A stretch of 64,000 nt of DNA. Origin: Kocuria rosea. GTDB taxonomy: Bacteria; Actinomycetota; Actinomycetes; Actinomycetales; Micrococcaceae. Position numbers and translations under genes: made by a program. The DNA lies in NCBI RefSeq assembly GCF_023715525.1, contig NZ_JAMBOG010000021.1:1-64000 (forward strand). Direction: 5' to 3'. The notes below the pieces were generated by a model. That model was not told where the DNA came from. It did no database searches and was given only the letters and a program-made list of their open reading frames with translations. Below are positions 1-64,000 of this stretch, one piece after another (the stretch's first letter is position 1; each line of letters starts with the position of its first letter).

Positions 1-128
1 GGACATCGAGGGCCTCCTCGTCGGATGCGGAACCTAGACACTTCCACTCCAACGCAGGAGGCCCTCCTCATGCATCAACCAGCGCAGATAAGTCGCCGCA
101 CCTCAACCAACCACCCTGGGCAGTACAG

Positions 129-1640
129 CTAGTGCTCCGGCGGCCACATCCGGGGCATCACACCAGTAGGCGGCTCGTCCCCATCGCCCCACGGCACCTT
201 GGGCGGAGTACTCCAGTCCCTGGGAGACTGGAAGTCGACGGTGCCGCCGTAGAACCCGACCCACATGATGTCGACGGTGCCGCCGGAGAATGTGGCTGCC
301 GTGAAGTCGACGGTGCCGCCGGAGAACCCGGGACCCAAAAATTCGACGGTGCCGCCAGAGAAGGTGGCGCTCGTGAAGTCGACGGTGCTGCCGTCGAATC
401 GAGCACCTTTGAAGCTGACGGTGCTGCCGTCAAATAGGACACCTTCGAAGCTGACGGTGCCACTGAAGAATCGGGCGCCCCCGAAGTGGACGATGCCGCC
501 GGAGAACGTGGCGCCCGGGAATTGGATGGTGCCGCCGGAGCTGGAGAACGTGGCGCCCGGGAAGATAGTGCCACCCCGGAACTCAACGGTGCCACCGGAG
601 AACGTCGCGGACACGAAGTAGACGGCGCCGCCGGAGAACGTGGCGCCCTGGAATTGGACGGTGCCGCCGGAGAACTCGGCACTCCCGAAGTCGACGGTGC
701 CACCGGAGAACTGGGCACACGTGAAATCGACGGTGCCGCCGGAGAACGTGGCGCCCTGGAAGTCGACGGTGCCGCCGGAGAACGTGGCGCCCCGGAAGTC
801 GAGGGTGCCGCCGGAGAACGTGGCGCCCCGGAAGTCGACGGTGCCCCCGACGAACCGAGCGCCTAGAAAGCCGGCGTGACCGGTAAAGACAGCTTGGCTG
901 AAGTCGCCGTAGTCAAAGACAGCATGGGTGAAGTCCAGCTTCAGGTCGGACCAGCTGACCTTCGCGTCCTTGCGCAGGTGCTGGGTGATGGCGCTGATGA
1001 TGGTTTCCCTGGTGTGCCGGTCGTGCGGACGGAAGAGGGTGCGCTCTTCCTCGACCTCACCGGTTTCAATTTGCATGGTCCGCTTGCGTTTGATGCTCTC
1101 CAACGCCTCTGGCTCGTGACCTGTCGGAGCAGGGGCGTAGGGCAAGCGGATGTAGGCGCAGAGCACGTCAACGCACTGCTGTCGCCGGTCTCGCCCCTCG
1201 GTGTCCGCCAGCCCGGCCAAGGCATAAATTCCGGCAGCCTGGACAGTGGGGTTCGGGTCCCCGAGCAACCGCGAGGCATCGGCCAACCGTTCCAGAAACC
1301 GGCCTTGTTCAGCGCTGTGCTGGCGACGGTAGGCCACAACGACGCCGATGACACCGACCGCCCCGGCGAGGATGAACAGCACCATCCGCATGACGGAGAA
1401 CTCGGTCGTCTCGGAGTCGCCCAGTTCCCACGGAGGCTTGTCGACCAGCACTCGCGCTAGCCCAAACCACAGGGCCACGGCGAACACCGAGAGCACTGCT
1501 ATCGCCAGCGCCGAGGCGGTGAAGAGGCTGGTGGGGTGCTCCTGGCGCCACCGGGAAAACCGCGTCGTCAGACGGCGCCGAGACACGTTGTCGCCACACC
1601 CTTGCCGCAAATCCTCGGTGCCGTTTCCTGAAGCTTCCAT
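129..1640 (-). CDS. Membrane-anchored 12-residue-repeat (pentapeptide-like solenoid) protein
   Basis: About 503 aa. Two hydrophobic segments lie near residues 37-60 and 85-103, followed by a soluble linker and then about 17 tandem copies of a 12-residue unit of the type FSGGTVDFRGAT (roughly residues 250-470). The repeat resembles right-handed beta-helix pentapeptide proteins, but its period is 12 residues, not 5. Such proteins are usually cytosolic or membrane-tethered scaffolds; no catalytic motif is visible. The start is uncertain: I chose the ATG at 1640, but a GTG at 1706 in the same frame adds 22 residues, and neither has a strong Shine-Dalgarno. The DNA repeats create long shadow frames on the opposite strand. 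Function unknown. Confidence 0.75.
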   Translation of the reverse strand: MEASGNGTEDLRQGCGDNVSRRRLTTRFSRWRQEHPTSLFTASALAIAVLSVFAVALWFGLARVLVDKPPWELGDSETTEFSVMRMVLFILAGAVGVIGVVVAYRRQHSAEQGRFLERLADASRLLGDPNPTVQAAGIYALAGLADTEGRDRRQQCVDVLCAYIRLPYAPAPTGHEPEALESIKRKRTMQIETGEVEEERTLFRPHDRHTRETIISAITQHLRKDAKVSWSDLKLDFTHAVFDYGDFSQAVFTGHAGFLGARFVGGTVDFRGATFSGGTLDFRGATFSGGTVDFQGATFSGGTVDFTCAQFSGGTVDFGSAEFSGGTVQFQGATFSGGAVYFVSATFSGGTVEFRGGTIFPGATFSSSGGTIQFPGATFSGGIVHFGGARFFSGTVSFEGVLFDGSTVSFKGARFDGSTVDFTSATFSGGTVEFLGPGFSGGTVDFTAATFSGGTVDIMWVGFYGGTVDFQSPRDWSTPPKVPWGDGDEPPTGVMPRMWPPEH

Positions 1641-1857
1641 ATCGCCATTCAAGTTCACCGTGGTCCCTGCCGGGGGTGCCGAGGCCCAGGTCACCCCATG
1701 TTTCACCGAGGCAGTACACGCCCAGGGCTGCTTCGGTGAGCGTCACCGCGGTGGCCGACACCCACCCTCGGGCAAGGGCCAGACTGCGCCTGGCCCTTGC
1801 CCTGTCTCTGCTCTGTTCAAGGTGGATCGGGTGTCACCATCACGCAGAGGCGCTTCG

Positions 1858-2358
1858 ATGTCCTCGGGCAACGCCGGTCCTTTCCGAGTGGATGCTGCGT
1901 GGACCGAGGCTTGTCGGCGGGCATCCACGGACCTGGCAGCCCTCAGCGTAGGGTGGTTATTGCCGAAGTGCTCCGGTCGCTGGTCGAGGATCTGGTCGCC
2001 TTCCTCGACCGTCCCGGTGCCTGCCGCTACTGGGGTGTACCGTTCCGAACACATCCTTGGTGCTGCCTCGAGCATGCAAGAGCGTGTGGAGTTCGCGCGC
2101 CTGTCGGTTTTAGGTGACCTCGTGCCCCTGGGGCGATCGTGGGATACCCCGGGATGGGAGGACCTTACCCCCATGGGCGGTCCGATGCCCCGAGGTGGGC
2201 TGGAGCGGCGCCGTTCAGTAAGACCGTCACATCCCGACATCGCCTGTTACCGGCTCCTTTGGGCCGGTTATCACCAGGCCCTACCGCGTTCGTCCTCCAC
2301 GTCGCAGAACTGGCCTCAGCAGACAGCGACGCAGTTCCCCGGTACGGCACCGTCCTGA
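1858..2358 (+). pseudogene. Possible frameshifted hypothetical gene
   Basis: From the ATG at 1858 the frame reads MSSGNAGPFRVDAAWTEACR, then coding-like sequence seems to move to another frame near 1950 (VVIAEVLRSLVEDLVAFL) and back near 2035 (RSEHILGAASSMQERVEFA). The pieces together would give one plausible globular protein of about 165 aa, so I read it as a gene broken by two compensating indels. It has no recognisable domain. It ends at the hairpin at 2349-2390. A chance open frame in GC-rich DNA remains possible. Confidence 0.3.
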
Positions 2359-2390
2359 CGCACCCGCAGGCCTGGGCGGGTCAGGACGGT
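2349..2390. terminator. Bidirectional hairpin terminator
   Basis: Perfect 11-bp inverted repeat ACCGTCCTGAC / GTCAGGACGGT with additional inner CACCCGC/GCGGG pairing. It sits between the 3' end of the plus-strand remnant and the 3' end of the minus-strand gene at 2415, the position expected of a shared terminator. There is no clear U-run. Confidence 0.5.
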
Positions 2391-2414
2391 AGTCGCGGTG
2401 GGTCGTGGGGGTGG

Positions 2415-2720
2415 CTACCGGCGGGTGGAGTGGCGCCGGCCCAACAGCCAGCCGGCGCAAAAGGCCAACAGGACAGCCCCGGCGGCGACCGCGGCCCAGC
2501 CCGCGGCGGCCGTCCGGTTCAAGATGATCATGCCCGAGAACGTCTCGCCGTTGAGCGGGGCGTAGGCGAACCAACCGAACGTGGCCTCGGGCGGATTGAA
2601 CACTACCGTCAGCGCCCCGGCCAGGATCGTGGCCACCGCCAAGGCGGCCACAAGCATCACCCACCGTGGGGTGCTGCGCGGTGGAACCGTTGCCGGTGTG
2701 GCCGGACCGGTGGCGTTCAT
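2415..2720 (-). CDS. Small two-helix membrane protein
   Basis: 101 aa. A Pro/Thr-rich cytoplasmic-type N-terminus is followed by a membrane segment at about residues 20-42 (WVMLVAALAVATILAGALTV), a short external loop (FAYAPLNGETFSG) and a second membrane segment at about 70-93, ending in a basic tail RRHSTRR. The topology suggests both ends inside. No domain is recognised and there is no neighbour in the same operon. It converges on the terminator at 2349-2390. Confidence 0.6.
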   Translation of the reverse strand: MNATGPATPATVPPRSTPRWVMLVAALAVATILAGALTVVFNPPEATFGWFAYAPLNGETFSGMIILNRTAAAGWAAVAAGAVLLAFCAGWLLGRRHSTRR

Positions 2721-3121
2721 AGGCCGAGACTAACGATCCTGCACGCCGCATCCACCAACACACCCCAGGGCACCGAGAACCGCTCGCTACGCCCCGGTGG
2801 CCGCTGAAGCCTCCCGGCCTATCGGTGCCTGCACCATCAAACGGAGCTCCGGACGGGCAAACGTGCCCCTTGGGTGCTGATTGCGGTGATGTTCTTGGCG
2901 GCACGGCTCCTGGATGCCCCCAGATGATCCCCGCTGTCCACGGGCTGTCCTGGCAGCTGAAGACCTGGGGGCAGGGGTTGGTGTGCTCACGCCCTCGTCT
3001 CCCGTGGCCGGCCTGCGCGTTCGGACGGCCAGGGCCTTGCGGGCTCCTTCCGTCATGGTGGTGCCGGCACGTCCACTCGGGCAACCGCATCCCCCGATGT
3101 GCCCGAGAGAGCGGGAACGTC

Positions 3122-3604
3122 ATGACCGATTCCTCACCAACCGACACCCCATCACCAGAGAGCTCGTCGACCACCGCCGGTGGGTATGTGCTCACGGCCG
3201 GAGAGGGAACCCCGTTCTGGTTCCTCGGCAGCCTGGTGACCGTCAAGGTCAACGGGGCCCGCACCCGGGCCAAGCTCACCATCCTCGACTTCGTGAACCC
3301 GCCCGGGTTCGCCCCTCCGGTGCACCGTCACCTGGAAGAGGACGAGGTCTTCTACATCGTGTCCGGGCGGGCGCGCTTCGCCTGCGACGGCACCGTCTTC
3401 GATGCCGGGCCCCCGGACGTCGTGTTCCTCCCCGTCGGGTCAGCCCACACCTTCCTCGTCGCCCCACAGGAGCCGCTGCACACCGTGCAGATCACCGTGC
3501 CGGCCGGTTTCGAGGAGTTCACCGCCGAGGCCGGCACCCCGGCACTTCAGCGGGTGCTGCCGGATGCGGGGCCGGTGGACCCGGCCGCCCTGGCCGCTGG
3601 CTGA
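3122..3604 (+). CDS. Cupin-domain protein
   Basis: 160 aa single-domain cupin. Motif 1 is seen as PPVHRHLEEDEVFYIVSGRARF (residues about 60-82, with the two His and Glu that bind a metal in this fold), and motif 2 as DVVFLPVGSAHTF with a conserved His. Small cupins of this type are often dioxygenases, isomerases or sensory proteins; the substrate cannot be read. ATG at 3122 is preceded by GAGAGAGCGGGA. An upstream open stretch of about 300 bp in frame has no coding character, so the shorter start is preferred. Stands alone. Confidence 0.85.
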   Translation: MTDSSPTDTPSPESSSTTAGGYVLTAGEGTPFWFLGSLVTVKVNGARTRAKLTILDFVNPPGFAPPVHRHLEEDEVFYIVSGRARFACDGTVFDAGPPDVVFLPVGSAHTFLVAPQEPLHTVQITVPAGFEEFTAEAGTPALQRVLPDAGPVDPAALAAG

Positions 3605-3914
3605 ATCCGGGGATCACCGGCCCGGCCGCACGATCGCTGACCGTCTCAACCCTCATGCCTTCGGCCACGGCCTGCGACCGGTCTCCCCGGTGTGGCGCCG
3701 ACCCCGGTCCCGGCCTTGGCGTGGCAGGGGTAGGCAAAAGCAGCGCCCACGAGTACGGTAAGCCTACTGTTAGATGCATTCCCCGATGGACGTGTCCCGG
3801 CGGCCCCACGGCTTTTTCAGGCGCCGTGGGCCAGCGCGCAGCGCACCTGGTCGCTGCGGCTGTGGGGGGCGTTGCCGTTGCGGGGGTGTGGGTGTGTTCC
3901 AGGAGGGAGAATCC

Positions 3915-4364
3915 GTGCGGGTGAGCCAGTTCCTCGGTGACCGCAGCCGGACCCGGATGCCTTCGGCTTCGGTGCGGGTCTTCGATGCGGTGGCGCCCAT
4001 CCCGGCGAGCCCTGCCCCGCGGTGGTGGAACCACCCGGTGGTGGTCATGACGGCGGCGATGGTCTGTGCTGTCCCCTTGTTCAGCAATGCCTACCTGTCC
4101 CCGCTGTGGGGATTGCTGGCTGTTGTGGTGGGGGCCGCAGTGACGGGGGCGGCGACGGCCAGCCGTGAGCGGTGGTGGCCGGCCTCCAGAACCCAGGCCC
4201 TGGAGGAGGCCCGATGGGTGGCCGCCCAGTGCGGCTACCGGCTGGAGGTCGAGGGAGACCGGGTGGGTTGGGTCGATGCCGGTGGGGTGAAGGCCGCCGC
4301 CCTGGACCACTACGACGGCAGCTGGCGGCTGGCGTTGTACGACGCTCCCTTCCCGAAACGGTAG
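3915..4364 (+). CDS. Small membrane protein, unknown function
   Basis: 149 aa. The GTG at 3915 follows a strong AGGAGGGAGA Shine-Dalgarno, which decides the start against the longer in-frame ATG at 3774. Two closely spaced hydrophobic segments (about residues 37-75, VVVMTAAMVCAVPLFSN and PLWGLLAVVVGAAVTGA) form a hairpin, followed by a soluble C-terminal domain (EEARWVAAQCGYRLEVEGDRV) that looks like a compact beta-rich fold. No family recognised. Confidence 0.6.
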   Translation: MRVSQFLGDRSRTRMPSASVRVFDAVAPIPASPAPRWWNHPVVVMTAAMVCAVPLFSNAYLSPLWGLLAVVVGAAVTGAATASRERWWPASRTQALEEARWVAAQCGYRLEVEGDRVGWVDAGGVKAAALDHYDGSWRLALYDAPFPKR

Positions 4365-5218
4365 CGCAACCGCTGAACGGGCTGAGCCACGGCCCGGGGT
4401 GGGCGGTTGCCACTTGGATCCTCGCACCGGTGCTGTCCGGTCATCATCGCGTGCCGGGGTGGGCCGGCGGTCATGGTGGGTCATCCCTTGGCTTGAGGCA
4501 CCTGCGTGGGGGACGCTGGGCGGGAGGGAACCACTCACCCTCGCACCAGGGCCGGGCTACGCCCGGCCCCTGTGCTGTCTCGCCCGGGGTGGGTCGATGC
4601 TCGCCGAGGCCCCGATCGGCCTCCGGTAGGCGGCGGTGGTACGGCCCGGTACCGGCTGGAGTCGTGGCCGCCGGCTGGAGGGCGGTTGGTGTGCCCGGTG
4701 GTGGTGAGGGGCTCCGGAAAGGAGGCCAGACCGGGGATGGAACGCCCCTCAGTACGCTCCATCCCCCGCCTCATCCCTGGGGCGACCGGTGGCGTGAGCA
4801 CCAGAGGAACACCGTTGTCCGCCCGGTGCCACCAGCCCGAGGCGAACGACGGCCCTCGGGGGTGATGCCGGCTCCATTCCCGCCCCGCCGCCTTCTCTGC
4901 GCATCAGCATGGACGTAGCGGGAACGGGGGACACACCCGTGGGCAATGTTGCACGAGGTGGGCCGTGCCGGGGTGCGTGGCCGGGACCGCTGGCGCATCG
5001 TCCCGGTTCTGCCTCCCCGCAGCAGGCTCCTTTGCCCCCGCCGGTGTGCCCCGAAAGGACGCTTGAAACCCTGGTGAGTAATAGGTGGCCCCGGGAAGGG
5101 CCCTGTGGGGATACTGGGCACCACCACCGCGGGCTTTGCGGACGTGATTCTGGTGGTTGTTGGCTCCGGCCGGGCCGGGTGGTGGGTGTCAGTCGCTGCG
5201 AGGATCGGAACACTGATA
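4365..5218. other. Long intergenic stretch without a convincing gene
   Basis: About 850 bp. Open frames on both strands here have Pro/Arg-rich, low-complexity translations typical of GC-rich shadows. A perfect 8-bp hairpin GGCCGGGC-TAC-GCCCGGCC lies at about 4549-4568 and could end transcription from the 3915 gene. Confidence 0.5.
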
Positions 5219-5800
5219 ATGAGCTCAACCGCTCCTGCTCCTACGGTGCTGGCCTGTGTCAGGGACGGGGCGGGACTGGTCCCGGCGCATGTCTCTTCCC
5301 GACTGCGTCGGGCCTTCAGCCTGGGCACCGATGCCGGCATGGACACCTGGGAGGAGGTCACCGGCCACCGCGCTGCCCAGGCCTGGGTGCACTGGCAGGT
5401 GCGGGCGGTGCTGTCCCGGCACGGGATGGTCGGCGCGGAAGGCAACCGCTACGCGGCAACGGTCGCCGGGCTGGTGGCACGGGAGGCCACCTGGGCAGTG
5501 GAGGCCGGGAATGATCCGCGTCGTGCGGTGCTCACCGCGATCCCCCGGGAGCCGTTCCAGGCCTCCCGGCTGTGGCCTGGTCTCTACCCCCTGGTGGGCC
5601 GGTGCGGGAACTGGGAGCAGTTCCTAGGGGCGGCACACATCTTCTACGCCCAGGCCAATGCCGACGCCGCCGCGGCGGTGGCCGCCTCGGACACCGCCAC
5701 CACCTTCGGACCCATGGGCGCTGAGGAGCTGGGTGTCGAGACCGCCAAGATCGCCCGGTGGGTCTGGCAGACCTTCGCCCCCCACCCCGGTGCACGGTAA
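5219..5800 (+). CDS. Conserved-looking hypothetical soluble protein
   Basis: 193 aa, mostly helical, no membrane segment or signal. Sequence such as AAQAWVHWQVRAVLSRHGMVGAE and GAAHIFYAQANADAAAAVAA looks like real coding sequence with normal amino-acid balance. ATG at 5219 has GAGGATCGG upstream at a long spacing; in-frame upstream codons do not look coding. No family recognised. Transcribed toward the polymerase relic at 6015. Confidence 0.6.
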   Translation: MSSTAPAPTVLACVRDGAGLVPAHVSSRLRRAFSLGTDAGMDTWEEVTGHRAAQAWVHWQVRAVLSRHGMVGAEGNRYAATVAGLVAREATWAVEAGNDPRRAVLTAIPREPFQASRLWPGLYPLVGRCGNWEQFLGAAHIFYAQANADAAAAVAASDTATTFGPMGAEELGVETAKIARWVWQTFAPHPGAR

Positions 5801-6014
5801 TCGCCAGGACCTCTCCCGGGCCTCTGGTCCACGGTGGTTCTCACATGGTGACCGATCCCGAGGTGCCGCCCCAGCGGTAGCTATATTCACCAGCAGAGTG
5901 TTCGTGACGGTTGCGGTCACGGTGCCAACGTGGCCGATCTCAACGCTCACAGACACCTTGGAGGCGAAGATCACCCCCACCCCGACGCTGATGTCCAGTA
6001 ATCCCTGATGATCG

Positions 6015-6476
6015 GTGCCGGTGCCGGGGCCCTCCGCCTCCCGCCGCCTGCGCAACGAGGGAGAGGTAGCCGGGCGTTTCACCGTGTTCGCCACCACCTC
6101 ACCCCACCGGCCAGGACCCACCCACAATGTCTCCGCCCACGTACGCCTGGCCGTGCCCACCCATGAGCCTGGGCCTCTGGTGGCTGCGGCCCGCGCCGCC
6201 CTGGTGCCCAAGCTGCTGCACGGCATGTCCTACATGCGCGCCGGCATCCTCTGCCTGGATCTTGCCCCTGACGGCGCCGTACCACTGTTGCCCGGAGTGC
6301 TGGAGCAGCCGGCCCCGATCGGGGAGCTCATCGATGCGGTGAACGCCCGCTTCGGCACCGGCAGCCTCGCCTTGGGTTGGCTCGGCGCCCGCTCCCCCGC
6401 CCCCTGGCGAAACCGGCAAGCTGACCTGTCGCCCCGGTACACGACCGACTGGGCGGAGCTGCGCACCGTTAGCTGA
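6015..6476 (+). pseudogene. 3' remnant of a Y-family DNA polymerase (UmuC/DinP-like)
   Basis: The translation matches the C-terminal little-finger end of UmuC/DNA-polymerase V-like proteins: HVRLAVPTHEPGPLVAAARAA, YMRAGILCLDLAPDGAVPLL and the end QADLSPRYTTDWAELRTVS, where SPRYTT.W is the family's usual C-terminal signature. Polymerase palm and catalytic DE residues are absent, and upstream DNA has no matching frame, so about two thirds of the gene is missing. Plasmid-borne umuC genes mediate error-prone repair; this copy is inactive. Confidence is in the family; exact 5' limit is unclear. Confidence 0.65.
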
Positions 6477-7073
6477 CCCACGACACAGGAGGGGCTGCCG
6501 CACGTTTCCTTGGCCCCGAGGGGCCTCCGAAACGCTTGCCAAGGAGAAACGGAAGCCACCTCTACGTAAGCTCAGGCAACACCGTAAGTAGGGCACTCTA
6601 ACTGTCGCCTCATTCCATCCCTGGAGCCCAGATGAGAGCACGGGTTGTTTCTATATATCGTCTATTCAATCGCGCCATCACGTGCAGCGGGCAAAAACGG
6701 CCACGCTGTTCCCTCCGCCCCGGCGCGGCAGAGGGGCATGGTGCAAGCGCGGTGATCGTAGGGCCGACATGGAAGATGGAATCCGCAGCGCTAGGCCGGC
6801 CAGACCCTTCACATGGGAGAAGCGTGCTGGATACATCAGAGGTGCCTTAGTGAATGCATTGAATATAAGCAACTAAGTTGCGATAAGCATTGGATGGGAC
6901 GCGCTGGCCTCCACTGGCCGAGAATTCCGTCAGGGTGGGACTCGGCGTTCCTGTGCTCGAGCGTTCCTGGGGTTTGTCCTGTGAATCAGCGGCCCTCCCT
7001 ATGGCTACCGCTGGTGCCCGTGACGGCCGCTCCAGTTGCGCAAGGGGCTTCCCGCTCGTGTCGGGGCGGATGT
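6477..7073. other. Non-coding spacer with A/T-rich ATTGAATA repeats
   Basis: About 600 bp without a convincing gene. It holds two copies of the octamer ATTGAATA (as TCTATTCAAT at 6661-6670 and as ATTGAATA at 6858-6865); the second is followed by the short palindrome GCAACTAAGTTGC at 6869-6881. These stand out in GC-rich surroundings and belong to the set that surrounds parA. Confidence 0.5.
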
Positions 7074-7496
7074 TCACGACCGCGCCCGACGGCGGAGAAC
7101 AAGGGCGAGGACCGTGGTTAGGACGAGCATGACCAGGGCGCTCCAGAAGATCCACGGTCCCGCCGGGTACATGTCGACGACGATCCACGGCTGCACTCCG
7201 TTCTGGTGGGGGTAGCTGCAGACGAACGTCGGCGGGAAGAACGTGCTCTCTCCCGCGATGGGCCCCAGGTCGCTTGCCCCGAGGGCTCGCGCGCTGTCCG
7301 GCATCTTCCGCGTCGCGCAGACGTACTGCGGGCCTCCGTGGGTGAGAGCCACGTGAACGGCCTGATTGGTAAGCCACAGCAGCAACGCGGCGGCTGCCAG
7401 GGTCGAGGCGACAAAGGCCCAATCGTTGAGCTCCATGCCGGTTCTGGAAGCAGCCGGGGTAGCCGGCACCCGGTGGGTCTGCGCAGGGGTGCTCAT
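7074..7496 (-). CDS. Two-helix membrane protein with extracytoplasmic domain
   Basis: 140 aa. The first hydrophobic segment is at about residues 27-47 (VASTLAAAALLLWLTNQAV), then an extracytoplasmic domain of about 65 residues with two Cys (YVCATRK and TFVCSYPH) that could form a disulfide, then a second membrane segment at about 113-133 (WSALVMLVLTTVLALVL) and an arginine tail. No family recognised. It lies within the ATTGAATA repeat region. Confidence 0.6.
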   Translation of the reverse strand: MSTPAQTHRVPATPAASRTGMELNDWAFVASTLAAAALLLWLTNQAVHVALTHGGPQYVCATRKMPDSARALGASDLGPIAGESTFFPPTFVCSYPHQNGVQPWIVVDMYPAGPWIFWSALVMLVLTTVLALVLRRRARS

Positions 7497-7628
7497 GGCT
7501 GGATCTTAGGCTCCGTGGGCCCGTTCCACCCGCCGCTCCATCAGGGGCGCTTAGTGATTCGCAGGACGGGACTAGTCTCCATGTCTCCCACGGTCATCGC
7601 ACCGATCGTACCTTTGGTGTATTTAGCT

Positions 7629-7672
7629 CATCTATTCAATCCATAGTAAAAGACAGTTGTATTGAATAGATG
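7629..7672. repeat. 12-bp inverted repeat CATCTATTCAAT / ATTGAATAGATG (candidate parS site)
   Basis: Perfect 12-bp arms at 7629-7640 and 7661-7672 separated by 20 bp. Each arm carries the octamer ATTGAATA that recurs five more times between 6.66 and 11.08 kb around the partition genes. Read as a candidate centromere or operator site for the par proteins; inference. Confidence 0.5.
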
Positions 7673-7818
7673 TACTGGATGTACTGATGAAAGTGTGCCG
7701 GCTTCTGGGGTTGCGGATAGGGCGTACCTGGAGACATCGTCGCTGCGCGCCTTCGCGTTCCGCCGGACAATCGAGCGTGAACTGCGCCTGCCTGAAGGGG
7801 CATAGGGTCATGCGGTCG

Positions 7819-7895
7819 CCGCCAGTTGGGCAGTTCGGTAGCTCGCTGAGTCCATAAACCAGAGGTCGCAAGTTCAAGTCCTGTCCCCGCAACTA
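7819..7895 (+). pseudogene. Decayed initiator tRNA (tRNA-fMet-like) relic
   Basis: The stretch CAGTTCGGTAGCTCGCTGAG...CCATAAACCAGAGGTCGCAAG...CCTGTCCCCGCAAC follows a bacterial initiator tRNA closely: D-arm AGCTCGGTAGCTCGCTGGG, CAT anticodon loop, T-arm and CCCCGCA acceptor 3' strand. However, the anticodon stem has mismatches, the T-stem has an A:C mismatch and the 5' acceptor strand (CGCGGGG in intact genes) is replaced. It is therefore probably non-functional. tRNA 3' ends are common integration sites, so it may mark an old junction. The minus-strand ORFs here (RGQDLNLRP-type) are known spurious antisense-tRNA translations. Confidence 0.6.
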
Positions 7896-7899
7896 CATA

Positions 7900-7938
7900 A
7901 AGCCCCTCGGACCCGCAGTGCGGTCTGGGGTTTTTGCG
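7900..7938 (+). terminator. Rho-independent terminator after the tRNA relic
   Basis: AAGCCCC...GACCCGC-AGT-GCGGTC-TGGGGTTTTTG: GC hairpin followed by a T-run, directly 3' of the tRNA-like relic, as in intact tRNA genes. Confidence 0.65.
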
Positions 7939-8031
7939 ATGCGTGGGTGCGGACTCGGGTGGCGGGGTGGAGAGGGCCTCGCGGCCTCTCCGCACTGACG
8001 GCTTCATGGTGGAAGGTGGTAATCAAAGATT

Positions 8032-9105
8032 CTAGTGGCCCGTCTTTGAAGTCATTTGGCGGTTGGCTTTCTTGAGGATCTCGGTGCTGCTCTTGGTCCA
8101 CACGAACGGGTGGCAGCGGTCGTTCCAGCCGGTGACGAAGGCGCGGAGCTTCTTATTGAGATCGGCGACGGAGGCGACGTCGGTACGGTGCAGGGCTTGG
8201 CGTTCGATGATGGAGAACCACACCTCCACGAGGTTCAGCCAGGATGCCGACGTCGGCGTGAAGTGCACCTGGAACCGTGGATTGGCCGCCAGCCACTCCT
8301 TCACCTCAGGGGTCTTGTGGGTGGCGTAGTTGTCCATCACCAGGTGCAGCTCCACCTCCGGGTAGGCCCGGGCGACCTGCTTGAGAAACGCCAGAAACTC
8401 CTGGCGCCGGTGTCTCGGTTTGCAGGCGGGCCTGACGTGGCCGGTGGCGATCTCCAGTGCAGCGAACAGCGTCGAGGTCCCGTGCCGCACATAGTCGTGG
8501 GTGCGTACCGCCGGCTTCCCCGGCTGCATCGGCAGAGAAGGTGCCGTGCGCTCCAGGGCCTGGATCTGGGACTTCTCATCCACGCACAGCACAACCGCGT
8601 TGGCCGGTGGAGCCAGGTAGAGCCCGACCACGTCGACGACCTTCGCCACGAGCTCGGGGTCGGTGGAGAACTGGAACGTTCCCTCCCGCCACGGGGCCAC
8701 CCCGTACTCCCGCCAGGCCTTGGCCACCGTGGTGTGATCAAGCCCCAGCCGCCCCGCCAGCAGGCGCGAGGACCAATGCGTGACCCCGAGTTTTTTCGGC
8801 GGCGGTCTCAGGGTGGCGGCCACGATCGCCCGGTGGTCGATCCGCCGCGGCCAGCCCGACCGATCGGCATCGGCCAGCCCCTCGATCCCGGCCTGCTCGT
8901 AGCGAGCCCGCCACGCGATCACCGTGTTCCGGGTGGTTCCCACCTTCTCAGCAATCGCGGTGTTCGAGATGCCCTCGGCGGCCAGCAGCACGATCCGAGC
9001 CCGCTGCGCCAGACCGGCCCTTACCGAAGTCGATCGAGCCAGCCGGGTGAGCTCCTCCCGATCGTCCTGGCGTAACAGCAGCGGGGCCGCAGGATGATTC
9101 GCCAT
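8032..9105 (-). CDS. IS630-family transposase, single ORF
   Basis: 357 aa. N-terminal helix-turn-helix domain (ISNTAIAEKVGTTRNTVIAWR, about residues 45-66) with a second HTH near 100-130, then the DDE catalytic core: D in VVLCVDEKSQ (about 175), D in LHLVMDNYATHK (about 256) and E in LNLVEVWFSIIERQA (about 292). Length and motif spacing are those of complete IS630 transposases, and the frame is intact, so the enzyme may be active. The stop TAG (8032-8034) is built from the target TA plus one flanking base, outside the element proper. Confidence 0.93.
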   Translation of the reverse strand: MANHPAAPLLLRQDDREELTRLARSTSVRAGLAQRARIVLLAAEGISNTAIAEKVGTTRNTVIAWRARYEQAGIEGLADADRSGWPRRIDHRAIVAATLRPPPKKLGVTHWSSRLLAGRLGLDHTTVAKAWREYGVAPWREGTFQFSTDPELVAKVVDVVGLYLAPPANAVVLCVDEKSQIQALERTAPSLPMQPGKPAVRTHDYVRHGTSTLFAALEIATGHVRPACKPRHRRQEFLAFLKQVARAYPEVELHLVMDNYATHKTPEVKEWLAANPRFQVHFTPTSASWLNLVEVWFSIIERQALHRTDVASVADLNKKLRAFVTGWNDRCHPFVWTKSSTEILKKANRQMTSKTGH

Positions 9106-9156
9106 AACTCATGGTCCCACCCCAACAACCGCTGAAGGACTTCACCCCCTCGGCAC
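8035..9156 (-). mobile_element. IS630-type insertion sequence, about 1122 bp
   Basis: Imperfect terminal inverted repeats: GTGGCCCGTCTTTGAAGTC at 8035 and the complement of the right end GTGCCGAGGGGGTGAAGTCC, both continuing to GCGGTTG. TA dinucleotides at 8033-8034 and 9157-9158 are the duplicated target, as expected for IS630. It encodes only the transposase and interrupts the spacer between the tRNA relic and the par region. Confidence 0.85.
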
Positions 9157-9180
9157 TAGCCTCCATCCAATGGATTAAAT

Positions 9181-9207
9181 AGATTGAATATACAAACTAA
9201 ATTGTAT
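9181..9207. repeat. ATTGAATA copy with adjacent 7-bp inverted repeat
   Basis: AGATTGAATA at 9181-9190 runs into the perfect inverted repeat TATACAA-ACTAAA-TTGTATA. The arrangement (octamer followed by a short palindrome) parallels the copy at 6858. A further AGATTGAATA lies at 9497-9506, some 60 bp before parA. Confidence 0.45.
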
Positions 9208-9496
9208 AAGCGCAATAGCCTGCCATATCCCATTCTTCTGGACTGGGTCCCCTACTGTCCGGCGCAGGCACTCCCCTCCCAGTGCGATGGAAGGCGGAGG
9301 GGAGAAGCGTTCGGCCGACCTCAGTCGGGTGCCTTCGGGGCCAGTGGAGGGCCTTAGCGTGGCCGGTGCGCGCACACTGCGTCGGCGTGCCAACCCCTAG
9401 AAGACGGGACGGATGGCATTGACCAAGTGGCATGCACACCCCATAAGCACGAGACGCAAGGGTCGACAGTGACGCACCAAAGTAGTCAATTGCGAT

Positions 9497-9506
9497 AGAT
9501 TGAATA
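9497..9506. promoter_or_regulatory. ATTGAATA copy in the parA leader (candidate par operator)
   Basis: AGATTGAATA about 58 bp upstream of the parA start codon, within a short A/T-rich segment that probably also holds the par promoter. Position suggests autoregulation by the partition proteins; inference. Confidence 0.4.
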
Positions 9507-9563
9507 CACGCAACAGTTTGGACACCTCCGGACTGCCGGTACCACCGAAAGGGGCACCCACGT

Positions 9564-10337
9564 ATGACCGTCTACACCGTCGCCTTGTCCAAGGGCGGCT
9601 CCACCAAGACCACAACGGCTGCTGAGATCGCAGCCGCCCTGGCCGCGGCTGGGCGTCGAGTGTTGGCCATCGATCTTGATCAGCAGGGAAACCTCACCAC
9701 CCGACTCGGGCTGACCGAGGACAGCGAGGTCCCTGCGGTGGCCGCTGAGGTGCTCACTGGGGAGGCCACTGCTGCCGAGGCCGCAGTGCCGAGTCCGACC
9801 GTTCCCGGTGTGCACGTGCTGGCCGGCACCCATGACCTGGCCGACATGGACACCCATCAGGTCCCGGATCTGGTGACTGCACTGCGTGATCACCTGCCCA
9901 CGGTGGCGGAGCGTTTCGACGATGTGGTTATTGACACCCCGCCGGCACTGTCTGGGCTGACCCTGTCCGGGTTGGCCGCAGCTGATGTGGTGGTGGCGGC
10001 GGTGGCCTGTGAGGTCGAGGCCTTGGACCAGCTCACGAGGCTCTCCGATGTCATCGAGGCCCGGCTGGCTCGCCGGGCCCGTCCCGGGCTGGCGGTTTCC
10101 TGGGTGGTGCCCACCCGCTACGACGGGCGCCGGACCCTGGACAAGGAGGTGGTGGAGATGCTTGAGCAGATGCACCCGGGCAAGGTCACTACTCCGGTGC
10201 GTGAGGCGGTGTCCGTGCGCGATGCCTACACGGCCGGTATGCCGGTGTCCGTCTATGACCCGTCCTCCAAGGTGGCCGCCGACTACAGGGAAGCCGTGTC
10301 CCCGATCATCGCCGCCAGCACAGGAGCTCGTATCTGA
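9564..10337 (+). CDS. parA: ParA-type partition ATPase
   Basis: 257 aa. Deviant Walker A SKGGSTKTTTA (residues 9-19; the usual KGGxGKT has Thr in place of the second-last Gly), Walker A' AIDLDQQGN (about 34-42) and Walker B DDVVIDTPPAL (about 119-129), in the order of ParA/Soj proteins. It lacks the N-terminal HTH of type Ia proteins, so it is the short type. ParA moves plasmid copies along the nucleoid with its centromere-binding partner. ATG at 9564 follows GAAAGGGG. Its stop overlaps the start of the next gene (TGATG), so the two are translationally coupled. Confidence 0.92.
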   Translation: MTVYTVALSKGGSTKTTTAAEIAAALAAAGRRVLAIDLDQQGNLTTRLGLTEDSEVPAVAAEVLTGEATAAEAAVPSPTVPGVHVLAGTHDLADMDTHQVPDLVTALRDHLPTVAERFDDVVIDTPPALSGLTLSGLAAADVVVAAVACEVEALDQLTRLSDVIEARLARRARPGLAVSWVVPTRYDGRRTLDKEVVEMLEQMHPGKVTTPVREAVSVRDAYTAGMPVSVYDPSSKVAADYREAVSPIIAASTGARI

Positions 10338-11011
10338 TGCCCGCCCGCCGATCCCTCAAAGACCGCAATAAGGCCGCCATCACCCGCCCTGTCGAGGCGC
10401 CCACTGTCGAGCCGGTCATCGCACCGGCCGCCAAGCCCACCGCTGAGGTGAGCCAGCAGTCCACCGCGACACCCGAAGGGGACGCATCGGCGGTGGGGGA
10501 GCAGGGCACCGCGCAGCCCGCCGTGCCCCAGGCAGCCGCGGAGCCGGCCATCACCGAGCGGGACGGGCCTGCTCGCCGGCCCCAGACCCTGCCGGCCGGC
10601 ACCGCACGCCTGGGCCTGTACCTGCGCCAGGCCACCCTGGAAGGGGCGAAGTCCGCCTACGTGGCCGACCTGGACACCCTCACCAGCCCGCCCACCAGCT
10701 TCGCCCGCTGGATCGCCACCGCCCTGGACACCCACGCCGGCCGCACCTCTGCCGACCGGGCGAAGCTGGCCGAGGCTCACCCAGATCCCGAGGAGGGCAA
10801 GCGCGGAGTCAACCGCGCCTTCATCCTGCCCGTGGACACCATCGCGAGGATGGAGGAGACCACCGGCATCGACCGGCGGGCCGGGCGGATGCAGTCGGTG
10901 AGCCAGTTGGCTGCCGAGGCCCTGCGCATCGCCATCGAGGAGGCGAGGGTGCGTAACGGCGGGAGCCTGCCGGTCGCCCCGAAACGGCTGCCCAACAAAC
11001 CCACCCGCTGA
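10337..11011 (+). CDS. Plasmid partition partner (centromere-binding protein candidate)
   Basis: 224 aa, overlapping parA by one base. A low-complexity Pro/Ala-rich N-terminus (about 1-90) precedes a helical C-terminal domain (PPTSFARWIATALDTHAGRTS and SVSQLAAEALRIAIEEARV). The ParB nuclease motif and its HTH are absent, so this is not a classical ParB but a small adaptor as in type Ib systems. Context makes DNA binding at par sites, probably the ATTGAATA repeats, the likely role. The fold is not proven from sequence. Confidence 0.75.
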   Translation: MPARRSLKDRNKAAITRPVEAPTVEPVIAPAAKPTAEVSQQSTATPEGDASAVGEQGTAQPAVPQAAAEPAITERDGPARRPQTLPAGTARLGLYLRQATLEGAKSAYVADLDTLTSPPTSFARWIATALDTHAGRTSADRAKLAEAHPDPEEGKRGVNRAFILPVDTIARMEETTGIDRRAGRMQSVSQLAAEALRIAIEEARVRNGGSLPVAPKRLPNKPTR

Positions 11012-11073
11012 CCGGTCGAATTGGTGTAATTAGCGCCTGCAGTGCATCCCGTAAGTAACGTAAATGTAGTGTG

Positions 11074-11083
11074 TCTATTCAAT
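11074..11083. repeat. ATTGAATA copy downstream of the par operon
   Basis: TCTATTCAAT (complement ATTGAATAGA) 63 bp after the parA-partner stop codon, in an A/T-rich spacer. It is the seventh and last copy of the set. Confidence 0.4.
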
Positions 11084-11194
11084 TTATTGCTGCTTGTCAG
11101 GGGAAGTTCCGCATCGGGAGACCGGTGCCGGCACGCTTCCCCGGGAGCGTAGAAGGCGGGGGAATCGCGGCGGGCGGACGACCGTGGCAAGGAC

Positions 11195-11226
11195 ATCGCC
11201 ACCCAACCTTCGGGCTGGGTGGCGAT
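11195..11226. terminator. Bidirectional terminator between par operon and cold-shock gene
   Basis: Perfect 11-bp stem ATCGCCACCCA / TGGGTGGCGAT with a 10-base loop containing CTTCGG, placed between two convergent genes. Confidence 0.65.
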
Positions 11227-11296
11227 TCCCTTCAACGGTGGCGCAGTATCAGAACCAGGTCACCGCGGATTCCAATGGGAAATCCATGAGGTCTTG

Positions 11297-11503
11297 TCAG
11301 GAGATGACGGTGATGTTCGCCGCCTGCAGGCCCTTCGGTCCCTGTTCGACGTCGAACTGCACCCGCTGGTTCTCCTCCAGGGAGCGGAAGCCTGCGGAGT
11401 TGATCGCGGAGAAGTGCGCGAACACGTCCGCGGAGCCGTCCTCGGGGGCGATGAAGCCGAAACCCTTGTCGGCTTTGAACCACTTGACCACACCAGTCGT
11501 CAT
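11297..11503 (-). CDS. Cold-shock protein, CspA family
   Basis: 68 aa OB-fold protein with RNP1 KGFGFIAP (residues 14-21) and RNP2 VFAHFSA (about 29-35), typical full length. It binds single-stranded nucleic acid and acts as an RNA chaperone. The ATG at 11503 begins MTTGVVKWF, the normal CspA start; the longer frame upstream has no coding character. Ends toward the terminator at 11195. Confidence 0.95.
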
Positions 11504-11748
11504 CACTGAAGTACCTACTTCTGCTGTTGCGAACCACCGGGCCACCCCGAGAGCCGGGGGGCTCGTGCACGTCATTCCCGTGCATGCCCCACCCTGGCAG
11601 AACGGGTGCGGCTCGCACAGGACCGCCGCGCACCGGTGCCCTGTGCGTCACCACATGACCGCGGACGCCTTGGCTCTTGCCCCAGAACCGGACCAGCTGG
11701 GGCGCTCTGGCCGCAGCGCGGCTCATGGGGGTGTGGGGGAGGGCTGGG

Positions 11749-12012
11749 TCAGGGGGTGGTGTCGGTGGCCACGAGCTCGGCCTGGGCCGGTGGAACTCCG
11801 CCGGTGAGTCCGGAGACGGCCGTGGTGGTGGCCACCACCACGTGGTGGGCGGTCTGGGAGACCACGGTGGGGGCTGCGACCGTCACCCCGCCTAGCACCA
11901 GCACCACCCCGAGGGCCACCGCGGCGCGGTGCCGGCGGCTGGCCACGATCAGCACGCCGGCCACCAGGACCATGGTCCCGGCCAGGCCCATCAGCACGGG
12001 AAGGTACATCAT
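11749..12012 (-). CDS. Small two-helix membrane protein
   Basis: 87 aa from the ATG at 12012, preceded by GGGAGCCGG. Two hydrophobic segments (about residues 3-22 and 32-55: AVALGVVLVLGGVTVAAPTVV) with a short basic turn ASRRHR between them, then a soluble tail. A longer frame upstream is Pro/Arg-rich and unlikely to be translated. No family recognised. Confidence 0.5.
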   Translation of the reverse strand: MMYLPVLMGLAGTMVLVAGVLIVASRRHRAAVALGVVLVLGGVTVAAPTVVSQTAHHVVVATTTAVSGLTGGVPPAQAELVATDTTP

Positions 12013-12322
12013 CGCCGGCTCCCGGGCAGCGGCGGGCCGGGCAGGGTGGCGAGGTGGTGGGGGCAGGGGGAAGCGGGCACGGGGTTCCTCCAGGGAAGAG
12101 GGGGGCAGCGCGAGACGGGGAAGTGGGGGGTGCGCTGTCCTACCGCTAGTGTGTCTGGTCAACGCGGGAATCCCCGCAACGGCCCACTTTGTGTAGTGCC
12201 CCTGCTGTCTCTCGTGTCCCCGGGGTCCATCGGGTACTCAGCCCGTCACCTGCAGCAGCAGCGACCCCGGGGCATGGACGGGGCCGTGGTCGATGCGGGG
12301 GAGAGGCAATGGCGAGGCCTGT

Positions 12323-12562
12323 TCAGGCCCAGTGCCCCGTCCGGTCCCCGGTGCGGGCCAGGGTGACGACCAGGATGCCGGGCAGGAACGGGGCCTGAGC
12401 GGCCCCGGTGAGGCGCCAGCCGGCGGCTGCGGCCTCGGCGTGGATCTCCAGCACGGTGGTCTCTCCGGCACGTAGTGCCTGGGGTGTCCAGGCGGTCACC
12501 CCGGTGGCCTTGAGCGTGAGCTCGCACGACTGCCCGCTGAGGTTGAAGGAGGCCGGCAGCAC
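12323..12562 (-). CDS. Short hypothetical protein, possibly a 3' gene fragment
   Basis: 79 aa with beta-rich coding-like sequence (LTLKATGVTAWTPQALRAGETTVLEIHA). The only start is a GTG at 12562, 18 bp after the stop of the exonuclease gene, without a good Shine-Dalgarno. The protein could be translated by coupling to the upstream gene or be the C-terminal end of a gene whose front was lost at the junction. Function unknown. Confidence 0.4.
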   Translation of the reverse strand: MLPASFNLSGQSCELTLKATGVTAWTPQALRAGETTVLEIHAEAAAAGWRLTGAAQAPFLPGILVVTLARTGDRTGHWA

Positions 12563-12580
12563 CCCGTGGGGGCCGACGCG

Positions 12581-14146
12581 CTATCGGCGGACGCGCACGG
12601 CCCGGGCAATCGTCATCACCAGCCAGACGAGAAACACCACTGGAGCGACAAGCCAGGAGATCCCGACGACAGCGGCCCAGGTACTCTCCGGGACGCCCAC
12701 CAGGCTCAGAAGGATGCCAGCGATGAGCATGCCCACGGTCAGGAAAAGGATGGTCGACCACATCACTACGTGGAACATCCACCGTCTTTCGGGTCTTGCG
12801 GACTGTGACGGCATCTGCTGCGCGGCAAGCGACGGGACGGTTGCCGAGGAGGATACGGGGTACTTCGGGGAGTGCATGGAGTGGGCAAGCCCTGCGGTGT
12901 ACGTGGACTCCTGGTACTGCATGGGCTTCACGGGGTGAGATATCGCGGATCGGGCGGGGGATCGCTCCTGGTCGGTGGATGCTGGCACCTTGACCGGCTC
13001 CTTCGGCGGAGCAGCCGTCTCCGGTGTCTCGGAGGAGATCAGACGACTTTCCGCAGGAGCAGTCATCGACTCAGAGATCGCCTTCTCGGATGCCTGGTCA
13101 GTCGCTGCGTCGTCGGCGAGGATGACCTCATCCAGCGCCCTCGACGGGGCGATGTCCCCCGTGGTGGACACTCCAGACTCAGCGCGGTCCAACAGCTCCC
13201 GGAGCTCGGGCTCGCCGATCACTGCGATGCGTTGTCCTTCCTGGAGGCGCTCGACAGCCTTCTTTTCCTTGGTGGTGGCGCCGGTAAGGGGTGGGTTCCG
13301 CACGTCGGCGCCTGCGGCGATGACCAGGCAGGTCACCTTCTTGGTCGTGCTCTTCGCAACGATTGCTCCCGCTTCGCGCAGCCGTTCCTCGACGGTCTCG
13401 CGGTCGCCGAAGGTTAGTTCCCCGGTGATGACGATGACCTCCCCTTCCAGGGACGTCGGTGTGGGGATCAGCGGGTCGGCCAGGGACGGGCCGGCGGTCG
13501 GCCGGTCGATGTGCGTACGGAACACCGATTCGGGAACGCGCCGCGTGCTCGCTGGCCGCGCTGCCGAGGACCCGGTCGTCGACCGGCGCGGAGCACGCTC
13601 CCAGAGCTGCTCCACGGTAGAGGCGCCCGTGCGGCGCGCCAGCTCGATCGTGACCTGCGCGGCCGCCACGGCGTCGGCCTCGGCCTGGTGGTGCGGAAAG
13701 TCGTCGAGGCCGAGCTCACGGACCACGGTGGGGAGTTTGTAGTTCACCAGGTCCAAGTGGCCGCGGGAGAGCTGGAGGGTGCAGTGGAAGGTCGGCAGGG
13801 ATGCAGTGACGTCGGATGCCCGATTGGCGGCTTCCCAGACGGAGCGGTCGAAGGAGGCATTGTGCGCGATAACGGGAAGGTCGGAGCACACCGTGCCCAG
13901 TCGCCGCGCAGTCTCAGGCCACGGGATGCCCTCGGCCATGCAGTCTTCCTTGGTGATGCCGTGAATGGCCGTGTTGGTCTTGTTGAACCAGCTGGCCGAG
14001 GCCGGAGGCTTGATGAGCCATGAGTCCGAGGAGACCACCTCGCCATTGCGCACGATTGCCACGCCCACCGCACATGCTGACTCTCGTTTCCCGTTGGCTG
14101 TTTCGAAGTCGACAGCGACGAAGTCCAGCCCGGACATGGTGGTCAT
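12581..14146 (-). CDS. DEDDh 3'-5' exonuclease with BRCT domain and C-terminal membrane anchor
   Basis: 521 aa. Residues 8-170 are a DnaQ/RNase T-type exonuclease with the DEDDh set visible: D13 and E15 in VAVDFETANG, D100 in AHNASFDRSVWE, H153 and D158 in HHQAEAD. Residues about 232-320 form a BRCT domain (LEGEVIVITGELTFGDRETV and a conserved-type end), as in DNA polymerase III epsilon-like and ligase proteins. A Pro/Ser-rich linker of about 120 residues leads to two membrane segments at about 455-480 and 490-515. Exonuclease-BRCT fusions are common; the membrane tail is unusual. ATG 14146 has AGGGGAG upstream. It probably degrades or surveys DNA or RNA at the membrane. Confidence 0.85.
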   Translation of the reverse strand: MTTMSGLDFVAVDFETANGKRESACAVGVAIVRNGEVVSSDSWLIKPPASASWFNKTNTAIHGITKEDCMAEGIPWPETARRLGTVCSDLPVIAHNASFDRSVWEAANRASDVTASLPTFHCTLQLSRGHLDLVNYKLPTVVRELGLDDFPHHQAEADAVAAAQVTIELARRTGASTVEQLWERAPRRSTTGSSAARPASTRRVPESVFRTHIDRPTAGPSLADPLIPTPTSLEGEVIVITGELTFGDRETVEERLREAGAIVAKSTTKKVTCLVIAAGADVRNPPLTGATTKEKKAVERLQEGQRIAVIGEPELRELLDRAESGVSTTGDIAPSRALDEVILADDAATDQASEKAISESMTAPAESRLISSETPETAAPPKEPVKVPASTDQERSPARSAISHPVKPMQYQESTYTAGLAHSMHSPKYPVSSSATVPSLAAQQMPSQSARPERRWMFHVVMWSTILFLTVGMLIAGILLSLVGVPESTWAAVVGISWLVAPVVFLVWLVMTIARAVRVRR

Positions 14147-14312
14147 ACAAGATCTCCCCTGCGAGCAGGCCAGTTTTGCCGATGGGGGCGACACAACGAT
14201 GGCCAGTGATGGTGTGAGGCCAGTCTACGGTTGCGGCGAGTGGCTCCCCGTTCGCCTATTTCAGCCGATGACAACCTGAACCTCGCGAACATTTGAATTA
14301 GCTCAGATGAGT

Positions 14313-14468
14313 TCACCTGCTGTGTTCGGCCTTCAGACGAGTGAACGTGCCGATGACCCGTCCGTGAGTCTGGCGAGGAAGTGACCTGACGCCGGGTTCA
14401 CCGAACGGGGTACCGGGAGCAGCGGGGGAGTTCTGCAAGAGGTCGGCGACCTCATCGCGGGTCACCAT
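14313..14468 (-). CDS. Possible 51-residue small protein
   Basis: Reads MVTRDEVADLLQNSPAAPGT then a Gly/Pro segment and ends TFTRLKAEHSR. The amino-acid balance looks coding, but there is no clear Shine-Dalgarno and no family. It sits between the exonuclease and the TIR-like gene in the same orientation. It may be a genuine small gene or a fragment. Confidence 0.3.
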   Translation of the reverse strand: MVTRDEVADLLQNSPAAPGTPFGEPGVRSLPRQTHGRVIGTFTRLKAEHSR

Positions 14469-14595
14469 AATTCAAACCCATAAGTTTTGATAATCGGATT
14501 TGGTAGGTGCATGCGCACCTCTCCAATTGTTGCAGTGCACATCGTGATGCTGTGTGGCGTGCACATCCAGATGGACATCTTGTACCCCAAATCTA

Positions 14596-15693
14596 TCAAG
14601 AAACTTTAAAGTCACCAGCGAGACGGTGGGTGAGGTTTTCGTCGTGCAGTTGAATAAACGCTCCCGCGTGATTCAAACGATTCAAAAGGTCTTTGCGGCT
14701 GTCCCATTTGCCATCTAATTTTACCCAATTGAATCCCTCTATGTCCGAGATCGGACGAATGGGTTCCGACTGAATAAAAATAGTCCGGTTCCGTGCGTAG
14801 GCGAAGGCCATGCCGGCTTCCAGGAGAACATTTTGCCTAGGTTGCCCTTTGGGCTCTTCCTGCGCAACTCCGTTGGTGAGGGCAGGGTTGAGGCGCGCCT
14901 GATCGTCAGGAGAAAAGATCACAATGATTGCAGCGGCAGCATCCATGCCCGCCTTCACGATGTCGAAGGTGTGCGGTTGAGATTCTCTCGTGAGGTTGAC
15001 CGCTTCCGTCCAGCTCAACATCTTGAGACCCGAGAATTGGAGAAACTGCTCAACGGCTTCGACAGGTCGCCGGTCGCGACCATGAACGACGAAGACAAGG
15101 TTGTTCTTTTTCTCAGCTGTCATGGCGACTGACCTTCCTAGGGTTGTGAAAGTGGTTGGTGTCGAAGCAGCACTCATAGTGGAAGGCGCGCCAAAACCGC
15201 TAAGGCCTGACCGCGGAGCCGATGAATTGATGGGCGTCCCTGAGTCGCCGACACCGGGGAATGTAAACCCAATACCTGAGTTGTTAGATCCACTGCTGGG
15301 TTTGGGCCACTGGGTATTCGCTGGGGGAACGGCAGATATGAAGGACTTTGGGGCTCCGTCAAGGACAAAGCCATCGTCTGTCAACTCCACTCCGCGAGGA
15401 CGCAGCACCTCTGCCTGGAGCAGCTTGTACGTCTCGTCTCGATCCAAATGGATGCTCGAAGTGGACTCCACGTAGAGGTGATCGAGCATGTCGAGTATCG
15501 CCGCATCGCTCTCCTCGATGGACTCAAAAATGTGACGCACGATGCGCAGGGCGCGACCCTTCTTGGTGTCGCCGTCCTCTGTGTCGAGACCAAGGCGCGA
15601 TTCGTACGAGCTCAAGCCGCCATGGGACAACGAGGACTCAAGCGCTAGCACGAAGTATCGCCGATCGGCCAATTTAAAGAATTTGGATGCCAC
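14596..15693 (-). CDS. TIR-like (CAP12/PF10137-type) nucleotide-binding effector
   Basis: 365 aa. Residues about 198-345 match the predicted nucleotide-binding TIR-like domain found in CBASS/Pycsar effectors: NLVFVVHGRDRRPVEAVEQF at the start, IIVIFSPDDQARLN in the middle, RQNVLLEAGMAFAY with candidate catalytic E292, and PISDIEGFNWVKLDGKW near the end. In characterised relatives the domain cleaves NAD+ when an activating nucleotide or partner is sensed. The N-terminal 100 residues (helical) and a Ser/Gly/Pro linker (about 125-190) are not recognised; the N-terminus may be the sensor. No cyclase gene is adjacent. The DNA is visibly more A/T-rich than its neighbours, suggesting transfer. Confidence 0.82.
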   Translation of the reverse strand: MASKFFKLADRRYFVLALESSLSHGGLSSYESRLGLDTEDGDTKKGRALRIVRHIFESIEESDAAILDMLDHLYVESTSSIHLDRDETYKLLQAEVLRPRGVELTDDGFVLDGAPKSFISAVPPANTQWPKPSSGSNNSGIGFTFPGVGDSGTPINSSAPRSGLSGFGAPSTMSAASTPTTFTTLGRSVAMTAEKKNNLVFVVHGRDRRPVEAVEQFLQFSGLKMLSWTEAVNLTRESQPHTFDIVKAGMDAAAAIIVIFSPDDQARLNPALTNGVAQEEPKGQPRQNVLLEAGMAFAYARNRTIFIQSEPIRPISDIEGFNWVKLDGKWDSRKDLLNRLNHAGAFIQLHDENLTHRLAGDFKVS

Positions 15694-16116
15694 AGCCCAA
15701 GAGCCTATAGAAGACCGACGAGCCTCGTGCTCACCGGGGACCTGTCGTAGGTGTCTGATAGTTGATCAACTACTGCCCACCGTGGATCTGTCCTGCTGTA
15801 CCAGTTCCCGATGCTGATTGCGCGACCTTCCTCCTTGCCATTTTGGTGGCCCGTTTGTCCAGCAGGGTAGGGAAGCAGTGAAGAAGGTAACGGGATGCTT
15901 GCCATTGCGTCGGCGTTCAGGCGCCTATAGCGGCCTATTGTCACGCATCCCTAGGGTTTGAGGCATCGAGGATATGAGACGTTGGCGTAGCACGAATCTG
16001 CCGAGCGAAGGACTTTGGCGCCGTCTGTCTCAGCACCTGAACGGTTCTCGTCGCTGGAGATAGACCCTGTCTAAAGTTCCACTCTGAGAGATGCCCGTCT
16101 TGAGATGTGAGATGCC
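15694..16116. other. Spacer with no convincing gene
   Basis: About 420 bp between the divergent TIR-like gene and the sulfurtransferase gene. It must contain both promoters, but no clear -35/-10 pair stands out. The open frame at 15705-15944 (minus) has no coding character. Confidence 0.4.
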
Positions 16117-16956
16117 ATGTCAGACCTCGATTTCCAGCACTTCCTGGATCCGTTTGTCAGTCCCACGTGGCTGGGGGAACACCGTTCGGAGGTAGTGCTC
16201 GCTGATGCTCGTTACTACCTGGATGGGCGTGACTCCTACGCCGCGTACCGGGCGGGGCACCTGCCGGGGGCGGTGTTCATCGATGTGGAGCACTGGCTCT
16301 CCGGGCCGCCCAGCGCTGAGGGCGGCCGTCATCCGCTGCCAGCCCCGGAGGTCTTCGCCGAGGGCATGGCGGCCGCCGGCATCGGTGACGACACCGTCGT
16401 GGTGGCCTACGACGACGCCGGCGGGGTGATTGCCGCCCGCCTGGTGTGGATGCTCCGGTCCACCGGTCACCGGGCCGCCCTGCTCGACGGTGGCCTCGAC
16501 GCCTGGGGCGGGCCGCTGGAGCGCACCCGGACTATCCCGGACCGGGCGCGGTTCAGCCCTGTCCCGTGGCCGACCCAGTCGCTGGCCACGGTGGAGGACG
16601 CCCTGGACCCGGGGGTCGTCACCGTCGATGCCCGGCCCCGGGAACGCTACGACGGTCACCACCCGGACCCGGTGGACCCGCGGGCCGGGCACATCCCCGG
16701 AGCCCGCAGCCTGCCCTGCCGCCAGCACCTGGGCGCGGACAAAACCCTGCTGCCCGCCGCCCGGTTGCGCGAGGCCTTCCGCGCCGCAGGGGTGGCGGAT
16801 GCCAAGGCCATGGTCTCCTACTGTGGGTCGGGCATCACCGCCTGCCACAACCTGCTGGTGGCCGAACATCTCGGGCTGGGTTCGGGCAGGCTCTATGTGG
16901 GCAGCTGGTCCCAGTACTCCCAGGACCCCACCCGCCCGGTAGAGACCACTCCCTGA
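16117..16956 (+). CDS. Sulfurtransferase, two rhodanese domains (3-mercaptopyruvate type)
   Basis: 279 aa, the usual length of tandem-rhodanese sulfurtransferases. The N-terminal inactive domain (about 10-140) has YRAGHLPGAVFIDVEHWLSG; the C-terminal catalytic domain (about 155-270) has GHIPGARSLP and the active-site loop YCGSGITA with Cys236. The CGSGxTA loop is characteristic of 3-mercaptopyruvate sulfurtransferases, whereas thiosulfate enzymes carry CRxGxT. The enzyme moves sulfane sulfur to thiols or cyanide in the cytosol. No strong Shine-Dalgarno precedes the ATG. It is a chromosomal-type housekeeping gene and stands alone. Confidence 0.9.
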   Translation: MSDLDFQHFLDPFVSPTWLGEHRSEVVLADARYYLDGRDSYAAYRAGHLPGAVFIDVEHWLSGPPSAEGGRHPLPAPEVFAEGMAAAGIGDDTVVVAYDDAGGVIAARLVWMLRSTGHRAALLDGGLDAWGGPLERTRTIPDRARFSPVPWPTQSLATVEDALDPGVVTVDARPRERYDGHHPDPVDPRAGHIPGARSLPCRQHLGADKTLLPAARLREAFRAAGVADAKAMVSYCGSGITACHNLLVAEHLGLGSGRLYVGSWSQYSQDPTRPVETTP

Positions 16957-17215
16957 ACGGCGCCCTGGTGGTGGCCACCGCTCGCCCCGCTAGATGACCA
17001 GACCCTGCGCGCAAGACAGGCAGGGTCACGGTTTGGCGGAACCTGGAACGTAGAAGGCGTCGGGGATTCCACCGCTCGTCTTGCGAAAGCAAGGGTTGTG
17101 ATACGCCTCATGGCTGGAGGTCGCTCGTCGGGGCAGGAACCCCGTCGCGATGGGCGTGGGGGAGGACCGTGGCGGTGCGCTGGGGTCTCATCGGGGGTGA
17201 TCATGCCGGCGCGCA

Positions 17216-17875
17216 CTATTGTGCGTTGCTGTTGACCGCCTCCAGCCTCCTCGACAGTTCCTGGACTCCTGGCCCGGAGAGGTCGGACAGGGCCAGCTGG
17301 CGGCCGGCGATCGTGGCCAACAAAGCCACAGCCGGCCCCGTGACAGTCTGTCCTGCCCCGTGGCGCCAGTCGGTGTCCGTGGCGACGAAGGCCAGATTCT
17401 CCAGCAGGCCGGGCGTGAGGGCTTTACGCCCGCGCGGGCCGGTCAGTTCCTCCAGGGCGATGGCAGCGTTGTGCGGGTCCGTGGGAGAGGGCACCCCGAG
17501 TGGCCGGTAGACGTCTTGGGCGTGGATGACCAGATGGCTCAGGGGCGCCTCGGGCGGGGCGCCGGGGACGTTGAACTTCCGGTGCGCGGTGTTGTCCAAG
17601 GCGGTGAGCACCTGTGGGGGTGTGCGCCGGTCGGTGGTGGCCCAGCGGTCGGCGGCGCGGTCGAAGTTGAACCGGGACCGCAGCATCAGCCCCAGGAACT
17701 GCGGCGTGGACAGCTCATAGGGCATCAGCAGGTGCACCACGAGGTCGCGCACCGACCACCCGGCGCACAGGCTCGGGGTGCGCCACTGCTCCTCATCCAG
17801 TGCCTGAAGGACGCCCACGAGGCGGGTGCGTTCGGTATCAACTCGTCCCTCGATGTCCCTGCCGTCACTGGTCAT
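17216..17875 (-). CDS. Maleylpyruvate isomerase-family mycothiol-dependent enzyme (DinB-like)
   Basis: 219 aa. Matches the TIGR03083-type DinB superfamily: ERTRLVGVLQALDEEQWRTPSLCAGWSVRDLVVHLL (about 15-50), where W and the H of VVHLL are conserved, and a second conserved His in LSHLVIHAQDVYRPLG (about 112-127). These proteins form a four-helix metal-binding bundle and many use mycothiol, the actinobacterial thiol, for isomerisation or conjugation. The substrate is unknown. ATG at 17875 follows GAGGAGAGGAAG. This family is one reason to assign the DNA to Actinobacteria. Confidence 0.88.
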   Translation of the reverse strand: MTSDGRDIEGRVDTERTRLVGVLQALDEEQWRTPSLCAGWSVRDLVVHLLMPYELSTPQFLGLMLRSRFNFDRAADRWATTDRRTPPQVLTALDNTAHRKFNVPGAPPEAPLSHLVIHAQDVYRPLGVPSPTDPHNAAIALEELTGPRGRKALTPGLLENLAFVATDTDWRHGAGQTVTGPAVALLATIAGRQLALSDLSGPGVQELSRRLEAVNSNAQ

Positions 17876-18129
17876 GCGAGCTTCCTCTCCTCGGTCTGGA
17901 CGGCCCGTTCATTACGGATACGGCGTCAGAGCCTTGAAGCTACTCGCACGGGAGGGGGGAGACCAGAGCCCGTGTCAGCACACCCACCTCCGGCACGGCC
18001 CTGTGTATGGAGGGACGGTGAGATCCGCCGCGGGCCAGCTCAACGTCTCGGCGACAGCGTCGGACGTCTCTCAAGCCAAGGGTGATGAGGCAGTGTGGTT
18101 GCGAGTCATCGTGACGGCGTGGGTAGAGG

Positions 18130-18513
18130 TTAGATGCTGGGGTCTGTGGGGGGTGTTTTCTGCGGTGGGGAAGAAGCGCCTGGGCCGCAGCGGGTTCCTT
18201 CGTGGCCTGCCGTGCGGTGGTCCCGGCCGGCGGTATGCGGGAGGTCGAGCTGGGAGCGGTTCTCGAGTTCGCTGCTGTACGGGGCTCGGGGTGGTGGCAG
18301 GCGGGTGATCAGGGTGTTCGCGGCGTGGGCGAGCAGATCTCGTTGGGCCCGTGGTAGCTTCACGGCGCGGTGCAGGTAGGCGTCGATTTCCACCCGGTGA
18401 GCTGTGCCGCCCAGGTGGAGGTAGAACACCCACAGCTGCTCAACGGTGATGCCGGCCCGCGTCAGGGCCAGGTGCAGCAACCGGGCCTGTTCCTCACCCC
18501 AGGGGTCGTCCAT
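18130..18513 (-). CDS. Hypothetical helical protein, downstream gene of a two-gene unit
   Basis: 127 aa from ATG 18513 (MDDPWGEEQARLLHLALTRAG), which has GGAGAAGGA upstream. The core ITVEQLWVFYLHLGGTAHRVEIDAYLHRAVKLPRAQRDLLAHA is clearly coding and helical. The tail is Pro/Arg-rich and may be disordered. An alternative GTG at 18708 overlaps the stop of the next gene upstream (GTGA) and would add 65 disordered residues. No family recognised. Confidence 0.6.
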   Translation of the reverse strand: MDDPWGEEQARLLHLALTRAGITVEQLWVFYLHLGGTAHRVEIDAYLHRAVKLPRAQRDLLAHAANTLITRLPPPRAPYSSELENRSQLDLPHTAGRDHRTAGHEGTRCGPGASSPPQKTPPTDPSI

Positions 18514-18704
18514 GAACCGGTCCTTCTCCCTCGTGCCGATGTACACCCGTGCGCTGGCCCGGGCGGATACGTTCACCGACTGTTCCGCACTGTTCAGGGT
18601 CCTATCGTCACCAAGGGGCCTGATGTCTGCGGGTGCGCCGCGCCGAGGCGTCGTCGCACTGCTGCGCTCACCGGGCCCCGTTCGGGTGGCTGGTTCATCT
18701 GGTG

Positions 18705-18953
18705 TCACTGCGCAGCGGAGGAGGCTGAAGAACCCGTGCGGTGTATCCGGTATTCACCCACGTCGAGGAGCGTGCGGGCCCCGATCCCGTCTTCGCGGAT
18801 CCAGATCACGCCCAGCTCGACCGCAACCGTCTCCACGGTGCCCGCATAGTGCAACACTTCCCCGACCCAGGCCCGCACCCGGTCCCCGGGTACCAGCTCC
18901 GCCACTGGAGTGGCGTGCGGGGGTGGTGGCTCCCCGGTGTTGGTGCTTGTCAT
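18705..18953 (-). CDS. Small hypothetical beta-rich protein
   Basis: 82 aa. After a Pro-rich start the sequence LVPGDRVRAWVGEVLHYAGTVETVAVELGVIWIREDGIGARTLLD looks like a small SH3-like beta barrel, the kind often found in nucleic-acid or ribosome-associated proteins; this is inference. Start taken at MTSTNTGEPPP (18953). It is upstream of the 18130 gene and probably co-transcribed. Confidence 0.55.
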   Translation of the reverse strand: MTSTNTGEPPPPHATPVAELVPGDRVRAWVGEVLHYAGTVETVAVELGVIWIREDGIGARTLLDVGEYRIHRTGSSASSAAQ

Positions 18954-19219
18954 GGTGGTGTGGCCTTTCATGCCCACCCGGGCAATGCCGGTGAGACACC
19001 ATCATGACCGATCCAGGGCCACCCGTCCCCGCATCACTTGGGTTTTCGTGGCCAGCGCCTCAGATCAGGGCCCTCAGCGGGACGCACCAGCAGCTGGAGG
19101 GTTGGGCGCAGCGATGAGGCCGTCGTGCGCCGGCAATCCTCGACCTACTATCCGGTGCACGAGGTGGTAGGTGCCCCGTGCCCATGTATTAGCCCGTGGT
19201 GCAGTTTCCCGCCCATGGT

Positions 19220-19255
19220 GAAGCCCCCGTGCTGGTGTGTGAGCACAGGGGCTTC
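19220..19255. terminator. Strong hairpin, probable terminator
   Basis: Stem GAAGCCCC.GTGCT / AGCAC.GGGGCTTC with an 8-base loop. There is no T-run after it, as is common in high-GC actinobacteria. Lies in non-coding DNA. Confidence 0.45.
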
Positions 19256-19537
19256 CTCCTCCGTGTCGCCAGGGTCCTGCGTGACATCGAGGTGGCGACG
19301 AGCCAGACACTACGTACCCGGTCCACCGGGGCAGGGCAACCACGCCGGAGCGGCTGCCGAGCTGGCAGTCCGAGGAACGCTGCCCATCGGTGGGGCGGGA
19401 ACTACCGGTCGGTGCTGTGCTGTCCATCTGCGCCTGGGAGGACATGAAAGCAGCCCTTGCGCCTTCGATCCCACCGTGGGGGCTTGAGGACGCCGTGGCA
19501 AGGACTCGAGGGTCCAGGTGTGCTGGTCGAGCAATGA

Positions 19538-19579
19538 CTGGGGGCGGGGCCGGCCCCCCAGCCAACCCCGCCCCCAGTG
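19538..19579. repeat. 13-bp perfect inverted repeat
   Basis: ACTGGGGGCGGGG / CCCCGCCCCCAGT with a 16-base loop. Could be a terminator or a protein-binding site; no gene end is adjacent. Confidence 0.4.
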
Positions 19580-20206
19580 GTGCTTCGGCGCGGACCGGTC
19601 ATTGGACCAGCACCCAGGATCCCCGCAGGGGCCGAGTGCGGTCGGTCGACGCAACCGAAGCCGGGGATTATCCGGCAGAGTCTCCAATCCCCCCAAGACC
19701 TAAGGATGGCCGTTGCCCCCCTCCCGCACAACGCCGCCCAAACACCGACGTTCACACCCGGACACAACTATGTGCGACCGCAAAAAATAGGGGTCAGAAT
19801 GCCGGGGATGTCCTTAAGGACTTCCCTGATTGTGCGTGGCCCCACCTCAGGCCCTTGCCCATGATGACGCGCACGTCCTTGGTCATGCTTTGGTTTGCGG
19901 CCCTGATGACCATCGCCCGCAGACACCCGGTGAGCGCCCCCGGACCCGCCGCAGGGTTCCTGCTGAGGGTTCCACCGCGGCAGTGGTCTCGGGCGCTGCC
20001 CCTTCCCGCGGCGGCTTAAACGGCGGTGAATTCGGCGGCGGGGTGGTGGTGGGACAGTGGCCGTGGGAGCCGGTCATTACAGCGGTCGTCATAGGTGGAA
20101 GCGCCGGGGCGAAGCGGTGGCGCCCGGGGGACCGCCGTTGTCACTACGGGCGGCGGCGCGAAGGTGCCCGCCGACCTGTCATGCCGAGTGTGCCTTCAGC
20201 GTGCAG

Positions 20207-20515
20207 TCAGCGCCGGGCAGGTGCCTTCGTCGAGGTGCTGCTCGCCTCAGAGGGGGCCGTGGCGAGGACGAGGCGCTGGGCCTGCCGGCGGGCCTGCAGC
20301 ACCGCCTCGGTCTGCGCGTCCCAGGAACGCCGCTGAGTCTCGAAGCGGGCCGCCAGCCCAATGACGGTAAGGATCAACCCGATCGCCACCACGGCAACCA
20401 GCACCTCGCGCAGGGCATGTCCTTCGATGGTCGTGCAGTACCACACCCCGGCCACGGCCGGAGCCGTGACCATCACCCCGAGGGCTGCCATCACATCACC
20501 CACATGCATTCTCAT
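20207..20515 (-). CDS. Small membrane protein with two helices and helical tail
   Basis: 102 aa. An AGGAGGG Shine-Dalgarno six bases before the ATG at 20515 fixes the start (MRMHVGDVMAALGVMVTAPA). Two membrane segments (about 10-25 and 35-55, VLVAVVAIGLILTVIGLAA) are followed by a charged helix ETQRRSWDAQTEAVLQARRQ that may be cytoplasmic coiled coil. No family recognised. Confidence 0.65.
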   Translation of the reverse strand: MRMHVGDVMAALGVMVTAPAVAGVWYCTTIEGHALREVLVAVVAIGLILTVIGLAARFETQRRSWDAQTEAVLQARRQAQRLVLATAPSEASSTSTKAPARR

Positions 20516-20935
20516 TCGTAACCCTCCTGGGGGGAGGGTAGACCTTTGTCCAGTTCTCCACCCAGAAGTAACAGAACGTGACAGGTCCACATCCATGAGA
20601 GTGCTCCCGACCGCCCTTTTTCGCCTCCTGAGCACCAATCTGCCTGTGTTGATGTCCTTCGGTCACGGGACAGTTCGTTGCCCCGCAGGTTGACTCTGCC
20701 GTGTCCGCCGGGAGTCGGGTGTGGTTGCAAGGGCTGCGGCCGCCGGCCGTGGGGAGACCCGGCTAAGCAGTGTTCGGCGTCCAGGTATGGGGTGGAGGGG
20801 GCGTGGTTCGGAAGGCGGGGTGAAGGTCCAGCGTTACGCGGGTGGCCTTCCCCTCAAGTGCCCCCGGCTCAGTAGTATCGGCTCACCACAGCTGACCACG
20901 GCAGACCCCGTCTGACTATCAGGGGGAACCAGGCT

Positions 20936-21061
20936 ATGTCCGGGACGGGGGTGCTGTCCGCGCTCGAGCGTGCTGTCTTCGTGCCGTCGCAGAGCACCAA
21001 AGCTTTCAAGGCTACGGGTGACGGTGGAGTCGGTTTCACCGTCGTGGTCATCGCCTTTTAG
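20936..21061 (+). CDS. Possible 41-residue small protein upstream of the isochorismatase gene
   Basis: ATG at 20936 with AGGGGGAACC upstream encodes MSGTGVLSALERAVFVPSQS then KAFKATGDGGVGFTVVVIAF. It ends 39 bp before the isochorismatase-family start, in the same direction, so it could be a leader peptide or small partner. No family; low certainty. Confidence 0.35.
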   Translation: MSGTGVLSALERAVFVPSQSTKAFKATGDGGVGFTVVVIAF

Positions 21062-21100
21062 GCCCTGAGCAGCTCAGGAGCCGGGACGAAAGGACTTCCC

Positions 21101-21724
21101 ATGGAGCTGGATCCTCGCACCACCGCGGTGATCACTATCCACTGCCAAGGTGACATTGTCGGGTCCGACGGGGCTTTCGCTGCGATGTTCCACCAGCAGG
21201 TCCTCGCCCGTGATGTCATCGGCAATATCCAAACGCTCCATCAGGCCGCCCGGTCCGCCGGGGCGCTGGTGATCTACACCCGGGTGGCCTGGGCTGCGGA
21301 CCACAGCGACCTGAAGGCCAACTCCCCGCTGCTGCAAGCAGTCCTCCACGCCGGGTGCCTCACCGAGGGCAGCCCTCAGGCGGAGATCATCGGCCCCTTG
21401 GCACCCCAGGAGGACGATGTGGTGATCACCAACCAGCAGGTGGGGGGCTGGAGCCGGGAGTTGGTCGCGGTGCTGGAGGAACGCGGTATCGACACCGTGC
21501 TCTTCTGCGGGGTGGCGACCAACCTCTCGGTGGAGAACACCGCTAGGGCCGCCAGTGACGCCGGGTACCGGGTCGTGCTGGTGGACGACGCCTGCTCGGC
21601 CGCCACGCCTCAGGCCCACCAGGCCACCGTGGAGTCCTTGGGTCTGCTGGGGGAGATCACCACGGTGGCCCAGGCCAGTCACGCCCTCACCCACCCCGAC
21701 CGGAGGGCTGCTACCGGCAGCTGA
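21101..21724 (+). CDS. Isochorismatase-family hydrolase-like protein
   Basis: 207 aa, full length for the family. Conserved positions: the acidic residue in HCQGD (residues about 14-18), ALVIYTRVAW (about 56-65), and CGVATNLSVENTARAASDAGY (about 136-156). In cysteine hydrolases such as nicotinamidase the motif is GVATNxCV; here the position is Ser143, so this resembles the isochorismatase-type subgroup lacking the catalytic Cys. The substrate is not known. ATG at 21101 follows GAAAGGAC. Confidence 0.85.
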   Translation: MELDPRTTAVITIHCQGDIVGSDGAFAAMFHQQVLARDVIGNIQTLHQAARSAGALVIYTRVAWAADHSDLKANSPLLQAVLHAGCLTEGSPQAEIIGPLAPQEDDVVITNQQVGGWSRELVAVLEERGIDTVLFCGVATNLSVENTARAASDAGYRVVLVDDACSAATPQAHQATVESLGLLGEITTVAQASHALTHPDRRAATGS

Positions 21725-21808
21725 GCCCGGTGCGCCTTATGACAGCCACCCCGGGCGCGGGTCCGGTCGGGGCCGGGCTGTGTGTGGTGAAGGCCTCAGG
21801 CGCTGGTG

Positions 21809-22654
21809 TCACCGTTGGGGGCGAGTGCGGGGCACCTGGATCTCGAACCAGGCTTGCAGCCACCGCTGCAGGTCATCGGCGTCCCAGTCGGGGGCGTTGA
21901 CCACCAGGGCGTCGTGGGCGTCGCGCTGGACGGCGGTGACACCGTCCTGGGTAGTGAGTTCGGTGACCATCCGGTCCACCAGCTTCGAATGGGTGGTGGC
22001 GATGTCGGCGCGCAAGCCCACGTCGAAGAAGGTGGGTTCGGCTACGACCACCACCGGCGGGTCCGTCGGCGCCGCCGTGTGCGGGACTTCTCGCAGGGCG
22101 GTGATCACGGCGGTGGCGTAGTCGGTGAGCTCGGTGGGGCGCAGGGACTTCTCCCCGCGTTTGAGCCGTACCACCCCGACCATGGGCAGGGTGGGGATGA
22201 AGATCTGGTGGCCGGCTCCGGTGAGCACCGGGTAGTGGTGCAGATGATGCCGGGGGTCCTCGGGGGAGCCCAGCCGCCAGGAAGCGTGGGGGGCGTGCGT
22301 GGTGATGATTTCGGTGAGGTAGGAGACCAACCCGTCCAGCAGGGCGAACATCGTGGCCGAGGGCACCCGCATCCCGGTCACGGTGTGCCGCGCCCACGAA
22401 GGCCAGGACTGGCGAGGTTCCACCGGGGTGTCGGTGGCCGGGTCGGCGGCCAACTCCGCGCGCCTCTCGGTGATCCACCCCCACAGCGGGGTCAGGGATC
22501 CCGGGGTGTTATCGAGCATGGTCTCCGGGTCGATGCCGTGGGCGGTGAGCTCGGCGCGCAATCGTTGCAGCGCGGCGGGGCGTTCAGTGAGGAACTCGCC
22601 CAGGGCGGCGGTGGCCTGGGCACGGGTCATGCGCCGGTAGTGGGTCATCGGCAT
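21809..22654 (-). CDS. Unknown protein, paralogue 1 of the 21.8/24.9-kb pair
   Basis: 281 aa, soluble. Features shared with the protein at 24851: TRAQATAALGEFLTERPAAL near the start, TPGSLTPLWGWI (about 55-66), WPSWARHTVTGMRVPSA, a region around SWRLGSPEDPRHHLHHYPVL, PTFFDVGLRADIATTHSKLVDRMVTEL and a C-terminal DALVVNAPDWDADDLQRWLQAWF. The conserved W, D and H residues suggest a folded single-domain protein, but no known family or active site can be named. Duplicated with its neighbourhood. Confidence 0.72.
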   Translation of the reverse strand: MPMTHYRRMTRAQATAALGEFLTERPAALQRLRAELTAHGIDPETMLDNTPGSLTPLWGWITERRAELAADPATDTPVEPRQSWPSWARHTVTGMRVPSATMFALLDGLVSYLTEIITTHAPHASWRLGSPEDPRHHLHHYPVLTGAGHQIFIPTLPMVGVVRLKRGEKSLRPTELTDYATAVITALREVPHTAAPTDPPVVVVAEPTFFDVGLRADIATTHSKLVDRMVTELTTQDGVTAVQRDAHDALVVNAPDWDADDLQRWLQAWFEIQVPRTRPQR

Positions 22655-23148
22655 GGGCGGATCCTAGAGAAGGGTCGAGCTCAGTTGTGCAGAGCATGGA
22701 CGTTGAGCCGGCGTCACGACTGGCTTGCGGTGATGAGTTGTGCGGCGGCGAGTACGGCGGTTGGATGCAGCGACACGGGCTCCGTGCTTTCCACCGTAGT
22801 GAGCCCGTTCCCGCCGAGGGCTTCATGACGGAGAAAGGTCACGAGGTGACCGGTGTTGCGGCGTCCCTGCCCGTCGTCGGCTTCCGGGGCGGCACCTGGG
22901 GGCATGGTGAGGTCGGTCCGCCGGGTGATGGAGGGGCGGTCGGGATATTCCTGAAGGCGTCCGGCGCCGGCTCACAGGGTGGCATCAATCCGCAGCGCCC
23001 CGTTCTCGGTGCCCCACAGTGCGTGTGGCCCGCTATGCGGTGAGTATTACCGGCCCACCATGCCCAGGGCGCTGACCACTGTCATATGTACACACTAACG
23101 TTCGTATGCGTAATCATGGGAATCCCCCCTTTGTGAAAGGCACCCCCC
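22655..23148. other. Spacer, one doubtful short frame
   Basis: About 490 bp. A 63-codon minus-strand frame at 22714-22905 (FLRHEALGGNGLTTVESTEP) has somewhat coding-like composition but no Shine-Dalgarno. The last 60 bp before 23149 are A/T-rich (ATATGTACACACTAACG) and probably carry the promoter of the next gene. Confidence 0.35.
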
Positions 23149-23430
23149 ATGAGCGAGTACACAGCTCTCATCCCGCGCCCGGTCTGGGCCACGCACCAGG
23201 AAATCACCGATGCTGAGACGGTGGCCAACGTCCGGGAATTTCCTGCGTGGTCCATCGGTGGTGTTGCCCCCGTCGTTCTTCTGGATGTGTGGGAAGTGAT
23301 CACCACACCTGAGGGCACCTATGTTCATCCTGATGGGCCCATACTGCACATTGGCCACGATGCGTGGACCCCGGAACAGGCCCGGGTGTTGCGGGACAGA
23401 ATTACCGAAGCACTTGCGCTACTGGACTAA
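23149..23430 (+). CDS. Small hypothetical protein
   Basis: 93 aa, soluble, beta-rich with a C-terminal helix (WTPEQARVLRDRITEALALLD). The body VVLLDVWEVITTPEGTYVHPDGPILHIGHDAW looks like a small beta barrel. ATG at 23149 follows GAAAGG. It is ended by a strong terminator six bases after the stop. No family recognised. Confidence 0.7.
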   Translation: MSEYTALIPRPVWATHQEITDAETVANVREFPAWSIGGVAPVVLLDVWEVITTPEGTYVHPDGPILHIGHDAWTPEQARVLRDRITEALALLD

Positions 23431-23435
23431 TCATC

Positions 23436-23475
23436 GGGTGAGGGTCCCCGAGGCAGTTCTCCGGGGCCCTCACCC
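23436..23475 (+). terminator. Strong hairpin terminator
   Basis: Stem GGGTGAGGG.CCCCG / CGGGG.CCCTCACCC immediately after the stop codon of the 23149 gene. Confidence 0.7.
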
Positions 23476-23720
23476 ATGCATGATCACTCCTCGAAAAACC
23501 CGGAGCCCTTCTCGGCGCTGAACCATGTCACGGGTCCCTGCCAGGCCTTCTCATGCCAGTGCATTTTTCGGGCATGTGGGGTGGCGTCACTTCTGCTGCT
23601 GCGGTGCACCTTCCCCGTCGGCCCCGTTTCCCCTGCGGGCGGAAACGTAGCGGGCCGACGAGGTGCTGGGGCTGTCCTGGTGGCCGGGTGTGAACCCGTG
23701 CCGCCAGGGGAGTCGAGGGG

Positions 23721-24047
23721 TCAGTGGGCGGCGTAGTAGGCGTCCTTGACGGACTGGTGGATCCGGCCGCGGCTGGAGACCTCGTGGCCGTTGTCCTTGG
23801 CCCAGGCGCGGATCTTGGCGGTGTCCGGATCCGACTTGGAGGCCCGTGCCCCGGTGCTGCGGGCCGGGGTGCGGCCGGCTTTGCGGCCTGCGGCTGCGTA
23901 GGGGCGCAGGGCTTCGCGCAGCTGTTCGGCGTTGGCGTCGGACAGGTCGATCTCGTAATCCTTGCCGTCGAGGGAGAAGTGGACGGTCTCATCGGCTGCT
24001 CCGCCGTCGAGGTCGTCTTCCAGGATGATCTGCACGCTCTGGGCCAT
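23721..24047 (-). CDS. lsr2: Lsr2 nucleoid-associated protein, copy 1
   Basis: 108 aa, full-length Lsr2. The N-terminal dimerisation domain begins MAQSVQIILEDDLDGGAADE and ends LREALRPYAAAGRK (about 1-60); the C-terminal DNA-binding domain (about 70-108) holds IRAWAKDNGHEVSSRGRIHQ with the RGR minor-groove motif intact. Lsr2 is the actinobacterial H-NS analogue, coating A/T-rich DNA and silencing acquired genes. ATG at 24047 follows GAAAGG. A palindrome 42 bp upstream may be its operator. A second copy lies at 27745. Confidence 0.93.
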   Translation of the reverse strand: MAQSVQIILEDDLDGGAADETVHFSLDGKDYEIDLSDANAEQLREALRPYAAAGRKAGRTPARSTGARASKSDPDTAKIRAWAKDNGHEVSSRGRIHQSVKDAYYAAH

Positions 24048-24088
24048 TCTGCTGCCTTTCCCTACTGCTAGTGTTTTCGCGCCGGAAA

Positions 24089-24110
24089 TGCGCACACGAT
24101 GGTGTGCGCA
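24089..24110. promoter_or_regulatory. Near-perfect palindrome upstream of lsr2 copy 1
   Basis: Arms TGCGCACAC and GTGTGCGCA around a 4-base centre, about 40-60 bp upstream of the lsr2 start. Likely operator; the binding protein is unknown. Confidence 0.45.
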
Positions 24111-24485
24111 CTGATATCGACCTTACCCCCATGGTGTCGAAGGGGAAAATTATCGGGGCGAACATCACCATTGCGGAGAATTCACAGGGAGGAAGAGGCA
24201 GGCGGCAGTGGATGCAGTACGTGGTCACTTGTTAGCTATGAATTCCCGCTGGGGTTTGCAGGAATGCGCAGCGAAATCCTTCTCATCAGGGGAAATCCTT
24301 CAGGGGCATCCGACCAAAAGGGGCGACTCGTCATGCCGAGAGGGCGTCCTACCGCATTCCGGGCCGGGGTGAGGAGCTCTGCGCTGCCCAGAAGGAGGGG
24401 CTGGGGGTAGCTCATTCTCGGCATGGCCGGGGACGTTCTGGAAGCAGCTGCCATGTGCGCCAGGGGGCCCGGGGAGCAACGCAGG

Positions 24486-24757
24486 TCAGTCCTCTTCAGC
24501 GGCTGCTGTGTCCTCGTCGTCCGGGGTCGTGTCGGCGTCTTGGATGGGGGAGGGGGTGGCCTCGAAGGCGTGGGGTCGGCCCCGATCTCAGGGGTGCTCT
24601 GGGTGCGGTTCTTGGTGCGGTTGCCGTCGATGACGGTGCCGGGTTCGGTGAGGTCGATGCACAGCATCGCCTCTTCCACGAAGGGCCGCCACCGCCGGGT
24701 GAGCGTGGTGTCGATCCCGTAGTGCTGGGTGAGCGCCGTGGTTGCGACACAGTCGAG
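24486..24757 (-). pseudogene. Truncated, frameshifted copy of the 28133 gene
   Basis: ALTQHYGIDTTLTRRWRPFV, EEAMLCIDLTEPGTVIDGNR matches the C-terminal half of the intact protein at 28133 (AFTQHYGIDTTATRRWKPFI). The first 85 or so residues are missing: homology stops near 24757, only about 90 bp from the end of the 24851 gene. Past GNRTKN the frame drifts into Pro-rich sequence, while another frame gives the expected acidic end PDDEDTAAAEED and a stop at 24486, so one indel is present. As in the intact copy it lies upstream of an lsr2 gene. Confidence 0.65.
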
Positions 24758-24850
24758 TGCGCTGGACGGTGACTCGCAAGCCAAGGATTGCGAGGCCTTC
24801 CGAGCTGAACGTTGTCGTGAGAGCCTCCGAACGGTCGAGTCAGGTTGTGT

Positions 24851-25690
24851 TCAGTCGTCGGTGTGGAGGTGGCGGTGCAGCCACAGGGTGCACCACAGCT
24901 TCAGCCGGGTCTCGTCCCAGTCCGGGGCGTTGACGACCAACGCTTCGGACCCGTACCGGTAGACCGACTCCACCCCGTCGCGGTCGGTGAGCTCGCTGAC
25001 CATCCGCTCCACCAGCTCCGGGTGCTGGGCGGCGAGGTCGGGGCGCAGTCCGACGTCGAAGCAGTCGATCTCGGCGACCACCGTCACCAGCGGCTCCTCG
25101 ACCGTCTCGGCCACCGGACCGTGACCGTGCAGTCCGGTGATGGTCCGCCGGGTGTGGGCCAGCATTTCGGTGCCGCTCATCGGGTCGCGGCCGTGGGCGG
25201 ACTGGTAGGCGCTGTAGAGCGGCATGGCCGGCAGGAAGACCTGGTGGTGGTCAGTAGCCAGCACGGGGTAGTTGAGCATGGCGTAGTTGCCGATGCGGTG
25301 CTCCCCGACCAGCCACTGCGCCTCGGGCACCGCGGTGGTGATGATCCGGGTGAGGTAGGAGGTGAACCCGTCGACCAGCGCCAGGGTCTGGGCCGGGGGG
25401 TGGGGGTCCACCAGCATGCCGTGGCGGGCCCAGCTGGGCCAGGTGGGACGGGTTGGGTCCGCGGTGAGCAACCTGGGGTCCACCCCGAGCTGCCGAGCCT
25501 GGGTGGAGATCCACTCCCACGCCGGGGCCACCGACTCAGGCGTGCCGTCGAGCCACCGGTCCGGGTGAAGGCCGTGGCCGGCCAGGGTCGAACGCAGGCC
25601 CTCCAGGGCCGGGGAGCGTTCGTCGAGGAACTCGTCCAGGGCATCAGCAGCCTGGGCCGGGCTCATGTCCTCGTACAGCGGCTCTTCCAT
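24851..25690 (-). CDS. Unknown protein, paralogue 2 of the 21.8/24.9-kb pair
   Basis: 279 aa from ATG 25690. Same architecture as the protein at 21809: MSPAQAADALDEFLDERSPAL, TPESVAPAWEWI, WPSWARHGMLVDP, AQWLVGEHRIGNYAMLNYPV, DCFDVGLRPDLAAQHPELVE and DALVVNAPDWDETRLKLW-type ends (here EALVVNAPDW). Identity is moderate, so the duplication is old. No active site or family can be named. Shadow frame upstream of 25690 covers the neighbouring gene. Soluble, likely cytosolic. Confidence 0.72.
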   Translation of the reverse strand: MEEPLYEDMSPAQAADALDEFLDERSPALEGLRSTLAGHGLHPDRWLDGTPESVAPAWEWISTQARQLGVDPRLLTADPTRPTWPSWARHGMLVDPHPPAQTLALVDGFTSYLTRIITTAVPEAQWLVGEHRIGNYAMLNYPVLATDHHQVFLPAMPLYSAYQSAHGRDPMSGTEMLAHTRRTITGLHGHGPVAETVEEPLVTVVAEIDCFDVGLRPDLAAQHPELVERMVSELTDRDGVESVYRYGSEALVVNAPDWDETRLKLWCTLWLHRHLHTDD

Positions 25691-25784
25691 GGCGTCACTG
25701 TAGTGGGCTCCCACTGCGGCTGTGTCGAGGCCACGGGGCAGGGGTGGAAGATCCTGGTGCTCTGGGCGCGGTGGAGGCGCAGGA

Positions 25785-26207
25785 TCACCCGTGGAGGTCG
25801 GAGGCCTCCTCCTGGAGGTCGGCGAGCACCCACTCCGCCAGCTGCCCGGCCGGAACCACGACCGTGGCTTCTCGAAGCTCCTGCGCCTGCTGGGATGACA
25901 GGGAGTCCTCGGTGGCCTCGGTGTGGTAGGTGGCCAGGGCTGCGGTGTAGCCGGCGGCCAACTGGGTGGCCCAGGGTCGGTGGCCGGCGTAGCCGGGGTG
26001 GGCGGGGTCGGGGCTGCGCAGGTCCAGCCACCGGGCCGGCTCGCGCACACCATCGGTGGCCGGTATCAGGCACTGGTGCAGCACCCAGGTCACGTCGGCC
26101 CAGCGGCCGGCCGGGGTGAGCACCAGGGGGTAGAAGGTAGCGGCCCAGTGGGTGGAGGAGTGGGGGTGCAGCTCGACTGCCAGAGCCCCGAAGGCAGAGG
26201 GGGTCAT
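25785..26207 (-). CDS. Hypothetical protein upstream of paralogue 2
   Basis: 140 aa from ATG 26207, which has GAAGAGGAAGCGAG upstream. Soluble; sequence such as HWAATFYPLVLTPAGRWADVTWVLHQCL and WATQLAAGYTAALATYHTEA is coding-like with many W and H. It lies 94 bp before the 24851 gene in the same direction and may form an operon with it. No family recognised. Confidence 0.6.
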   Translation of the reverse strand: MTPSAFGALAVELHPHSSTHWAATFYPLVLTPAGRWADVTWVLHQCLIPATDGVREPARWLDLRSPDPAHPGYAGHRPWATQLAAGYTAALATYHTEATEDSLSSQQAQELREATVVVPAGQLAEWVLADLQEEASDLHG

Positions 26208-26979
26208 GCTCGCTTCCTCTTCACGGTTCAAGGAGCGTGGCGGCCTGGGGCTAGACCGCACCGCCGGGTCGTCAAAAAGGTCAACGGCGATGCTCCAGAG
26301 TAGGCGCTGGGTCGATCACCGTGGAAGCACGCGGAGCAGTGAGAAGACTGGGGATCGTGGACGCCGATGGCGACGGGACGTCGTGGTTGTAAGGCATCCG
26401 GTGGCACAAGATGGTGGCAGGTCCAGGGGCCCAGTGTGCTGGCCGGGGGATGGACCTCCGGGGTGCTGCGGGACGGATCCTCCTGGGCGGTGCTGCCCCT
26501 GCGCGTTCGCCTATCGGTTCTGGTGCATGGCCCGTGGTGGGGCCAGAGGGCAACCGTGGCATCGGCCAGGGTCGGGTCTGGGTGGAGCGGCCGGTGGTGC
26601 GGGCACGCGGTGGGCTTCGCGGCCCGGGGTGGTGTCGTGAACTGAAGGGTGGATGGACGGCTGTGGTGGCACTGTGACGCCTGAGGTGGGGTGAGCTATA
26701 ACGATCGTGCCTTGTCCGGCGGGGATTCCGTGGGCTTTGGTCGCTCCTGCGGGGACACTGGGGGTACGGGCCGCGTAGCAAGTGCTCCGGTTCCGGAAGG
26801 GCAGTACCGATCGCAGTCCCCGGGGGTTCGTGGGGGCCGCTACCGCCCGGGGTTCCTCGTGGACGGGTGCTCCGTGGCCATGAGCTGCAGTTCACTTCGC
26901 GCCGCGGGGCCGTCGCCGGACCCTGTTCTAGGTTCTCCTGGCTGGCCTTCCCTCGGTGTCCAGCACGAAGGGCCCCATC
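26208..26979. other. Spacer without a convincing gene
   Basis: About 770 bp between divergent genes. Long open frames on both strands here have Gly/Arg/Pro-rich translations. I see no RNA gene or clear regulatory repeat. Confidence 0.4.
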
Positions 26980-27648
26980 ATGTTCACTGTTCATCGCCTG
27001 GCCGGCGCCGGTGCTGTCCTCCTCCTCGGTCTGGTCGCCCCGGTAGCCTCCGGGGCTGCGGCCGAGGCCGACCCGCAGGAGCAGTGGCCCCCGCCCAGCA
27101 CCCACGGGCAGTTCCGTGCTCTGCCGGCCGCGTTGTCGGAACCGGTGACCCTCCCGGCGTGTGGCTCCGAGGTGACGCGCTCGATCGGGGACGTCGACAC
27201 CACCCAGTACCGTGCGCTGGTCACCGCTGAGGGCGACACCGTGGTGGAGTACCGGGGTGGGTTCACGGTCGACATCACCCGGGCCTCCGACGGGGCGAGG
27301 CTGGAGGAGCTGGCCCTGGCCGAGTCAGGGTTCGAGACCTACTCCGCCGACGGGAAGAGCGTGACCTACGACTGGCCCGGCACGTGGCTGGTGGCGCCCT
27401 TCGATGAGGTCGAGGCCGCGGCCTTCGCCGAGGCGGGCTTGCCGGAGGCGTTCGTGTACCTGTCCGGGCGCCTGACCGAGACGGTGACCTTCGCCTCCGC
27501 GCCGCAGCCCGGAGAAGAGTTTCCGCCGGTGACCTCGGTACAGATCACCGAGAACTCCACCGAGTATGTCTTCGACCTGTGCGACCTGCTCGACCAAGCC
27601 GCCCAGGACACCACCGAGGAGGCCACCTCCGCCACTACCGCGCCCTGA
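26980..27648 (+). CDS. Secreted protein, unknown function
   Basis: 222 aa. A Sec signal peptide MFTVHRLAGAGAVLLLGLVA with cleavage likely after the Ala-rich stretch SGAAAEA (about residue 30). No lipobox Cys. The mature part is beta-rich and contains two Cys (PACGSEV and DLCDLL) that may form a disulfide, with ITRASDGARLEELALAESGFETYS and VTSVQITENSTEYVFDLCDL. ATG at 26980 follows CGAAGGG; a longer start at 26956 would put extra residues ahead of the signal. Probably exported to the envelope. Confidence 0.75.
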   Translation: MFTVHRLAGAGAVLLLGLVAPVASGAAAEADPQEQWPPPSTHGQFRALPAALSEPVTLPACGSEVTRSIGDVDTTQYRALVTAEGDTVVEYRGGFTVDITRASDGARLEELALAESGFETYSADGKSVTYDWPGTWLVAPFDEVEAAAFAEAGLPEAFVYLSGRLTETVTFASAPQPGEEFPPVTSVQITENSTEYVFDLCDLLDQAAQDTTEEATSATTAP

Positions 27649-27744
27649 TCCGCTTCCCCACTTTCTCGGCTGTGACCAGCCCATCCCGGCGGAAGCCGAA
27701 CACCTCAAGGGGGGACCGAACAACCAGTCCTCCCTCACGTGTGG

Positions 27745-28071
27745 TTAGTTCTGGGCGGTGTAGTAGGCGTCCTTGACGGACTGGTGGATGCGGCTGCGGT
27801 CGGAGACCGCGTGGCCGTTGTCCTTCGCCCAAGCCCGGATCTTGGTGGTGTCGGGGTCGCTGCTCGAGGCGCGGGTGCTGCGGGTGCCGGTGCTACGGGT
27901 GGTCTTGCGGGCGGCGGCCACGAAGGGGCGCAACGCCTCGCGCAGCTTCTCGGCGTTGGCCTCGGAAAGGTCGATCTCGTAGTCACGCCCGTCCAGGGCA
28001 AAGGCGAGGGTGGTGTCGGCGGGGCCGCCGTCGAGGTCGTCCTCGAGATGAACTTCGACTTTCTGGGCCAT
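27745..28071 (-). CDS. lsr2: Lsr2 nucleoid-associated protein, copy 2, RGR motif changed to RSR
   Basis: 108 aa, about 70 percent like copy 1. N-terminal domain MAQKVEVHLEDDLDGGPADT; C-terminal domain IRAWAKDNGHAVSDRSRIHQ. The minor-groove RGR motif of Lsr2 is RSR here, which should weaken or alter A/T-hook-like binding, while the dimerisation domain is conserved. It could form mixed oligomers with copy 1 or the host protein. It lies 61 bp downstream of the 28133 gene, the same order as in the broken copy at 24 kb. Confidence 0.92.
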   Translation of the reverse strand: MAQKVEVHLEDDLDGGPADTTLAFALDGRDYEIDLSEANAEKLREALRPFVAAARKTTRSTGTRSTRASSSDPDTTKIRAWAKDNGHAVSDRSRIHQSVKDAYYTAQN

Positions 28072-28132
28072 GGGGCAGGGGTCCTGATCAGTAAGCGGGT
28101 CGTAGAACAGGGCGGTGCTGGCGTAAGGGGGG

Positions 28133-28606
28133 TCAGGAATCGTCGGTGGTGTCATCGCCAACCGGGTCCTCCTGCACGGCGACGGCGTCGAGGTCCTCCG
28201 CCGCTTCGGCGTCCTGGGCCGTGGGCTTGGTGCGGTTGCCGGTGATGACGGTGCCGGCCTGGGTGAGGTCCACGCAGAGCATGCCGTCCTCGATGAACGG
28301 TTTCCATCGCCGGGTGGCGGTGGTGTCGATCCCGTAGTGCTGGGTGAACGCGGTGGCCGAGACAATGGCCTGCCCGGGTCCGCGTTTGGAGCCGTTGCGG
28401 ACTGCATAGGCGTGGGGGGAGGAGTCATCGGCGGCGCGCAGGGCCATGACCTGCCGATCGCGGTCAAAGAGCAGCTCCACCGTCTCGGCATTGCCCACGA
28501 GGTCGTGGGCGGCCTTGTTCAGGGAGATCACCCCCCGTTTCTGGATAGTCACACTGGGAGCCTTCGCCAGCGGGGTCATCCTCTTGTCGAACACCTCGAA
28601 AGGCAA
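28133..28606 (-). CDS. Unknown protein coupled to lsr2 copy 2
   Basis: 157 aa. TTG start at 28606 chosen because GGAGGAAGC lies just before it. N-terminal half SVTIQKRGVISLNKAAHDLV and VELLFDRDRQVMALRAAD is beta-alpha, reminiscent of swapped-hairpin DNA-binding folds; then ATAFTQHYGIDTTATRRWKPFIEDGMLCVDLTQ, and an acidic tail (DDTTDDS). The presence of a second, broken copy upstream of the other lsr2 suggests that the two genes work together, perhaps in chromatin or copy regulation. No family could be named. Confidence 0.65.
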   Translation of the reverse strand: MPFEVFDKRMTPLAKAPSVTIQKRGVISLNKAAHDLVGNAETVELLFDRDRQVMALRAADDSSPHAYAVRNGSKRGPGQAIVSATAFTQHYGIDTTATRRWKPFIEDGMLCVDLTQAGTVITGNRTKPTAQDAEAAEDLDAVAVQEDPVGDDTTDDS

Positions 28607-28848
28607 GCTTCCTCCTACGGTTAATCATTTCTCTACGCAGTATGCATTGTATTCATTGCAAGCGACGCATACGTGTTTGCGAAGCCGCGGAGGAGAGGCG
28701 TCTCGGAAGGCAAGGGATGCGAGACGTCTCATCAAACTTTTTTGCCCCCGCAGAAATCCGCGGCGGAGTGTGTCTCGCAGCTATGTGCTTTATCCATAGG
28801 TCCCGAACTGGATACTCAACGTTAGTTGCGAGACACATAGGGGTTGAC

Positions 28849-29436
28849 GTGGGCAAGTTCATTGGGTATGCGCGTGTATCGATGTGACAATAGGACGCGG
28901 ATGGTCCAGTGCATGACTTGCCAAAGGCGGGCGTGAAGCGCGATGGCCTGTACGTCGACCATGGAGTATCTGGTGGACGTGGTTCCCGTCAGTCTTCGAC
29001 AAAGTGATTGCCTCGGTCGAGGAGCATGACACGCATGTCATCACTACGCTGAGCCGTCTGGGACGGTCGACGCAAGACATGCTCACTTTCGCCGAGCAGC
29101 TACGAAGTAGGGAGTGAGTCTGCGGGCGCTGTACCTGGGTGGGAAAGACGTGGACTCAGCAACGTCGATGGGCTCGGTGGTATTTACTGTGATGGTCGCC
29201 CTGCACAAGATGGAGCTGGAGACCAACCAAAAGCGCATCCCCGACTCGGTGGGCCATCGGAGGGCGGCCGGCAAGGACCTGGGTGGGCGGCGGCAGACCT
29301 TCACCGACTCCCACATCCACAACGCCCTGAGGCTAATCAATGCTGGGAGCTGGCCACCCAAGTGGCACGTGATTTTAGGATGTCGAGGGCCACCCTGTAC
29401 CGGCGCATCCGAGAGATTCCGATGGTGACTGCCTGA
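28849..29436 (+). pseudogene. Decayed serine recombinase (resolvase/invertase) gene 1
   Basis: Starts GTG with VGKFIGYARVS, the usual N-terminus with catalytic Ser, then an early stop. Downstream in shifting frames: IASVEEHDTHVITTLSRLGR, STQDMLTFAEQLRS, SMGSVVFTVMVALHKMELE, GHRRAAGKDLGGRRQTF and a C-terminal HTH remnant ATLYRRIREIPM. At least three frameshifts or stops, so inactive. Pin-family enzymes resolve or invert mobile elements; this one marks the left edge of the A/T-rich and IS-rich segment. A second relic in the same orientation is at 45171. Confidence 0.8.
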
Positions 29437-30339
29437 TTCGTCGACAACCGAAAAGTCTGGTGATGCAGTAACCACCTCTGCAGCGGACATGTCATCGTGC
29501 CGGTATTGCTCCCCTTCTATAAACGTGCCTTTCCGTGGCACACATCAGAGCACTTGTCCGCCCGTCGAGAATCACTCGAACGTGCATCCCTTGTGCCTGT
29601 GAGCAGCATAAGTAGACGATGGGAAAGGGTGTACGGGGATTACGCCTACGCACCGAGCTGGTCGAGGACGCCGCCGAGCTGAACATCAGGCTCTCTGTCA
29701 GACATATCAGTGCCACTAACGATTAAGACGAATTAAATACGCCCTAAATTGATGAAAGTCTGGTAAGGCGAGTCATCACAAATGGATTTTTTGGCGCCAC
29801 CTGCAACTACTGCAGCAGATCCCTGTCGGGGCCCAGCCTTTTCCAGCCCATTAAATTCTCTGTGATTATCAAAAGGTAATCCATCACGACTCGGCAATAC
29901 AACCGTGGCCGCATGGTATGCCCGTCAGACGCCCGGTGGCCGTGAAAATTAACCCTTAACGCAGCGTCAGATATGACAACTAAATCATCAGGGCCGCATT
30001 CTCCTCCCTAAGCCAGGCCAGTGCAGGGACTTAGGATTGGGAAGCCCCAAACATTGAAAAGAACTACGTCAGTACCGAGCACGCGCGGGCCCTCTGCTCT
30101 TGAAAACCGTGTGTCACGCTTTATCTTACGGTACCAAATTTGTAACTAAATTTGAATTCTCAAGGTTTCCACCACCGTTTATGGTATCCCATGGTCATGA
30201 CTCATGGGATGCGGACCATTTACCCAACATTCCGGTAAGCAATTGACACATCGCCGGGCACTCCTATGGGCGATTTCCTATTAACATAGGCTAAAAGCAA
30301 ATAATCCGCCCCAAAATAATAAAAGACCGGTGAGCAAAT
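29437..30339. other. A/T-rich spacer, no gene
   Basis: About 900 bp with base composition clearly unlike the rest of the window. No coding frame is convincing. TTGACA at 30242-30247 about 100 bp before the next start is a reasonable -35 box, but no matching -10 at normal spacing stands out. Confidence 0.45.
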
Positions 30340-32958
30340 ATGCGAAAAAGTGCGCTATGTTCATCCATATTTCTGCTCTTAGCCCTTATGGGCTCGATGA
30401 TTCTCAGCGGTTATGCGGGTGACAACCTGCCCGGGTACGTATTGCCTGAGGATGATGTCAACACATCGGACGAGAGGATAATAGATTCGTTAACGCAACC
30501 CAATCTTGAAGGTAAAAGGACCTTGCGAATCTCCGTAACGGACCATATCGAAATAATACACGAATTCACAGTGACAACCAATCATCCAATAGTCAGTGAT
30601 TTATCGGCAGGAAAAATTGATGACCATCCGTCGTCTATTTTAAGCATGCTCTCCGGATACCTTGAAGTGGAGTCTGCATCTGAAGATTATATTGAAATTT
30701 TTTGGAATAATCCGACTTTGCTGCGAAGCGACAATGGGGACACGACTATAGTCATCAGCGGAGTAAGCGAAGCCAGTCTGGATCTTCCACTCACTATACA
30801 ATATCGCCACCACCCTTATTGTGCGTCGGAAAAATGCACGATTACTGCAATTGTAACAACCGCCAACAATAAGCTCGTCACCTCGGCCGAGCCCTCAGAT
30901 ACCATAACGAGTCAGTCCCCGATGACTACAATTATGCGTGACCTTACGGATGATTTTACGTTGGTCGTAGGGGATAAGCGCGCGTCTGGCCGTGCGGAAC
31001 GATGGGAATTTCCTAAACCAATCGTCTCTCATTTTCCACAAATTTGGCGAACGGTACTCCTTGTGGGTCCGTGGTTCGTGGCGTACTACGTGTTCCACCG
31101 GAGCGTGTCGAGGGGAGCCCTGACTAGGCACGATGGTAGCGCGAATTTTGACGATTTAATCCGACCCTCTGTCAATATGTTGCTGACGGCATCCGCAGTA
31201 CTTGTCGTTGGACAAATGTTTAGCCTTTTAGAAGTGACGGTGTTCGAGTGGCGTGAACGCCAGTATGATTTATATGATTTAGGACAACGGCCGTGGTTTG
31301 TGCCCCCCGGGATGTTGAGAGTAACACCGGTTATCATTGGCGTATTGGCTCTATGGGCGTGGAATGAGGGACCTCGCTTGGGTGCTATCCAAAAGCGGTT
31401 CCTCAATCCATTCAAATTAATTTCTATAATGGTAGGATTGCCGCTGGTTGTCTTCTTGGTTCTCGATTTGTGGCCATACTGGTCCCAGCTTAGAATTTTA
31501 GGCGTCTTGTTATTGGCTATACTATTTGGTTTGATTGGGTTGGCCAAGCAGTTGGGCATGTCTTTCCCCCGGGCTATGTTCAATGGTTCATGTGCAGCTT
31601 TTCTAGTTATAACCATCTCTCTAGTGGGGACAAGGCACACGCAAAATGCTGAGATTATAAATGGAGTGCTGACTGCGCTGACAATGGTCGGTTTCATGAC
31701 TTCTCTTATTCTTGGTGTTTACTTAATATGTAAAATTCCAGGACCTAATAAAGATGTTATACCAAATTGGGTTATTGCTCTGAGTGTCACCTTCTCTATT
31801 GTTTTTTCCGTTCCTGCAGAAATATATGATTTTCAACTTTTTCCCATTTCACCATCTGATGTAATCGCAATGATTTATGGGTTGGAGCCATTTATTAGAT
31901 TTGGACTCACGGCTTTGGTTTTTGTTGTACTTTACGCTTGGCCTCATTTTGATCTGCCGGACAGGTGTATCCGCGGCGCAGGTGTCGCAGTAGTTGCCCT
32001 TTTTACTGTGAGTTCTGATACGTCTTGGATGGGGATTCCTGTTGCGTTCATTGCGGGATTTTTATTAATTACAGTTATTCTTATTCCGCGGACTGCAGGC
32101 GCGGCTTTACTGCATCCAGATATGGTGTCGCGCGGATTGGATCTCTCCGGTTCGGACAAAGGGTCGAGCAAGTCCGCCGCAAAAGCCCGTAACTTTTTGT
32201 CTCACTTAAAGTCGGCACGACTTCAACGAGAAGCAAATTATGGCTTGAGGAAGAAGGTGGTGACGGGGGATATCGCACTTGAAAAGGAGTCCGAGGCGCG
32301 TTCAGAAATCGCGAAACTGCTTCACGCTCCTATAAAAATATCGTCTTCGGATAGACATGAAGTGCTGGGATGGGGAGGCGTTGGTGATCCATGGGCGCGT
32401 GGGTTGCGGGGCGCGGCAACTTCTTCTACAGTCGGCCTTATTTTTTTCATACCCCAACTCGCAGATATTTTTTCTATATTAGGGGACATTAGGGGTACCT
32501 CCCCTTGGGTGGGGGCATTAAACATAGCGTTGGGATTTGGTTATCCTCTCTATGGATTTGCATTTGGTTATTTTATGCCGATCATTCGTGGAAGCATGGG
32601 TATTGCAAAGGCTGCGCATTTTTTCGTGGTGTTGGCCGTATCCCATATTGTGGCATTGGTATGTCAACCAAGTTTGCCCGAAGACATTTCTCAAACTGTA
32701 TTTTTGCTGTGTTTTCAGTTCGCTGTTTTGTGTGTGGCCTTGGGTGTAGGGGCTGACTTAGGTTCTCTTCGACACGCTGGTGCTGGCGTGGACCAGTTGG
32801 CGGAGCTTTATCATGTGAACCGCCTTACTCTCTGGTCGTCGGGCGTGGCCGTCGCGGCGGTGTCCGCGCTTATTACAGGTCTCGTGGGTTCAGCGCTTCC
32901 TGTATTGATGCAGCCAGTGCTTCCGCCGTCGCCACCCGCTATATCCAGCGAGCCTTAG
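30340..32958 (+). CDS. Large A/T-rich polytopic membrane protein of unknown function
   Basis: 872 aa. A signal-like first helix (SSIFLLLALMGSMILSG) precedes an extracytoplasmic beta-rich domain of about 190 residues with paired Cys (YCASEKC). About a dozen membrane helices follow from residue 230 to 600, then a charged cytoplasmic stretch (about 600-700, KARNFLSHLKSARLQREAN) and four more helices to residue 860. No transporter or enzyme motif is seen; it resembles large actinobacterial membrane proteins of unknown function. Codon use is strikingly A/T-rich, a strong sign of recent transfer. The stop TAG coincides with the TA target of an IS630 copy; the empty-site reconstruction suggests that the native stop was also TAG, so the protein is intact. 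Confidence 0.82.
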   Translation: MRKSALCSSIFLLLALMGSMILSGYAGDNLPGYVLPEDDVNTSDERIIDSLTQPNLEGKRTLRISVTDHIEIIHEFTVTTNHPIVSDLSAGKIDDHPSSILSMLSGYLEVESASEDYIEIFWNNPTLLRSDNGDTTIVISGVSEASLDLPLTIQYRHHPYCASEKCTITAIVTTANNKLVTSAEPSDTITSQSPMTTIMRDLTDDFTLVVGDKRASGRAERWEFPKPIVSHFPQIWRTVLLVGPWFVAYYVFHRSVSRGALTRHDGSANFDDLIRPSVNMLLTASAVLVVGQMFSLLEVTVFEWRERQYDLYDLGQRPWFVPPGMLRVTPVIIGVLALWAWNEGPRLGAIQKRFLNPFKLISIMVGLPLVVFLVLDLWPYWSQLRILGVLLLAILFGLIGLAKQLGMSFPRAMFNGSCAAFLVITISLVGTRHTQNAEIINGVLTALTMVGFMTSLILGVYLICKIPGPNKDVIPNWVIALSVTFSIVFSVPAEIYDFQLFPISPSDVIAMIYGLEPFIRFGLTALVFVVLYAWPHFDLPDRCIRGAGVAVVALFTVSSDTSWMGIPVAFIAGFLLITVILIPRTAGAALLHPDMVSRGLDLSGSDKGSSKSAAKARNFLSHLKSARLQREANYGLRKKVVTGDIALEKESEARSEIAKLLHAPIKISSSDRHEVLGWGGVGDPWARGLRGAATSSTVGLIFFIPQLADIFSILGDIRGTSPWVGALNIALGFGYPLYGFAFGYFMPIIRGSMGIAKAAHFFVVLAVSHIVALVCQPSLPEDISQTVFLLCFQFAVLCVALGVGADLGSLRHAGAGVDQLAELYHVNRLTLWSSGVAVAAVSALITGLVGSALPVLMQPVLPPSPPAISSEP

Positions 32959-34169
32959 TGCTTCGTTCCTCAAAGGCGATATTCAAAGCGGCGGCGCAGC
33001 CGGCGATGTGGTGGCGCAGGCCGGCCCCAGACCCAGGGTTTTGCCCTGGTGTTGAGCTGTGCGGTGGCCAGGGCGGTGGCGGCCTCGATCTCGGCCGGGT
33101 CGGCGAAGGACTGCCCCGCCAGGGCCGCCTTGCGGTAGATCCGCCACCAGCCCTCCTGCAGGTTGAGCCAGGCGGCCCCCACCGGGATGAAGACGTGGGT
33201 AATGCGCGGGTGGTCCTCCAGCCAGGTACGCGTGGCCGCGCTGTGGTGGGAGGAGAGGTTGTCGGTGACCACCACGATCTTCCCGCCCGGGTTCGCCTGC
33301 TCCACCGCGTGCAGGAACCGTTGGTAGTTGGCGCTGTTGCGGGAGGCTGCCGTCATGGTGAGCTCCTGGCCGTCGGCCGGTCGCAGCGCCCCGTAAACCC
33401 AGGTCTTCTCCGGGCCCCGGCCGTAGTCCACCTCGTTCTTGATCCGGTGCCCGCCCGGTGACCACCCCGGTGCCGGCGGAAACGTGCGCGGGATTACCGG
33501 CCCGAGCTCGTCGATGCACAGGACCGTCGCTCCCTCAGGTGGGTAGGTGTAGAGGGAAGACTCCGCGTCCTTTTCCCGCGACGTCCGGGTCCTTGCTGGT
33601 CGTCCAGGTGCGGGTACGGCGCCAGCGCACGCCCTCGGCCAGCAGGATCCGCCTCACCTGACTGCGATGCACCTGGATGCCTTCGGCCTGAGCGGCGGTA
33701 GTAAGAGCGTCCAGGGTCCACTCCGGTGGGCCGGTCTCCTCGGTAGCGGTCAGCTCCCCCGCCTCATCGCGCACCGGCCGACCCGGCGGAGGCTTTTTCA
33801 CGAGTCCGATCAAACGGGAGCGTTCGGCCTCCGTGAGCCGCCGTTTCCGGCCCTGCCCACCCCGGTCGGCCAGCCCGTCCACCCCGGCGGTGTTGAACCG
33901 GACCAACCAGCGGCGCACCGTCTGCTCATGACACCCCAGCCGCCTGGCAATCACCGGTACGCGCAGCCCCTCCCAGCTCAGCGATACGATCCTCGCCCGT
34001 AGGATCCAGTTCGCCGGGGCGTGTCGGGCCCCGGCCAACTTGCGGATGCTCTTCTCCTCGGCCGCATCCGCGGCCGGGCGTGCGCGCAGGATCTTCGGCA
34101 TACGGACCGCCCCTCAGGACGCCCAACCAGAGGCCTACTAATTTACGCCCCCAAAGAGGAACGGAGCAT
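32958..34169 (-). mobile_element. IS630-type element, copy A (about 1212 bp)
   Basis: Ends GTGCTTCGTTCCTCAAAGGC (32958) and, read inward from 34169, ATGCTCCGTTCCTCTTTGGG. Bounded by TA at 32956-32957 and 34170-34171; the right TA is shared with copy B, so the two copies are joined head to head. Nearly identical in its second half to copy C (39827-41036). Confidence 0.85.
32970..34101 (-). pseudogene. IS630-type transposase of copy A, two frames
   Basis: The 5' frame (33535-34101, 188 aa) carries the HTH region (LGCHEQTVRRWLVRF) and ends at a stop after GKGRGVFPLHLPT. The DDE frame (about 33555 down to 32970) has VLCIDELGPVIP, VVTDNLSSHH and NLQEGWW with the three acidic residues. In copy B a -1 slip at GGGAAAAGG joins the frames; here one base is missing downstream of that site, so a -1 slip leads to a premature stop and only a +1 change restores the core. 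Copy C has the same defect. Probably inactive alone, but both may be moved in trans by copy B. Confidence 0.7.
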
Positions 34170-34171
34170 TA

Positions 34172-35387
34172 GTGCTCCGTTCCCTAAAGGAATGGTGGAC
34201 CCGTGCTGGTTCGGGGCGGATCATGGTGGTGGAGGTTCTGCCATGGCCGCACCGTTGTATGCCCGTCCACCGCGGGATGCGGAGGAGGAGCGCAAGACCC
34301 GCAAGCTGGCCGGGGCCCGTCATGCTCCGGCGGACTGGGTGCTGCGGGCCCGGATGATCACCGCCTCCTGGGCCGGGAAGACCGTCAGCGCCATCGCCGA
34401 GGAACTGGGGTGCAATCCCAAGACGGTGCGGGTGCGGCTGCACCGCTTCAACGCCGAGGGCCTCGACGGGCTGGGGGATCAGTCGATCCCCGGGCGCCCG
34501 CCCCGGCTCAGCGAGGCCGACCGGTCCCGCCTGGTCGCCCTGGTGGCCCAGCCCCCGCCGGGCCGTCCGGTCCGTGATGAGGCTGGGGAGCTGAGCGCCG
34601 CGGAGGAGACCGGCGCGCCCGAGTGGACCCTGGATGCCCTCGCGGCCGCCGCCCAGGCGGAGGGGATCGAGGTGCACCGCAGCCAGGTGAGGCGGATCCT
34701 GCTGGCCGAAGGCGTGCGGTGGCGCCGTACGCGGTCCTGGATCAGGAGCAAGGACCCGGACTTCGCGGGAAAAGGACGAGGATCGTCACCCTCTACACCC
34801 AGCCACCGGCCGGGGCGACGGTCCTCTGCATCGACGAGCTCGGGCCGGTGATCCCGAGGACATTTCCGCCGGCGCCGGGGTGGTCGGTGGGTGGGCACCG
34901 GATCAAGAACGAAGTGGACTACGGCCGCGGACCGGAGAAGACCTGGATCTACGGGGCCCTGCGCCCGGTGGACGGTCACGAGTTCACGATGACGGCCTCG
35001 AGTCGCAATAGTGCCGCCTATCAGCGGTTCCTGCAGGTGGTGGAGGACGCGAACCCGGGCGGGGAGATCGTGGTGGTCACCGACAACCTCTCCTCCCACC
35101 ACAGCGTGGCCACCCGCACCTGGCTGGAGGGCCATCCTCGGATCACCCAGGTCTTCATCCCGGTGGGGGCCGCGTGGTTGAACCTGCAGGAGGGCTGGTG
35201 GCGGATCTACCGCAAAGCGGCCCTGGCCGGGCAGTCCTTCGCCGGCCCGGTGGAGATCGAGACCGCCACCGCTCTGGCCACCGCCCAGCTCAACGCCCGG
35301 GCGAAACCCTGGGTCTGGGGACGACCAACGCCACCACACCGCCGACTCCGCCGGAAGTTCACCTACCTCCTTTAGGGAACGGAGCAT
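34172..35387 (+). mobile_element. IS630-type element, copy B (about 1216 bp)
   Basis: Terminal inverted repeats GTGCTCCGTTCCCTAAAGGA (34172) and TCCTTTAGGGAACGGAGCAT (ending 35387), nearly perfect. Bounded by TA at 34170-34171 and 35388-35389. Divergent from copies A and C in sequence but the same group. Confidence 0.87.
34243..35375 (+). CDS. IS630-type transposase of copy B, expressed by -1 frameshift
   Basis: First frame 34243-34851 (HTH: ISAIAEELGCNPKTVRVRLH-like, AEELGCNPKTVRVRLHRFNA). At GGGAAAAGG (34767-34775) a -1 slip on A AAA moves ribosomes into the frame ending at 35375 (KRTRIVTLYTQPPAGATVLC), which carries D in VLCIDELGPVIP, D in VVVTDNLSSHH and E in LNLQEGWW. Two-frame organisation with a slippery A-run is known in this IS group. 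Both frames are intact, so this copy is probably active. ATG 34243 has GGTGGAGG upstream. Confidence 0.82.
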
Positions 35388-35406
35388 TAGTACTACAGTC
35401 GCGCTT

Positions 35407-36720
35407 GTGGAGCTCTCGTTCCGGGCTGATCCTGGTGTGATGAGCAACGATGTGGCGGTGGCGGACGTTGCGCAGTGGGCTGAGGGTCTGGCTGAGGTCG
35501 CGGAGCTGATCGGGGGCCGGTTCGCGAGGGCGGAACCTGGGGCCAACGCAATGGCCTACCTGCAGGGGCTGCTCTCCGGGGCTGAGCGGAAGAACTCCTG
35601 GACCCTCTCCGAGCAGGCCGGCCACGCCACACCCGATGCGATGCAGCGGCTGCTGTCGACCACGGACTGGGACCCGGACGCACTGCGCGATGACCTGCGG
35701 GCCTACGTGGTGAGCACGATCGGGGATCCGGGCGGGGTGCTGGTGGTGGACGAGACCGGGTTCCTCAAGAAGGGCACCCGCTCGGCCGGAGTCGCCCGGC
35801 AGTACTGAAGGCACCGCGGGGCGGACGGAGAACTGCCAGGTCACCGGTGTTCCTCACCTACGCCACCGGGCACGGGCGCACCTTCCTGGACCGGGAGCTG
35901 TACCTGCCCAAGGCCTGGACCGATGACCCCCACCGGTGCCGAGCCGCCGGCATCCCGGCCGGCCGTCGCTTCGCCACGAAGCCGGAGCTGGCCGCGGCCA
36001 TGATCGCCCGCGCCGTTGCCGGCCACGTACCGGCCAAATGGGTGACCGCCGATACCGTCTACGGCCAGGCCTGGACCTTCCGCCGGGCCGTAGAAGACCA
36101 GGGTTTGCACTACGTGGTCGGTGTGCCGGCCAGCCAGGCCGTGTGGCCGAAGACCGGGCCCCTGGCCTTCCACCAGGTGCGCGCCGAGCAGCTCATCGCG
36201 TCCTTACCGGGGCAGGCCTGGCGGGTGCGCGCAGCCGGGGACGAGGCCAAGGGGCAGCGCCGCTACGGATGGGCCCGGGTGCGGGTCACCGGAATGCTCG
36301 AGCCCGAGGGCGAGTACTGGTTGCTGGCCCGCCGATCCCTGACGGATCCGACCGAGATCGCCTATTACCTGTGCTTCGCGCCCCCACGGGTGGGCCTGGC
36401 CGAACTGGCCCGGATCGCCGGGACCCGGTGGTCGATCGAGGAGACGTTCCAGACCGCCAAGGGTCAGACCGGCCTGGACCAGTACCAGGTGCGTCAGTAC
36501 ACCGGGTGGTACCGCCACATCACCTTGGCGATGCTCGCCCACGCCTTCCTCACCGCGACCCGCGCCCGGGCGGCGGCAAAAAGGGGGGCCACCCCGAAGG
36601 TGGCAGCGAGCTCATCGCGCTGAGCCTGCCCGAGATCCGGCACCTGCTCGTGCTGCTGATCTGGGCCACGCCACCAACACCCCAAATCGTGCTGGAGCGA
36701 TCCCGCTGGCCCCTGCGCCT
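35407..36720 (+). pseudogene. IS701-type transposase, broken by several frameshifts
   Basis: First part 35407-35808: ADVAQWAEGLAEVAELIGGR, LSEQAGHATPDAMQRLLS and VVDETGFLKKGTRSAGVARQ with the first catalytic Asp, then a stop created by one extra base (expected SGTAGRTENCQ follows in another frame). Second part 35847-36623: LTYATGHGRTFLDRELYLPK, WVTADTVYGQ and GTRWSIEETFQTAKGQTGLD with catalytic D and E. A third shift in the G-run near 36578 moves the C-terminus (HLLVLLIWATPPTPQIVLER) to yet another frame. Inactive relic; clear ends were not found. It begins about 20 bp after IS copy B. Confidence 0.8.
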
Positions 36721-37183
36721 CATCGGGGTCGGGGACCGGAGCACCCAAGTTGTCGGGGACCGGGAGATGTGCCAGGTAGCCCGCTACCGGCGCATCGGAG
36801 AACTCCCGCAACCGGCGATTTGAGCACGCTGCGGCACGGGATGTGTTCGTCCTCCGGGGGGAGTGGCGCTGTCCTGGTCATCCCGGATGAGCAGGGCATG
36901 AGGCGGCAACGGCCATTCTCTCGCGCGAAGTTCCGTGCCCAGGTGCCCGCGTGTCTTCTGGCATGCGGTGATGTTCGGGAAACGTGACATCTACCAGCAC
37001 ATGCTGGCGTCAGGTCCATGCACTCGGGTTCACTGGGTGCCAGTGATCGAGATCCGCGCCGCCCCCAGTGACCGATGAGGGTGTCGCTTCGCCGGGCCTG
37101 CCGGGAGTGCCAGGCCCTCGACAGGACCAGCGGCACGAGAGCACTGGTGACTTCCCGGCAGTGCCCCGAGGGGGACAACGGCC
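36721..37183. other. Spacer between the IS701 relic and the Trypco1-CHAT pair
   Basis: About 460 bp with no convincing gene. It presumably holds the promoter for 37184; no obvious -35/-10. Confidence 0.4.
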
Positions 37184-37513
37184 ATGGACAGTCTCGTCGA
37201 GTTTTCCACAGGTACCGGGGACAGCGTGCTGGTGCAGGTCAGTAGTGGTCCGGGTGTGCCGGTCACCCGCGGGGCAGGATCTGCTGCGCTGGTGCAACAG
37301 GCCCAGCGCACGTTCGAGGAGGCAGTCGGGCGTATCCGGCCGGCGGTCCAGGGGCTGATCGAGCAACTGGTGGCGTTGCCCCATCGACCGTCGGAGGTGT
37401 CGGTGGAGTTCGGGATCAATCTCCACGCCGAGGCCGGGGCGTTCATCGCCCAGGCCGGCACGAGCGCTAACTTCACCGTCAAGCTCACCTGGGAGGGTCC
37501 CGACCGGGACTGA
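37184..37513 (+). CDS. Trypco1 (trypsin-co-occurring domain 1, CU044_2847-type) protein
   Basis: 109 aa single domain. The pattern MDSLVEFSTGTGDSVLVQVS, a middle helix QQAQRTFEEAVGRIRPAVQG and the end PSEVSVEFGINLHAEAGAFI, ANFTVKLTWEGP is that of the Trypco1 family, small proteins found next to trypsin-like or CHAT proteases in actinobacterial conflict systems. They are thought to be sensors or targets of the protease partner; this is from published comparative genomics of the family, not from this sequence. 58 bp upstream of the CHAT gene, same strand, clearly one operon. Confidence 0.85.
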   Translation: MDSLVEFSTGTGDSVLVQVSSGPGVPVTRGAGSAALVQQAQRTFEEAVGRIRPAVQGLIEQLVALPHRPSEVSVEFGINLHAEAGAFIAQAGTSANFTVKLTWEGPDRD

Positions 37514-37571
37514 GGGCCGGGACGGGCGCGGGGAACGTGGTGTAGGGCGGGCTCGAGGTTCGGGGGAATCG

Positions 37572-39827
37572 ATGAGCGTGTTGAAAGTGTCCATCGACCG
37601 GGCCGGGGCCGCCGGTCGGTACGACGTGGAGATCGTGCAGTCCCCGGTGGGGGAGGCTGCGGCCACCGTGAGCCTCGACAGCGATCGGTTGCTCCAGGAG
37701 CGGGAGGGCTGGCAACAGGCGGTCCTGTTGTCCTCCATCGGCACCCGGCGGATCGTGTCCCAGCTGGAGACGGTGGTCCGGGAGGTCGGCCAGGAGCTGT
37801 TCGAGGCGGTGTTCGGGGACCCGGCCATGGCCGCCCGTTATCGCTCCAGTGTGGACTACGCCGCCGATCACGGGGAGTCGCTGCAGGTGGTCCTGCGGAT
37901 CTCCGCCCCCGAGCTGGCCGGATTGCCGTGGGAGGCGATGTACGACCCTCACGCCGGCACCTACATTTGCCGGGTGGAGCCTTTGGTGCGTCATGTCCCG
38001 GTGGCCTCGGCGCTACGTCCGTTGCGGGTGCAGTACCCGGTGCGGATCCTGGGCATCACCGCCTCCCCCCGCGGGCTCCCCGCCCTGGATGTGGAGGCCG
38101 AGGAGGAACACCTCACCCAAGCGCTGGAGGAGCAGGTGCGGCAGGGCCGGGTGGAGGTGCACTGGGTGCGTAACGCCACCTGGGACCGCATTCACGACAC
38201 GTTGCTGAGCGAGCCGTGGCACGTGCTGCACTTCATCGGTCACGGTGACTTCGACGCCGAGGGTGATGAGGGGGTCCTGGCGCTGGAGAACGCCTCCGGG
38301 CGGGCTCATCATGTGGAGGCGAGCCGGTTCGCGGACCTGTTGCACGAGGCCAGCCCCATGCCGCGGTTGATGGTGCTCAACTCCTGCAAGTCCGGGCAAG
38401 CCGGTACCACGGATCTGTTCTCCGGCACCGCCTCGGCCTTGGTGCGTGGTGGGGTGAGCGCGGTGGTGGCCATGCAGTTCGAGATCACTGATCCGGCCGC
38501 GGCCGCCTTCGCCCGCGGGTTCTACTCCGCGATCGCCGTGGGTCGTCCGGTGGACCAGGCGGTGCGCAGTGGGCGGGTGTCCATCCTGGGGCTCAACGGT
38601 CACACCTTGGAATGGGCCACCCCCGTGCTCTATGTGAGAGGGCAGGACACCCGCCTGTTCACCATCCGGAAGACCCGCGGACCCGCCCCGGGCCAGGAAA
38701 CAGCCCACCACACTTCCCCACCCCTCAAAGAGCAGGATGAACCACCCACCGGCGCTGACGAGCAGACGGACCGAGCGGACAACACGGCCTCGGCGGAGGC
38801 CGAACGCGAGCAAGCCCAACGAGCCGAGGCCGAACGCGAGCAAGCCCGCCGAGCCGAAGCCGAACGGGCCGAAGCCGAACGGGCCGAGGCCGAACGGGCC
38901 GAGGCCGAACGGGAACAGGCTCAACGGGCGGAGGCCGAACGCGAGCAGGCCCGACGAGCGGAAGCTGTCCGGTGGGCAGAGGCCGAGCGGGCAGCGTTCA
39001 AGCAGGCGGAAGCCGAACGGGAACAGGCGGAACGCCGACAGGCTGAACGGGAGCAGGCCCAGCGTGCGCAAGCCGAACGCGAGCAAACCCGACGAGCCGA
39101 AGTCGAACGACAACAGGTTCAACGGGCGGAAGCCGAACAGGCCGAAGCCGACAGGAAAAAAGCCCGGTTCCGTGCAAATCAGCATCCAGCTCGGAAGACG
39201 CCTTTTGTCGCGATTCCCCACAGCAAAGTTGGAAGTAGCTCTGGTAATCCCGAGAAGGAACATCCGCCGGATCACGTGCCACAACAGCGTATCGGTCCGG
39301 TCTCCGCCCCGCCGGAGCACCGCAGACTGCTGAAGCTGACTTTGATTTCGGCCGGGCTATTCCTGCTCTACAACATCGGCTTCCTAATCAGTAACGCCAC
39401 TCATTACCCGGCCGGCTGGGAAGCGTGGGAGGCAGCGGGAGAGGGGGTGTTCACGCCGGAACACCAGCGTGCCGTAGCTAACGAAGTGCGCATTATAGCA
39501 ACCATCCACCTCGTTCTGCTGGCATTCGCCATGCTCCTATACGGGGCCACGTACCTTCGTTTGAAGGAAGGAGACAGACAGGCTCGGATCAACGGCATCA
39601 TCCTGGCCATCGTGGGCACCATAGTCACGGTAATAACCTCACTGGCTATCTTCAGTGAGGTGTTCCTATATCTCAAAGAATACGGAACCCTAGTTGTCGA
39701 GGTATGGGCCCAAGTGGTGATCGCCATCGGTGTCGCCTGCGGTATCGCTCTCCTTGTCGTCAACATCCTGTGGCTGATCACGGCGTTCAAAAATCCGGTG
39801 GCTCGCTGGTTCGCCCAACAGTCTTAG
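37572..39827 (+). CDS. CHAT-domain protease with coiled coil and C-terminal membrane domain
   Basis: 751 aa. N-terminal region 1-110, then the CHAT (caspase-like) domain about 115-365: LAGLPWEAMYDP, VLHFIGHGDF with catalytic His224, and LMVLNSCKSGQAG with catalytic Cys272, followed by GGVSAVVAMQFEITDPAAAA. Residues about 406-530 are an Ala/Glu/Arg coiled coil built of repeats of AEREQARRAE. A C-terminal domain (about 584-745) has four membrane helices. Such an enzyme would be a membrane-tethered protease activated by oligomerisation, partnered by the Trypco1 protein. The stop TAG straddles the TA target of IS copy C; removal of the IS gives TAA at the same place, so the protein is complete. 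Confidence 0.88.
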   Translation: MSVLKVSIDRAGAAGRYDVEIVQSPVGEAAATVSLDSDRLLQEREGWQQAVLLSSIGTRRIVSQLETVVREVGQELFEAVFGDPAMAARYRSSVDYAADHGESLQVVLRISAPELAGLPWEAMYDPHAGTYICRVEPLVRHVPVASALRPLRVQYPVRILGITASPRGLPALDVEAEEEHLTQALEEQVRQGRVEVHWVRNATWDRIHDTLLSEPWHVLHFIGHGDFDAEGDEGVLALENASGRAHHVEASRFADLLHEASPMPRLMVLNSCKSGQAGTTDLFSGTASALVRGGVSAVVAMQFEITDPAAAAFARGFYSAIAVGRPVDQAVRSGRVSILGLNGHTLEWATPVLYVRGQDTRLFTIRKTRGPAPGQETAHHTSPPLKEQDEPPTGADEQTDRADNTASAEAEREQAQRAEAEREQARRAEAERAEAERAEAERAEAEREQAQRAEAEREQARRAEAVRWAEAERAAFKQAEAEREQAERRQAEREQAQRAQAEREQTRRAEVERQQVQRAEAEQAEADRKKARFRANQHPARKTPFVAIPHSKVGSSSGNPEKEHPPDHVPQQRIGPVSAPPEHRRLLKLTLISAGLFLLYNIGFLISNATHYPAGWEAWEAAGEGVFTPEHQRAVANEVRIIATIHLVLLAFAMLLYGATYLRLKEGDRQARINGIILAIVGTIVTVITSLAIFSEVFLYLKEYGTLVVEVWAQVVIAIGVACGIALLVVNILWLITAFKNPVARWFAQQS

Positions 39828-41036
39828 TGCTTCGTTCCGCTTTGGGGGCGTAGATTGGTGGGAGCTGATCCGGTTCCCTGGGGGCGATCCATATGCCGAA
39901 GATCTTGCGCGCGAGGCCGGCCGCGGACGCGGCCGAGGAGAAGGCCATCCGGAAGCTGGCCGGGGCCCGTCACGCCCCAGCCGATTGGATCCTCCGGGCG
40001 AGGATCGTGTCCTTGAGTTGGGAAGGGCTGTGCGTACCGGTGATCGCCGAGCAGCTGGGCTGTCACGAGCAGACGGTGCGCCGGTGGCTGGAGCGCTCCA
40101 ACGCCGCCGGGGTGGACGGGCTGGCCGACTGGGGTGGGCAGGGCCGCAAGCGGCGGCTCACGGAAGAGGAACGCTCCCGCCTGATCGCTCTGGTCGCCCA
40201 GCCCCCGCCGGGTCGGCCGGTGCGCGATGAGGCGGGGGAGCTGACCGCTACCGAGGAGACCGGCCCACCGGAGTGGACCCTGGACGCTCTTACTACCGCC
40301 GCTCAGGCCGAAGGCATCCAGGTGCATCGCAGTCAGGTGAGGCGGATCCTGCTGGCCGAGGGCGTGCGCTGGCGCCGTACCCGCACCTGGACGACCAGCA
40401 AGGACCCGGACGTCGCGGGAAAAGGACGCGGAGTCTTCCCTCTACACCTACCCACCTGAGGGAGCGACGGTCCTGTGCATCGACGAGCTCGGGCCGGTAA
40501 TCCCGCGCACGTTTCCGCCGGCACCGGGGTGGTCACCGGGCGGGCACCGGATCAAGAACGAGGTGGACTACGGCCGGGGCCCGGAGAAGACCTGGGTCTA
40601 CGGGGCGCTGCGACCGGCCGACGGCCAGGAGCTCACCATGACGGCAGCCTCCCGCAACAGCGCCAACTACCAACGGTTCCTGCACGCGGTGGAGCAGGCG
40701 AACCCGGGCGGGAAGATCGTGGTGGTCACCGACAACCTCTCCTCCCACCACAGCGCGGCCACGCGTACCTGGCTGGAGGACCACCCGCGCATTACCCACG
40801 TCTTCATCCCGGTGGGGGCCGCCTGGCTCAACCTGCAGGAGGGCTGGTGGCGGATCTACCGCAAGGCGGCCCTGGCGGGGCAGTCCTTCGCCGACCCGGC
40901 CGAGATCGAGGCCGCCACCGCCCTGGCCACCGCCCAGCTCAATGCCCGGGCGAAACCGTGGGTCTGGGGACGGCCCCAGCCACCACATCGCCGGCTGCGC
41001 CGCCGCTTTGTATATCGCCTTTGAGGAACGAAGCAC
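39827..41036 (+). mobile_element. IS630-type element, copy C (about 1210 bp)
   Basis: Ends GTGCTTCGTTCCGCTTTGGG (39827) and, inward from 41036, GTGCTTCGTTCCTCAAAGGC; flanked by TA at 39825-39826 and 41037-41038. Same type as copy A, inserted at the stop codon of the CHAT gene. Confidence 0.87.
39893..41024 (+). pseudogene. IS630-type transposase of copy C, two frames
   Basis: First frame 39893-40459 (LGCHEQTVRRWLERSNAAGV) stops after GKGRGVFPLHLPT; DDE frame from about 40445 to 41024 (VLCIDELGPVIP, VVTDNLSSHH, NLQEGWWRIYRK). The single-base difference seen in copy A relative to copy B is present here too, so a -1 slip at the A-run does not reach the catalytic frame. Residues 1-98 differ from copy A at several positions while the rest is nearly identical, suggesting gene conversion between copies. 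Confidence 0.7.
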
Positions 41037-41306
41037 TAAGTGTGCGGCGATCGACGGTGAATGTGTCACGCGTGCTCCGCCTGATCCGCGCGTAGCATTT
41101 TTAAGCTACTAATTTCAGTGCGTTGACCGATCATACGTTGGGAAAGGCCCGATCATGATCCGTTGGTGAATTTATATATAGACCGAAACGGGTGGCGAGG
41201 CGGTGCGTTCTCCCAGATGAAGCTGGCTCTGGAACATCTTACGCTCGTCATCGTAACGTCGTATAGTGTATGCACGAAGCGCGATAAATCTACTGCTGGA
41301 GTGTTT

Positions 41307-41870
41307 ATGCCGCTGGAAGAAGTCAATGCCGAAATCGGCCTTCCGTGGGGGCTGGGCAAGGTGGGTGGCACGTGGCGTCCGGATGACGCGGAGCGTGCGG
41401 CTGCCTGGGAGATGCTGGTCGAGCTCTCCACCCGCGTCGCCCTGGCAGAGTTGCGACCGGGAGAGGGGCTGCTCCGGGAAGCGCTGTCATCGCACTACGC
41501 CCTTTTCGGCGTGACGCGTGACCTCCTTCGACGGCACGGGGTGGCGACGGCACGCCCTAACTTCGTCCAGGAGGGTACGGTTTCTTTCGCTGCGCTTTCG
41601 ATTTCGATGCTGAATGGTGCTATCAGGCCCCTGCTCGCATACTGGCACCCGGTGCTGCGTGACTATGAGGAGCGTAAACCCTGGGAAGTCAGTTCCATTG
41701 ACTGGGAGCGGCAGTGGGACAAAGCCGAGGTGCTGCGTAAGGAACTCGCTGATGTCCGCAGCACACTCATGGCTTATGCCGGCCTGATTGCGGACGTGTG
41801 CGACGCCCGACCCGTCTTAGGCGCAATCAATTTCAATCCGCCGTGCCCACCCGGCCAGGCCGGGGAATGA
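41307..41870 (+). CDS. Unknown protein convergent with the TIR-NB-ARC gene
   Basis: 187 aa from ATG 41307 (TGGAG upstream). Almost wholly helical: GGTWRPDDAERAAAWEMLVE, FGVTRDLLRRHGVATARP, FVQEGTVSFAALSISMLNGA, ILNGAIRPLLAYWHPVL-type core and a C-terminal helix EVLRKELADVRSTLMAYAGL. No membrane segment. It meets the TIR-NB-ARC gene tail to tail with 41 bp between stops, so it may be a functional partner or regulator; the family is not recognised. The long in-frame upstream extension to 41163 is A/T-rich and probably not translated. Confidence 0.68.
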   Translation: MPLEEVNAEIGLPWGLGKVGGTWRPDDAERAAAWEMLVELSTRVALAELRPGEGLLREALSSHYALFGVTRDLLRRHGVATARPNFVQEGTVSFAALSISMLNGAIRPLLAYWHPVLRDYEERKPWEVSSIDWERQWDKAEVLRKELADVRSTLMAYAGLIADVCDARPVLGAINFNPPCPPGQAGE

Positions 41871-41911
41871 TTCATGAGCTGGCCCCTGTGGGTTATTGAG
41901 TATTAAGTCAT

Positions 41912-44905
41912 TCACAGCAACCCAGTATCCTGACCAACGTCCGCAGCTGCCTGCTGCTGGAGCTCTTGATAGTGGCGTTGCTCGTCCGCGCGGCCCAGTA
42001 AGCCGAAGGATGCTGCGAGGTCGCCTAGCGCTTCGGCGTAGAAAGCGCTGTGCTCGCCGGCATGATCGCGCCAATATGCAGCAAGGTCTTGCTGGCCTGG
42101 AATAGCTTCCTGCGCGGCGCCACTTCGGGCCAACATAATGAGTTGCTGACGGCGTGCCCGAAGCGTCAACCGGTGTTGTGAGCCGAGTGCATGGCTCATC
42201 CGCGGGACCAGGTCGTCGAAGAGGGCTGTGGCCTTCCCCGGTGCTCCCGCTGTCCCTATGAGCGCCGCGCGATTGTGCTCGGCCAGAAGCGCCGCGCTGT
42301 CATCTGCCGGCAGCCGAGCCGCGGCCGTCTTGCAAGCCAACTCAAGCAGGTCGAGCGCGCGATCGTGCCGCCCCGCGCGACGCAGCATCTCTCCTGCTGT
42401 CGCAAGTGCGTTGACCATGGGCTGGGCGTCTACTGAGTCCAGAATTGAGCCAAGAGCAACTAGTTGACTGCCGATTTCGTCGTCTGGTGAATCAGGCAAG
42501 CCTGCCAGTACGTTTAGCAAGCGCATTCTAGCCTTCCAGGTGACCTCATGGTCCGTGCCGTACAGGGCGTTGTATCGTTCCACGAGTTCACGTGCCAACG
42601 GTAGTGCCTCTGCCGGGTTTCCGGTTCTAGTTAGTCGATCGATAAAATTGCCGAGGCTCGCTAGCGTCGTAGTGTGGTTTTTCCCAAGCACGCGGGTGCG
42701 GCGGGCAATAAGGTCAGTGTATGCCGCGATTGCGTCTGGGTACGGGCTGGGAGTAACACCCTGGGAGAGCAAGCTGTGTAACGAGAAAAGGGTGTGCGGA
42801 TGATCGGGACCCAGCACCCGAAGCCGACGCTCATAAGCGTCAAGATGAAGTCGTCGTGAACGTTCCGGATCAACGGCGAATACGGCGTTCGCTAAGTTAT
42901 GTTCGAGGGTCAGCGTGTCGCGATCATCCGGCCCCAAAAGACACGTCATAGCATCGAATATTTCCTCAAGATCATTTATCTGGGAACCGGGATTAACTTT
43001 TCCGCGATCAAGCGCCAAATCTGCTGCCACGGTGAGCGATTCCCGCGTTTGCTCCTCGAGGCTCACCAAGCGGACCTTTTCAACCGCCAAGGCATGGATT
43101 TGCGCGGCTTCGGAGTAACGTTGCTCGACATGCAAGAAGCGACCCAGAGCGCGCAATGCGTTAATGTTAAAGGTATCCTCTGGTGATGGTGCCTGGAGCG
43201 CAAGGGCTGCGCCGAAAGCGGCAAGTCGGCGATTATTGCGATGCGTAGCGATGTCTTCGACGTCCCCGATGTCGTCAAGTATCTGGACAGACACGTCCTC
43301 AACGACAGTGGCGTGGAAGTCCTCAGGATCCTGGACGTACTGTAGTGCTGAGAAACCGACTAAACCATGCAGCTCGATAGTGTCTGAATCCAAAGTGCGG
43401 ACCAAGGAGAGATTGAGCAACTCGCCCAGCGCTTGACGAGCCCCGGAAGTTGCTAGGTCCCCGCTCGTGAAGTGCCGCAATACCGGCATCAAAGTTCGCA
43501 CGGGCAACGGTCCTACATTAACCGTTGCTGCGATCGCGAGCAGGATGAAAGCTGCCTCCGTAAGGCGATGTATGCTCGGCCCAAACGTGGCCACCGCGCT
43601 ACTCACATGGCCAGTCGGAGAGACAGAAGTCCAGGCATTGGTTGCCGCCTCCTCAACCAGGGTCAATTCGTCTCCCGGCTTATCGAGTTCGGCCAGCAGA
43701 GAGCCTGCGGAAGAGCCGGGCATGGCAACGAGTGCGCCGACGACGTCGAGTGCCAGGGGTAGGTGACCTAGTTTGGCAACCAATCCGAGAGCGTCATTCT
43801 TGTCCACTTCTTCCGAATGAGTCATCTGGGACAGGAGTAGCCCAACAGCCTCTTCATCGTTCATGACCCTGAGCGGCAGATTGGGCACGTGCCGATAGGC
43901 GGTTCCTTGGGTTGTTACAACAGTGCGGCCACCTTTGACCGGGGGCAGCACGGAAGCGAACTCGGCGGCGGATAGCCCTGGTGGGAGGTCGTCGACCACC
44001 CATAGGAAGGGCCGGTCGAGTGAGACGAGATGACCGGTGATGACATCGTTTTGATTCGGAGACGGGGCGGTCAGGTCGGTGTCACCCGGACGGATCTGGA
44101 GAGGGCGCAACTGACGCGCAATAAGTCCGAGCTGGGTCTCGAGGACAGATTGGACGTGCTGTGGTCTCTGCCCAGCCTCGACGGGGGCGCTGAGCCGCAG
44201 CCAGAAGATCCCGCCGGGGTAAGCGGCGGCGAAGCGACTGGCGTATTCGCGTACCAGTGCAGTCTTGCCTAATCCACCCATGCCCTGAACGACGACAGCA
44301 GGAGGCACGGGGTCGCCACCGGCCACCGCAGGCGGTGGCCGTAGTAGCTCGTCCAGTCTCCACAGGTCCGACGCACGGCCCACGAACCGCTGGAACCTTG
44401 ACGGCGGGTCACCGTACCAAGGCACCGCATCCGCATCGACAATCTGTGCAAACGTGCCATGTGTCGCGTGAGCACGATCAGCGATGCGACGGGCCAGCGC
44501 AGCCCAACCCTCGGTGTCCTCCGACTGCGGCGCGTCCGCGATCAGATTAGCGCGCAGTGACGTGGGCAAGATATGTTCGATGCCCGGCTCGGGATTGATA
44601 ACGAAGACGCGTGAGGGATCGACGGCTATCGCAGCCGTGAGCTCCCAGTGGCACGCTCTCCGGCTGGCGTAGGCGTCGGAGTACCAACACAAGAACAAGG
44701 CCGACTCAGCCATTCCCGCCCTGACACGATCTTCGATCGCGTCGAAATCCTCAATGTCGGCATCGTCAAAGAAAACCTTGACACCAAGTTTTAGGAGGCT
44801 GTCGCGCAACATCGGCGCCAGTCCACGACGCGGGTTCTCCGCCATGCGTTGGGAACTTTGATCGAGCCAGGCGTGACTGAGGAACACGGCACCAGATCCA
44901 GCCAT
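41912..44905 (-). CDS. TIR-NB-ARC-TPR STAND protein (antiphage-type NLR)
   Basis: 997 aa. TIR domain about 5-140 (AVFLSHAWLDQ, VKVFFDDADIED, and CHWELTAA with candidate NADase Glu88). NB-ARC about 170-480: Walker A GMGGLGKT (208-215), Walker B FLWVVDD (300-306), RTVVTTQGTAYRH sensor and LGHLPLALDVVGA (GLPL-like). C-terminal about 550-985 is a superhelical TPR array (ERRLRVLGPDHPHTLFSLHS-type repeats, typical of actinobacterial NB-ARC-TPR). In studied bacterial relatives the repeats sense a phage product, the NB-ARC oligomerises and TIR depletes NAD+. ATG at 44905 follows GAGAGGGG. GC is lower than in the neighbours. Confidence 0.92.
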   Translation of the reverse strand: MAGSGAVFLSHAWLDQSSQRMAENPRRGLAPMLRDSLLKLGVKVFFDDADIEDFDAIEDRVRAGMAESALFLCWYSDAYASRRACHWELTAAIAVDPSRVFVINPEPGIEHILPTSLRANLIADAPQSEDTEGWAALARRIADRAHATHGTFAQIVDADAVPWYGDPPSRFQRFVGRASDLWRLDELLRPPPAVAGGDPVPPAVVVQGMGGLGKTALVREYASRFAAAYPGGIFWLRLSAPVEAGQRPQHVQSVLETQLGLIARQLRPLQIRPGDTDLTAPSPNQNDVITGHLVSLDRPFLWVVDDLPPGLSAAEFASVLPPVKGGRTVVTTQGTAYRHVPNLPLRVMNDEEAVGLLLSQMTHSEEVDKNDALGLVAKLGHLPLALDVVGALVAMPGSSAGSLLAELDKPGDELTLVEEAATNAWTSVSPTGHVSSAVATFGPSIHRLTEAAFILLAIAATVNVGPLPVRTLMPVLRHFTSGDLATSGARQALGELLNLSLVRTLDSDTIELHGLVGFSALQYVQDPEDFHATVVEDVSVQILDDIGDVEDIATHRNNRRLAAFGAALALQAPSPEDTFNINALRALGRFLHVEQRYSEAAQIHALAVEKVRLVSLEEQTRESLTVAADLALDRGKVNPGSQINDLEEIFDAMTCLLGPDDRDTLTLEHNLANAVFAVDPERSRRLHLDAYERRLRVLGPDHPHTLFSLHSLLSQGVTPSPYPDAIAAYTDLIARRTRVLGKNHTTTLASLGNFIDRLTRTGNPAEALPLARELVERYNALYGTDHEVTWKARMRLLNVLAGLPDSPDDEIGSQLVALGSILDSVDAQPMVNALATAGEMLRRAGRHDRALDLLELACKTAAARLPADDSAALLAEHNRAALIGTAGAPGKATALFDDLVPRMSHALGSQHRLTLRARRQQLIMLARSGAAQEAIPGQQDLAAYWRDHAGEHSAFYAEALGDLAASFGLLGRADEQRHYQELQQQAAADVGQDTGLL

Positions 44906-45170
44906 GCCACCCCTCTCAATACCGGGGGTTGCTGAAGCAATCAGTCCAAGACGTCAACTCCAGTAAAGCACGGTCGACCATGCCAATCGAAGGGCCCGTT
45001 GACCCGAACCGCACTGGATCTATCAGAGATGTTGAATGCTGCTGGCGAAGGCCCGCCTGCAGGACGGCCAGTAGGCCAATGTCCCACCTGAAAGCGGGCA
45101 TAGGGCCAGTAAGAGACGGACTTTACATATGACCGGTTAGAGAACCCCAATTCACGGAAGCTGTTGAAAG

Positions 45171-45593
45171 TTGATCACCGTTGAGTCGGGCGACACTCAG
45201 GTGATCGCTATCCTGCACCGGATGGTCCGTTCGATGCAGAACATGCTGGCCTTCGCCGAAGCGCTGCAGAGCAGGGGCGCCGGGTTGCGGGTGATGAACC
45301 TGGTTGGGAAGACGTGGACACCCACACTCGATGGGCTCGATGCTCTTCACCGTCATGGCCGCCCTGGCCCAGATAGAACTGGAGATCAAACGCGAACACA
45401 TTACCGACTCGTGGCCAAACGCAGAGCGGCCGGCAAGGACTTGGGCGGAGGCCGCCCTCTCGCCGACTCTCACATCCGCAACGCCCTGCGGCTGATAGAG
45501 ACAGGGAATTTGGCCCTCATGTTGCCCGCAATATCGGCACGTCGCGGGCCCCTGTACCGGCGACTCCGGGAGCTCCTGACCGCCGCCGCATGA
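45171..45593 (+). pseudogene. Decayed serine recombinase (resolvase/invertase) gene 2
   Basis: Pieces of a Pin-family recombinase in changing frames: GDTQVIAILHRMVRSMQNML, AFAEALQSRGAGLRVMNL, then SMGSMLFTVMAALAQIELEI (other frame), then AKRRAAGKDLGGGRPLADSH, IRNALRLIETGNLA and the HTH end APLYRRLRELLTAAA-like. The catalytic N-terminal Ser region is missing. Inactive. Same orientation as relic 1 at 28849. Confidence 0.75.
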
Positions 45594-45889
45594 AGGGGCC
45601 CGTGTCATGGATCTTGGTGCTGTATGTCCCGCGATGGGTTGGGTAGGACCTTTCTGTGTAAGGACCTTGCGTGAGGCTGGGGAGAGATCCTCGCACATGG
45701 TGCGGTAGGTAAGGTTTCTCAGCAAGCATTCGCAGGCTCTACGGGCCCCTTCGAGGAGCGGTGGGCCGGTGAGGGCGCCGAGGCGGCGAAATTTTTACTG
45801 CCGTTCAGCAACCCTTTGGGAAATCAGACATTCCTGATGCCCGGCGAGCATGATGTCAGTGAGTGCCACTGCGGGAAGGCAGGTCGCCC
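45594..45889. other. Promoter spacer of the NACHT gene
   Basis: About 300 bp without a gene; no clear regulatory motif was seen. Confidence 0.35.
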
Positions 45890-48800
45890 ATGTCCAGATC
45901 GAGCGCTTTGGCGGGGTCCTTGGCCACGGTGGCGATCGCGGCACTGGGTGGCCCGCTAGCCATGGGCGGCGCTGCTTTGGAGGAAGTGGTCAAGTACGCC
46001 CAAGCGCGGTACGAGGAGGGCGACCAGTCACGGCAGGTGCGCAAAAAGGTTACAGAAGCCATCACGCGGTGGGCGCGCACCGAAGGCTTCACCGATGAGG
46101 AGGTCGAGCGCGGGTTGACGCTGGCGACCGAGACGGTTGCACGGTTCGGGCTCTCCAACAAAGTTCTTGCCGAACTGCGGTTCGACCCGGCACGAGCGGC
46201 TAACCAGGTCGTGGCCTCAGCGAGGGAAAAGGACCGGCATTGGGGGACGGAGAACCACTATGAGGTCGCCGCCCGCAGCATTCAGGAGACCTACGAGGCG
46301 TTGATCAACCAGCTGCAGGCCGACCACGACGTGTTGATTGCAGTGTCCCAGGCGTTCCACGATCGCTTCGATGCCCACGCAGCGGCAGCCAAGAACCTAG
46401 CCGAGACCACCCACGGTCAGCTCGGCGATCTACTCGAGGCCCTAGTAGCAGTGAGCCCCGTATCGGAGGTGACGTCCTACCTGCGAACGAGGATCGCCGA
46501 TTGGAACGTGTCCGTCTGGTACCACGACCGGCAGGCAGCAGCGTTGGAGAGACCGCTGAGGGTGCGCAATCAGGCGAATCCAGCAACAGGCGGAGACTAT
46601 CTGACAGCTGAAGAGGCGCTGGCACACCAGCAGATGTTAGTGGTGCTGGGCGGACCCGGTGCGGGCAAGACCTGGCTGGCCCGCCGCTATGCCCGCCAGG
46701 CCGCGCAGACAGCCCTGTCTCAGCTGGAGAACGGGGCCGGCCTGGAGGAGGTGGAGCTGCCGCTGCTGACCACCTGGGCGCAGTGGGTCAAGGCGCCAAG
46801 TGGCTCGCCGCGGGAGTCACTGGTGGCGGCATCGTTCGCTTCTGGTCTAGGGCACAGCGATCCCGGCGGTGGCGACATTGTCGGTCGACTTCGTCGCGTG
46901 TTTTTGCAACCTCGGGCCAGGGTGCTATTGGTGGTGGACTCCTTGGACGAAGCCGCCGACCAAACCGCCCAAGCTTCCCGGCTGAATGAGCTCCGGGGAC
47001 TGCTGACAGGCTGGCGAATCGTGGTGACCAGCCGCCCGGCTGCCTGGGACGCCACCTACCGCGGCGGCTCAGGCCGAGCTTCCATGGGCTCAGGCCAACT
47101 TCCCACGCCGCGGGTGGTGACGCTGTGCGACCTCACCTACCCGGAGGACGTGGAAGCCTTCATCCGCGACTGGTTCGCCCACGCCGCAGACCCCGCCCGC
47201 GGGGAGGCGCTGATCCGGGAGATCCGCGACCGTGCTGACTTGGCCCGGGTCGCGGTCGTGCCGTTGATGCTGACGTTCTACTGCCTGTTGGCTGAGAAAT
47301 CAGAATCCGGGGCCGAACCGCTGCCGGCTCGGCGCCGAAAGCTCTACCGCCGTCTGGCACGGCAGCTGCTCCGGGCTGAGTGGACCGCCGATCACCCCGG
47401 ACCCGACGCGGCCCCCGACTGGGATTACTGCGAAGAACTCCTCAGGAACTGGGCATGGCAGGCCGTCCGCGATCGCACCAATGCCGTCGGCCTGGGCGTG
47501 TGGGAAGACAGCTTCACTCCGCCCACCAGGGTGCGCAAGGCAGAGGCCCGTGCCATCGACCATATCGCGCCGAAGACAGCCGTAGACGACGAAGAAAACG
47601 ACACCCGCCGTTTCGTGCACCGGACATTCCTGGAACACTTCGTCGCCGAGCACATCGCCACCCTGCCCGCCGGAGAAGCAGCCGACCTGCTGCTCCCGCA
47701 CCTGTGGTTCGATCCCGACTGGAAGGTCGCAGCCCCCTCGGCGATCATCGCCCACAACCAGCAGCAACCAGGAACCCTCCTCCAGCACCTGCTGGATCGG
47801 GCTGTCCACCCCGCACCGGACCCGGCCAGACAATGGGCGCGCGACCAGCTCGACCAGCTCCTTCTGACCATCGCCCAGGAGTCCGATCCCGGCGAATGGA
47901 GCCCGGAGCACCAAGACGTGCTTCACCAGTGCCGTACACGCAACGCGGCCAAGTACCCTGACCTCGTCATAAGATCCGCGCACTGGACGCGCTCCAACCC
48001 AGACGCCCGCACCGTGGTGCTGCAGGCCCTGCACACCGCCAATTGGGGCCACTTTCCCAAATTCGGTTGGATGTACTTCGAATTCCTGGTGGCGGCGCTG
48101 ATGAGGCTGGGGCCTACCGAGGCCCAGCGGGCCCAAGCCCGCACTGAGGTGCTGCAGGACCTGTCCTTCGCCAGCCTCCTGATGCACCCCCGTCCCCGGG
48201 GCCTGGTGGAGGCGCTGGTGGCGCTTGGGCCGACCAAGGCCGAGCGGGCCCAGGCCCGCACTGAGGTGCTGCAGGTCCTGCGCTTCGTCGGCCTGCAGGG
48301 CCCCAGGGACCTGGTGGGGGCGCTGATGAGGCTGGTGCCCACCGAGGCCGAGCGGGCCGAAGCCCGCACCGCGGCGCTGGAAGCCCTGCCCACCACCATT
48401 AACTCCCGGGGCCTGATGGAGGTACTGGTTGGGTTGGGGTCCACCGAGGCGGAGCGGGACCAGGCCCGCACCGTGATGCTGGAAGCCCTGGCCACCGCCA
48501 GCCCGTGGGATCTCCGACCCCTGGTGGAGGTGCTGGTGGGGTTGGGTCTCACCGCGGCCGAGCGCACCCAAGCCCGTACCGTGGTGCTGGGGACCCTGTC
48601 TGCCGGCAACCCGGGGTGCGCCAAAGACATGGTGGAGGCACTGGTGGGGTTGGTGCCCACCGAGGCGGAGCAGACCCAGGCCCGCACCGAGGTGCTGCAG
48701 GCTCTACCCACCGCCCTTCTGCGGGACCCCCGGGGCCTGGTGGAGGCACTGGTGGAGCTGGGGGCCACCGAGGACGAACGGGGTCGGGCCCGCGCCGTGG

Positions 48801-49576
48801 TGCTGCAGGCCCTACCTAACACTAACTCGGGGGACGTCACCGACCTGGTGGAGGCGCTGATGGGACTGGGGCCCACCGAGGCCGAGCGGGGCCGGGCCCG
48901 TACCGCGGTGCTGCAAGCCCTGCTTGCCCCCGACCCACAGAACGACCTATACCTGGTGGAGGCGCTGGTGAGGCTGGGGCCCACCGAGGCCGAGCGGGCC
49001 CAGGCCCGCACCGCGGTGCTGCAGACCCTGCCCACCGCCGACCCGGGGGGCTCCAGCAGGCTCGTGGTAACGCTGGTGGAGCTGGTGCCCACCGAGGCTG
49101 AGCGGACCCAGGCCCGCACCGCGGTGCTGCAAGCCCTGCTTGCCCCCGACCCACAGAACGTCCCATACCTGGTGGAGGCGCTGGTGGGACTGGGGCCCAC
49201 CGAGGCCCAGCGGGCCCAGGCCCGCACCGTGGTGCTGCAGGCCCTGCTTGCCGACGGCCCGTGGCACGTCTCATACCTGGTGAAGACGCTGATGGTGCTG
49301 GGGCCCACCGAGGCCGAGCGGGCCCAGGCCCGCACCGTGGTGCTGCAGGCCCTGCTTGCCGACGGCCCGGGGAGCGTCGCCGACTTGGTGGAGACGCTGG
49401 TGGGGTTGGTGCCCACCGAGCCTGAGCGGGATCAGGCCCGCAGCGCGGTCTTGCGGGCCCTGCCCCACGGCGACCCGAGGGGCCCCCGAGGCCTGGTAGA
49501 GGCGCTGAGAGTTGTTTCATCCGTTGAGTCCTGGCTGGCTTGGCTGAGTGGCGGCCCAGCCGACCAGGGACGGTGA
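45890..49576 (+). CDS. NACHT-domain STAND NTPase with thirteen 36-residue C-terminal repeats
   Basis: 1228 aa from ATG 45890 (GGGAAGGCAGG upstream). N-terminal helical region about 1-200 with a hydrophobic Ala/Gly segment near 8-30 that might touch membrane. NACHT about 245-560: Walker A GGPGAGKT (254-261), Walker B LLVVDSLDEA (346-355, with the extra acidic residues typical of NACHT), RIVVTSRP (about 381-388). A linker domain with FVHRTFLEHFVAEHIATLPA follows. From about residue 735 to 1207 there are thirteen repeats of LVEALVGLGPTEAERAQART...VLQAL plus a partial one, probably a two-helix solenoid sensor. bNACHT proteins are known antiphage ATPases; no effector domain is recognised here. Confidence 0.88.
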   Translation: MSRSSALAGSLATVAIAALGGPLAMGGAALEEVVKYAQARYEEGDQSRQVRKKVTEAITRWARTEGFTDEEVERGLTLATETVARFGLSNKVLAELRFDPARAANQVVASAREKDRHWGTENHYEVAARSIQETYEALINQLQADHDVLIAVSQAFHDRFDAHAAAAKNLAETTHGQLGDLLEALVAVSPVSEVTSYLRTRIADWNVSVWYHDRQAAALERPLRVRNQANPATGGDYLTAEEALAHQQMLVVLGGPGAGKTWLARRYARQAAQTALSQLENGAGLEEVELPLLTTWAQWVKAPSGSPRESLVAASFASGLGHSDPGGGDIVGRLRRVFLQPRARVLLVVDSLDEAADQTAQASRLNELRGLLTGWRIVVTSRPAAWDATYRGGSGRASMGSGQLPTPRVVTLCDLTYPEDVEAFIRDWFAHAADPARGEALIREIRDRADLARVAVVPLMLTFYCLLAEKSESGAEPLPARRRKLYRRLARQLLRAEWTADHPGPDAAPDWDYCEELLRNWAWQAVRDRTNAVGLGVWEDSFTPPTRVRKAEARAIDHIAPKTAVDDEENDTRRFVHRTFLEHFVAEHIATLPAGEAADLLLPHLWFDPDWKVAAPSAIIAHNQQQPGTLLQHLLDRAVHPAPDPARQWARDQLDQLLLTIAQESDPGEWSPEHQDVLHQCRTRNAAKYPDLVIRSAHWTRSNPDARTVVLQALHTANWGHFPKFGWMYFEFLVAALMRLGPTEAQRAQARTEVLQDLSFASLLMHPRPRGLVEALVALGPTKAERAQARTEVLQVLRFVGLQGPRDLVGALMRLVPTEAERAEARTAALEALPTTINSRGLMEVLVGLGSTEAERDQARTVMLEALATASPWDLRPLVEVLVGLGLTAAERTQARTVVLGTLSAGNPGCAKDMVEALVGLVPTEAEQTQARTEVLQALPTALLRDPRGLVEALVELGATEDERGRARAVVLQALPNTNSGDVTDLVEALMGLGPTEAERGRARTAVLQALLAPDPQNDLYLVEALVRLGPTEAERAQARTAVLQTLPTADPGGSSRLVVTLVELVPTEAERTQARTAVLQALLAPDPQNVPYLVEALVGLGPTEAQRAQARTVVLQALLADGPWHVSYLVKTLMVLGPTEAERAQARTVVLQALLADGPGSVADLVETLVGLVPTEPERDQARSAVLRALPHGDPRGPRGLVEALRVVSSVESWLAWLSGGPADQGR
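48090..49513 (+). repeat. Coding tandem repeat, about 108-bp unit, 13 copies plus a partial
   Basis: DNA counterpart of the NACHT protein's C-terminal array. Unit GGGCCCACCGAGGCCGAGCG...CGCACC...GTGCTGCAG...CCTG recurs each 100-110 bp. Copies 8-12 (about 48840-49380) are the most alike, indicating recent expansion or gene conversion. Confidence 0.8.
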
Positions 49577-49822
49577 GCGCACGCCCGGACCAGGTCGCAG
49601 AACAAGCGTTGCGCGGACTGCTCGTGCTCGTGGCGGCGAACGGGACTGCCTCGAACTATGGCAGTGATTGGCGGCGCAGTCGGACTCGCCAAGTATCTTG
49701 GCACCGTTGCTTGCACGGCTGCCCGTTGCCCTAAGGATGTGCACCACAGCACGCCCCAAGCGTCCAGGGCCGTAGCTGCTGAGCATGTCTATGGGGTTTC
49801 AACCAGGAAGAAGAATCAAGAG

Positions 49823-50335
49823 ATGAGTTCAAGAGCAGACCAGATATGGGAGGCTCCCCACGGTAAGCATGGGCAAGCCCTCGCCCATTTGTGGCAGACG
49901 GGACAGATCGCCACTGATGAGCTCGCCGAGGTGATTTGGTCGGCGTGGCGGAACCAGATCGACCACACGACCGACCCGACCTACGACGTCTGGCGGGAGA
50001 TGTTCCAAGCCGTGGGCTATCAACATGACGGGCGTGTTGCGCGACGCCCGTTGCTGTCCCGTCGGCTTTATCGCGGGGCACCGGAGGATAAAGCCCTCGG
50101 TATGTCCTGGACGACTAATCCCGGTGTTGCCCGCCATTTCCTCACCCGCCACTATGAAACCGCCGTGGTCTGGACCACGGTGGCAGCTCCCTGGCGATTC
50201 CTGGCCTCCGGCAACGACGAACGAGAGTATGTGCTCAATACTGACGGGTTGGCTGTCGAACCGTACGACGTAGCCAGAATCAAACCCGGATGGGTGAAGC
50301 ACCCCGTGCTTCCGCACCGGTGGCCAGGAAACTAG
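49823..50335 (+). CDS. ADP-ribosyltransferase-like protein (R-S-E motif)
   Basis: 170 aa from ATG 49823. The C-terminal half shows the order of an ART fold: Arg84 in SRRLYRGAP, S95-W-T97 in LGMSWTTNPGVARHF, and NDEREYVL with E133 and E135 (ExE). Such R-S-E proteins transfer ADP-ribose from NAD+ to proteins or nucleic acid; related small ones occur in phages and toxin systems. The N-terminal part (HGKHGQALAHLWQTGQIATD, helical) is not recognised. It follows the NACHT gene by 246 bp on the same strand and could be an effector of it; inference. Not certain that it is catalytic. Confidence 0.6.
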   Translation: MSSRADQIWEAPHGKHGQALAHLWQTGQIATDELAEVIWSAWRNQIDHTTDPTYDVWREMFQAVGYQHDGRVARRPLLSRRLYRGAPEDKALGMSWTTNPGVARHFLTRHYETAVVWTTVAAPWRFLASGNDEREYVLNTDGLAVEPYDVARIKPGWVKHPVLPHRWPGN

Positions 50336-50438
50336 TCGCAGCAAATAGCCAGACATGCATGGATGCCCCGAGCGGGTGAGGAGAACCAATTGTGCTACGT
50401 CTCCTGATCCCATACACCGTGTTCTGAGTTCGCCTCGG

Positions 50439-50675
50439 GTGCCGCATCTGGCACGGTGTCGCCTACTGGTTGTTGCGCCTCGTCCCGATGCCTCCCTGTG
50501 GCGGCATCACCTGGCCGGAACCGTGGCGTTGATCCCGTACCTTCTGCTCGTGTGGGGCTTCACCTTCGCCTTCGACGTCACCTGGCGCCCCGACGCGGTC
50601 GCCGTCCTGATCAGTGCGGGGATGCTCCTGGCCGTGCACCGGGTGGAGGTGGCCCGTGCAGGCATCCGACGTTGA
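50439..50675 (+). CDS. Small membrane protein overlapping the HNH gene
   Basis: 78 aa if begun at the GTG 50439; start uncertain, an ATG at 50355 is in the same frame. Two hydrophobic segments (HLAGTVALIPYLLLVWGFTFAF and AVAVLISAGMLLAVH). Its last 20 bp overlap the HNH start, suggesting coupling. No family recognised. Confidence 0.5.
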   Translation: MPHLARCRLLVVAPRPDASLWRHHLAGTVALIPYLLLVWGFTFAFDVTWRPDAVAVLISAGMLLAVHRVEVARAGIRR

Positions 50676-51138
50676 GCGCTTCTACTCCCACGTGCTGAAG
50701 GGCCCGGATCCGGATTCGTGCTGGTTGTGGCTCGGGGCGATCAGCGACGACGGGTACGGCCGCTTCTGGATCGGCACCGCCGGTGGTCAACGGGCCGTGG
50801 CCGCCCACCGCTTCGCCCTGGCCACCGTCCACGGCGGGCTGGGCGCCATTGAGGGGTCGATCGCGATGCACTGGTGCGACGTGCCGCTGTGCGTGCGCGC
50901 CACCCTGGGCCCGTCCACGCACCTGCTGCTGGGCACTGCCTCGGAGAACATGGCCGATCGGGCGCTGAAGAAGCGGATGCCCTCCCCCAATGCGGTGAAG
51001 TGGCGGCGACTGTCGAGGGCGGAACGCTCGGCCCGCTCCCGCCGGCTGCGCGATGCGCTCAAAGCGCACGGGTGGGACGAGGAACTGGTCCGCGAGCTGG
51101 TGCACGGCATCGACCCGCAGCACCCGACCCTCTTCTAG
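50656..51138 (+). CDS. HNH endonuclease-like protein
   Basis: 160 aa. N-terminal FYSHVLKGPDPDSCWLWLGA, SDDGYGRFWIGT, AHRFALATVHG; centre IAMHWCDVPLCVRA and HLLLGTASENMADRALKKRM. This is the layout of the HNH family common in phages, plasmids and homing elements (H.CD.p.CV...HL..GT..EN..D), so DNA nicking or cleavage is likely. GTG at 50656 follows GGGTGGAGG, deciding against the longer frame. The C-terminal end is a basic helix. Confidence 0.85.
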   Translation: MQASDVERFYSHVLKGPDPDSCWLWLGAISDDGYGRFWIGTAGGQRAVAAHRFALATVHGGLGAIEGSIAMHWCDVPLCVRATLGPSTHLLLGTASENMADRALKKRMPSPNAVKWRRLSRAERSARSRRLRDALKAHGWDEELVRELVHGIDPQHPTLF

Positions 51139-51162
51139 GACGTCACCGGCACCGCAGGTGGG

Positions 51163-51588
51163 CTACACGCTCACGGCCTCCAGTGCAGCTGCCTCAACGG
51201 CGTCGTGAGCGGCGGGGTCGCCGTCGAGGGACTCGTCTGCGGCATCGGCGGATGCACGAGGAGGATGCTCCTTGAGCAGGGTGCGCACCTCGGCGGCAGA
51301 CAGCTCGAGCCGCTGGGCGATCTCGGACACCGCGACCTGTTCCCCCTGCATGGCCGCGGCCACCCGCGCCTGTGCTTCCCTCGCCTGGGCGGCGTCCTGC
51401 TCTGCTTTGGTGCGGATCTGCCTGATGCGCTGCTCGGCCGCCGCCCGGATCTGCTCGGCCTCCCCGGCGGCGAGGAAGTACTCCTCCCCCAGTTCCAACA
51501 GCCGCTGCTCCCGGGCCATGGATTCCGCAGCGGCTCGGCGGGCCCGCTCCCTCGCCTCGGTCTTGGTCGCACTCCTGCGTGGCGCCAT
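51163..51588 (-). CDS. Coiled-coil/HTH protein divergent from the relaxase (probable relaxosome accessory or regulator)
   Basis: 141 aa. A long charged helix (about 5-75: RERARRAAAESMAREQRLLE, AEQIRAAAEQRIRQIRTKAE) followed by a helix-turn-helix VAVSEIAQRLELSAAEVRTL and an acidic tail. ATG 51588 follows GGGAGGGTG. It lies opposite the relaxase with the presumed oriT between them, and a palindrome TGAACATGTTCA stands just upstream of its start and again before the relaxase. It probably binds there to regulate transfer or assist nicking; inference from position. Confidence 0.65.
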   Translation of the reverse strand: MAPRRSATKTEARERARRAAAESMAREQRLLELGEEYFLAAGEAEQIRAAAEQRIRQIRTKAEQDAAQAREAQARVAAAMQGEQVAVSEIAQRLELSAAEVRTLLKEHPPRASADAADESLDGDPAAHDAVEAAALEAVSV

Positions 51589-51604
51589 TTCACCCTCCCG
51601 TCGT

Positions 51605-51616
51605 TGAACATGTTCA
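51605..51616. promoter_or_regulatory. Palindrome TGAACATGTTCA, copy 1
   Basis: Perfect 12-bp palindrome 16 bp upstream of the minus-strand gene at 51588; an identical copy is at 52067. Likely operator pair for the two divergent mobilization genes. Confidence 0.55.
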
Positions 51617-51703
51617 TCACCATTCAATCACCCCTCCCCTTTCCATCCCTACCGGACCGCGCATGCGGGCGCGCCGCGGGGCGGCGCGGCAGCGCCGTGA
51701 GCC

Positions 51704-51778
51704 AACGCGGGCGCGGTGTGGACCGGCTCCGGGATAAGCCTTGCGGTCCCTCCGCCGGCCCCACACCGCACCCGCGTT
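51704..51778. other. Candidate origin of transfer (oriT): 18-bp inverted repeat
   Basis: AACGCGGGCGCGGTGTGG at 51704-51721 and its complement (one mismatch) at 51761-51778, 39 bp apart, in the non-coding space between the accessory gene and the MobF relaxase. An arm contains GGTGTGG, a sequence also present at the F-plasmid nick region. Location and structure fit an oriT; no experimental or comparative proof. Confidence 0.45.
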
Positions 51779-52050
51779 ACCTCGTCCCCGGCTGTCCACC
51801 CGACACCGCGCGCGTGGACAAGCCGGTGCGGTGGTACCCAGTCGACCTGCCGTGGGGACAGCTGATGCCCCGCTTCTCCGTGCTCGTTCCTCGCACTGCT
51901 CATCGGCATCACCTGCCCCCACTTCCCAGGTCTCGTGGGCACCACCGCCTCCCCTGCGGGGACGGACAGCCCGGCTCTGGACCCCGCTCCTTCGCCGGCG
52001 CTCAGTCGACGGTGCCTTACGAGCCTCATGGACTGTCACACCTCTTGCAT

Positions 52051-52078
52051 CATTGATCAATGAGGATGAACATGTTCA
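52051..52078. promoter_or_regulatory. Relaxase operator region: CATTGATCAATG and TGAACATGTTCA copy 2
   Basis: Two perfect 12-bp palindromes, CATTGATCAATG (52051-52062) and TGAACATGTTCA (52067-52078), immediately upstream of the relaxase ATG at 52092. The second is identical to the copy before the divergent gene, suggesting one regulator for both. Confidence 0.55.
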
Positions 52079-52091
52079 AATTGCGTGCGTG

Positions 52092-55000
52092 ATGACCGTC
52101 CACAAGCTGTCCGCCGGGGACGGGTATGCCTACTACACCTCCGAGGTCGCCTCCGCTGATGAGCTGCGGGCCGGGGACCGGGAACTGGGTGACTACTACA
52201 CCGTGGCCGGGATGCCCCCGGGCCAGTGGGTGGGCCACTCGCAAGCCCTGCTGGGGGTGTCCGGGGAGGTGGCGGAGGCGCAGATGGCGGCCCTGTTCGG
52301 GGAGGGCCTTCACCCCGAGGCCGACCGCATCCTCGCCGCCGGCGGCACCAGCTCAGACGTGGCGTTGGGCCAGAAGTACCGCCGGTATGCCACCGCTGAC
52401 ACGGAGCTCACCCGGCGCCTGAAGGAAGAAATCGCCCGGCACGAGCGCACTACCGGCACCACCCCGACCAAGGAGGAAGCGCGGAGGATCCGGGGCCGGG
52501 TCGCCGGCCAACTCTTCCGCCAGATGCACGGCCGCGACGCCAGGGACACCAGTGAGCTGGGCCGGTTCATCACGGCCCAGACGACCCCGCGGCAGCAGAC
52601 CGTGGCCGGCTACGACCTGGTCTTTTCTCCCACTAAGTCGGTGTCCCTGCTCTGGGCCCTGGGCGGGGATCAGGCTCGCACAGCGGTGGAGGCGGCGCAC
52701 ACGGAGGCCATCGCCGAGACCCTCACCTTCCTCGAGCAGCAGGCGACCTACACCCGGCGGGGGCGCAACGGGGTCCGCCAGATCGACGTCGAAGGTGGGC
52801 TGGTGGCCACCCAGTTCCGCCACTACGACTCCCGCACCGGGGACCCGCACCTGCACGACCACGTGGTGATCGCCAACAAGGTCAAAGGGGTGGACGGGAA
52901 GTGGTCGTCCCTGGACGGGCGCACTCTGTACCGCATGGGCGTGGCGGCCTCGGAGACCTACAACGCCAAGGTCATGGAGAAGGTCTGCGCGTCCCTGGGC
53001 GTGGCCGCCGTCCCGAGAAAGGCCAGCGGGGATGAGCCGATCTTCGAGATCGCCGGGGTGGATTTGGACGCCATCCACCACGCCTCCTCCCGCCGCACCG
53101 ACATCACCGGCACGTGTGCCCGGTTGGAGGCGGAGTTCACCGACCGACACGGCTACGCCCCCTCAGTGAAGCAGCGCATCGCCCTGGCCCAGCAAGCCAC
53201 GCTGGAGTCGCGCCCCGTCAAGAAGTCGGCCCGTCGCCTGTCCGAACTGGTGGAGCAGTGGTCAGCCGAGTACGCCGAACAGGTGAAGATGCCGGTCGGG
53301 GACGACCTGCTGGCCCACGTCCGGGCGGCGGCCACCGGCCTTCCGACCGGACCAGACGCGGCGCAGATCAACGTCAGTGAGCACGCCCGGCTGGTGGTGC
53401 ACGAGCTGTCCCAAAAACGGGCGACCTGGAGTGTGAACCACGTCCACGCCCAGACCCGCCGCCACCTGAAAGAGGCCATGATCGGGCGCACCGTGCCCGA
53501 CGAGTTGGTCTCTGCTGTGGTGCGTGAGGCCGCCACCACGTACAGCCTGTCCGTCACCCCGGCCGCGGATGTGCCCCGGTTGGCGGAGTTCACCCGGGCC
53601 GATGGCACCAGCCAGTTCGTGCGCGCCGACGCCCACGTCTACACCTCCCGGGAGGTGCTGGCCGCCGAGCACCGGGTGCTGGCAGCGGCTCAGCGCACCG
53701 TCATCCCCGCCGTCTCCACCGAGGTCTTCGAGCAGGTACTGGCTGCCCACACCGGACCCTTGAGTGCCGGGCAGGTGGCCCTGGCCCGCGCCTTCGCCAC
53801 CGACGAGAAACTCCTGAGCTTGGGGATCGGGCCGGCTGGGGCCGGCAAGACCACCAGCCTCTCGCTGGCCGCTCAGGCCGTGCGCGCCTCAGGCGGCAGC
53901 GTCGTCGGTTTGGCGCCCACGGCGGCCGCGGCCGCGGTCATGTCTGAGGACATTGGGGCGCAGGCCACGACCATTGACGCCTTCCTCCTGGCCCACCGAG
54001 CGGGGCGCACGACCACGCCCCCCCTGCAGGCTGGGGATGTGGTGATCGTCGATGAGGTGGGCATGGTCACCACCGGCAAACTGGCCGAACTCGTGGCCGT
54101 GGCAGCCCGGCACGGGGCCGTAGTGCGCGCGATCGGCGACGACCGCCAGCTCGGGGCGATCGGCTCCGGCGGAGCCCTGCGCCTGCTCGACACCCAGGTC
54201 GGGGCGACCCGCCTGGAGACCGTCCACCGCTTCCACACGCACGGCGAAGCCGAGGCCTCGCTGGCGTTGCGCGAGCCCCCGGCCACCGGGGCCGACACAC
54301 CCTTCGCCTGGTACACCGAACATCGTCGCGTGGTGGCTGGGGATCGTGAGGCGATGGTCGACGCCGCGCTGCGGACCTGGCTCACCGACACCCAAGCGGG
54401 CAAACGGTCCCTGCTGATCGCCACCGACAACACGACCGTCACCGAGCTCAACGCCCGCGCCCAGGCCGCCCGCATCGCCACCGGCCAACTCGACGCCAGC
54501 GGTTCGTCTGTCGTGCTGCGGGACGGGCTGATGGCGCACACCGGGGACGTGGTGGTGACCCGCCGCAACGACCGCACCCTGGCGCTCAACGGCGGCAAGG
54601 ACTTCGTGAAGAACAACGATGTCTGGACCGTCCACACCATCACCGGGGTTCAGAGCCGGGAGCGGGTGACGCTGCGCCACACGATCCACGCCGGGTTGAT
54701 CACCCTGGACGCCGGCTACCTCGCCCAACACGCCCAACTGGGGTATGCGGCCACGGTGCACCGGGCCCAGGGCGCGACCGAGGACTCTACCCACGCCATC
54801 CTGGATGCGGCCACCGATCGGGCCGCCGCCTACGTGGCCGCCACCCGGGGCCAGGACACCAATCAGCTCTACGTGGCCCTGGCCGACGGCGAGACCCGGG
54901 ACGAGGTGCTGGAGGCCATTGCCGGCGCCTACGACCGCAACCTCTCGGCGCATGAGACGGTGGCGGTTGAGGCCACCCGGACCGGGGATGTCGCCGCCCT

Positions 55001-56627
55001 GGGCGAGGTGTACCGCGAAACCTATGAGGCCGCCTGGACGGCCAAGGCCCGCGCGATGGCCATCGAGACTCTGGGTGCCGACACCGCCGCCCGGTTCACC
55101 GGAACGGAGGCCTGGGGGGCGGTGGCCACCCACCTGCATCAAGCCCAGGAAGCCGGCCTGGACCCGGCCGCCCTGCTCACCCGCGCAGTTCAGCAACGTG
55201 GGTTCGGCGACGCTGACGACCCGGCCGCGGTGCTGGCCTGGCGGCTGGAGCACCAGATCAAAACCGCGCAAGCCATCCTCGACACCACCGACCACCGCCC
55301 CCTCGGCTCGGTGACCGATGAGCACCTGGAGAAGCTGGCCGAACGCACCCGAGTGCTCCAGGGACAGCATGTGCTCGAGGATCCGCAGTGGATGGAGCGG
55401 CCCTTCGCGCTCATGCCCTCCACCGAGTTGGATGAGACCCGCCGACTCGGTTTGGCCCAACTGGAGGCCATGCCCCCGGACCGGTGGACCTCCACCACCG
55501 CGTCCAAACTGGACTGGATGACGCGCACGATAGGCGCCGAGCAGGAGCGCCGCGCGGGCCTGCCCCCCACCCAATCAGCGGTCGAGCAGAGCGCCCGTGG
55601 AGAGCGCCCCAGCACCGACACGGGAGTGTCGATCGGTGCGGCGATTGCCGCCGAGCAGCAGGTGCGCGCGGTGGCCGCCACGACCCCGGCACCGGCCCCC
55701 GTGGCAGACGGGCGCCGGGTGAGCGAGGACCTGGCCCCGACGCCGCTGATCACCGACCGGCAGGTGCCGGTGCAGTATCGGGAGCAGCTTCAGCGGCTGC
55801 GCATCCGGATGGAGGCCCGCATTATGGTGCGCGGGGCCGAGCTGGCCGAGACCCGCCCGGAGTGGACGTCCGTCCTGGGGCCGGTGCCGGCCAAGCCCGC
55901 TAAGGCGGCCGAGTGGCACCAGGTGGCGGCGGAGGTCGAGGCTTACCGCAACCGCTACAACATCGCCGCCCACGTGACGGCGCTGATCCCCAAGGCTCAC
56001 CAGCAGGACCCGGTGGCGGCCGCACTCATTGCCCGTGCCACGGCACTGCACAAGCACTCCGCGCTCACGACCGCGGCCCCGCAAACGCCCGAGCAGATCC
56101 GTGACTGCGTCGATGAGGCGCACGTGGCTGAGCGGGTGCGCACCACCCCGTCCCGGGCCCAGGAGGTTGTCGAGGCGCTGCGCGCCACCCGCGCCCAGAC
56201 CGCCGATCCGCTGCCGGCCCTCCAAGCACGGGAGGCCGCGGTCACCGAAGCCGCCACGGCCTCGGTAGCCGAACAACCCCGGCGGGTGCTGACCACGGAG
56301 GAGCTGATCGCCCACGCGGTAGCCCAGCACCGGGCCCAGACCCAACAGGCCGCCCCCACCACCGAGGCATCTGCCCCCCAAAACCCGGCGCCCACCGCAC
56401 CGGAGCCGCAGAAGCAGAAGAAGGAGAGCCCCGTGTCCGAGAACGCCCAGAACGACGCCGCCAGGAAGCCCATCAAGTCGGACCTGGAACGCTCCCAGGC
56501 CGAGGTCATCAAGCGCTACAAGGCCGCGAATCGTGTCGAGCAGAAATCCCGCCGGCAGGAGGACACCGCCGCAGCAACCCGCCGGGCTGCGCAAAACATT
56601 CGCCGCAACGGAGGCCGCAGCCTTTGA
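52092..56627 (+). CDS. traA: TraA-like MobF relaxase-helicase
   Basis: 1511 aa. N-terminal TrwC/TraI relaxase domain (about 1-370): catalytic Tyr cluster near Y12-Y15 (GYAYYTSEVASAD), FSPTKSVSLLWALG, and metal-binding His253, His255, His257 in PHLHDHVV. RecD-like helicase about 560-1000: Walker A GPAGAGKT (580-587), Walker B VIVDEVGM with D654, E655, and a UvrD-like motif YAATVHRAQGATEDS. A long helical C-terminus ends in a basic region. It nicks oriT, stays bound to the strand and unwinds it during conjugation. ATG 52092 begins MTVHKLSAGDGY, the standard N-terminus; the frame open to 51741 runs through the oriT region and is not coding. Confidence 0.95.
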   Translation: MTVHKLSAGDGYAYYTSEVASADELRAGDRELGDYYTVAGMPPGQWVGHSQALLGVSGEVAEAQMAALFGEGLHPEADRILAAGGTSSDVALGQKYRRYATADTELTRRLKEEIARHERTTGTTPTKEEARRIRGRVAGQLFRQMHGRDARDTSELGRFITAQTTPRQQTVAGYDLVFSPTKSVSLLWALGGDQARTAVEAAHTEAIAETLTFLEQQATYTRRGRNGVRQIDVEGGLVATQFRHYDSRTGDPHLHDHVVIANKVKGVDGKWSSLDGRTLYRMGVAASETYNAKVMEKVCASLGVAAVPRKASGDEPIFEIAGVDLDAIHHASSRRTDITGTCARLEAEFTDRHGYAPSVKQRIALAQQATLESRPVKKSARRLSELVEQWSAEYAEQVKMPVGDDLLAHVRAAATGLPTGPDAAQINVSEHARLVVHELSQKRATWSVNHVHAQTRRHLKEAMIGRTVPDELVSAVVREAATTYSLSVTPAADVPRLAEFTRADGTSQFVRADAHVYTSREVLAAEHRVLAAAQRTVIPAVSTEVFEQVLAAHTGPLSAGQVALARAFATDEKLLSLGIGPAGAGKTTSLSLAAQAVRASGGSVVGLAPTAAAAAVMSEDIGAQATTIDAFLLAHRAGRTTTPPLQAGDVVIVDEVGMVTTGKLAELVAVAARHGAVVRAIGDDRQLGAIGSGGALRLLDTQVGATRLETVHRFHTHGEAEASLALREPPATGADTPFAWYTEHRRVVAGDREAMVDAALRTWLTDTQAGKRSLLIATDNTTVTELNARAQAARIATGQLDASGSSVVLRDGLMAHTGDVVVTRRNDRTLALNGGKDFVKNNDVWTVHTITGVQSRERVTLRHTIHAGLITLDAGYLAQHAQLGYAATVHRAQGATEDSTHAILDAATDRAAAYVAATRGQDTNQLYVALADGETRDEVLEAIAGAYDRNLSAHETVAVEATRTGDVAALGEVYRETYEAAWTAKARAMAIETLGADTAARFTGTEAWGAVATHLHQAQEAGLDPAALLTRAVQQRGFGDADDPAAVLAWRLEHQIKTAQAILDTTDHRPLGSVTDEHLEKLAERTRVLQGQHVLEDPQWMERPFALMPSTELDETRRLGLAQLEAMPPDRWTSTTASKLDWMTRTIGAEQERRAGLPPTQSAVEQSARGERPSTDTGVSIGAAIAAEQQVRAVAATTPAPAPVADGRRVSEDLAPTPLITDRQVPVQYREQLQRLRIRMEARIMVRGAELAETRPEWTSVLGPVPAKPAKAAEWHQVAAEVEAYRNRYNIAAHVTALIPKAHQQDPVAAALIARATALHKHSALTTAAPQTPEQIRDCVDEAHVAERVRTTPSRAQEVVEALRATRAQTADPLPALQAREAAVTEAATASVAEQPRRVLTTEELIAHAVAQHRAQTQQAAPTTEASAPQNPAPTAPEPQKQKKESPVSENAQNDAARKPIKSDLERSQAEVIKRYKAANRVEQKSRRQEDTAAATRRAAQNIRRNGGRSL

Positions 56628-56670
56628 GATCCGCCTCTGGCTGCGGAGCCTGTGAAGCCTAGACTTGGTT

Positions 56671-56704
56671 GCCACATATGTTCGCTCATGCGACTATATG
56701 TGGC
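56671..56704. promoter_or_regulatory. 9-bp inverted repeat abutting the antitoxin start codon
   Basis: GCCACATAT (56671-56679) / ATATGTGGC (56696-56704) with 16 bp between; the ATG of the next gene begins at 56705. Likely operator for autoregulation. The leader is so short that the mRNA may be leaderless. Confidence 0.6.
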
Positions 56705-57370
56705 ATGGAAGTGACCATCGCCGAAGCCGCCACCCGTCTGGGGGTCTCGCCCCGTCAGGCCCAACGACTGGCCCAACAGGGGCAACTGCAGATCGTGCGG
56801 CGGGTGGGTCGGACGCTTCTCGTCGAGGACACCGCCATCACCCAGCGGCACCAGACGGGCAGAGGCCCGGGACGGCGATGGAACAGCAACACCGCCTGGG
56901 CCGCGATTGAGTTGCTCGAACATGGGTGGACCACCCGGGCGGCGGCCCGGACGCTGTTCCGCCTCAAGGGCCGCCTCGCCAGCCTGAGCGTGGAGGAGTT
57001 CGTCCGCTTGGCGGCCGGGCGGGCCCAGACCCAGCGGATGACCCAGACCCGGCGACGACCCGCGGCTTTGAAAGACGCACTGATGCTCTCCGGGCGCTCC
57101 GCCCTGGACAACCCTCAGGTGGCAGCACGGTTTGGCCTGGCTGGTGGCGAGTCCCAGATCATCGAGGGCTACCTGCACCAAGACGAGCTCGAGGAGGTGC
57201 TCACCCGGTTCGGACTGGTCGCCGATGCCGAAGGAGAGGTCTTCCTCCACATCAGCGAGGAGGTACCGGTGGACTCGATCATCACCACCGCCCTGGACCT
57301 CGTGGAACGTGGCACCACCCGCGAACGGGCCGCGGCCCACGGGCTGCTGCAGGCGGCACTGGACCAGTGA
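56705..57370 (+). CDS. AbiEi-like antitoxin/DNA-binding regulator
   Basis: 221 aa. N-terminal MerR/excisionase-like helix-turn-helix (VTIAEAATRLGVSPRQAQRL, about 2-45), a middle helical domain, and a C-terminal part LMLSGRSALDNPQVAARFGL, VDSIITTALDLVERGTTRER. Its stop overlaps the next gene (GTGA), which encodes a nucleotidyltransferase, the arrangement of type IV AbiE-like toxin-antitoxin pairs in which the first protein represses the operon. The operator-like inverted repeat directly upstream supports this. The domain is not the classical AbiEi winged helix, so the label is by analogy. Confidence 0.7.
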   Translation: MEVTIAEAATRLGVSPRQAQRLAQQGQLQIVRRVGRTLLVEDTAITQRHQTGRGPGRRWNSNTAWAAIELLEHGWTTRAAARTLFRLKGRLASLSVEEFVRLAAGRAQTQRMTQTRRRPAALKDALMLSGRSALDNPQVAARFGLAGGESQIIEGYLHQDELEEVLTRFGLVADAEGEVFLHISEEVPVDSIITTALDLVERGTTRERAAAHGLLQAALDQ

Positions 57371-58164
57371 GCGCCGACAAGTCCGGCGCTTCACCGGAGC
57401 GTCCTACCTGGCAACTGGAGGAGCCGGCCGGAGGCTTCGCCCCGCCGTGGCAGCTGGCGCTGGAACTGGCAGAGGCCATGCCACCGGGATCGTGGACGCT
57501 CGTCGGTGGTCTGATGGTCCAGTTGCACGCGATGCACGCCGGCATGGTCCCCCAGCGCTCAACCACTGACGTCGACATCGTCGTCCACATCGAGACCACC
57601 ATGTCCTGGGCCCGCACCACCCAGGCGCTGCACCAGTGCGGCTACCGGCTGCAGCGCCCGAACAACCCCAAGGGCCCCTCCCACCGGTTCGTGCGCGACG
57701 GGGACGTCATCGACGTCCTGATCGCTGACCACGTCGCCCCCAAGGCCCTGGAGATGCGCGCGCCGGGGAAGCACCTCATGCGGATCCCCGGCGCCACCAG
57801 TGCGTTGCGCAAGACGGTGAACTGCCACATCACCCGCTCCAACGGATCCGACATCGTCATCAGCGTCCCCGACGTCCTGGGGGCCTTGACCCTTAAGGGA
57901 GGCGCCTACCAAGAGGACTCCCGCGACACGGGTCGCCACCTGGAAGACGCCGTGGTGCTGCTGGGCACCATCGACGACGCAGACGAACTGGTCGAAGATC
58001 ACCAGGCGTGGACCCAGGGCGACCCGCGGCGGATCAGGGTCCTGGCCCGGAACCTTCCCGACGACCACCCGGCGTGGGGACTGCTCCCCCACCGCCAGCG
58101 GCTCAGAGCCCAGCAATCACTCACAATCCTTACTGAGGCGACTACGGGGCACATTCGGCGCTGA
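57367..58164 (+). CDS. Nucleotidyltransferase-fold protein (AbiEii/MNT-like toxin candidate)
   Basis: 265 aa from GTG 57367. NTase signature: SWTLVGGLMVQLHAMHAG with G47-G48, then RSTTDVDIVVHI with acidic D68 and D70, then a third strand around DVIDVLIADH with Asp. This is the minimal NTase core found in AbiEii-type toxins and in MNT antitoxins, which transfer nucleotides to tRNA or protein. C-terminal half has SNGSDIVISVPDVLGALTLK and helical sequence. Translationally coupled to the upstream regulator; likely plasmid-maintenance or phage-exclusion pair. Confidence 0.78.
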   Translation: MSADKSGASPERPTWQLEEPAGGFAPPWQLALELAEAMPPGSWTLVGGLMVQLHAMHAGMVPQRSTTDVDIVVHIETTMSWARTTQALHQCGYRLQRPNNPKGPSHRFVRDGDVIDVLIADHVAPKALEMRAPGKHLMRIPGATSALRKTVNCHITRSNGSDIVISVPDVLGALTLKGGAYQEDSRDTGRHLEDAVVLLGTIDDADELVEDHQAWTQGDPRRIRVLARNLPDDHPAWGLLPHRQRLRAQQSLTILTEATTGHIRR

Positions 58165-58238
58165 TTGCCGTGCAACTGCATCAGCTTCTACCTCGCGGAA
58201 TCTGGACATGAAGCATCAAAATACGAATCCGTGGAGAC

Positions 58239-58276
58239 ACGCGCATGTTGTCTGGCGCATGCGCATGCGGTGTGTA
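58239..58276. promoter_or_regulatory. Repeated GCGCATG boxes before the RHH gene
   Basis: GCGCATG occurs at about 58241 and 58256 and GCATGCGCATGC forms a palindrome at about 58257-58268, all within 50 bp upstream of the small RHH gene. Likely operator of that gene. Confidence 0.45.
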
Positions 58277-58288
58277 AGACTGGCCACC

Positions 58289-58504
58289 ATGATCGACTAC
58301 AAGCCCCCGAAGATGCAGGGGAACAAGGTGCCCTTCAGCACGCGCCTGACTCCAGAGCAGCATCGCTTAGCAGCAGAAGCTGCCGCTACCACGGGGTTGT
58401 CGATGGCGGAGTACATCGGTGCGCTCATTGAGCGCGATGCCGAACTCCCTAACAAACTCGACAACAGGGAGGATCCGCGCCTGCCGATCTCCAAAGCGTC
58501 TTAA
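58289..58504 (+). CDS. Small ribbon-helix-helix DNA-binding protein
   Basis: 71 aa. The core VPFSTRLTPEQHRLAAEAAA, TTGLSMAEYIGALIERDAEL has the beta strand and two helices of Arc/MetJ-type RHH proteins. It stands just before the rep gene and is separated from it by a terminator, so copy-number or replication control is a reasonable role; inference. The start at 58289 gives the usual RHH length. Confidence 0.7.
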   Translation: MIDYKPPKMQGNKVPFSTRLTPEQHRLAAEAAATTGLSMAEYIGALIERDAELPNKLDNREDPRLPISKAS

Positions 58505-58510
58505 ACGACT

Positions 58511-58538
58511 GACGGCCCGCCTTGCCGGGCGGGCCGTC
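58511..58538 (+). terminator. Strong hairpin terminator
   Basis: Perfect 11-bp stem GACGGCCCGCC / GGCGGGCCGTC with a 6-base loop, 7 bp after the RHH stop codon. Confidence 0.75.
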
Positions 58539-58634
58539 TAAGTCATTCGGCTGTCTCCGTCGCCAAACTGCGACAGCCGTTCCAACAGCTAACTGAATCG
58601 GAACTGCTCATGTACCCAATACCAGGGGACTGTT

Positions 58635-59918
58635 GTGTCTCCTAGTGTACCCGAGGCGTTCCCGCAAGGGGACCCCTCGCTACTCAGTCGTGTCGATTTT
58701 CGCTCACAGCCCTCCCCCGAGGCCGCCTCCGAGCCCGACACAGACCTCCCGTCGCGCCGCCGCCGGGTGCGCGTGCAGTACGAACGCTCCAAAGCCGTGG
58801 TCCTGCGTGCCATCCCCACCGGGTGCCGGCTGGCCCGCCACGTGGTCGCCTGGAAGCGCGCCGCCCTGGAGCACCCGGCCCTGGAGCTGATGCGCGCCGA
58901 CGGCCGGGCCAACATGGCCGCCCTCATCGAGGTCATCGCGCTGCAGCAGGACCCGGCCTCGCGCACCTGGCGCACCACCTGGGCCTGGGTCGCCGAACGC
59001 CTCGGGATCCACGAGGACTCCGTAGGGCGGATGATCCGCCGGCTCAAAACCTGGGGCCTGCTCGCCGTGGTCGCCACCGGCCGCTCCGCCGCCTACACGC
59101 CCCGGTCCACCGGCAAGAAACAGGGCGAGGCCCCCGTCTACGCCCTCACCGTCCAAGCACCCCCCGCACCGCAACCTGTGGAGACGGCAGAAGAGGAGTC
59201 AATGCCTGTGGATATAAATGTCGGCCCGGTCCCCCCGAAGGGGGCATGTCCTCCCCCGCACGCGCGCGAAGAGTTTTCCCAGAAGGACGCGGCTACGCCG
59301 CGACCCACTGCTAAGGCCGCCGCACAGCGGCGGGAAGTGGTCGCCGCACTGGCCCAGCGGTCAGCTGCGCTGTGGCCGGCTCATGCGACGGTGAGGCCTT
59401 CGAGTGCGGGGGCGACCCGCCGGGATTGGAAGCACACTTATCGTTGTGCGGGGCTCGAACTCCAGCACCACGCCCTGGTGCTGCGCCAGATCACCACCGC
59501 CTACGTCACCTCCGTGGCCAAGCCCTACTTTGAGGCCGGGTGGAGCATCGCCGATGTCCTCCACGCCCTGGACTGGACACCTAACGGTCACCGCTACCCC
59601 CACGACGCCGTGCACGGCATCACCCACCCTGGGGCCTGGTTCGCCGCCCGGCTGCGCACCTGGACGCACCAGGACGGCTCTCCCATGCGCTCGGTCGACC
59701 AGCGTGCCGCGGCCGAGGCCGAACAGCGTCGGGCCGAAGCGATCGCAGCCGCGCAACGTCACGCCGCCCGCCAGGTGGCAGCCGCGGAGGCTGGGGGGTC
59801 GGTCGTGGCCATTAGGTCTGAGGTGGGGGCCGGGGTGGGTGGGCGGTCGTTCCGAGAGCGTTGGGCCGCGCACATCGCTGCCGGCGCGGCAGAAGCTCGC
59901 CCCGGCCACCATGTCTGA
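58635..59918 (+). CDS. Plasmid replication initiator (winged-helix Rep)
   Basis: 427 aa from GTG 58635, AGGGGAC upstream. Domain 1 (about 40-170) is a winged helix: TWRTTWAWVAERLGIHEDSV, GRMIRRLKTWGLLAVVATGR. A Pro-rich linker follows. Domain 2 (about 260-370) has TRRDWKHTYRCAGLELQHHA, ADVLHALDWTPNGHRYPHDA and HPGAWFAARLRTW, a layout seen in replication proteins of actinomycete theta-type plasmids. A helical Ala/Glu/Arg tail ends the protein. It would open the plasmid origin, probably in the region just upstream (58540-58634), though no iterons are clear there. Confidence 0.82.
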   Translation: MSPSVPEAFPQGDPSLLSRVDFRSQPSPEAASEPDTDLPSRRRRVRVQYERSKAVVLRAIPTGCRLARHVVAWKRAALEHPALELMRADGRANMAALIEVIALQQDPASRTWRTTWAWVAERLGIHEDSVGRMIRRLKTWGLLAVVATGRSAAYTPRSTGKKQGEAPVYALTVQAPPAPQPVETAEEESMPVDINVGPVPPKGACPPPHAREEFSQKDAATPRPTAKAAAQRREVVAALAQRSAALWPAHATVRPSSAGATRRDWKHTYRCAGLELQHHALVLRQITTAYVTSVAKPYFEAGWSIADVLHALDWTPNGHRYPHDAVHGITHPGAWFAARLRTWTHQDGSPMRSVDQRAAAEAEQRRAEAIAAAQRHAARQVAAAEAGGSVVAIRSEVGAGVGGRSFRERWAAHIAAGAAEARPGHHV

Positions 59919-60061
59919 GCCCGTGGGAGGGGTTCCCCACCTTCTGGGAAAGCGATCCTGCCCAGACCGGGGCCGGTCGTCTCGGGGCGGGCAATCAGGG
60001 TCGGGGTGATGTGGTGCTGACTGTTGGCGGCGGGAGTACATGTATTTGGGACGTAACTCAT

Positions 60062-61141
60062 TTATCCGGAAGCGTTGGCAGCACGGACTGCAGCGACTTC
60101 TGCGGGGAAGTAGCAAGCGATGTGTTCCCACACGTTGGCCTCACTCATGACTCGCTCGGTGATGTAGATGTGTCCGGTGTTGTTGTCCCGGCTCTCCTCG
60201 ATGACCTCGGTCAGGTCTTCCGGTGAGCAGGCGTGGACGGCATGCCAAAAGTTTTCCTCTGAGTGGTCAGGGTTCTTTTGCCATCCCGCGTCGTGAGTCC
60301 GGTAGGTGCGACGGCTGCCCTCGAAGGACATGAAAACGTCCGCGACATTGCCGGCCGTGAACATTGTTTCGGGGAAGGTCGTGCCAGGGTTTTGCACCAC
60401 GAAAGCCCTGCCCCGTTGTGCTTTGACGTGTTCGAACACCAGCGTGTAGTACTCATGGGCTGCTGCACTGTTGTCCATCTCGTCGAAGAAGATGCCATCG
60501 ATGGTGGGCCATCGCTGGTAGTACTCGTTGATCTCGAAGAACACGTTGCCGATGTTTGCCCGATTGCGGGAGAGCCCCATGAAGTACTGGTTGTTCTGCG
60601 GGCCGGGATTGCCCGCTGAGGTGAGGGTCACCAGTTCCTGGGTGTCGGCGTTGCGGAACCGCCCCGTGGTCGGTGACTCCACGACCCAGAGGTAGTTGGT
60701 GTTCTCCTGGAGGCCTTCGGGAAGAGCCACGTTCGGATCGACACAGCCGAGATGGACGGGGCCGAAACCGGTGGTCCAGCCGGTCTCTCTTGCCTCCCCG
60801 TCCGAGTCACGGGTTGTGACCAGCCCTGTGTTTGGATCGACGGTGAAGCGGTGCTCCTTGGCCAGTCCTTTGGTGTCCCGGTAGTTCGTGGTGACGTAGC
60901 CGAGCACGAGAGCCCCGGCGGCCTTCATCTGGTCGATGCGCTGCTGACAGAGGTGGAACTCCACGTTGTTCGGGGTGTCGGGGCGGAAGGCGGGGGTGTA
61001 GCCGGGGCCGCTGTTGGGGTTGAGTACGGTGAGACCCAGATCGGGGTGGGCGGCCGCGGCGGTCGCCCAGTCCTCGTCTCCGGTGGGGTTGCGGTGGAAG
61101 TAGGTGGGGACGGCGATCTTTTGCTGCATCGTTCGACTCAT
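60062..61141 (-). CDS. Spherulation-specific family 4 (Spherulin-4) glycosidase-like protein
   Basis: 359 aa. Begins MSRTMQQKIAVPTYFHRNPT and continues LGLTVLNPNSGPGYTPAFRP, GALVLGYVTTNYRDTKG, INEYYQRWPTIDGIFFDEMD: the TIM-barrel layout of Spherulin-4/GH135-type galactosaminoglycan hydrolases, with acidic residues in FFDEMDN. No signal peptide is seen, so secretion, if any, is by a non-Sec route. ATG overlaps the stop of the upstream Asp-box gene (ATGA), so the two are translationally coupled and probably act on the same polysaccharide. Confidence 0.82.
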   Translation of the reverse strand: MSRTMQQKIAVPTYFHRNPTGDEDWATAAAAHPDLGLTVLNPNSGPGYTPAFRPDTPNNVEFHLCQQRIDQMKAAGALVLGYVTTNYRDTKGLAKEHRFTVDPNTGLVTTRDSDGEARETGWTTGFGPVHLGCVDPNVALPEGLQENTNYLWVVESPTTGRFRNADTQELVTLTSAGNPGPQNNQYFMGLSRNRANIGNVFFEINEYYQRWPTIDGIFFDEMDNSAAAHEYYTLVFEHVKAQRGRAFVVQNPGTTFPETMFTAGNVADVFMSFEGSRRTYRTHDAGWQKNPDHSEENFWHAVHACSPEDLTEVIEESRDNNTGHIYITERVMSEANVWEHIACYFPAEVAAVRAANASG

Positions 61142-64000
61142 CTTTCGGTCTCGGAGGCCTCGGGCGGGGTAGATGGATCGCCGTGGTGCTGCCGGCTGAG
61201 CGCCTCGACCTTGCGGGCCTGGTGGTCCAGGTAGCGGGTGATCACGGGGTGGCGCCGGTCCTCGGGAACCATGGCTTCGTGGTGTTGGCGGAGGACGGCC
61301 AACCACGTCGCTTCATCGGGCAGTAGCTCTGCGGCGTCCTGGACCGGGATCGTGATCGTGAACCCGCCGAGAATGGCGTTCTCGGCGCCACCTCGTTGCT
61401 GGACCTGTACATCGAAGCGCTCACCGCGCCCGACCCGCTCCGGGGGCAGCTCGAGGGTGAGCAGCGCAGGCGCGTCGTCCTGCAACGGTGGCAGAGCAAC
61501 GGTGACCAGGGTCCCGGCGGGGACGGTAAGAGTGTGCGGGCCGGTGGGATACAGGGTGGTCGGTCCGGTGCGTTCGGCCGCCAGACGCACAATCTCCTCG
61601 GCATCGAGGTCCGGGCAGAAGAGCGTGGCGGTAGTGCCTTCGGGTAGGTCCGTCAGCCACAGCCACAACTCGTCTGCGGCCGGTGAGGGAACCGGTGCCT
61701 CGTCGTTGACCGCATCCCTTCTGCCCTCCTCCTGCCCGTAGGTCCGCAGGGCGCGGATGGAGAAGGGATGGGTGATGGTGTGGGAGGCCTGGTTCCCGGG
61801 GTTGTCCGAGCCGATGATGAACAGGTTGCGCTGGGCGAGATAGTTACTGGTGCCCGGGACGTCACCCGGGGCCAGTGGGTCGGGGGCCCCGGTCCAGGCA
61901 TGCAGATCAGCGATGAGGCACTGATGCCGACCCAGGACGTAGCGCTGCACCGGCACCAACACGTCCGGGGCGTGGGGGTCCAACGGCCAGGGCCCGTCCC
62001 GATCGGTGCCCAACATCTTCTCGGTGGGTAGCACAGCGGAGCCGGGTTGATTGATGTCCAGCAGGCAACCGAAGAAGTGGACCGGCTCGCCGGCCGCGAA
62101 GGTATGGACGTTGGTGGCGTCGGTCTGGTCGGCCATGGCCGTGGCCCGCACGTCGACCCGCTGGGTCGCGAAGCACGGCACCGTCACGACCTCCCGGGTT
62201 CCCACCGTTCCAGTACGGGTGCCGATGAGAGGTATCAGCGGCTCGGGCGGGGCGCCGGGTGCGGTGGGGGGCGCGTACGCGTAGGCCCCGTTGGGGTCGT
62301 AGTCGACCGCGGCCACGCCCCAGCTGAAGAGCCGGAAGAAGACCCGGACGTCTGGCAGGACGGTGCTGCCGGTGTAGTTCACCCGGGCTACGGCGAAGTT
62401 GTAGACCGGATCCCCGTTCTCCGTCTCGGCGATCTGCAAGCTGCTGCCGGCGGGCCAGCCCGTGGGGATCGACGTCTCGAAGATCGCCTCGCCGCCGGGG
62501 CCGTTCAGCGCGGTGAGCAGGTCCTCGAGGTATTGACGGGCGTCCGCGGGGGTGGCGTTGACCGGGAGCGTGACGCCGCCGTAGGGAGCTGTGCCCGCCC
62601 GGACACGGAAAGCTCGTAGCCCCTGGCTGAGGTAGGGGATCGGGCCGTCGAGGATGAACGGGCGGGCAGGGAAGACGAGTGTGATCCGGGCCGTGCAGGT
62701 GAACGGACCGGAGGAGAAGGTCAGCGTCAAGGGACGCGGCGGATCGGCGGCCGAGGCCGGGAAGAGGGATCCGAGGGCTGCCTGATCGAACGTCAGGTCG
62801 CAGCGCATCGTCAGCCGTTGTGGCACGGCCAGATCCGGGGTTTCCTGCTGCAGATCGGCCAGGGCCGCGGTCACCCCGGGCTCAGAGCATGTCACGGCCG
62901 GTAGGGTGCTGGGGCCGGTGATGCCCATCTCGGGGCCGGTGAAGCCCTCCAGCACGAGGTAGGCCACGGCCCTCACCACGGGGTCGGTTTGGACCTCGGG
63001 GCGGGTGATGGTGGCGTGGTCCAGCACCCAGGACCACCGGCGGTGCACCGGCCAGACGCTCCCACCGTAGGTGCACAGATACAGATCAGAGCGCTGCGCC
63101 GTGGCATCGATGCTTCCCTCGATGCGCACGAAGGCGCGGAACGGGGCGGCTTGGTACTCCGCCCAGCGGGGTCGCCAGGTCGCCCAGCCGGCCGGGGTGG
63201 TTGGATAGGGGCTACTGAAAGTTCCGGTAGTGGTGGTCGTGAGGAAAAGACGATCACCAATGATGGTGGGAGCGAACGGGGCCACCCACGGGTAGTGCAG
63301 TGTGACCTCGTTGGGCCCGGGGAGGAAGTCATGACCCCCCGAGGCCGTGGTCTGCCATGTCCCCCCACCATCGCGGGTCCAGAACAACCCCCCTTGCCCG
63401 GATGCGCCGTTGGGTTCCGAACACACGAAAATGATCTGTGAATCCGCCGGATCCACGGCGAAGTCGGTCATCGACCGGTATTTCCCCGGAGCCAGGGGCA
63501 GGGTTGCCGTCACGTCCACCCAGTTCGCGGTGACGTCTGCCGTGCCAGCGGCCCCGAGCTGTGCGGCTGGCATCTGCCACAACCCGCCACTGACGTAGGC
63601 GGGAGCACCGGCCGTTCCGGTATTCACTGCGGCCGTCACGCAGTAGAGATGGCCGGCGTGGGCTTGTAAGCGGTGACAGTGCGGCGAGGGCTGCGAGGGA
63701 AACGACCCGACGCGGTACCACTCGGTGCCCTCATCGCTGCTCCAGTAGACACCCTTCTCCCAGACCGCGGCGTAGAGCACCCCGCCGTCCAGGAGCACGG
63801 AGACCACGGGGCCCTCCGGAAGTGGATGGGCTCCGCCGACGTTCGTGAACGTTTTGCCCCAGTCAGCACTCGTCGCCCCGGCGATGGTTCTCCAGCTCTG
63901 GCCCCCGTTGTCGCTGCGTAAGACCGCCCCGTGACGCTTGCTACTGGCGCCTACGGGCACGCGAAGCTCCCGATAAAAAGGCAAGTCGTGGCGGTTCGAG
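61138..64000 (-). CDS. Large Asp-box (BNR/sialidase-like propeller) protein, 5' end outside window
   Basis: At least 948 aa; the frame stays open to the window edge, so the N-terminus and any signal peptide are missing. N-terminal visible part has Asp-box repeats of a beta-propeller: RSDNGGQSWRTIAG, SSDEGTEWYRVG, TRDGGGTWQTTAS. The middle and C-terminal parts are beta-rich (LTLTFSSGPFTCTARITLVF, TVPAGTLVTVALPPLQDDAP) without a recognised domain. Propellers of this kind occur in sialidases and glycan-binding or surface proteins; no catalytic residues can be assigned. Coupled to the Spherulin-4-like gene. Confidence 0.75.
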   Translation of the reverse strand, partial: SNRHDLPFYRELRVPVGASSKRHGAVLRSDNGGQSWRTIAGATSADWGKTFTNVGGAHPLPEGPVVSVLLDGGVLYAAVWEKGVYWSSDEGTEWYRVGSFPSQPSPHCHRLQAHAGHLYCVTAAVNTGTAGAPAYVSGGLWQMPAAQLGAAGTADVTANWVDVTATLPLAPGKYRSMTDFAVDPADSQIIFVCSEPNGASGQGGLFWTRDGGGTWQTTASGGHDFLPGPNEVTLHYPWVAPFAPTIIGDRLFLTTTTTGTFSSPYPTTPAGWATWRPRWAEYQAAPFRAFVRIEGSIDATAQRSDLYLCTYGGSVWPVHRRWSWVLDHATITRPEVQTDPVVRAVAYLVLEGFTGPEMGITGPSTLPAVTCSEPGVTAALADLQQETPDLAVPQRLTMRCDLTFDQAALGSLFPASAADPPRPLTLTFSSGPFTCTARITLVFPARPFILDGPIPYLSQGLRAFRVRAGTAPYGGVTLPVNATPADARQYLEDLLTALNGPGGEAIFETSIPTGWPAGSSLQIAETENGDPVYNFAVARVNYTGSTVLPDVRVFFRLFSWGVAAVDYDPNGAYAYAPPTAPGAPPEPLIPLIGTRTGTVGTREVVTVPCFATQRVDVRATAMADQTDATNVHTFAAGEPVHFFGCLLDINQPGSAVLPTEKMLGTDRDGPWPLDPHAPDVLVPVQRYVLGRHQCLIADLHAWTGAPDPLAPGDVPGTSNYLAQRNLFIIGSDNPGNQASHTITHPFSIRALRTYGQEEGRRDAVNDEAPVPSPAADELWLWLTDLPEGTTATLFCPDLDAEEIVRLAAERTGPTTLYPTGPHTLTVPAGTLVTVALPPLQDDAPALLTLELPPERVGRGERFDVQVQQRGGAENAILGGFTITIPVQDAAELLPDEATWLAVLRQHHEAMVPEDRRHPVITRYLDHQARKVEALSRQHHGDPSTPPEASETER

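Follow-up and report, generated by a model that had tools for sequence, protein, structure and literature searches.

Among the closest described systems is the EACC1-caspase type, 'System 4' of Kaur et al. 2020 (PMC7159879). As far as the text of that paper was available, this system combines a small, constant 5' gene with an N-terminal caspase-superfamily protease whose C-terminus is highly variable and often contains membrane helices. The variable C-termini are read there as effectors, not sensors, and auto-proteolytic effector release is proposed for these proteins. The DGR-linked putative antigen sensors provide a second point of comparison, as one type of locus there combines CHAT, Trypco and recognition domains, according to the accessible part of PMC10907252. 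A two-gene module of Trypco1 and CHAT is not described in the literature searched, as far as its text was accessible; PMC10907252 mentions Trypco1 near caspase-like peptidases.

Such a module is present in the window, that is, the whole 64,000-nucleotide stretch of the Kocuria rosea contig analysed here. Its constant protease and variable C-terminus may constitute a membrane-tethered receptor-protease, a reading that we favour tentatively. The first gene (37184..37513, + strand) encodes a 109-aa protein that belongs to the Trypco1 family, as it is matched by NF041216 and by PF19493 (E 4.1e-26; 91.9 bits versus a cut-off of 24.6). The second (37572..39827, + strand) encodes a 751-aa CHAT protease-like protein, for which an AlphaFold2 model was obtained and in which CHAT is the sole Pfam family at E 0.001. 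The PF12770 match (E 5.7e-32) spans residues 71-353 and profile positions 2-286 of 289. Third-position GC is coding-like in both ORFs, and the 3.6 Mb genome of Kocuria rosea contains one Trypco1 gene and one CHAT gene only, at E 0.001.

The Trypco1 protein is predicted to adopt a beta-beta-helix-beta-beta fold (model pLDDT 71.7, pTM 0.51), with no membrane helix predicted (top 19-residue hydropathy, 0.87). No known fold was retrieved for it at E 0.001 among PDB or viral models; its best profile match, a designed helical bundle, aligned over the helix alone and was set aside. A distant EACC1 was ruled out, given the absence of profile similarity (hhalign probability 0.1%), and the EACC1 profile PF19953 has no match anywhere in the Kocuria rosea genome. 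Six further, more distant Trypco1 genes were found in genomes of the family, none with a CHAT match within 1.5 kb on each side. By eye, these distant genes adjoin thioredoxin or metabolic genes.

The N-terminal module of the second protein, comprising a short beta region and the CHAT domain (aa 1-366; 37572..38669, + strand), shares 49.6-54.2% identity with its four nearest relatives. The CHAT domain is modelled mostly with pLDDT above 90, and a Foldseek search with it retrieved SAVED-CHAT 8tl0 first (E 5.3e-12), followed by separases and Csx29, with MALT1 and caspases lower; 8tl0 is also the best sequence match of the protein (E 9.7e-22). The predicted catalytic residues, His224 (codon 38241..38243, + strand) and Cys272 (codon 38385..38387, + strand), are kept in 38 out of 38 aligned rows (the window and 37 relatives), in an alignment, A1, where the row of the resident protein L110 was aligned to the wrong part. 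The dyad is also invariant in a second alignment of 53 rows, with numbering offset by 14. As judged from alignments and model, the CHAT domain is of the caspase/separase type and its predicted catalytic dyad is intact. The preliminary description had thus correctly placed both ORFs, a Trypco1 gene followed by a CHAT gene with a complete His224/Cys272 dyad, and its four-helix membrane end likewise reappears, as four C-terminal helices in the AlphaFold2 model and in a hydropathy scan.

Between the protease and the membrane domain lies a single long Ala/Glu/Arg/Gln helix (aa 404-536; 38781..39179, + strand), encoded by 15-base repeats and modelled mostly with pLDDT above 90. It had been described as a long, oligomerising AEREQ coiled coil. 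The 133-residue helix is indeed there, but the coiled coil is not borne out: the periodicity is 5, with almost zero power at 3.5, so that a heptad period is absent, and the charges are paired differently from those of shuffled sequences, with 25 Glu-to-Arg i+3/i+4 pairs versus 17.6 (sd 3.1) and 21 like-charge pairs versus 34.9 (sd 4.6). The helix reads as a charged rod, which at 0.15 nm per residue would be ~20 nm long if straight. A low-confidence linker follows (aa 537-571; 39180..39284, + strand), with a pLDDT of about 40 over most of its length.

The protein ends in a four-helix membrane domain (aa 572-751; 39285..39824, + strand), modelled in blocks with pLDDT of about 40-78. This domain is homologous to a small resident membrane protein encoded elsewhere in the same genome (G000:C16:30139-30744), with 44% identity (79/180 columns) and 112 bits. 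The resident protein, itself weakly DUF4064-like (E 0.01, below the cut-off), belongs to a four-helix membrane protein family with matches in 94 out of 149 family genomes and in all eight sampled genomes of the genus. In a tree of 29 resident loci, one per genome and with L134 left out, the membrane domain groups with its own genome's resident copy (support 99/95), although on a branch of 1.8 versus 0.058, its length and deviating composition both being flagged by the tree program. When the domain was used as the query, 296 genomes of the class yielded its own genome and one weak match only (E 8.5e-4), in an apparent transport permease. The long branch raised the question of whether the copied domain evolves fast; this was rejected, as its pairwise dN/dS of about 0.46 (0.46/1.01) is unremarkable next to that between two resident copies (0.51/0.94) and indicates neither accelerated nor positive selection. 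Third-position GC is 0.70 in the copied domain versus 0.98 in the resident copy, so the donor was possibly a close relative of the Kocuria rosea genome. We infer that the resident gene, or that of a very close relative, was the source of this copy. The domain is probably located in the inner membrane, its two ends facing the cytoplasm, with basic residues next to the inner loops (by eye). The first helix and the fourth helix plus tail are its best-kept parts; the changes fall mostly between the ends, and a comparison with the resident copy shows insertions in two loops predicted to be external.

Relatives combine a constant CHAT part with differing C-termini, as seen in 53 complete proteins (58 minus 5 cut by contig ends). 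In 31 of the 53, a sole predicted membrane helix precedes a stretch of 90 or more residues; 6 have at least four helices, 1 has two or three and 15 have none. Among the first 25 of 85 families listed, CBM9 occurs in 13/53 proteins, FGE-sulfatase in 4/53 and CARDB in 3/53, the others being beta-propellers or TPR, so that these domains appear mostly of binding type. The difference is visible even within two close pairs: in one, the CHAT domains are 77% identical and the membrane parts have no significant similarity, while in another the figures are 83% and 36%. A resident source was not found for three other multi-helix C-termini, in 149, 38 and 39 genomes, respectively.

Being related to a membrane protein of the host itself, the C-terminal end looks more like a sensor, an anchor or a bait than a pore. 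The preliminary description had suggested that the protein could itself be the death effector by releasing its membrane part; a dedicated killing role of the four-helix part is now disfavoured because the resident homologue is widespread and many relatives have binding-type domains at this end. In its explicit form, CHAT would cut its own chain and free the four-helix part, which would permeabilise the membrane and kill the cell. Protease and membrane part do share one chain with a low-confidence linker between them, and auto-proteolytic release of effectors has been proposed for EACC1-caspase proteins (Kaur et al. 2020, PMC7159879, in the part available). However, the Pfam scan detected no pore domain in the membrane part (SepZ only, 15.4 bits, cut-off 27.3), and the release of a pore makes little sense for the 31 relatives with one helix and a further domain. 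We regard self-cleavage as quite unlikely. It is somewhat less improbable that the C-terminus serves only as a membrane anchor for the protease and that Trypco1 or the short N-terminal region senses the trigger. This would suit the 38 of 53 proteins with at least one predicted membrane helix, as well as the conservation of the outermost helices and tail of the copied domain; yet a single helix would suffice for anchoring, and neither the insertions in the two predicted outer loops nor the binding-type domains of relatives would be expected of a mere anchor.

Of the 58 loci compared, the window among them, 14 have Trypco1 next to CHAT on the same strand (12 upstream and 2 downstream), in scattered clades. 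Its presence requires 6 changes on the tree versus a mean of 12.7 in shuffles, none of 500 being as low. Seven CHAT rows were excluded from this set as near-copies (above 90%) and six as shorter than 300 residues, among them the short L057 and the near-copies L070 and L071, all with Trypco1; L102 and L103 were added. The window's CHAT domain served as the query by which these loci were collected, so that 14/58 is not an unbiased frequency. Trypco1 was not detected beside CHAT in the other 44 loci, including L038 and L040, two of the four nearest relatives, although the sequence of several of these loci extends less than 300 bases past the CHAT stop codon, so that a downstream Trypco1 would be missed there. 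Twelve of the 44 encode a second protein nearby (672-845 aa); of seven scanned, five match CHAT at E 0.001, two of them also with a TCAD7 domain. No such protein is encoded as a separate gene in any of the 14 Trypco1 loci, which suggests that the partner is replaceable. Eight loci, all among these 12, carry a further family (DUF7379 in 3/3 scanned). The first neighbour cluster of the Trypco1-less loci looks like an antisense frame and was discarded as a partner gene. A caspase-like gene was noticed by eye beside CHAT in L048 and L051. L057 is a bridging locus, in which the neighbour of Trypco1 is a protein that unites trypsin-like, CHAT, NTPase-type and TPR domains.

The pair is conserved, and it is rare and accessory, with CHAT matches in only 3 out of 149 family genomes, its own included. 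Trypco1 had been called a marker of conflict systems; it does adjoin CHAT repeatedly, but the six distant copies without a nearby CHAT match, by eye beside genes such as thioredoxin, show that it is not a clean marker. An antidote-poison pair stabilising a mobile element would fit the juxtaposition, on a mobile-element contig, of a gene for a small protein and one for a predicted enzyme. We consider it very improbable, as Trypco1 also occurs with no CHAT nearby, and CHAT, at 44/58 loci where Trypco1 was undetected, does not always need it.

The contig appears plasmid- or ICE-like and carries ParA, TrwC relaxase, NACHT, TIR-TPR and CAP12-TIR genes, which makes an accessory, defence-type role of the module likely. 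A comparison with plasmid records gave 14 matches, of which the best one was examined. An insertion element with terminal repeats and flanks (39825..41038, + strand), presumably IS630-type, follows the module; its first ORF encodes transposase-type HTH domains, and its terminal bases TAG form the stop codon of the CHAT gene. PADLOC models matched neither the Trypco1 nor the CHAT protein at E 0.1. The ORF at 12581-14194 matches the PADLOC CRISPR-associated DEDDh model, and no Cas effector was found in Pfam scans of 25 window proteins. The same 25 include no sigma factor; one transposase HTH matches Sigma70_r4_2 below the cut-off.

HetF, a cyanobacterial protein, has a housekeeping or developmental signalling role. 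A comparable role here, as in HetF or the membrane CHAT protein DdvA, rather than defence, is on the unlikely side. The HetF model does match the CHAT protein (E 1.7e-15, 56.4 bits, but with a cut-off of 1200), DdvA is a fold match with weak sequence similarity (E 7.5e-4), and the distant Trypco1 genes lie by eye beside thioredoxin or metabolic genes. Against this role stand the rarity of CHAT in the family, the relaxase/ParA contig with its NACHT and TIR genes, the lack of a sigma factor among the scanned window proteins, and the opposite placement of CHAT in DdvA.

If the module is instead a membrane-tethered receptor-protease, as we tentatively prefer, the four-helix domain would be the input, a sensor or bait reporting membrane damage or binding, or an anchor concentrating the protein at the membrane, and Trypco1 would be a small cytoplasmic adaptor holding or releasing the protease. 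On a stimulus, probably an infection or another element, the CHAT domains would cluster and become active. The cytoplasmic CHAT domain, as output, would then cleave host proteins other than its own membrane part, leading to growth arrest or cell death. Certain immune receptors of plants contain copies of proteins that pathogens target. By analogy, a mobile immune protease may have copied a resident inner-membrane protein as bait, so that an invader attacking or binding the real protein would spring CHAT instead; we hold this integrated decoy to be distinctly improbable, and a search of the literature on integrated decoys and bacterial immunity, judged by titles, returned no bacterial receptor. 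Were it true, the resident protein would be a so far unrecognised target of phages or rival elements. Comparing the borrowed domain with the resident protein offers a direct test of the role of the C-terminus. More broadly, the receptor-protease reading would make Trypco1 a shared adaptor for trypsin-like and caspase-like immune proteases, and would define a family of CHAT receptor-proteases in Actinomycetota and beyond, with changeable inputs and partners (Trypco1 or a second CHAT-type protein).

Compared with the known systems, the module resembles the EACC1-caspase type, in the available description, in its small 5' gene and N-terminal caspase-superfamily peptidase with a variable C-terminus (53 proteins). 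It differs in having Trypco1 in place of EACC1 (hhalign 0.1%) and CHAT in place of the EACC1-type caspase (NF047832, 19.4 bits versus 140); EACC1 is described there with a membrane helix, whereas none is predicted in the window's Trypco1. With the Trypco1-trypsin genes of the VMAP ternary systems, as given in the accessible text of PMC7159879, it shares a Trypco1 beside a peptidase, but that peptidase is CHAT, and the Pfam scans of 25 window proteins revealed no trypsin, vWA, MoxR or VMAP. The DGR-linked sensors, in the available part of PMC10907252, are similar in their recognition-type domains (FGE-sulfatase in 4/53 relatives, among the families listed) and dissimilar in that reverse transcriptase is absent among those 25 proteins. 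SAVED-CHAT (8tl0) and TPR-CHAT/Csx29 (Craspase) have the same CHAT fold, but the window protein has a rod and a membrane domain instead of a SAVED or TPR domain. Finally, DdvA (PDB 8rot), a transmembrane anti-sigma factor, is likewise a membrane protein with a CHAT domain, although at the opposite end: CHAT is N-terminal in the window protein, and the DdvA match lies at residues 861-989 of 991.

The two genes of the pair were as the preliminary description had stated. The Trypco1 gene (37184-37513, +) encodes a 109-aa product matching PF19493 (E 4.1e-26), and the second ORF (37572-39827, +) encodes a 751-aa protein matching the CHAT profile PF12770 (E 5.7e-32). No PADLOC model matched either protein at E 0.1. 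The His224/Cys272 dyad is indeed complete, being present in 38 out of 38 aligned rows and invariant in a 53-row alignment. The AlphaFold2 model gives a confident CHAT domain, then a single helix (404-536), a linker of low confidence and, at the C-terminus, four helices predicted with modest confidence; the loop after the catalytic cysteine (274-277) also has low confidence. Foldseek placed this model nearest to SAVED-CHAT (8tl0), separases, Csx29 and DdvA, and 8tl0 was also the top sequence relative among solved structures. The Trypco1 model was middling (pLDDT 71.7, pTM 0.51), with no structural match at E 0.001.

The Ala/Glu/Arg/Gln stretch of the CHAT gene, built from 15-base repeats, had been described as an oligomerising coiled coil. 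The model bears out the long helix, but the sequence does not read as a coiled coil. The hydrophobic pattern has a period of 5, and its power at 3.5 is close to nil. There are 25 Glu-to-Arg pairs spaced i+3/i+4, compared to 17.6 (sd 3.1) in shuffles, while like-charge pairs number 21, compared to 34.9 (sd 4.6). This is the pattern expected for a single charged helix rather than a heptad coiled coil and, therefore, the sequence lends no support to oligomerisation through the rod, though this may still occur.

CHAT relatives were retrieved from 3 out of 149 genomes of the family set, 11 out of 396 of the phylum sample and 12 out of 297 of the order sample, the K. rosea genome being included in each. 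To these were added 44 loci from genome contigs, one phage record and one of 14 matching plasmid records. After removal of near-copies and short rows, 58 CHAT domains remained, including that of the window. Trypco1 adjoins CHAT in 14 of them, directly upstream in 12 and directly downstream in 2 (genome G123 and an Arthrobacter plasmid), and none was detected in the other 44. Geodermatophilus, Blastococcus, Nonomuraea and Demequina are among the named relatives that carry Trypco1. On the CHAT tree, the Trypco1 label required 6 changes, compared to a shuffled mean of 12.7, and none of 500 shuffles was as low. The pair is conserved within part of the CHAT family.

Six more distantly related Trypco1 genes in the family speak against a simple role of Trypco1 as a conflict-system marker: they have no CHAT match within 1.5 kb on either side, and their neighbours, named by eye, resemble thioredoxin or metabolic enzymes. 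At L010 and L012, loci of two family genomes, Trypco1 adjoins a thioredoxin-like gene (by eye), away from any visible conflict locus. Separately, locus L057 (4122-8384, -), whose row was dropped as short, encodes, next to Trypco1, a single protein that combines trypsin-like, CHAT, NTPase-type and TPR domains. It forms a bridge between the Trypco1-CHAT module and the trypsin systems where Trypco1 got its name.

A second large protein of a single family (672-845 aa, stop to stop) occurs in 12 of the 44 loci lacking Trypco1 (L044, L047, L052, L075, L078, L081, L082, L084, L085, L087, L099 and L100). Of seven members scanned in Pfam, five match CHAT at E 0.001 and two match TCAD7 ('Ternary complex associated domain 7'). 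Profile searches found it as a separate gene in none of the 14 Trypco1 loci; weak matches in other rows (at most 42.5 bits) lay inside CHAT ORFs already counted, except for one antisense frame in L052. From this distribution, Trypco1 and the second CHAT-type protein appear to substitute for each other as partners of an otherwise constant CHAT module. Eight of the 12 loci also contain a third family, assigned to DUF7379 in all three members scanned, and such loci are possibly a separate three-gene CHAT system. The TCAD domain names in Pfam derive from ternary conflict systems. The term TCAD is absent from the main text of PMC7159879. In a Litorilinea contig (L064, 3192-12306), three CHAT genes of the family to which the K. 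rosea gene belongs lie one after another.

Among 53 complete CHAT proteins, a simple hydropathy rule predicted exactly one membrane helix with 90 or more residues behind it, a last part presumed to lie outside, in 31; at least four helices in 6, two or three in 1 and none in 15. C-terminal domains include CBM9 (13), FGE-sulfatase (4) and CARDB (3), and some other relatives have beta-propellers of several kinds or TPR. Multi-helix C-termini were commoner beside Trypco1 (5/13 vs 1/40, Fisher P 0.0023), albeit four of the five form two sister pairs and are not independent. In two close pairs with CHAT identities of 77% and 83%, the membrane parts showed no significant similarity and 36%, respectively. 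From these comparisons, the C-terminal input side looks exchanged or fast-changing.

In K. rosea, the last 180 residues of the CHAT protein share 44% identity (112 bits) with a resident 202-residue protein of the same genome (G000:C16:30139-30744), which is matched at E 1e-4 in 94 out of 149 genomes of the family and in every one of the eight sampled from the genus. A search of 296 class genomes with the CHAT-borne domain itself yielded just one weak match besides the own genome, as expected if the domain drifted. In a 30-sequence tree, it groups with its own resident copy (support 99/95), on a long branch and with deviating composition; the next best resident match scored 59 bits. With boundaries drawn by eye, the parts with most identical residues are the junction with the first helix (21/36) and the fourth helix with the tail (24/34); the loop behind helix 1 (8/29) and helix 2 (6/22) have fewer. 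Most insertions lie ahead of helix 2 or separate helices 3 and 4, and the proline-rich N-tail of the resident protein is absent. The synonymous distance between the two (1.01) is close to that separating the resident copy from its counterpart in a second species of the genus (0.94) and smaller than that from the CHAT-borne domain to this second species (1.61), so the copying probably happened within or near this lineage. Third-position GC is 0.70, compared to 0.98 in the resident copy, a gap for which a donor in this same genome offers no explanation. Three other multi-helix C-termini had no resident source in the genomes searched; borrowing from the host is, thus, indicated for the K. rosea case only.

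These data bear on the earlier proposal that CHAT self-cleavage releases the four-helix part as the death effector. Two findings make self-release less likely: the homology of the membrane part to a resident protein, and the further domain that lies behind the membrane helix in most of the relatives that have one. A bolder, unproven option is that the borrowed domain is a decoy of the resident inner-membrane protein, springing CHAT when attacked.

The 68 kb contig carries mobility and defence-type genes. Pfam and PADLOC scans of the window detected ParA (9564-10337), a TrwC relaxase (51741-56627) and a 1237-aa NACHT protein (45863-49576, +). Near the pair lies an NLR-like 997-aa TIR protein (41912-44905, -) with weak AAA/NB-ARC and clear TPR signals, scoring 191.9 bits against the FxSxx-TPR cut-off of 300. 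A CAP12-type TIR domain protein (14596-15693, -; GC 0.56 in that 2 kb) matches the PADLOC candidate PDC-S35, and beside it a DEDDh exonuclease-type protein (12581-14194) matches PDC-S48. An 872-aa protein (30340-32958, +) is rich in hydrophobic stretches (by eye), and the GC content there is strikingly low (0.46 at 30001-32000); it matched nothing in Pfam at E 1 and nothing in PADLOC/NCBIfam at E 0.1. Insertion elements flank the pair on both sides. Two inverted copies of one insertion element (1160 nt, 94% alike) each supply, as their first three bases, the TAG stop of a neighbouring gene: that of the 872-aa protein (32956-32958) and that of CHAT (39825-39827). The CHAT ORF is not visibly truncated by the element, since the resident homologue stops at the same codon. 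A search of 36600-39900 gave no sigma-70-type promoter, which says little for this phylum.

Given that the pair is rare, on a mobile contig and in the company of defence-type genes, we infer a role in defence. Its anatomy favours a membrane-tethered receptor-protease, in which the C-terminal membrane part would be the input, the rod helix a spacer, the CHAT domain the output and Trypco1 a regulator. Activation may proceed through clustering of CHAT domains, as the PDB entry of SAVED-CHAT, which bears the title of an activated filament, suggests by analogy. Among described layouts, the EACC1-caspase pair (PMC7159879) comes closest to the Trypco1-CHAT pair; the two share the same logic but are built from different parts.
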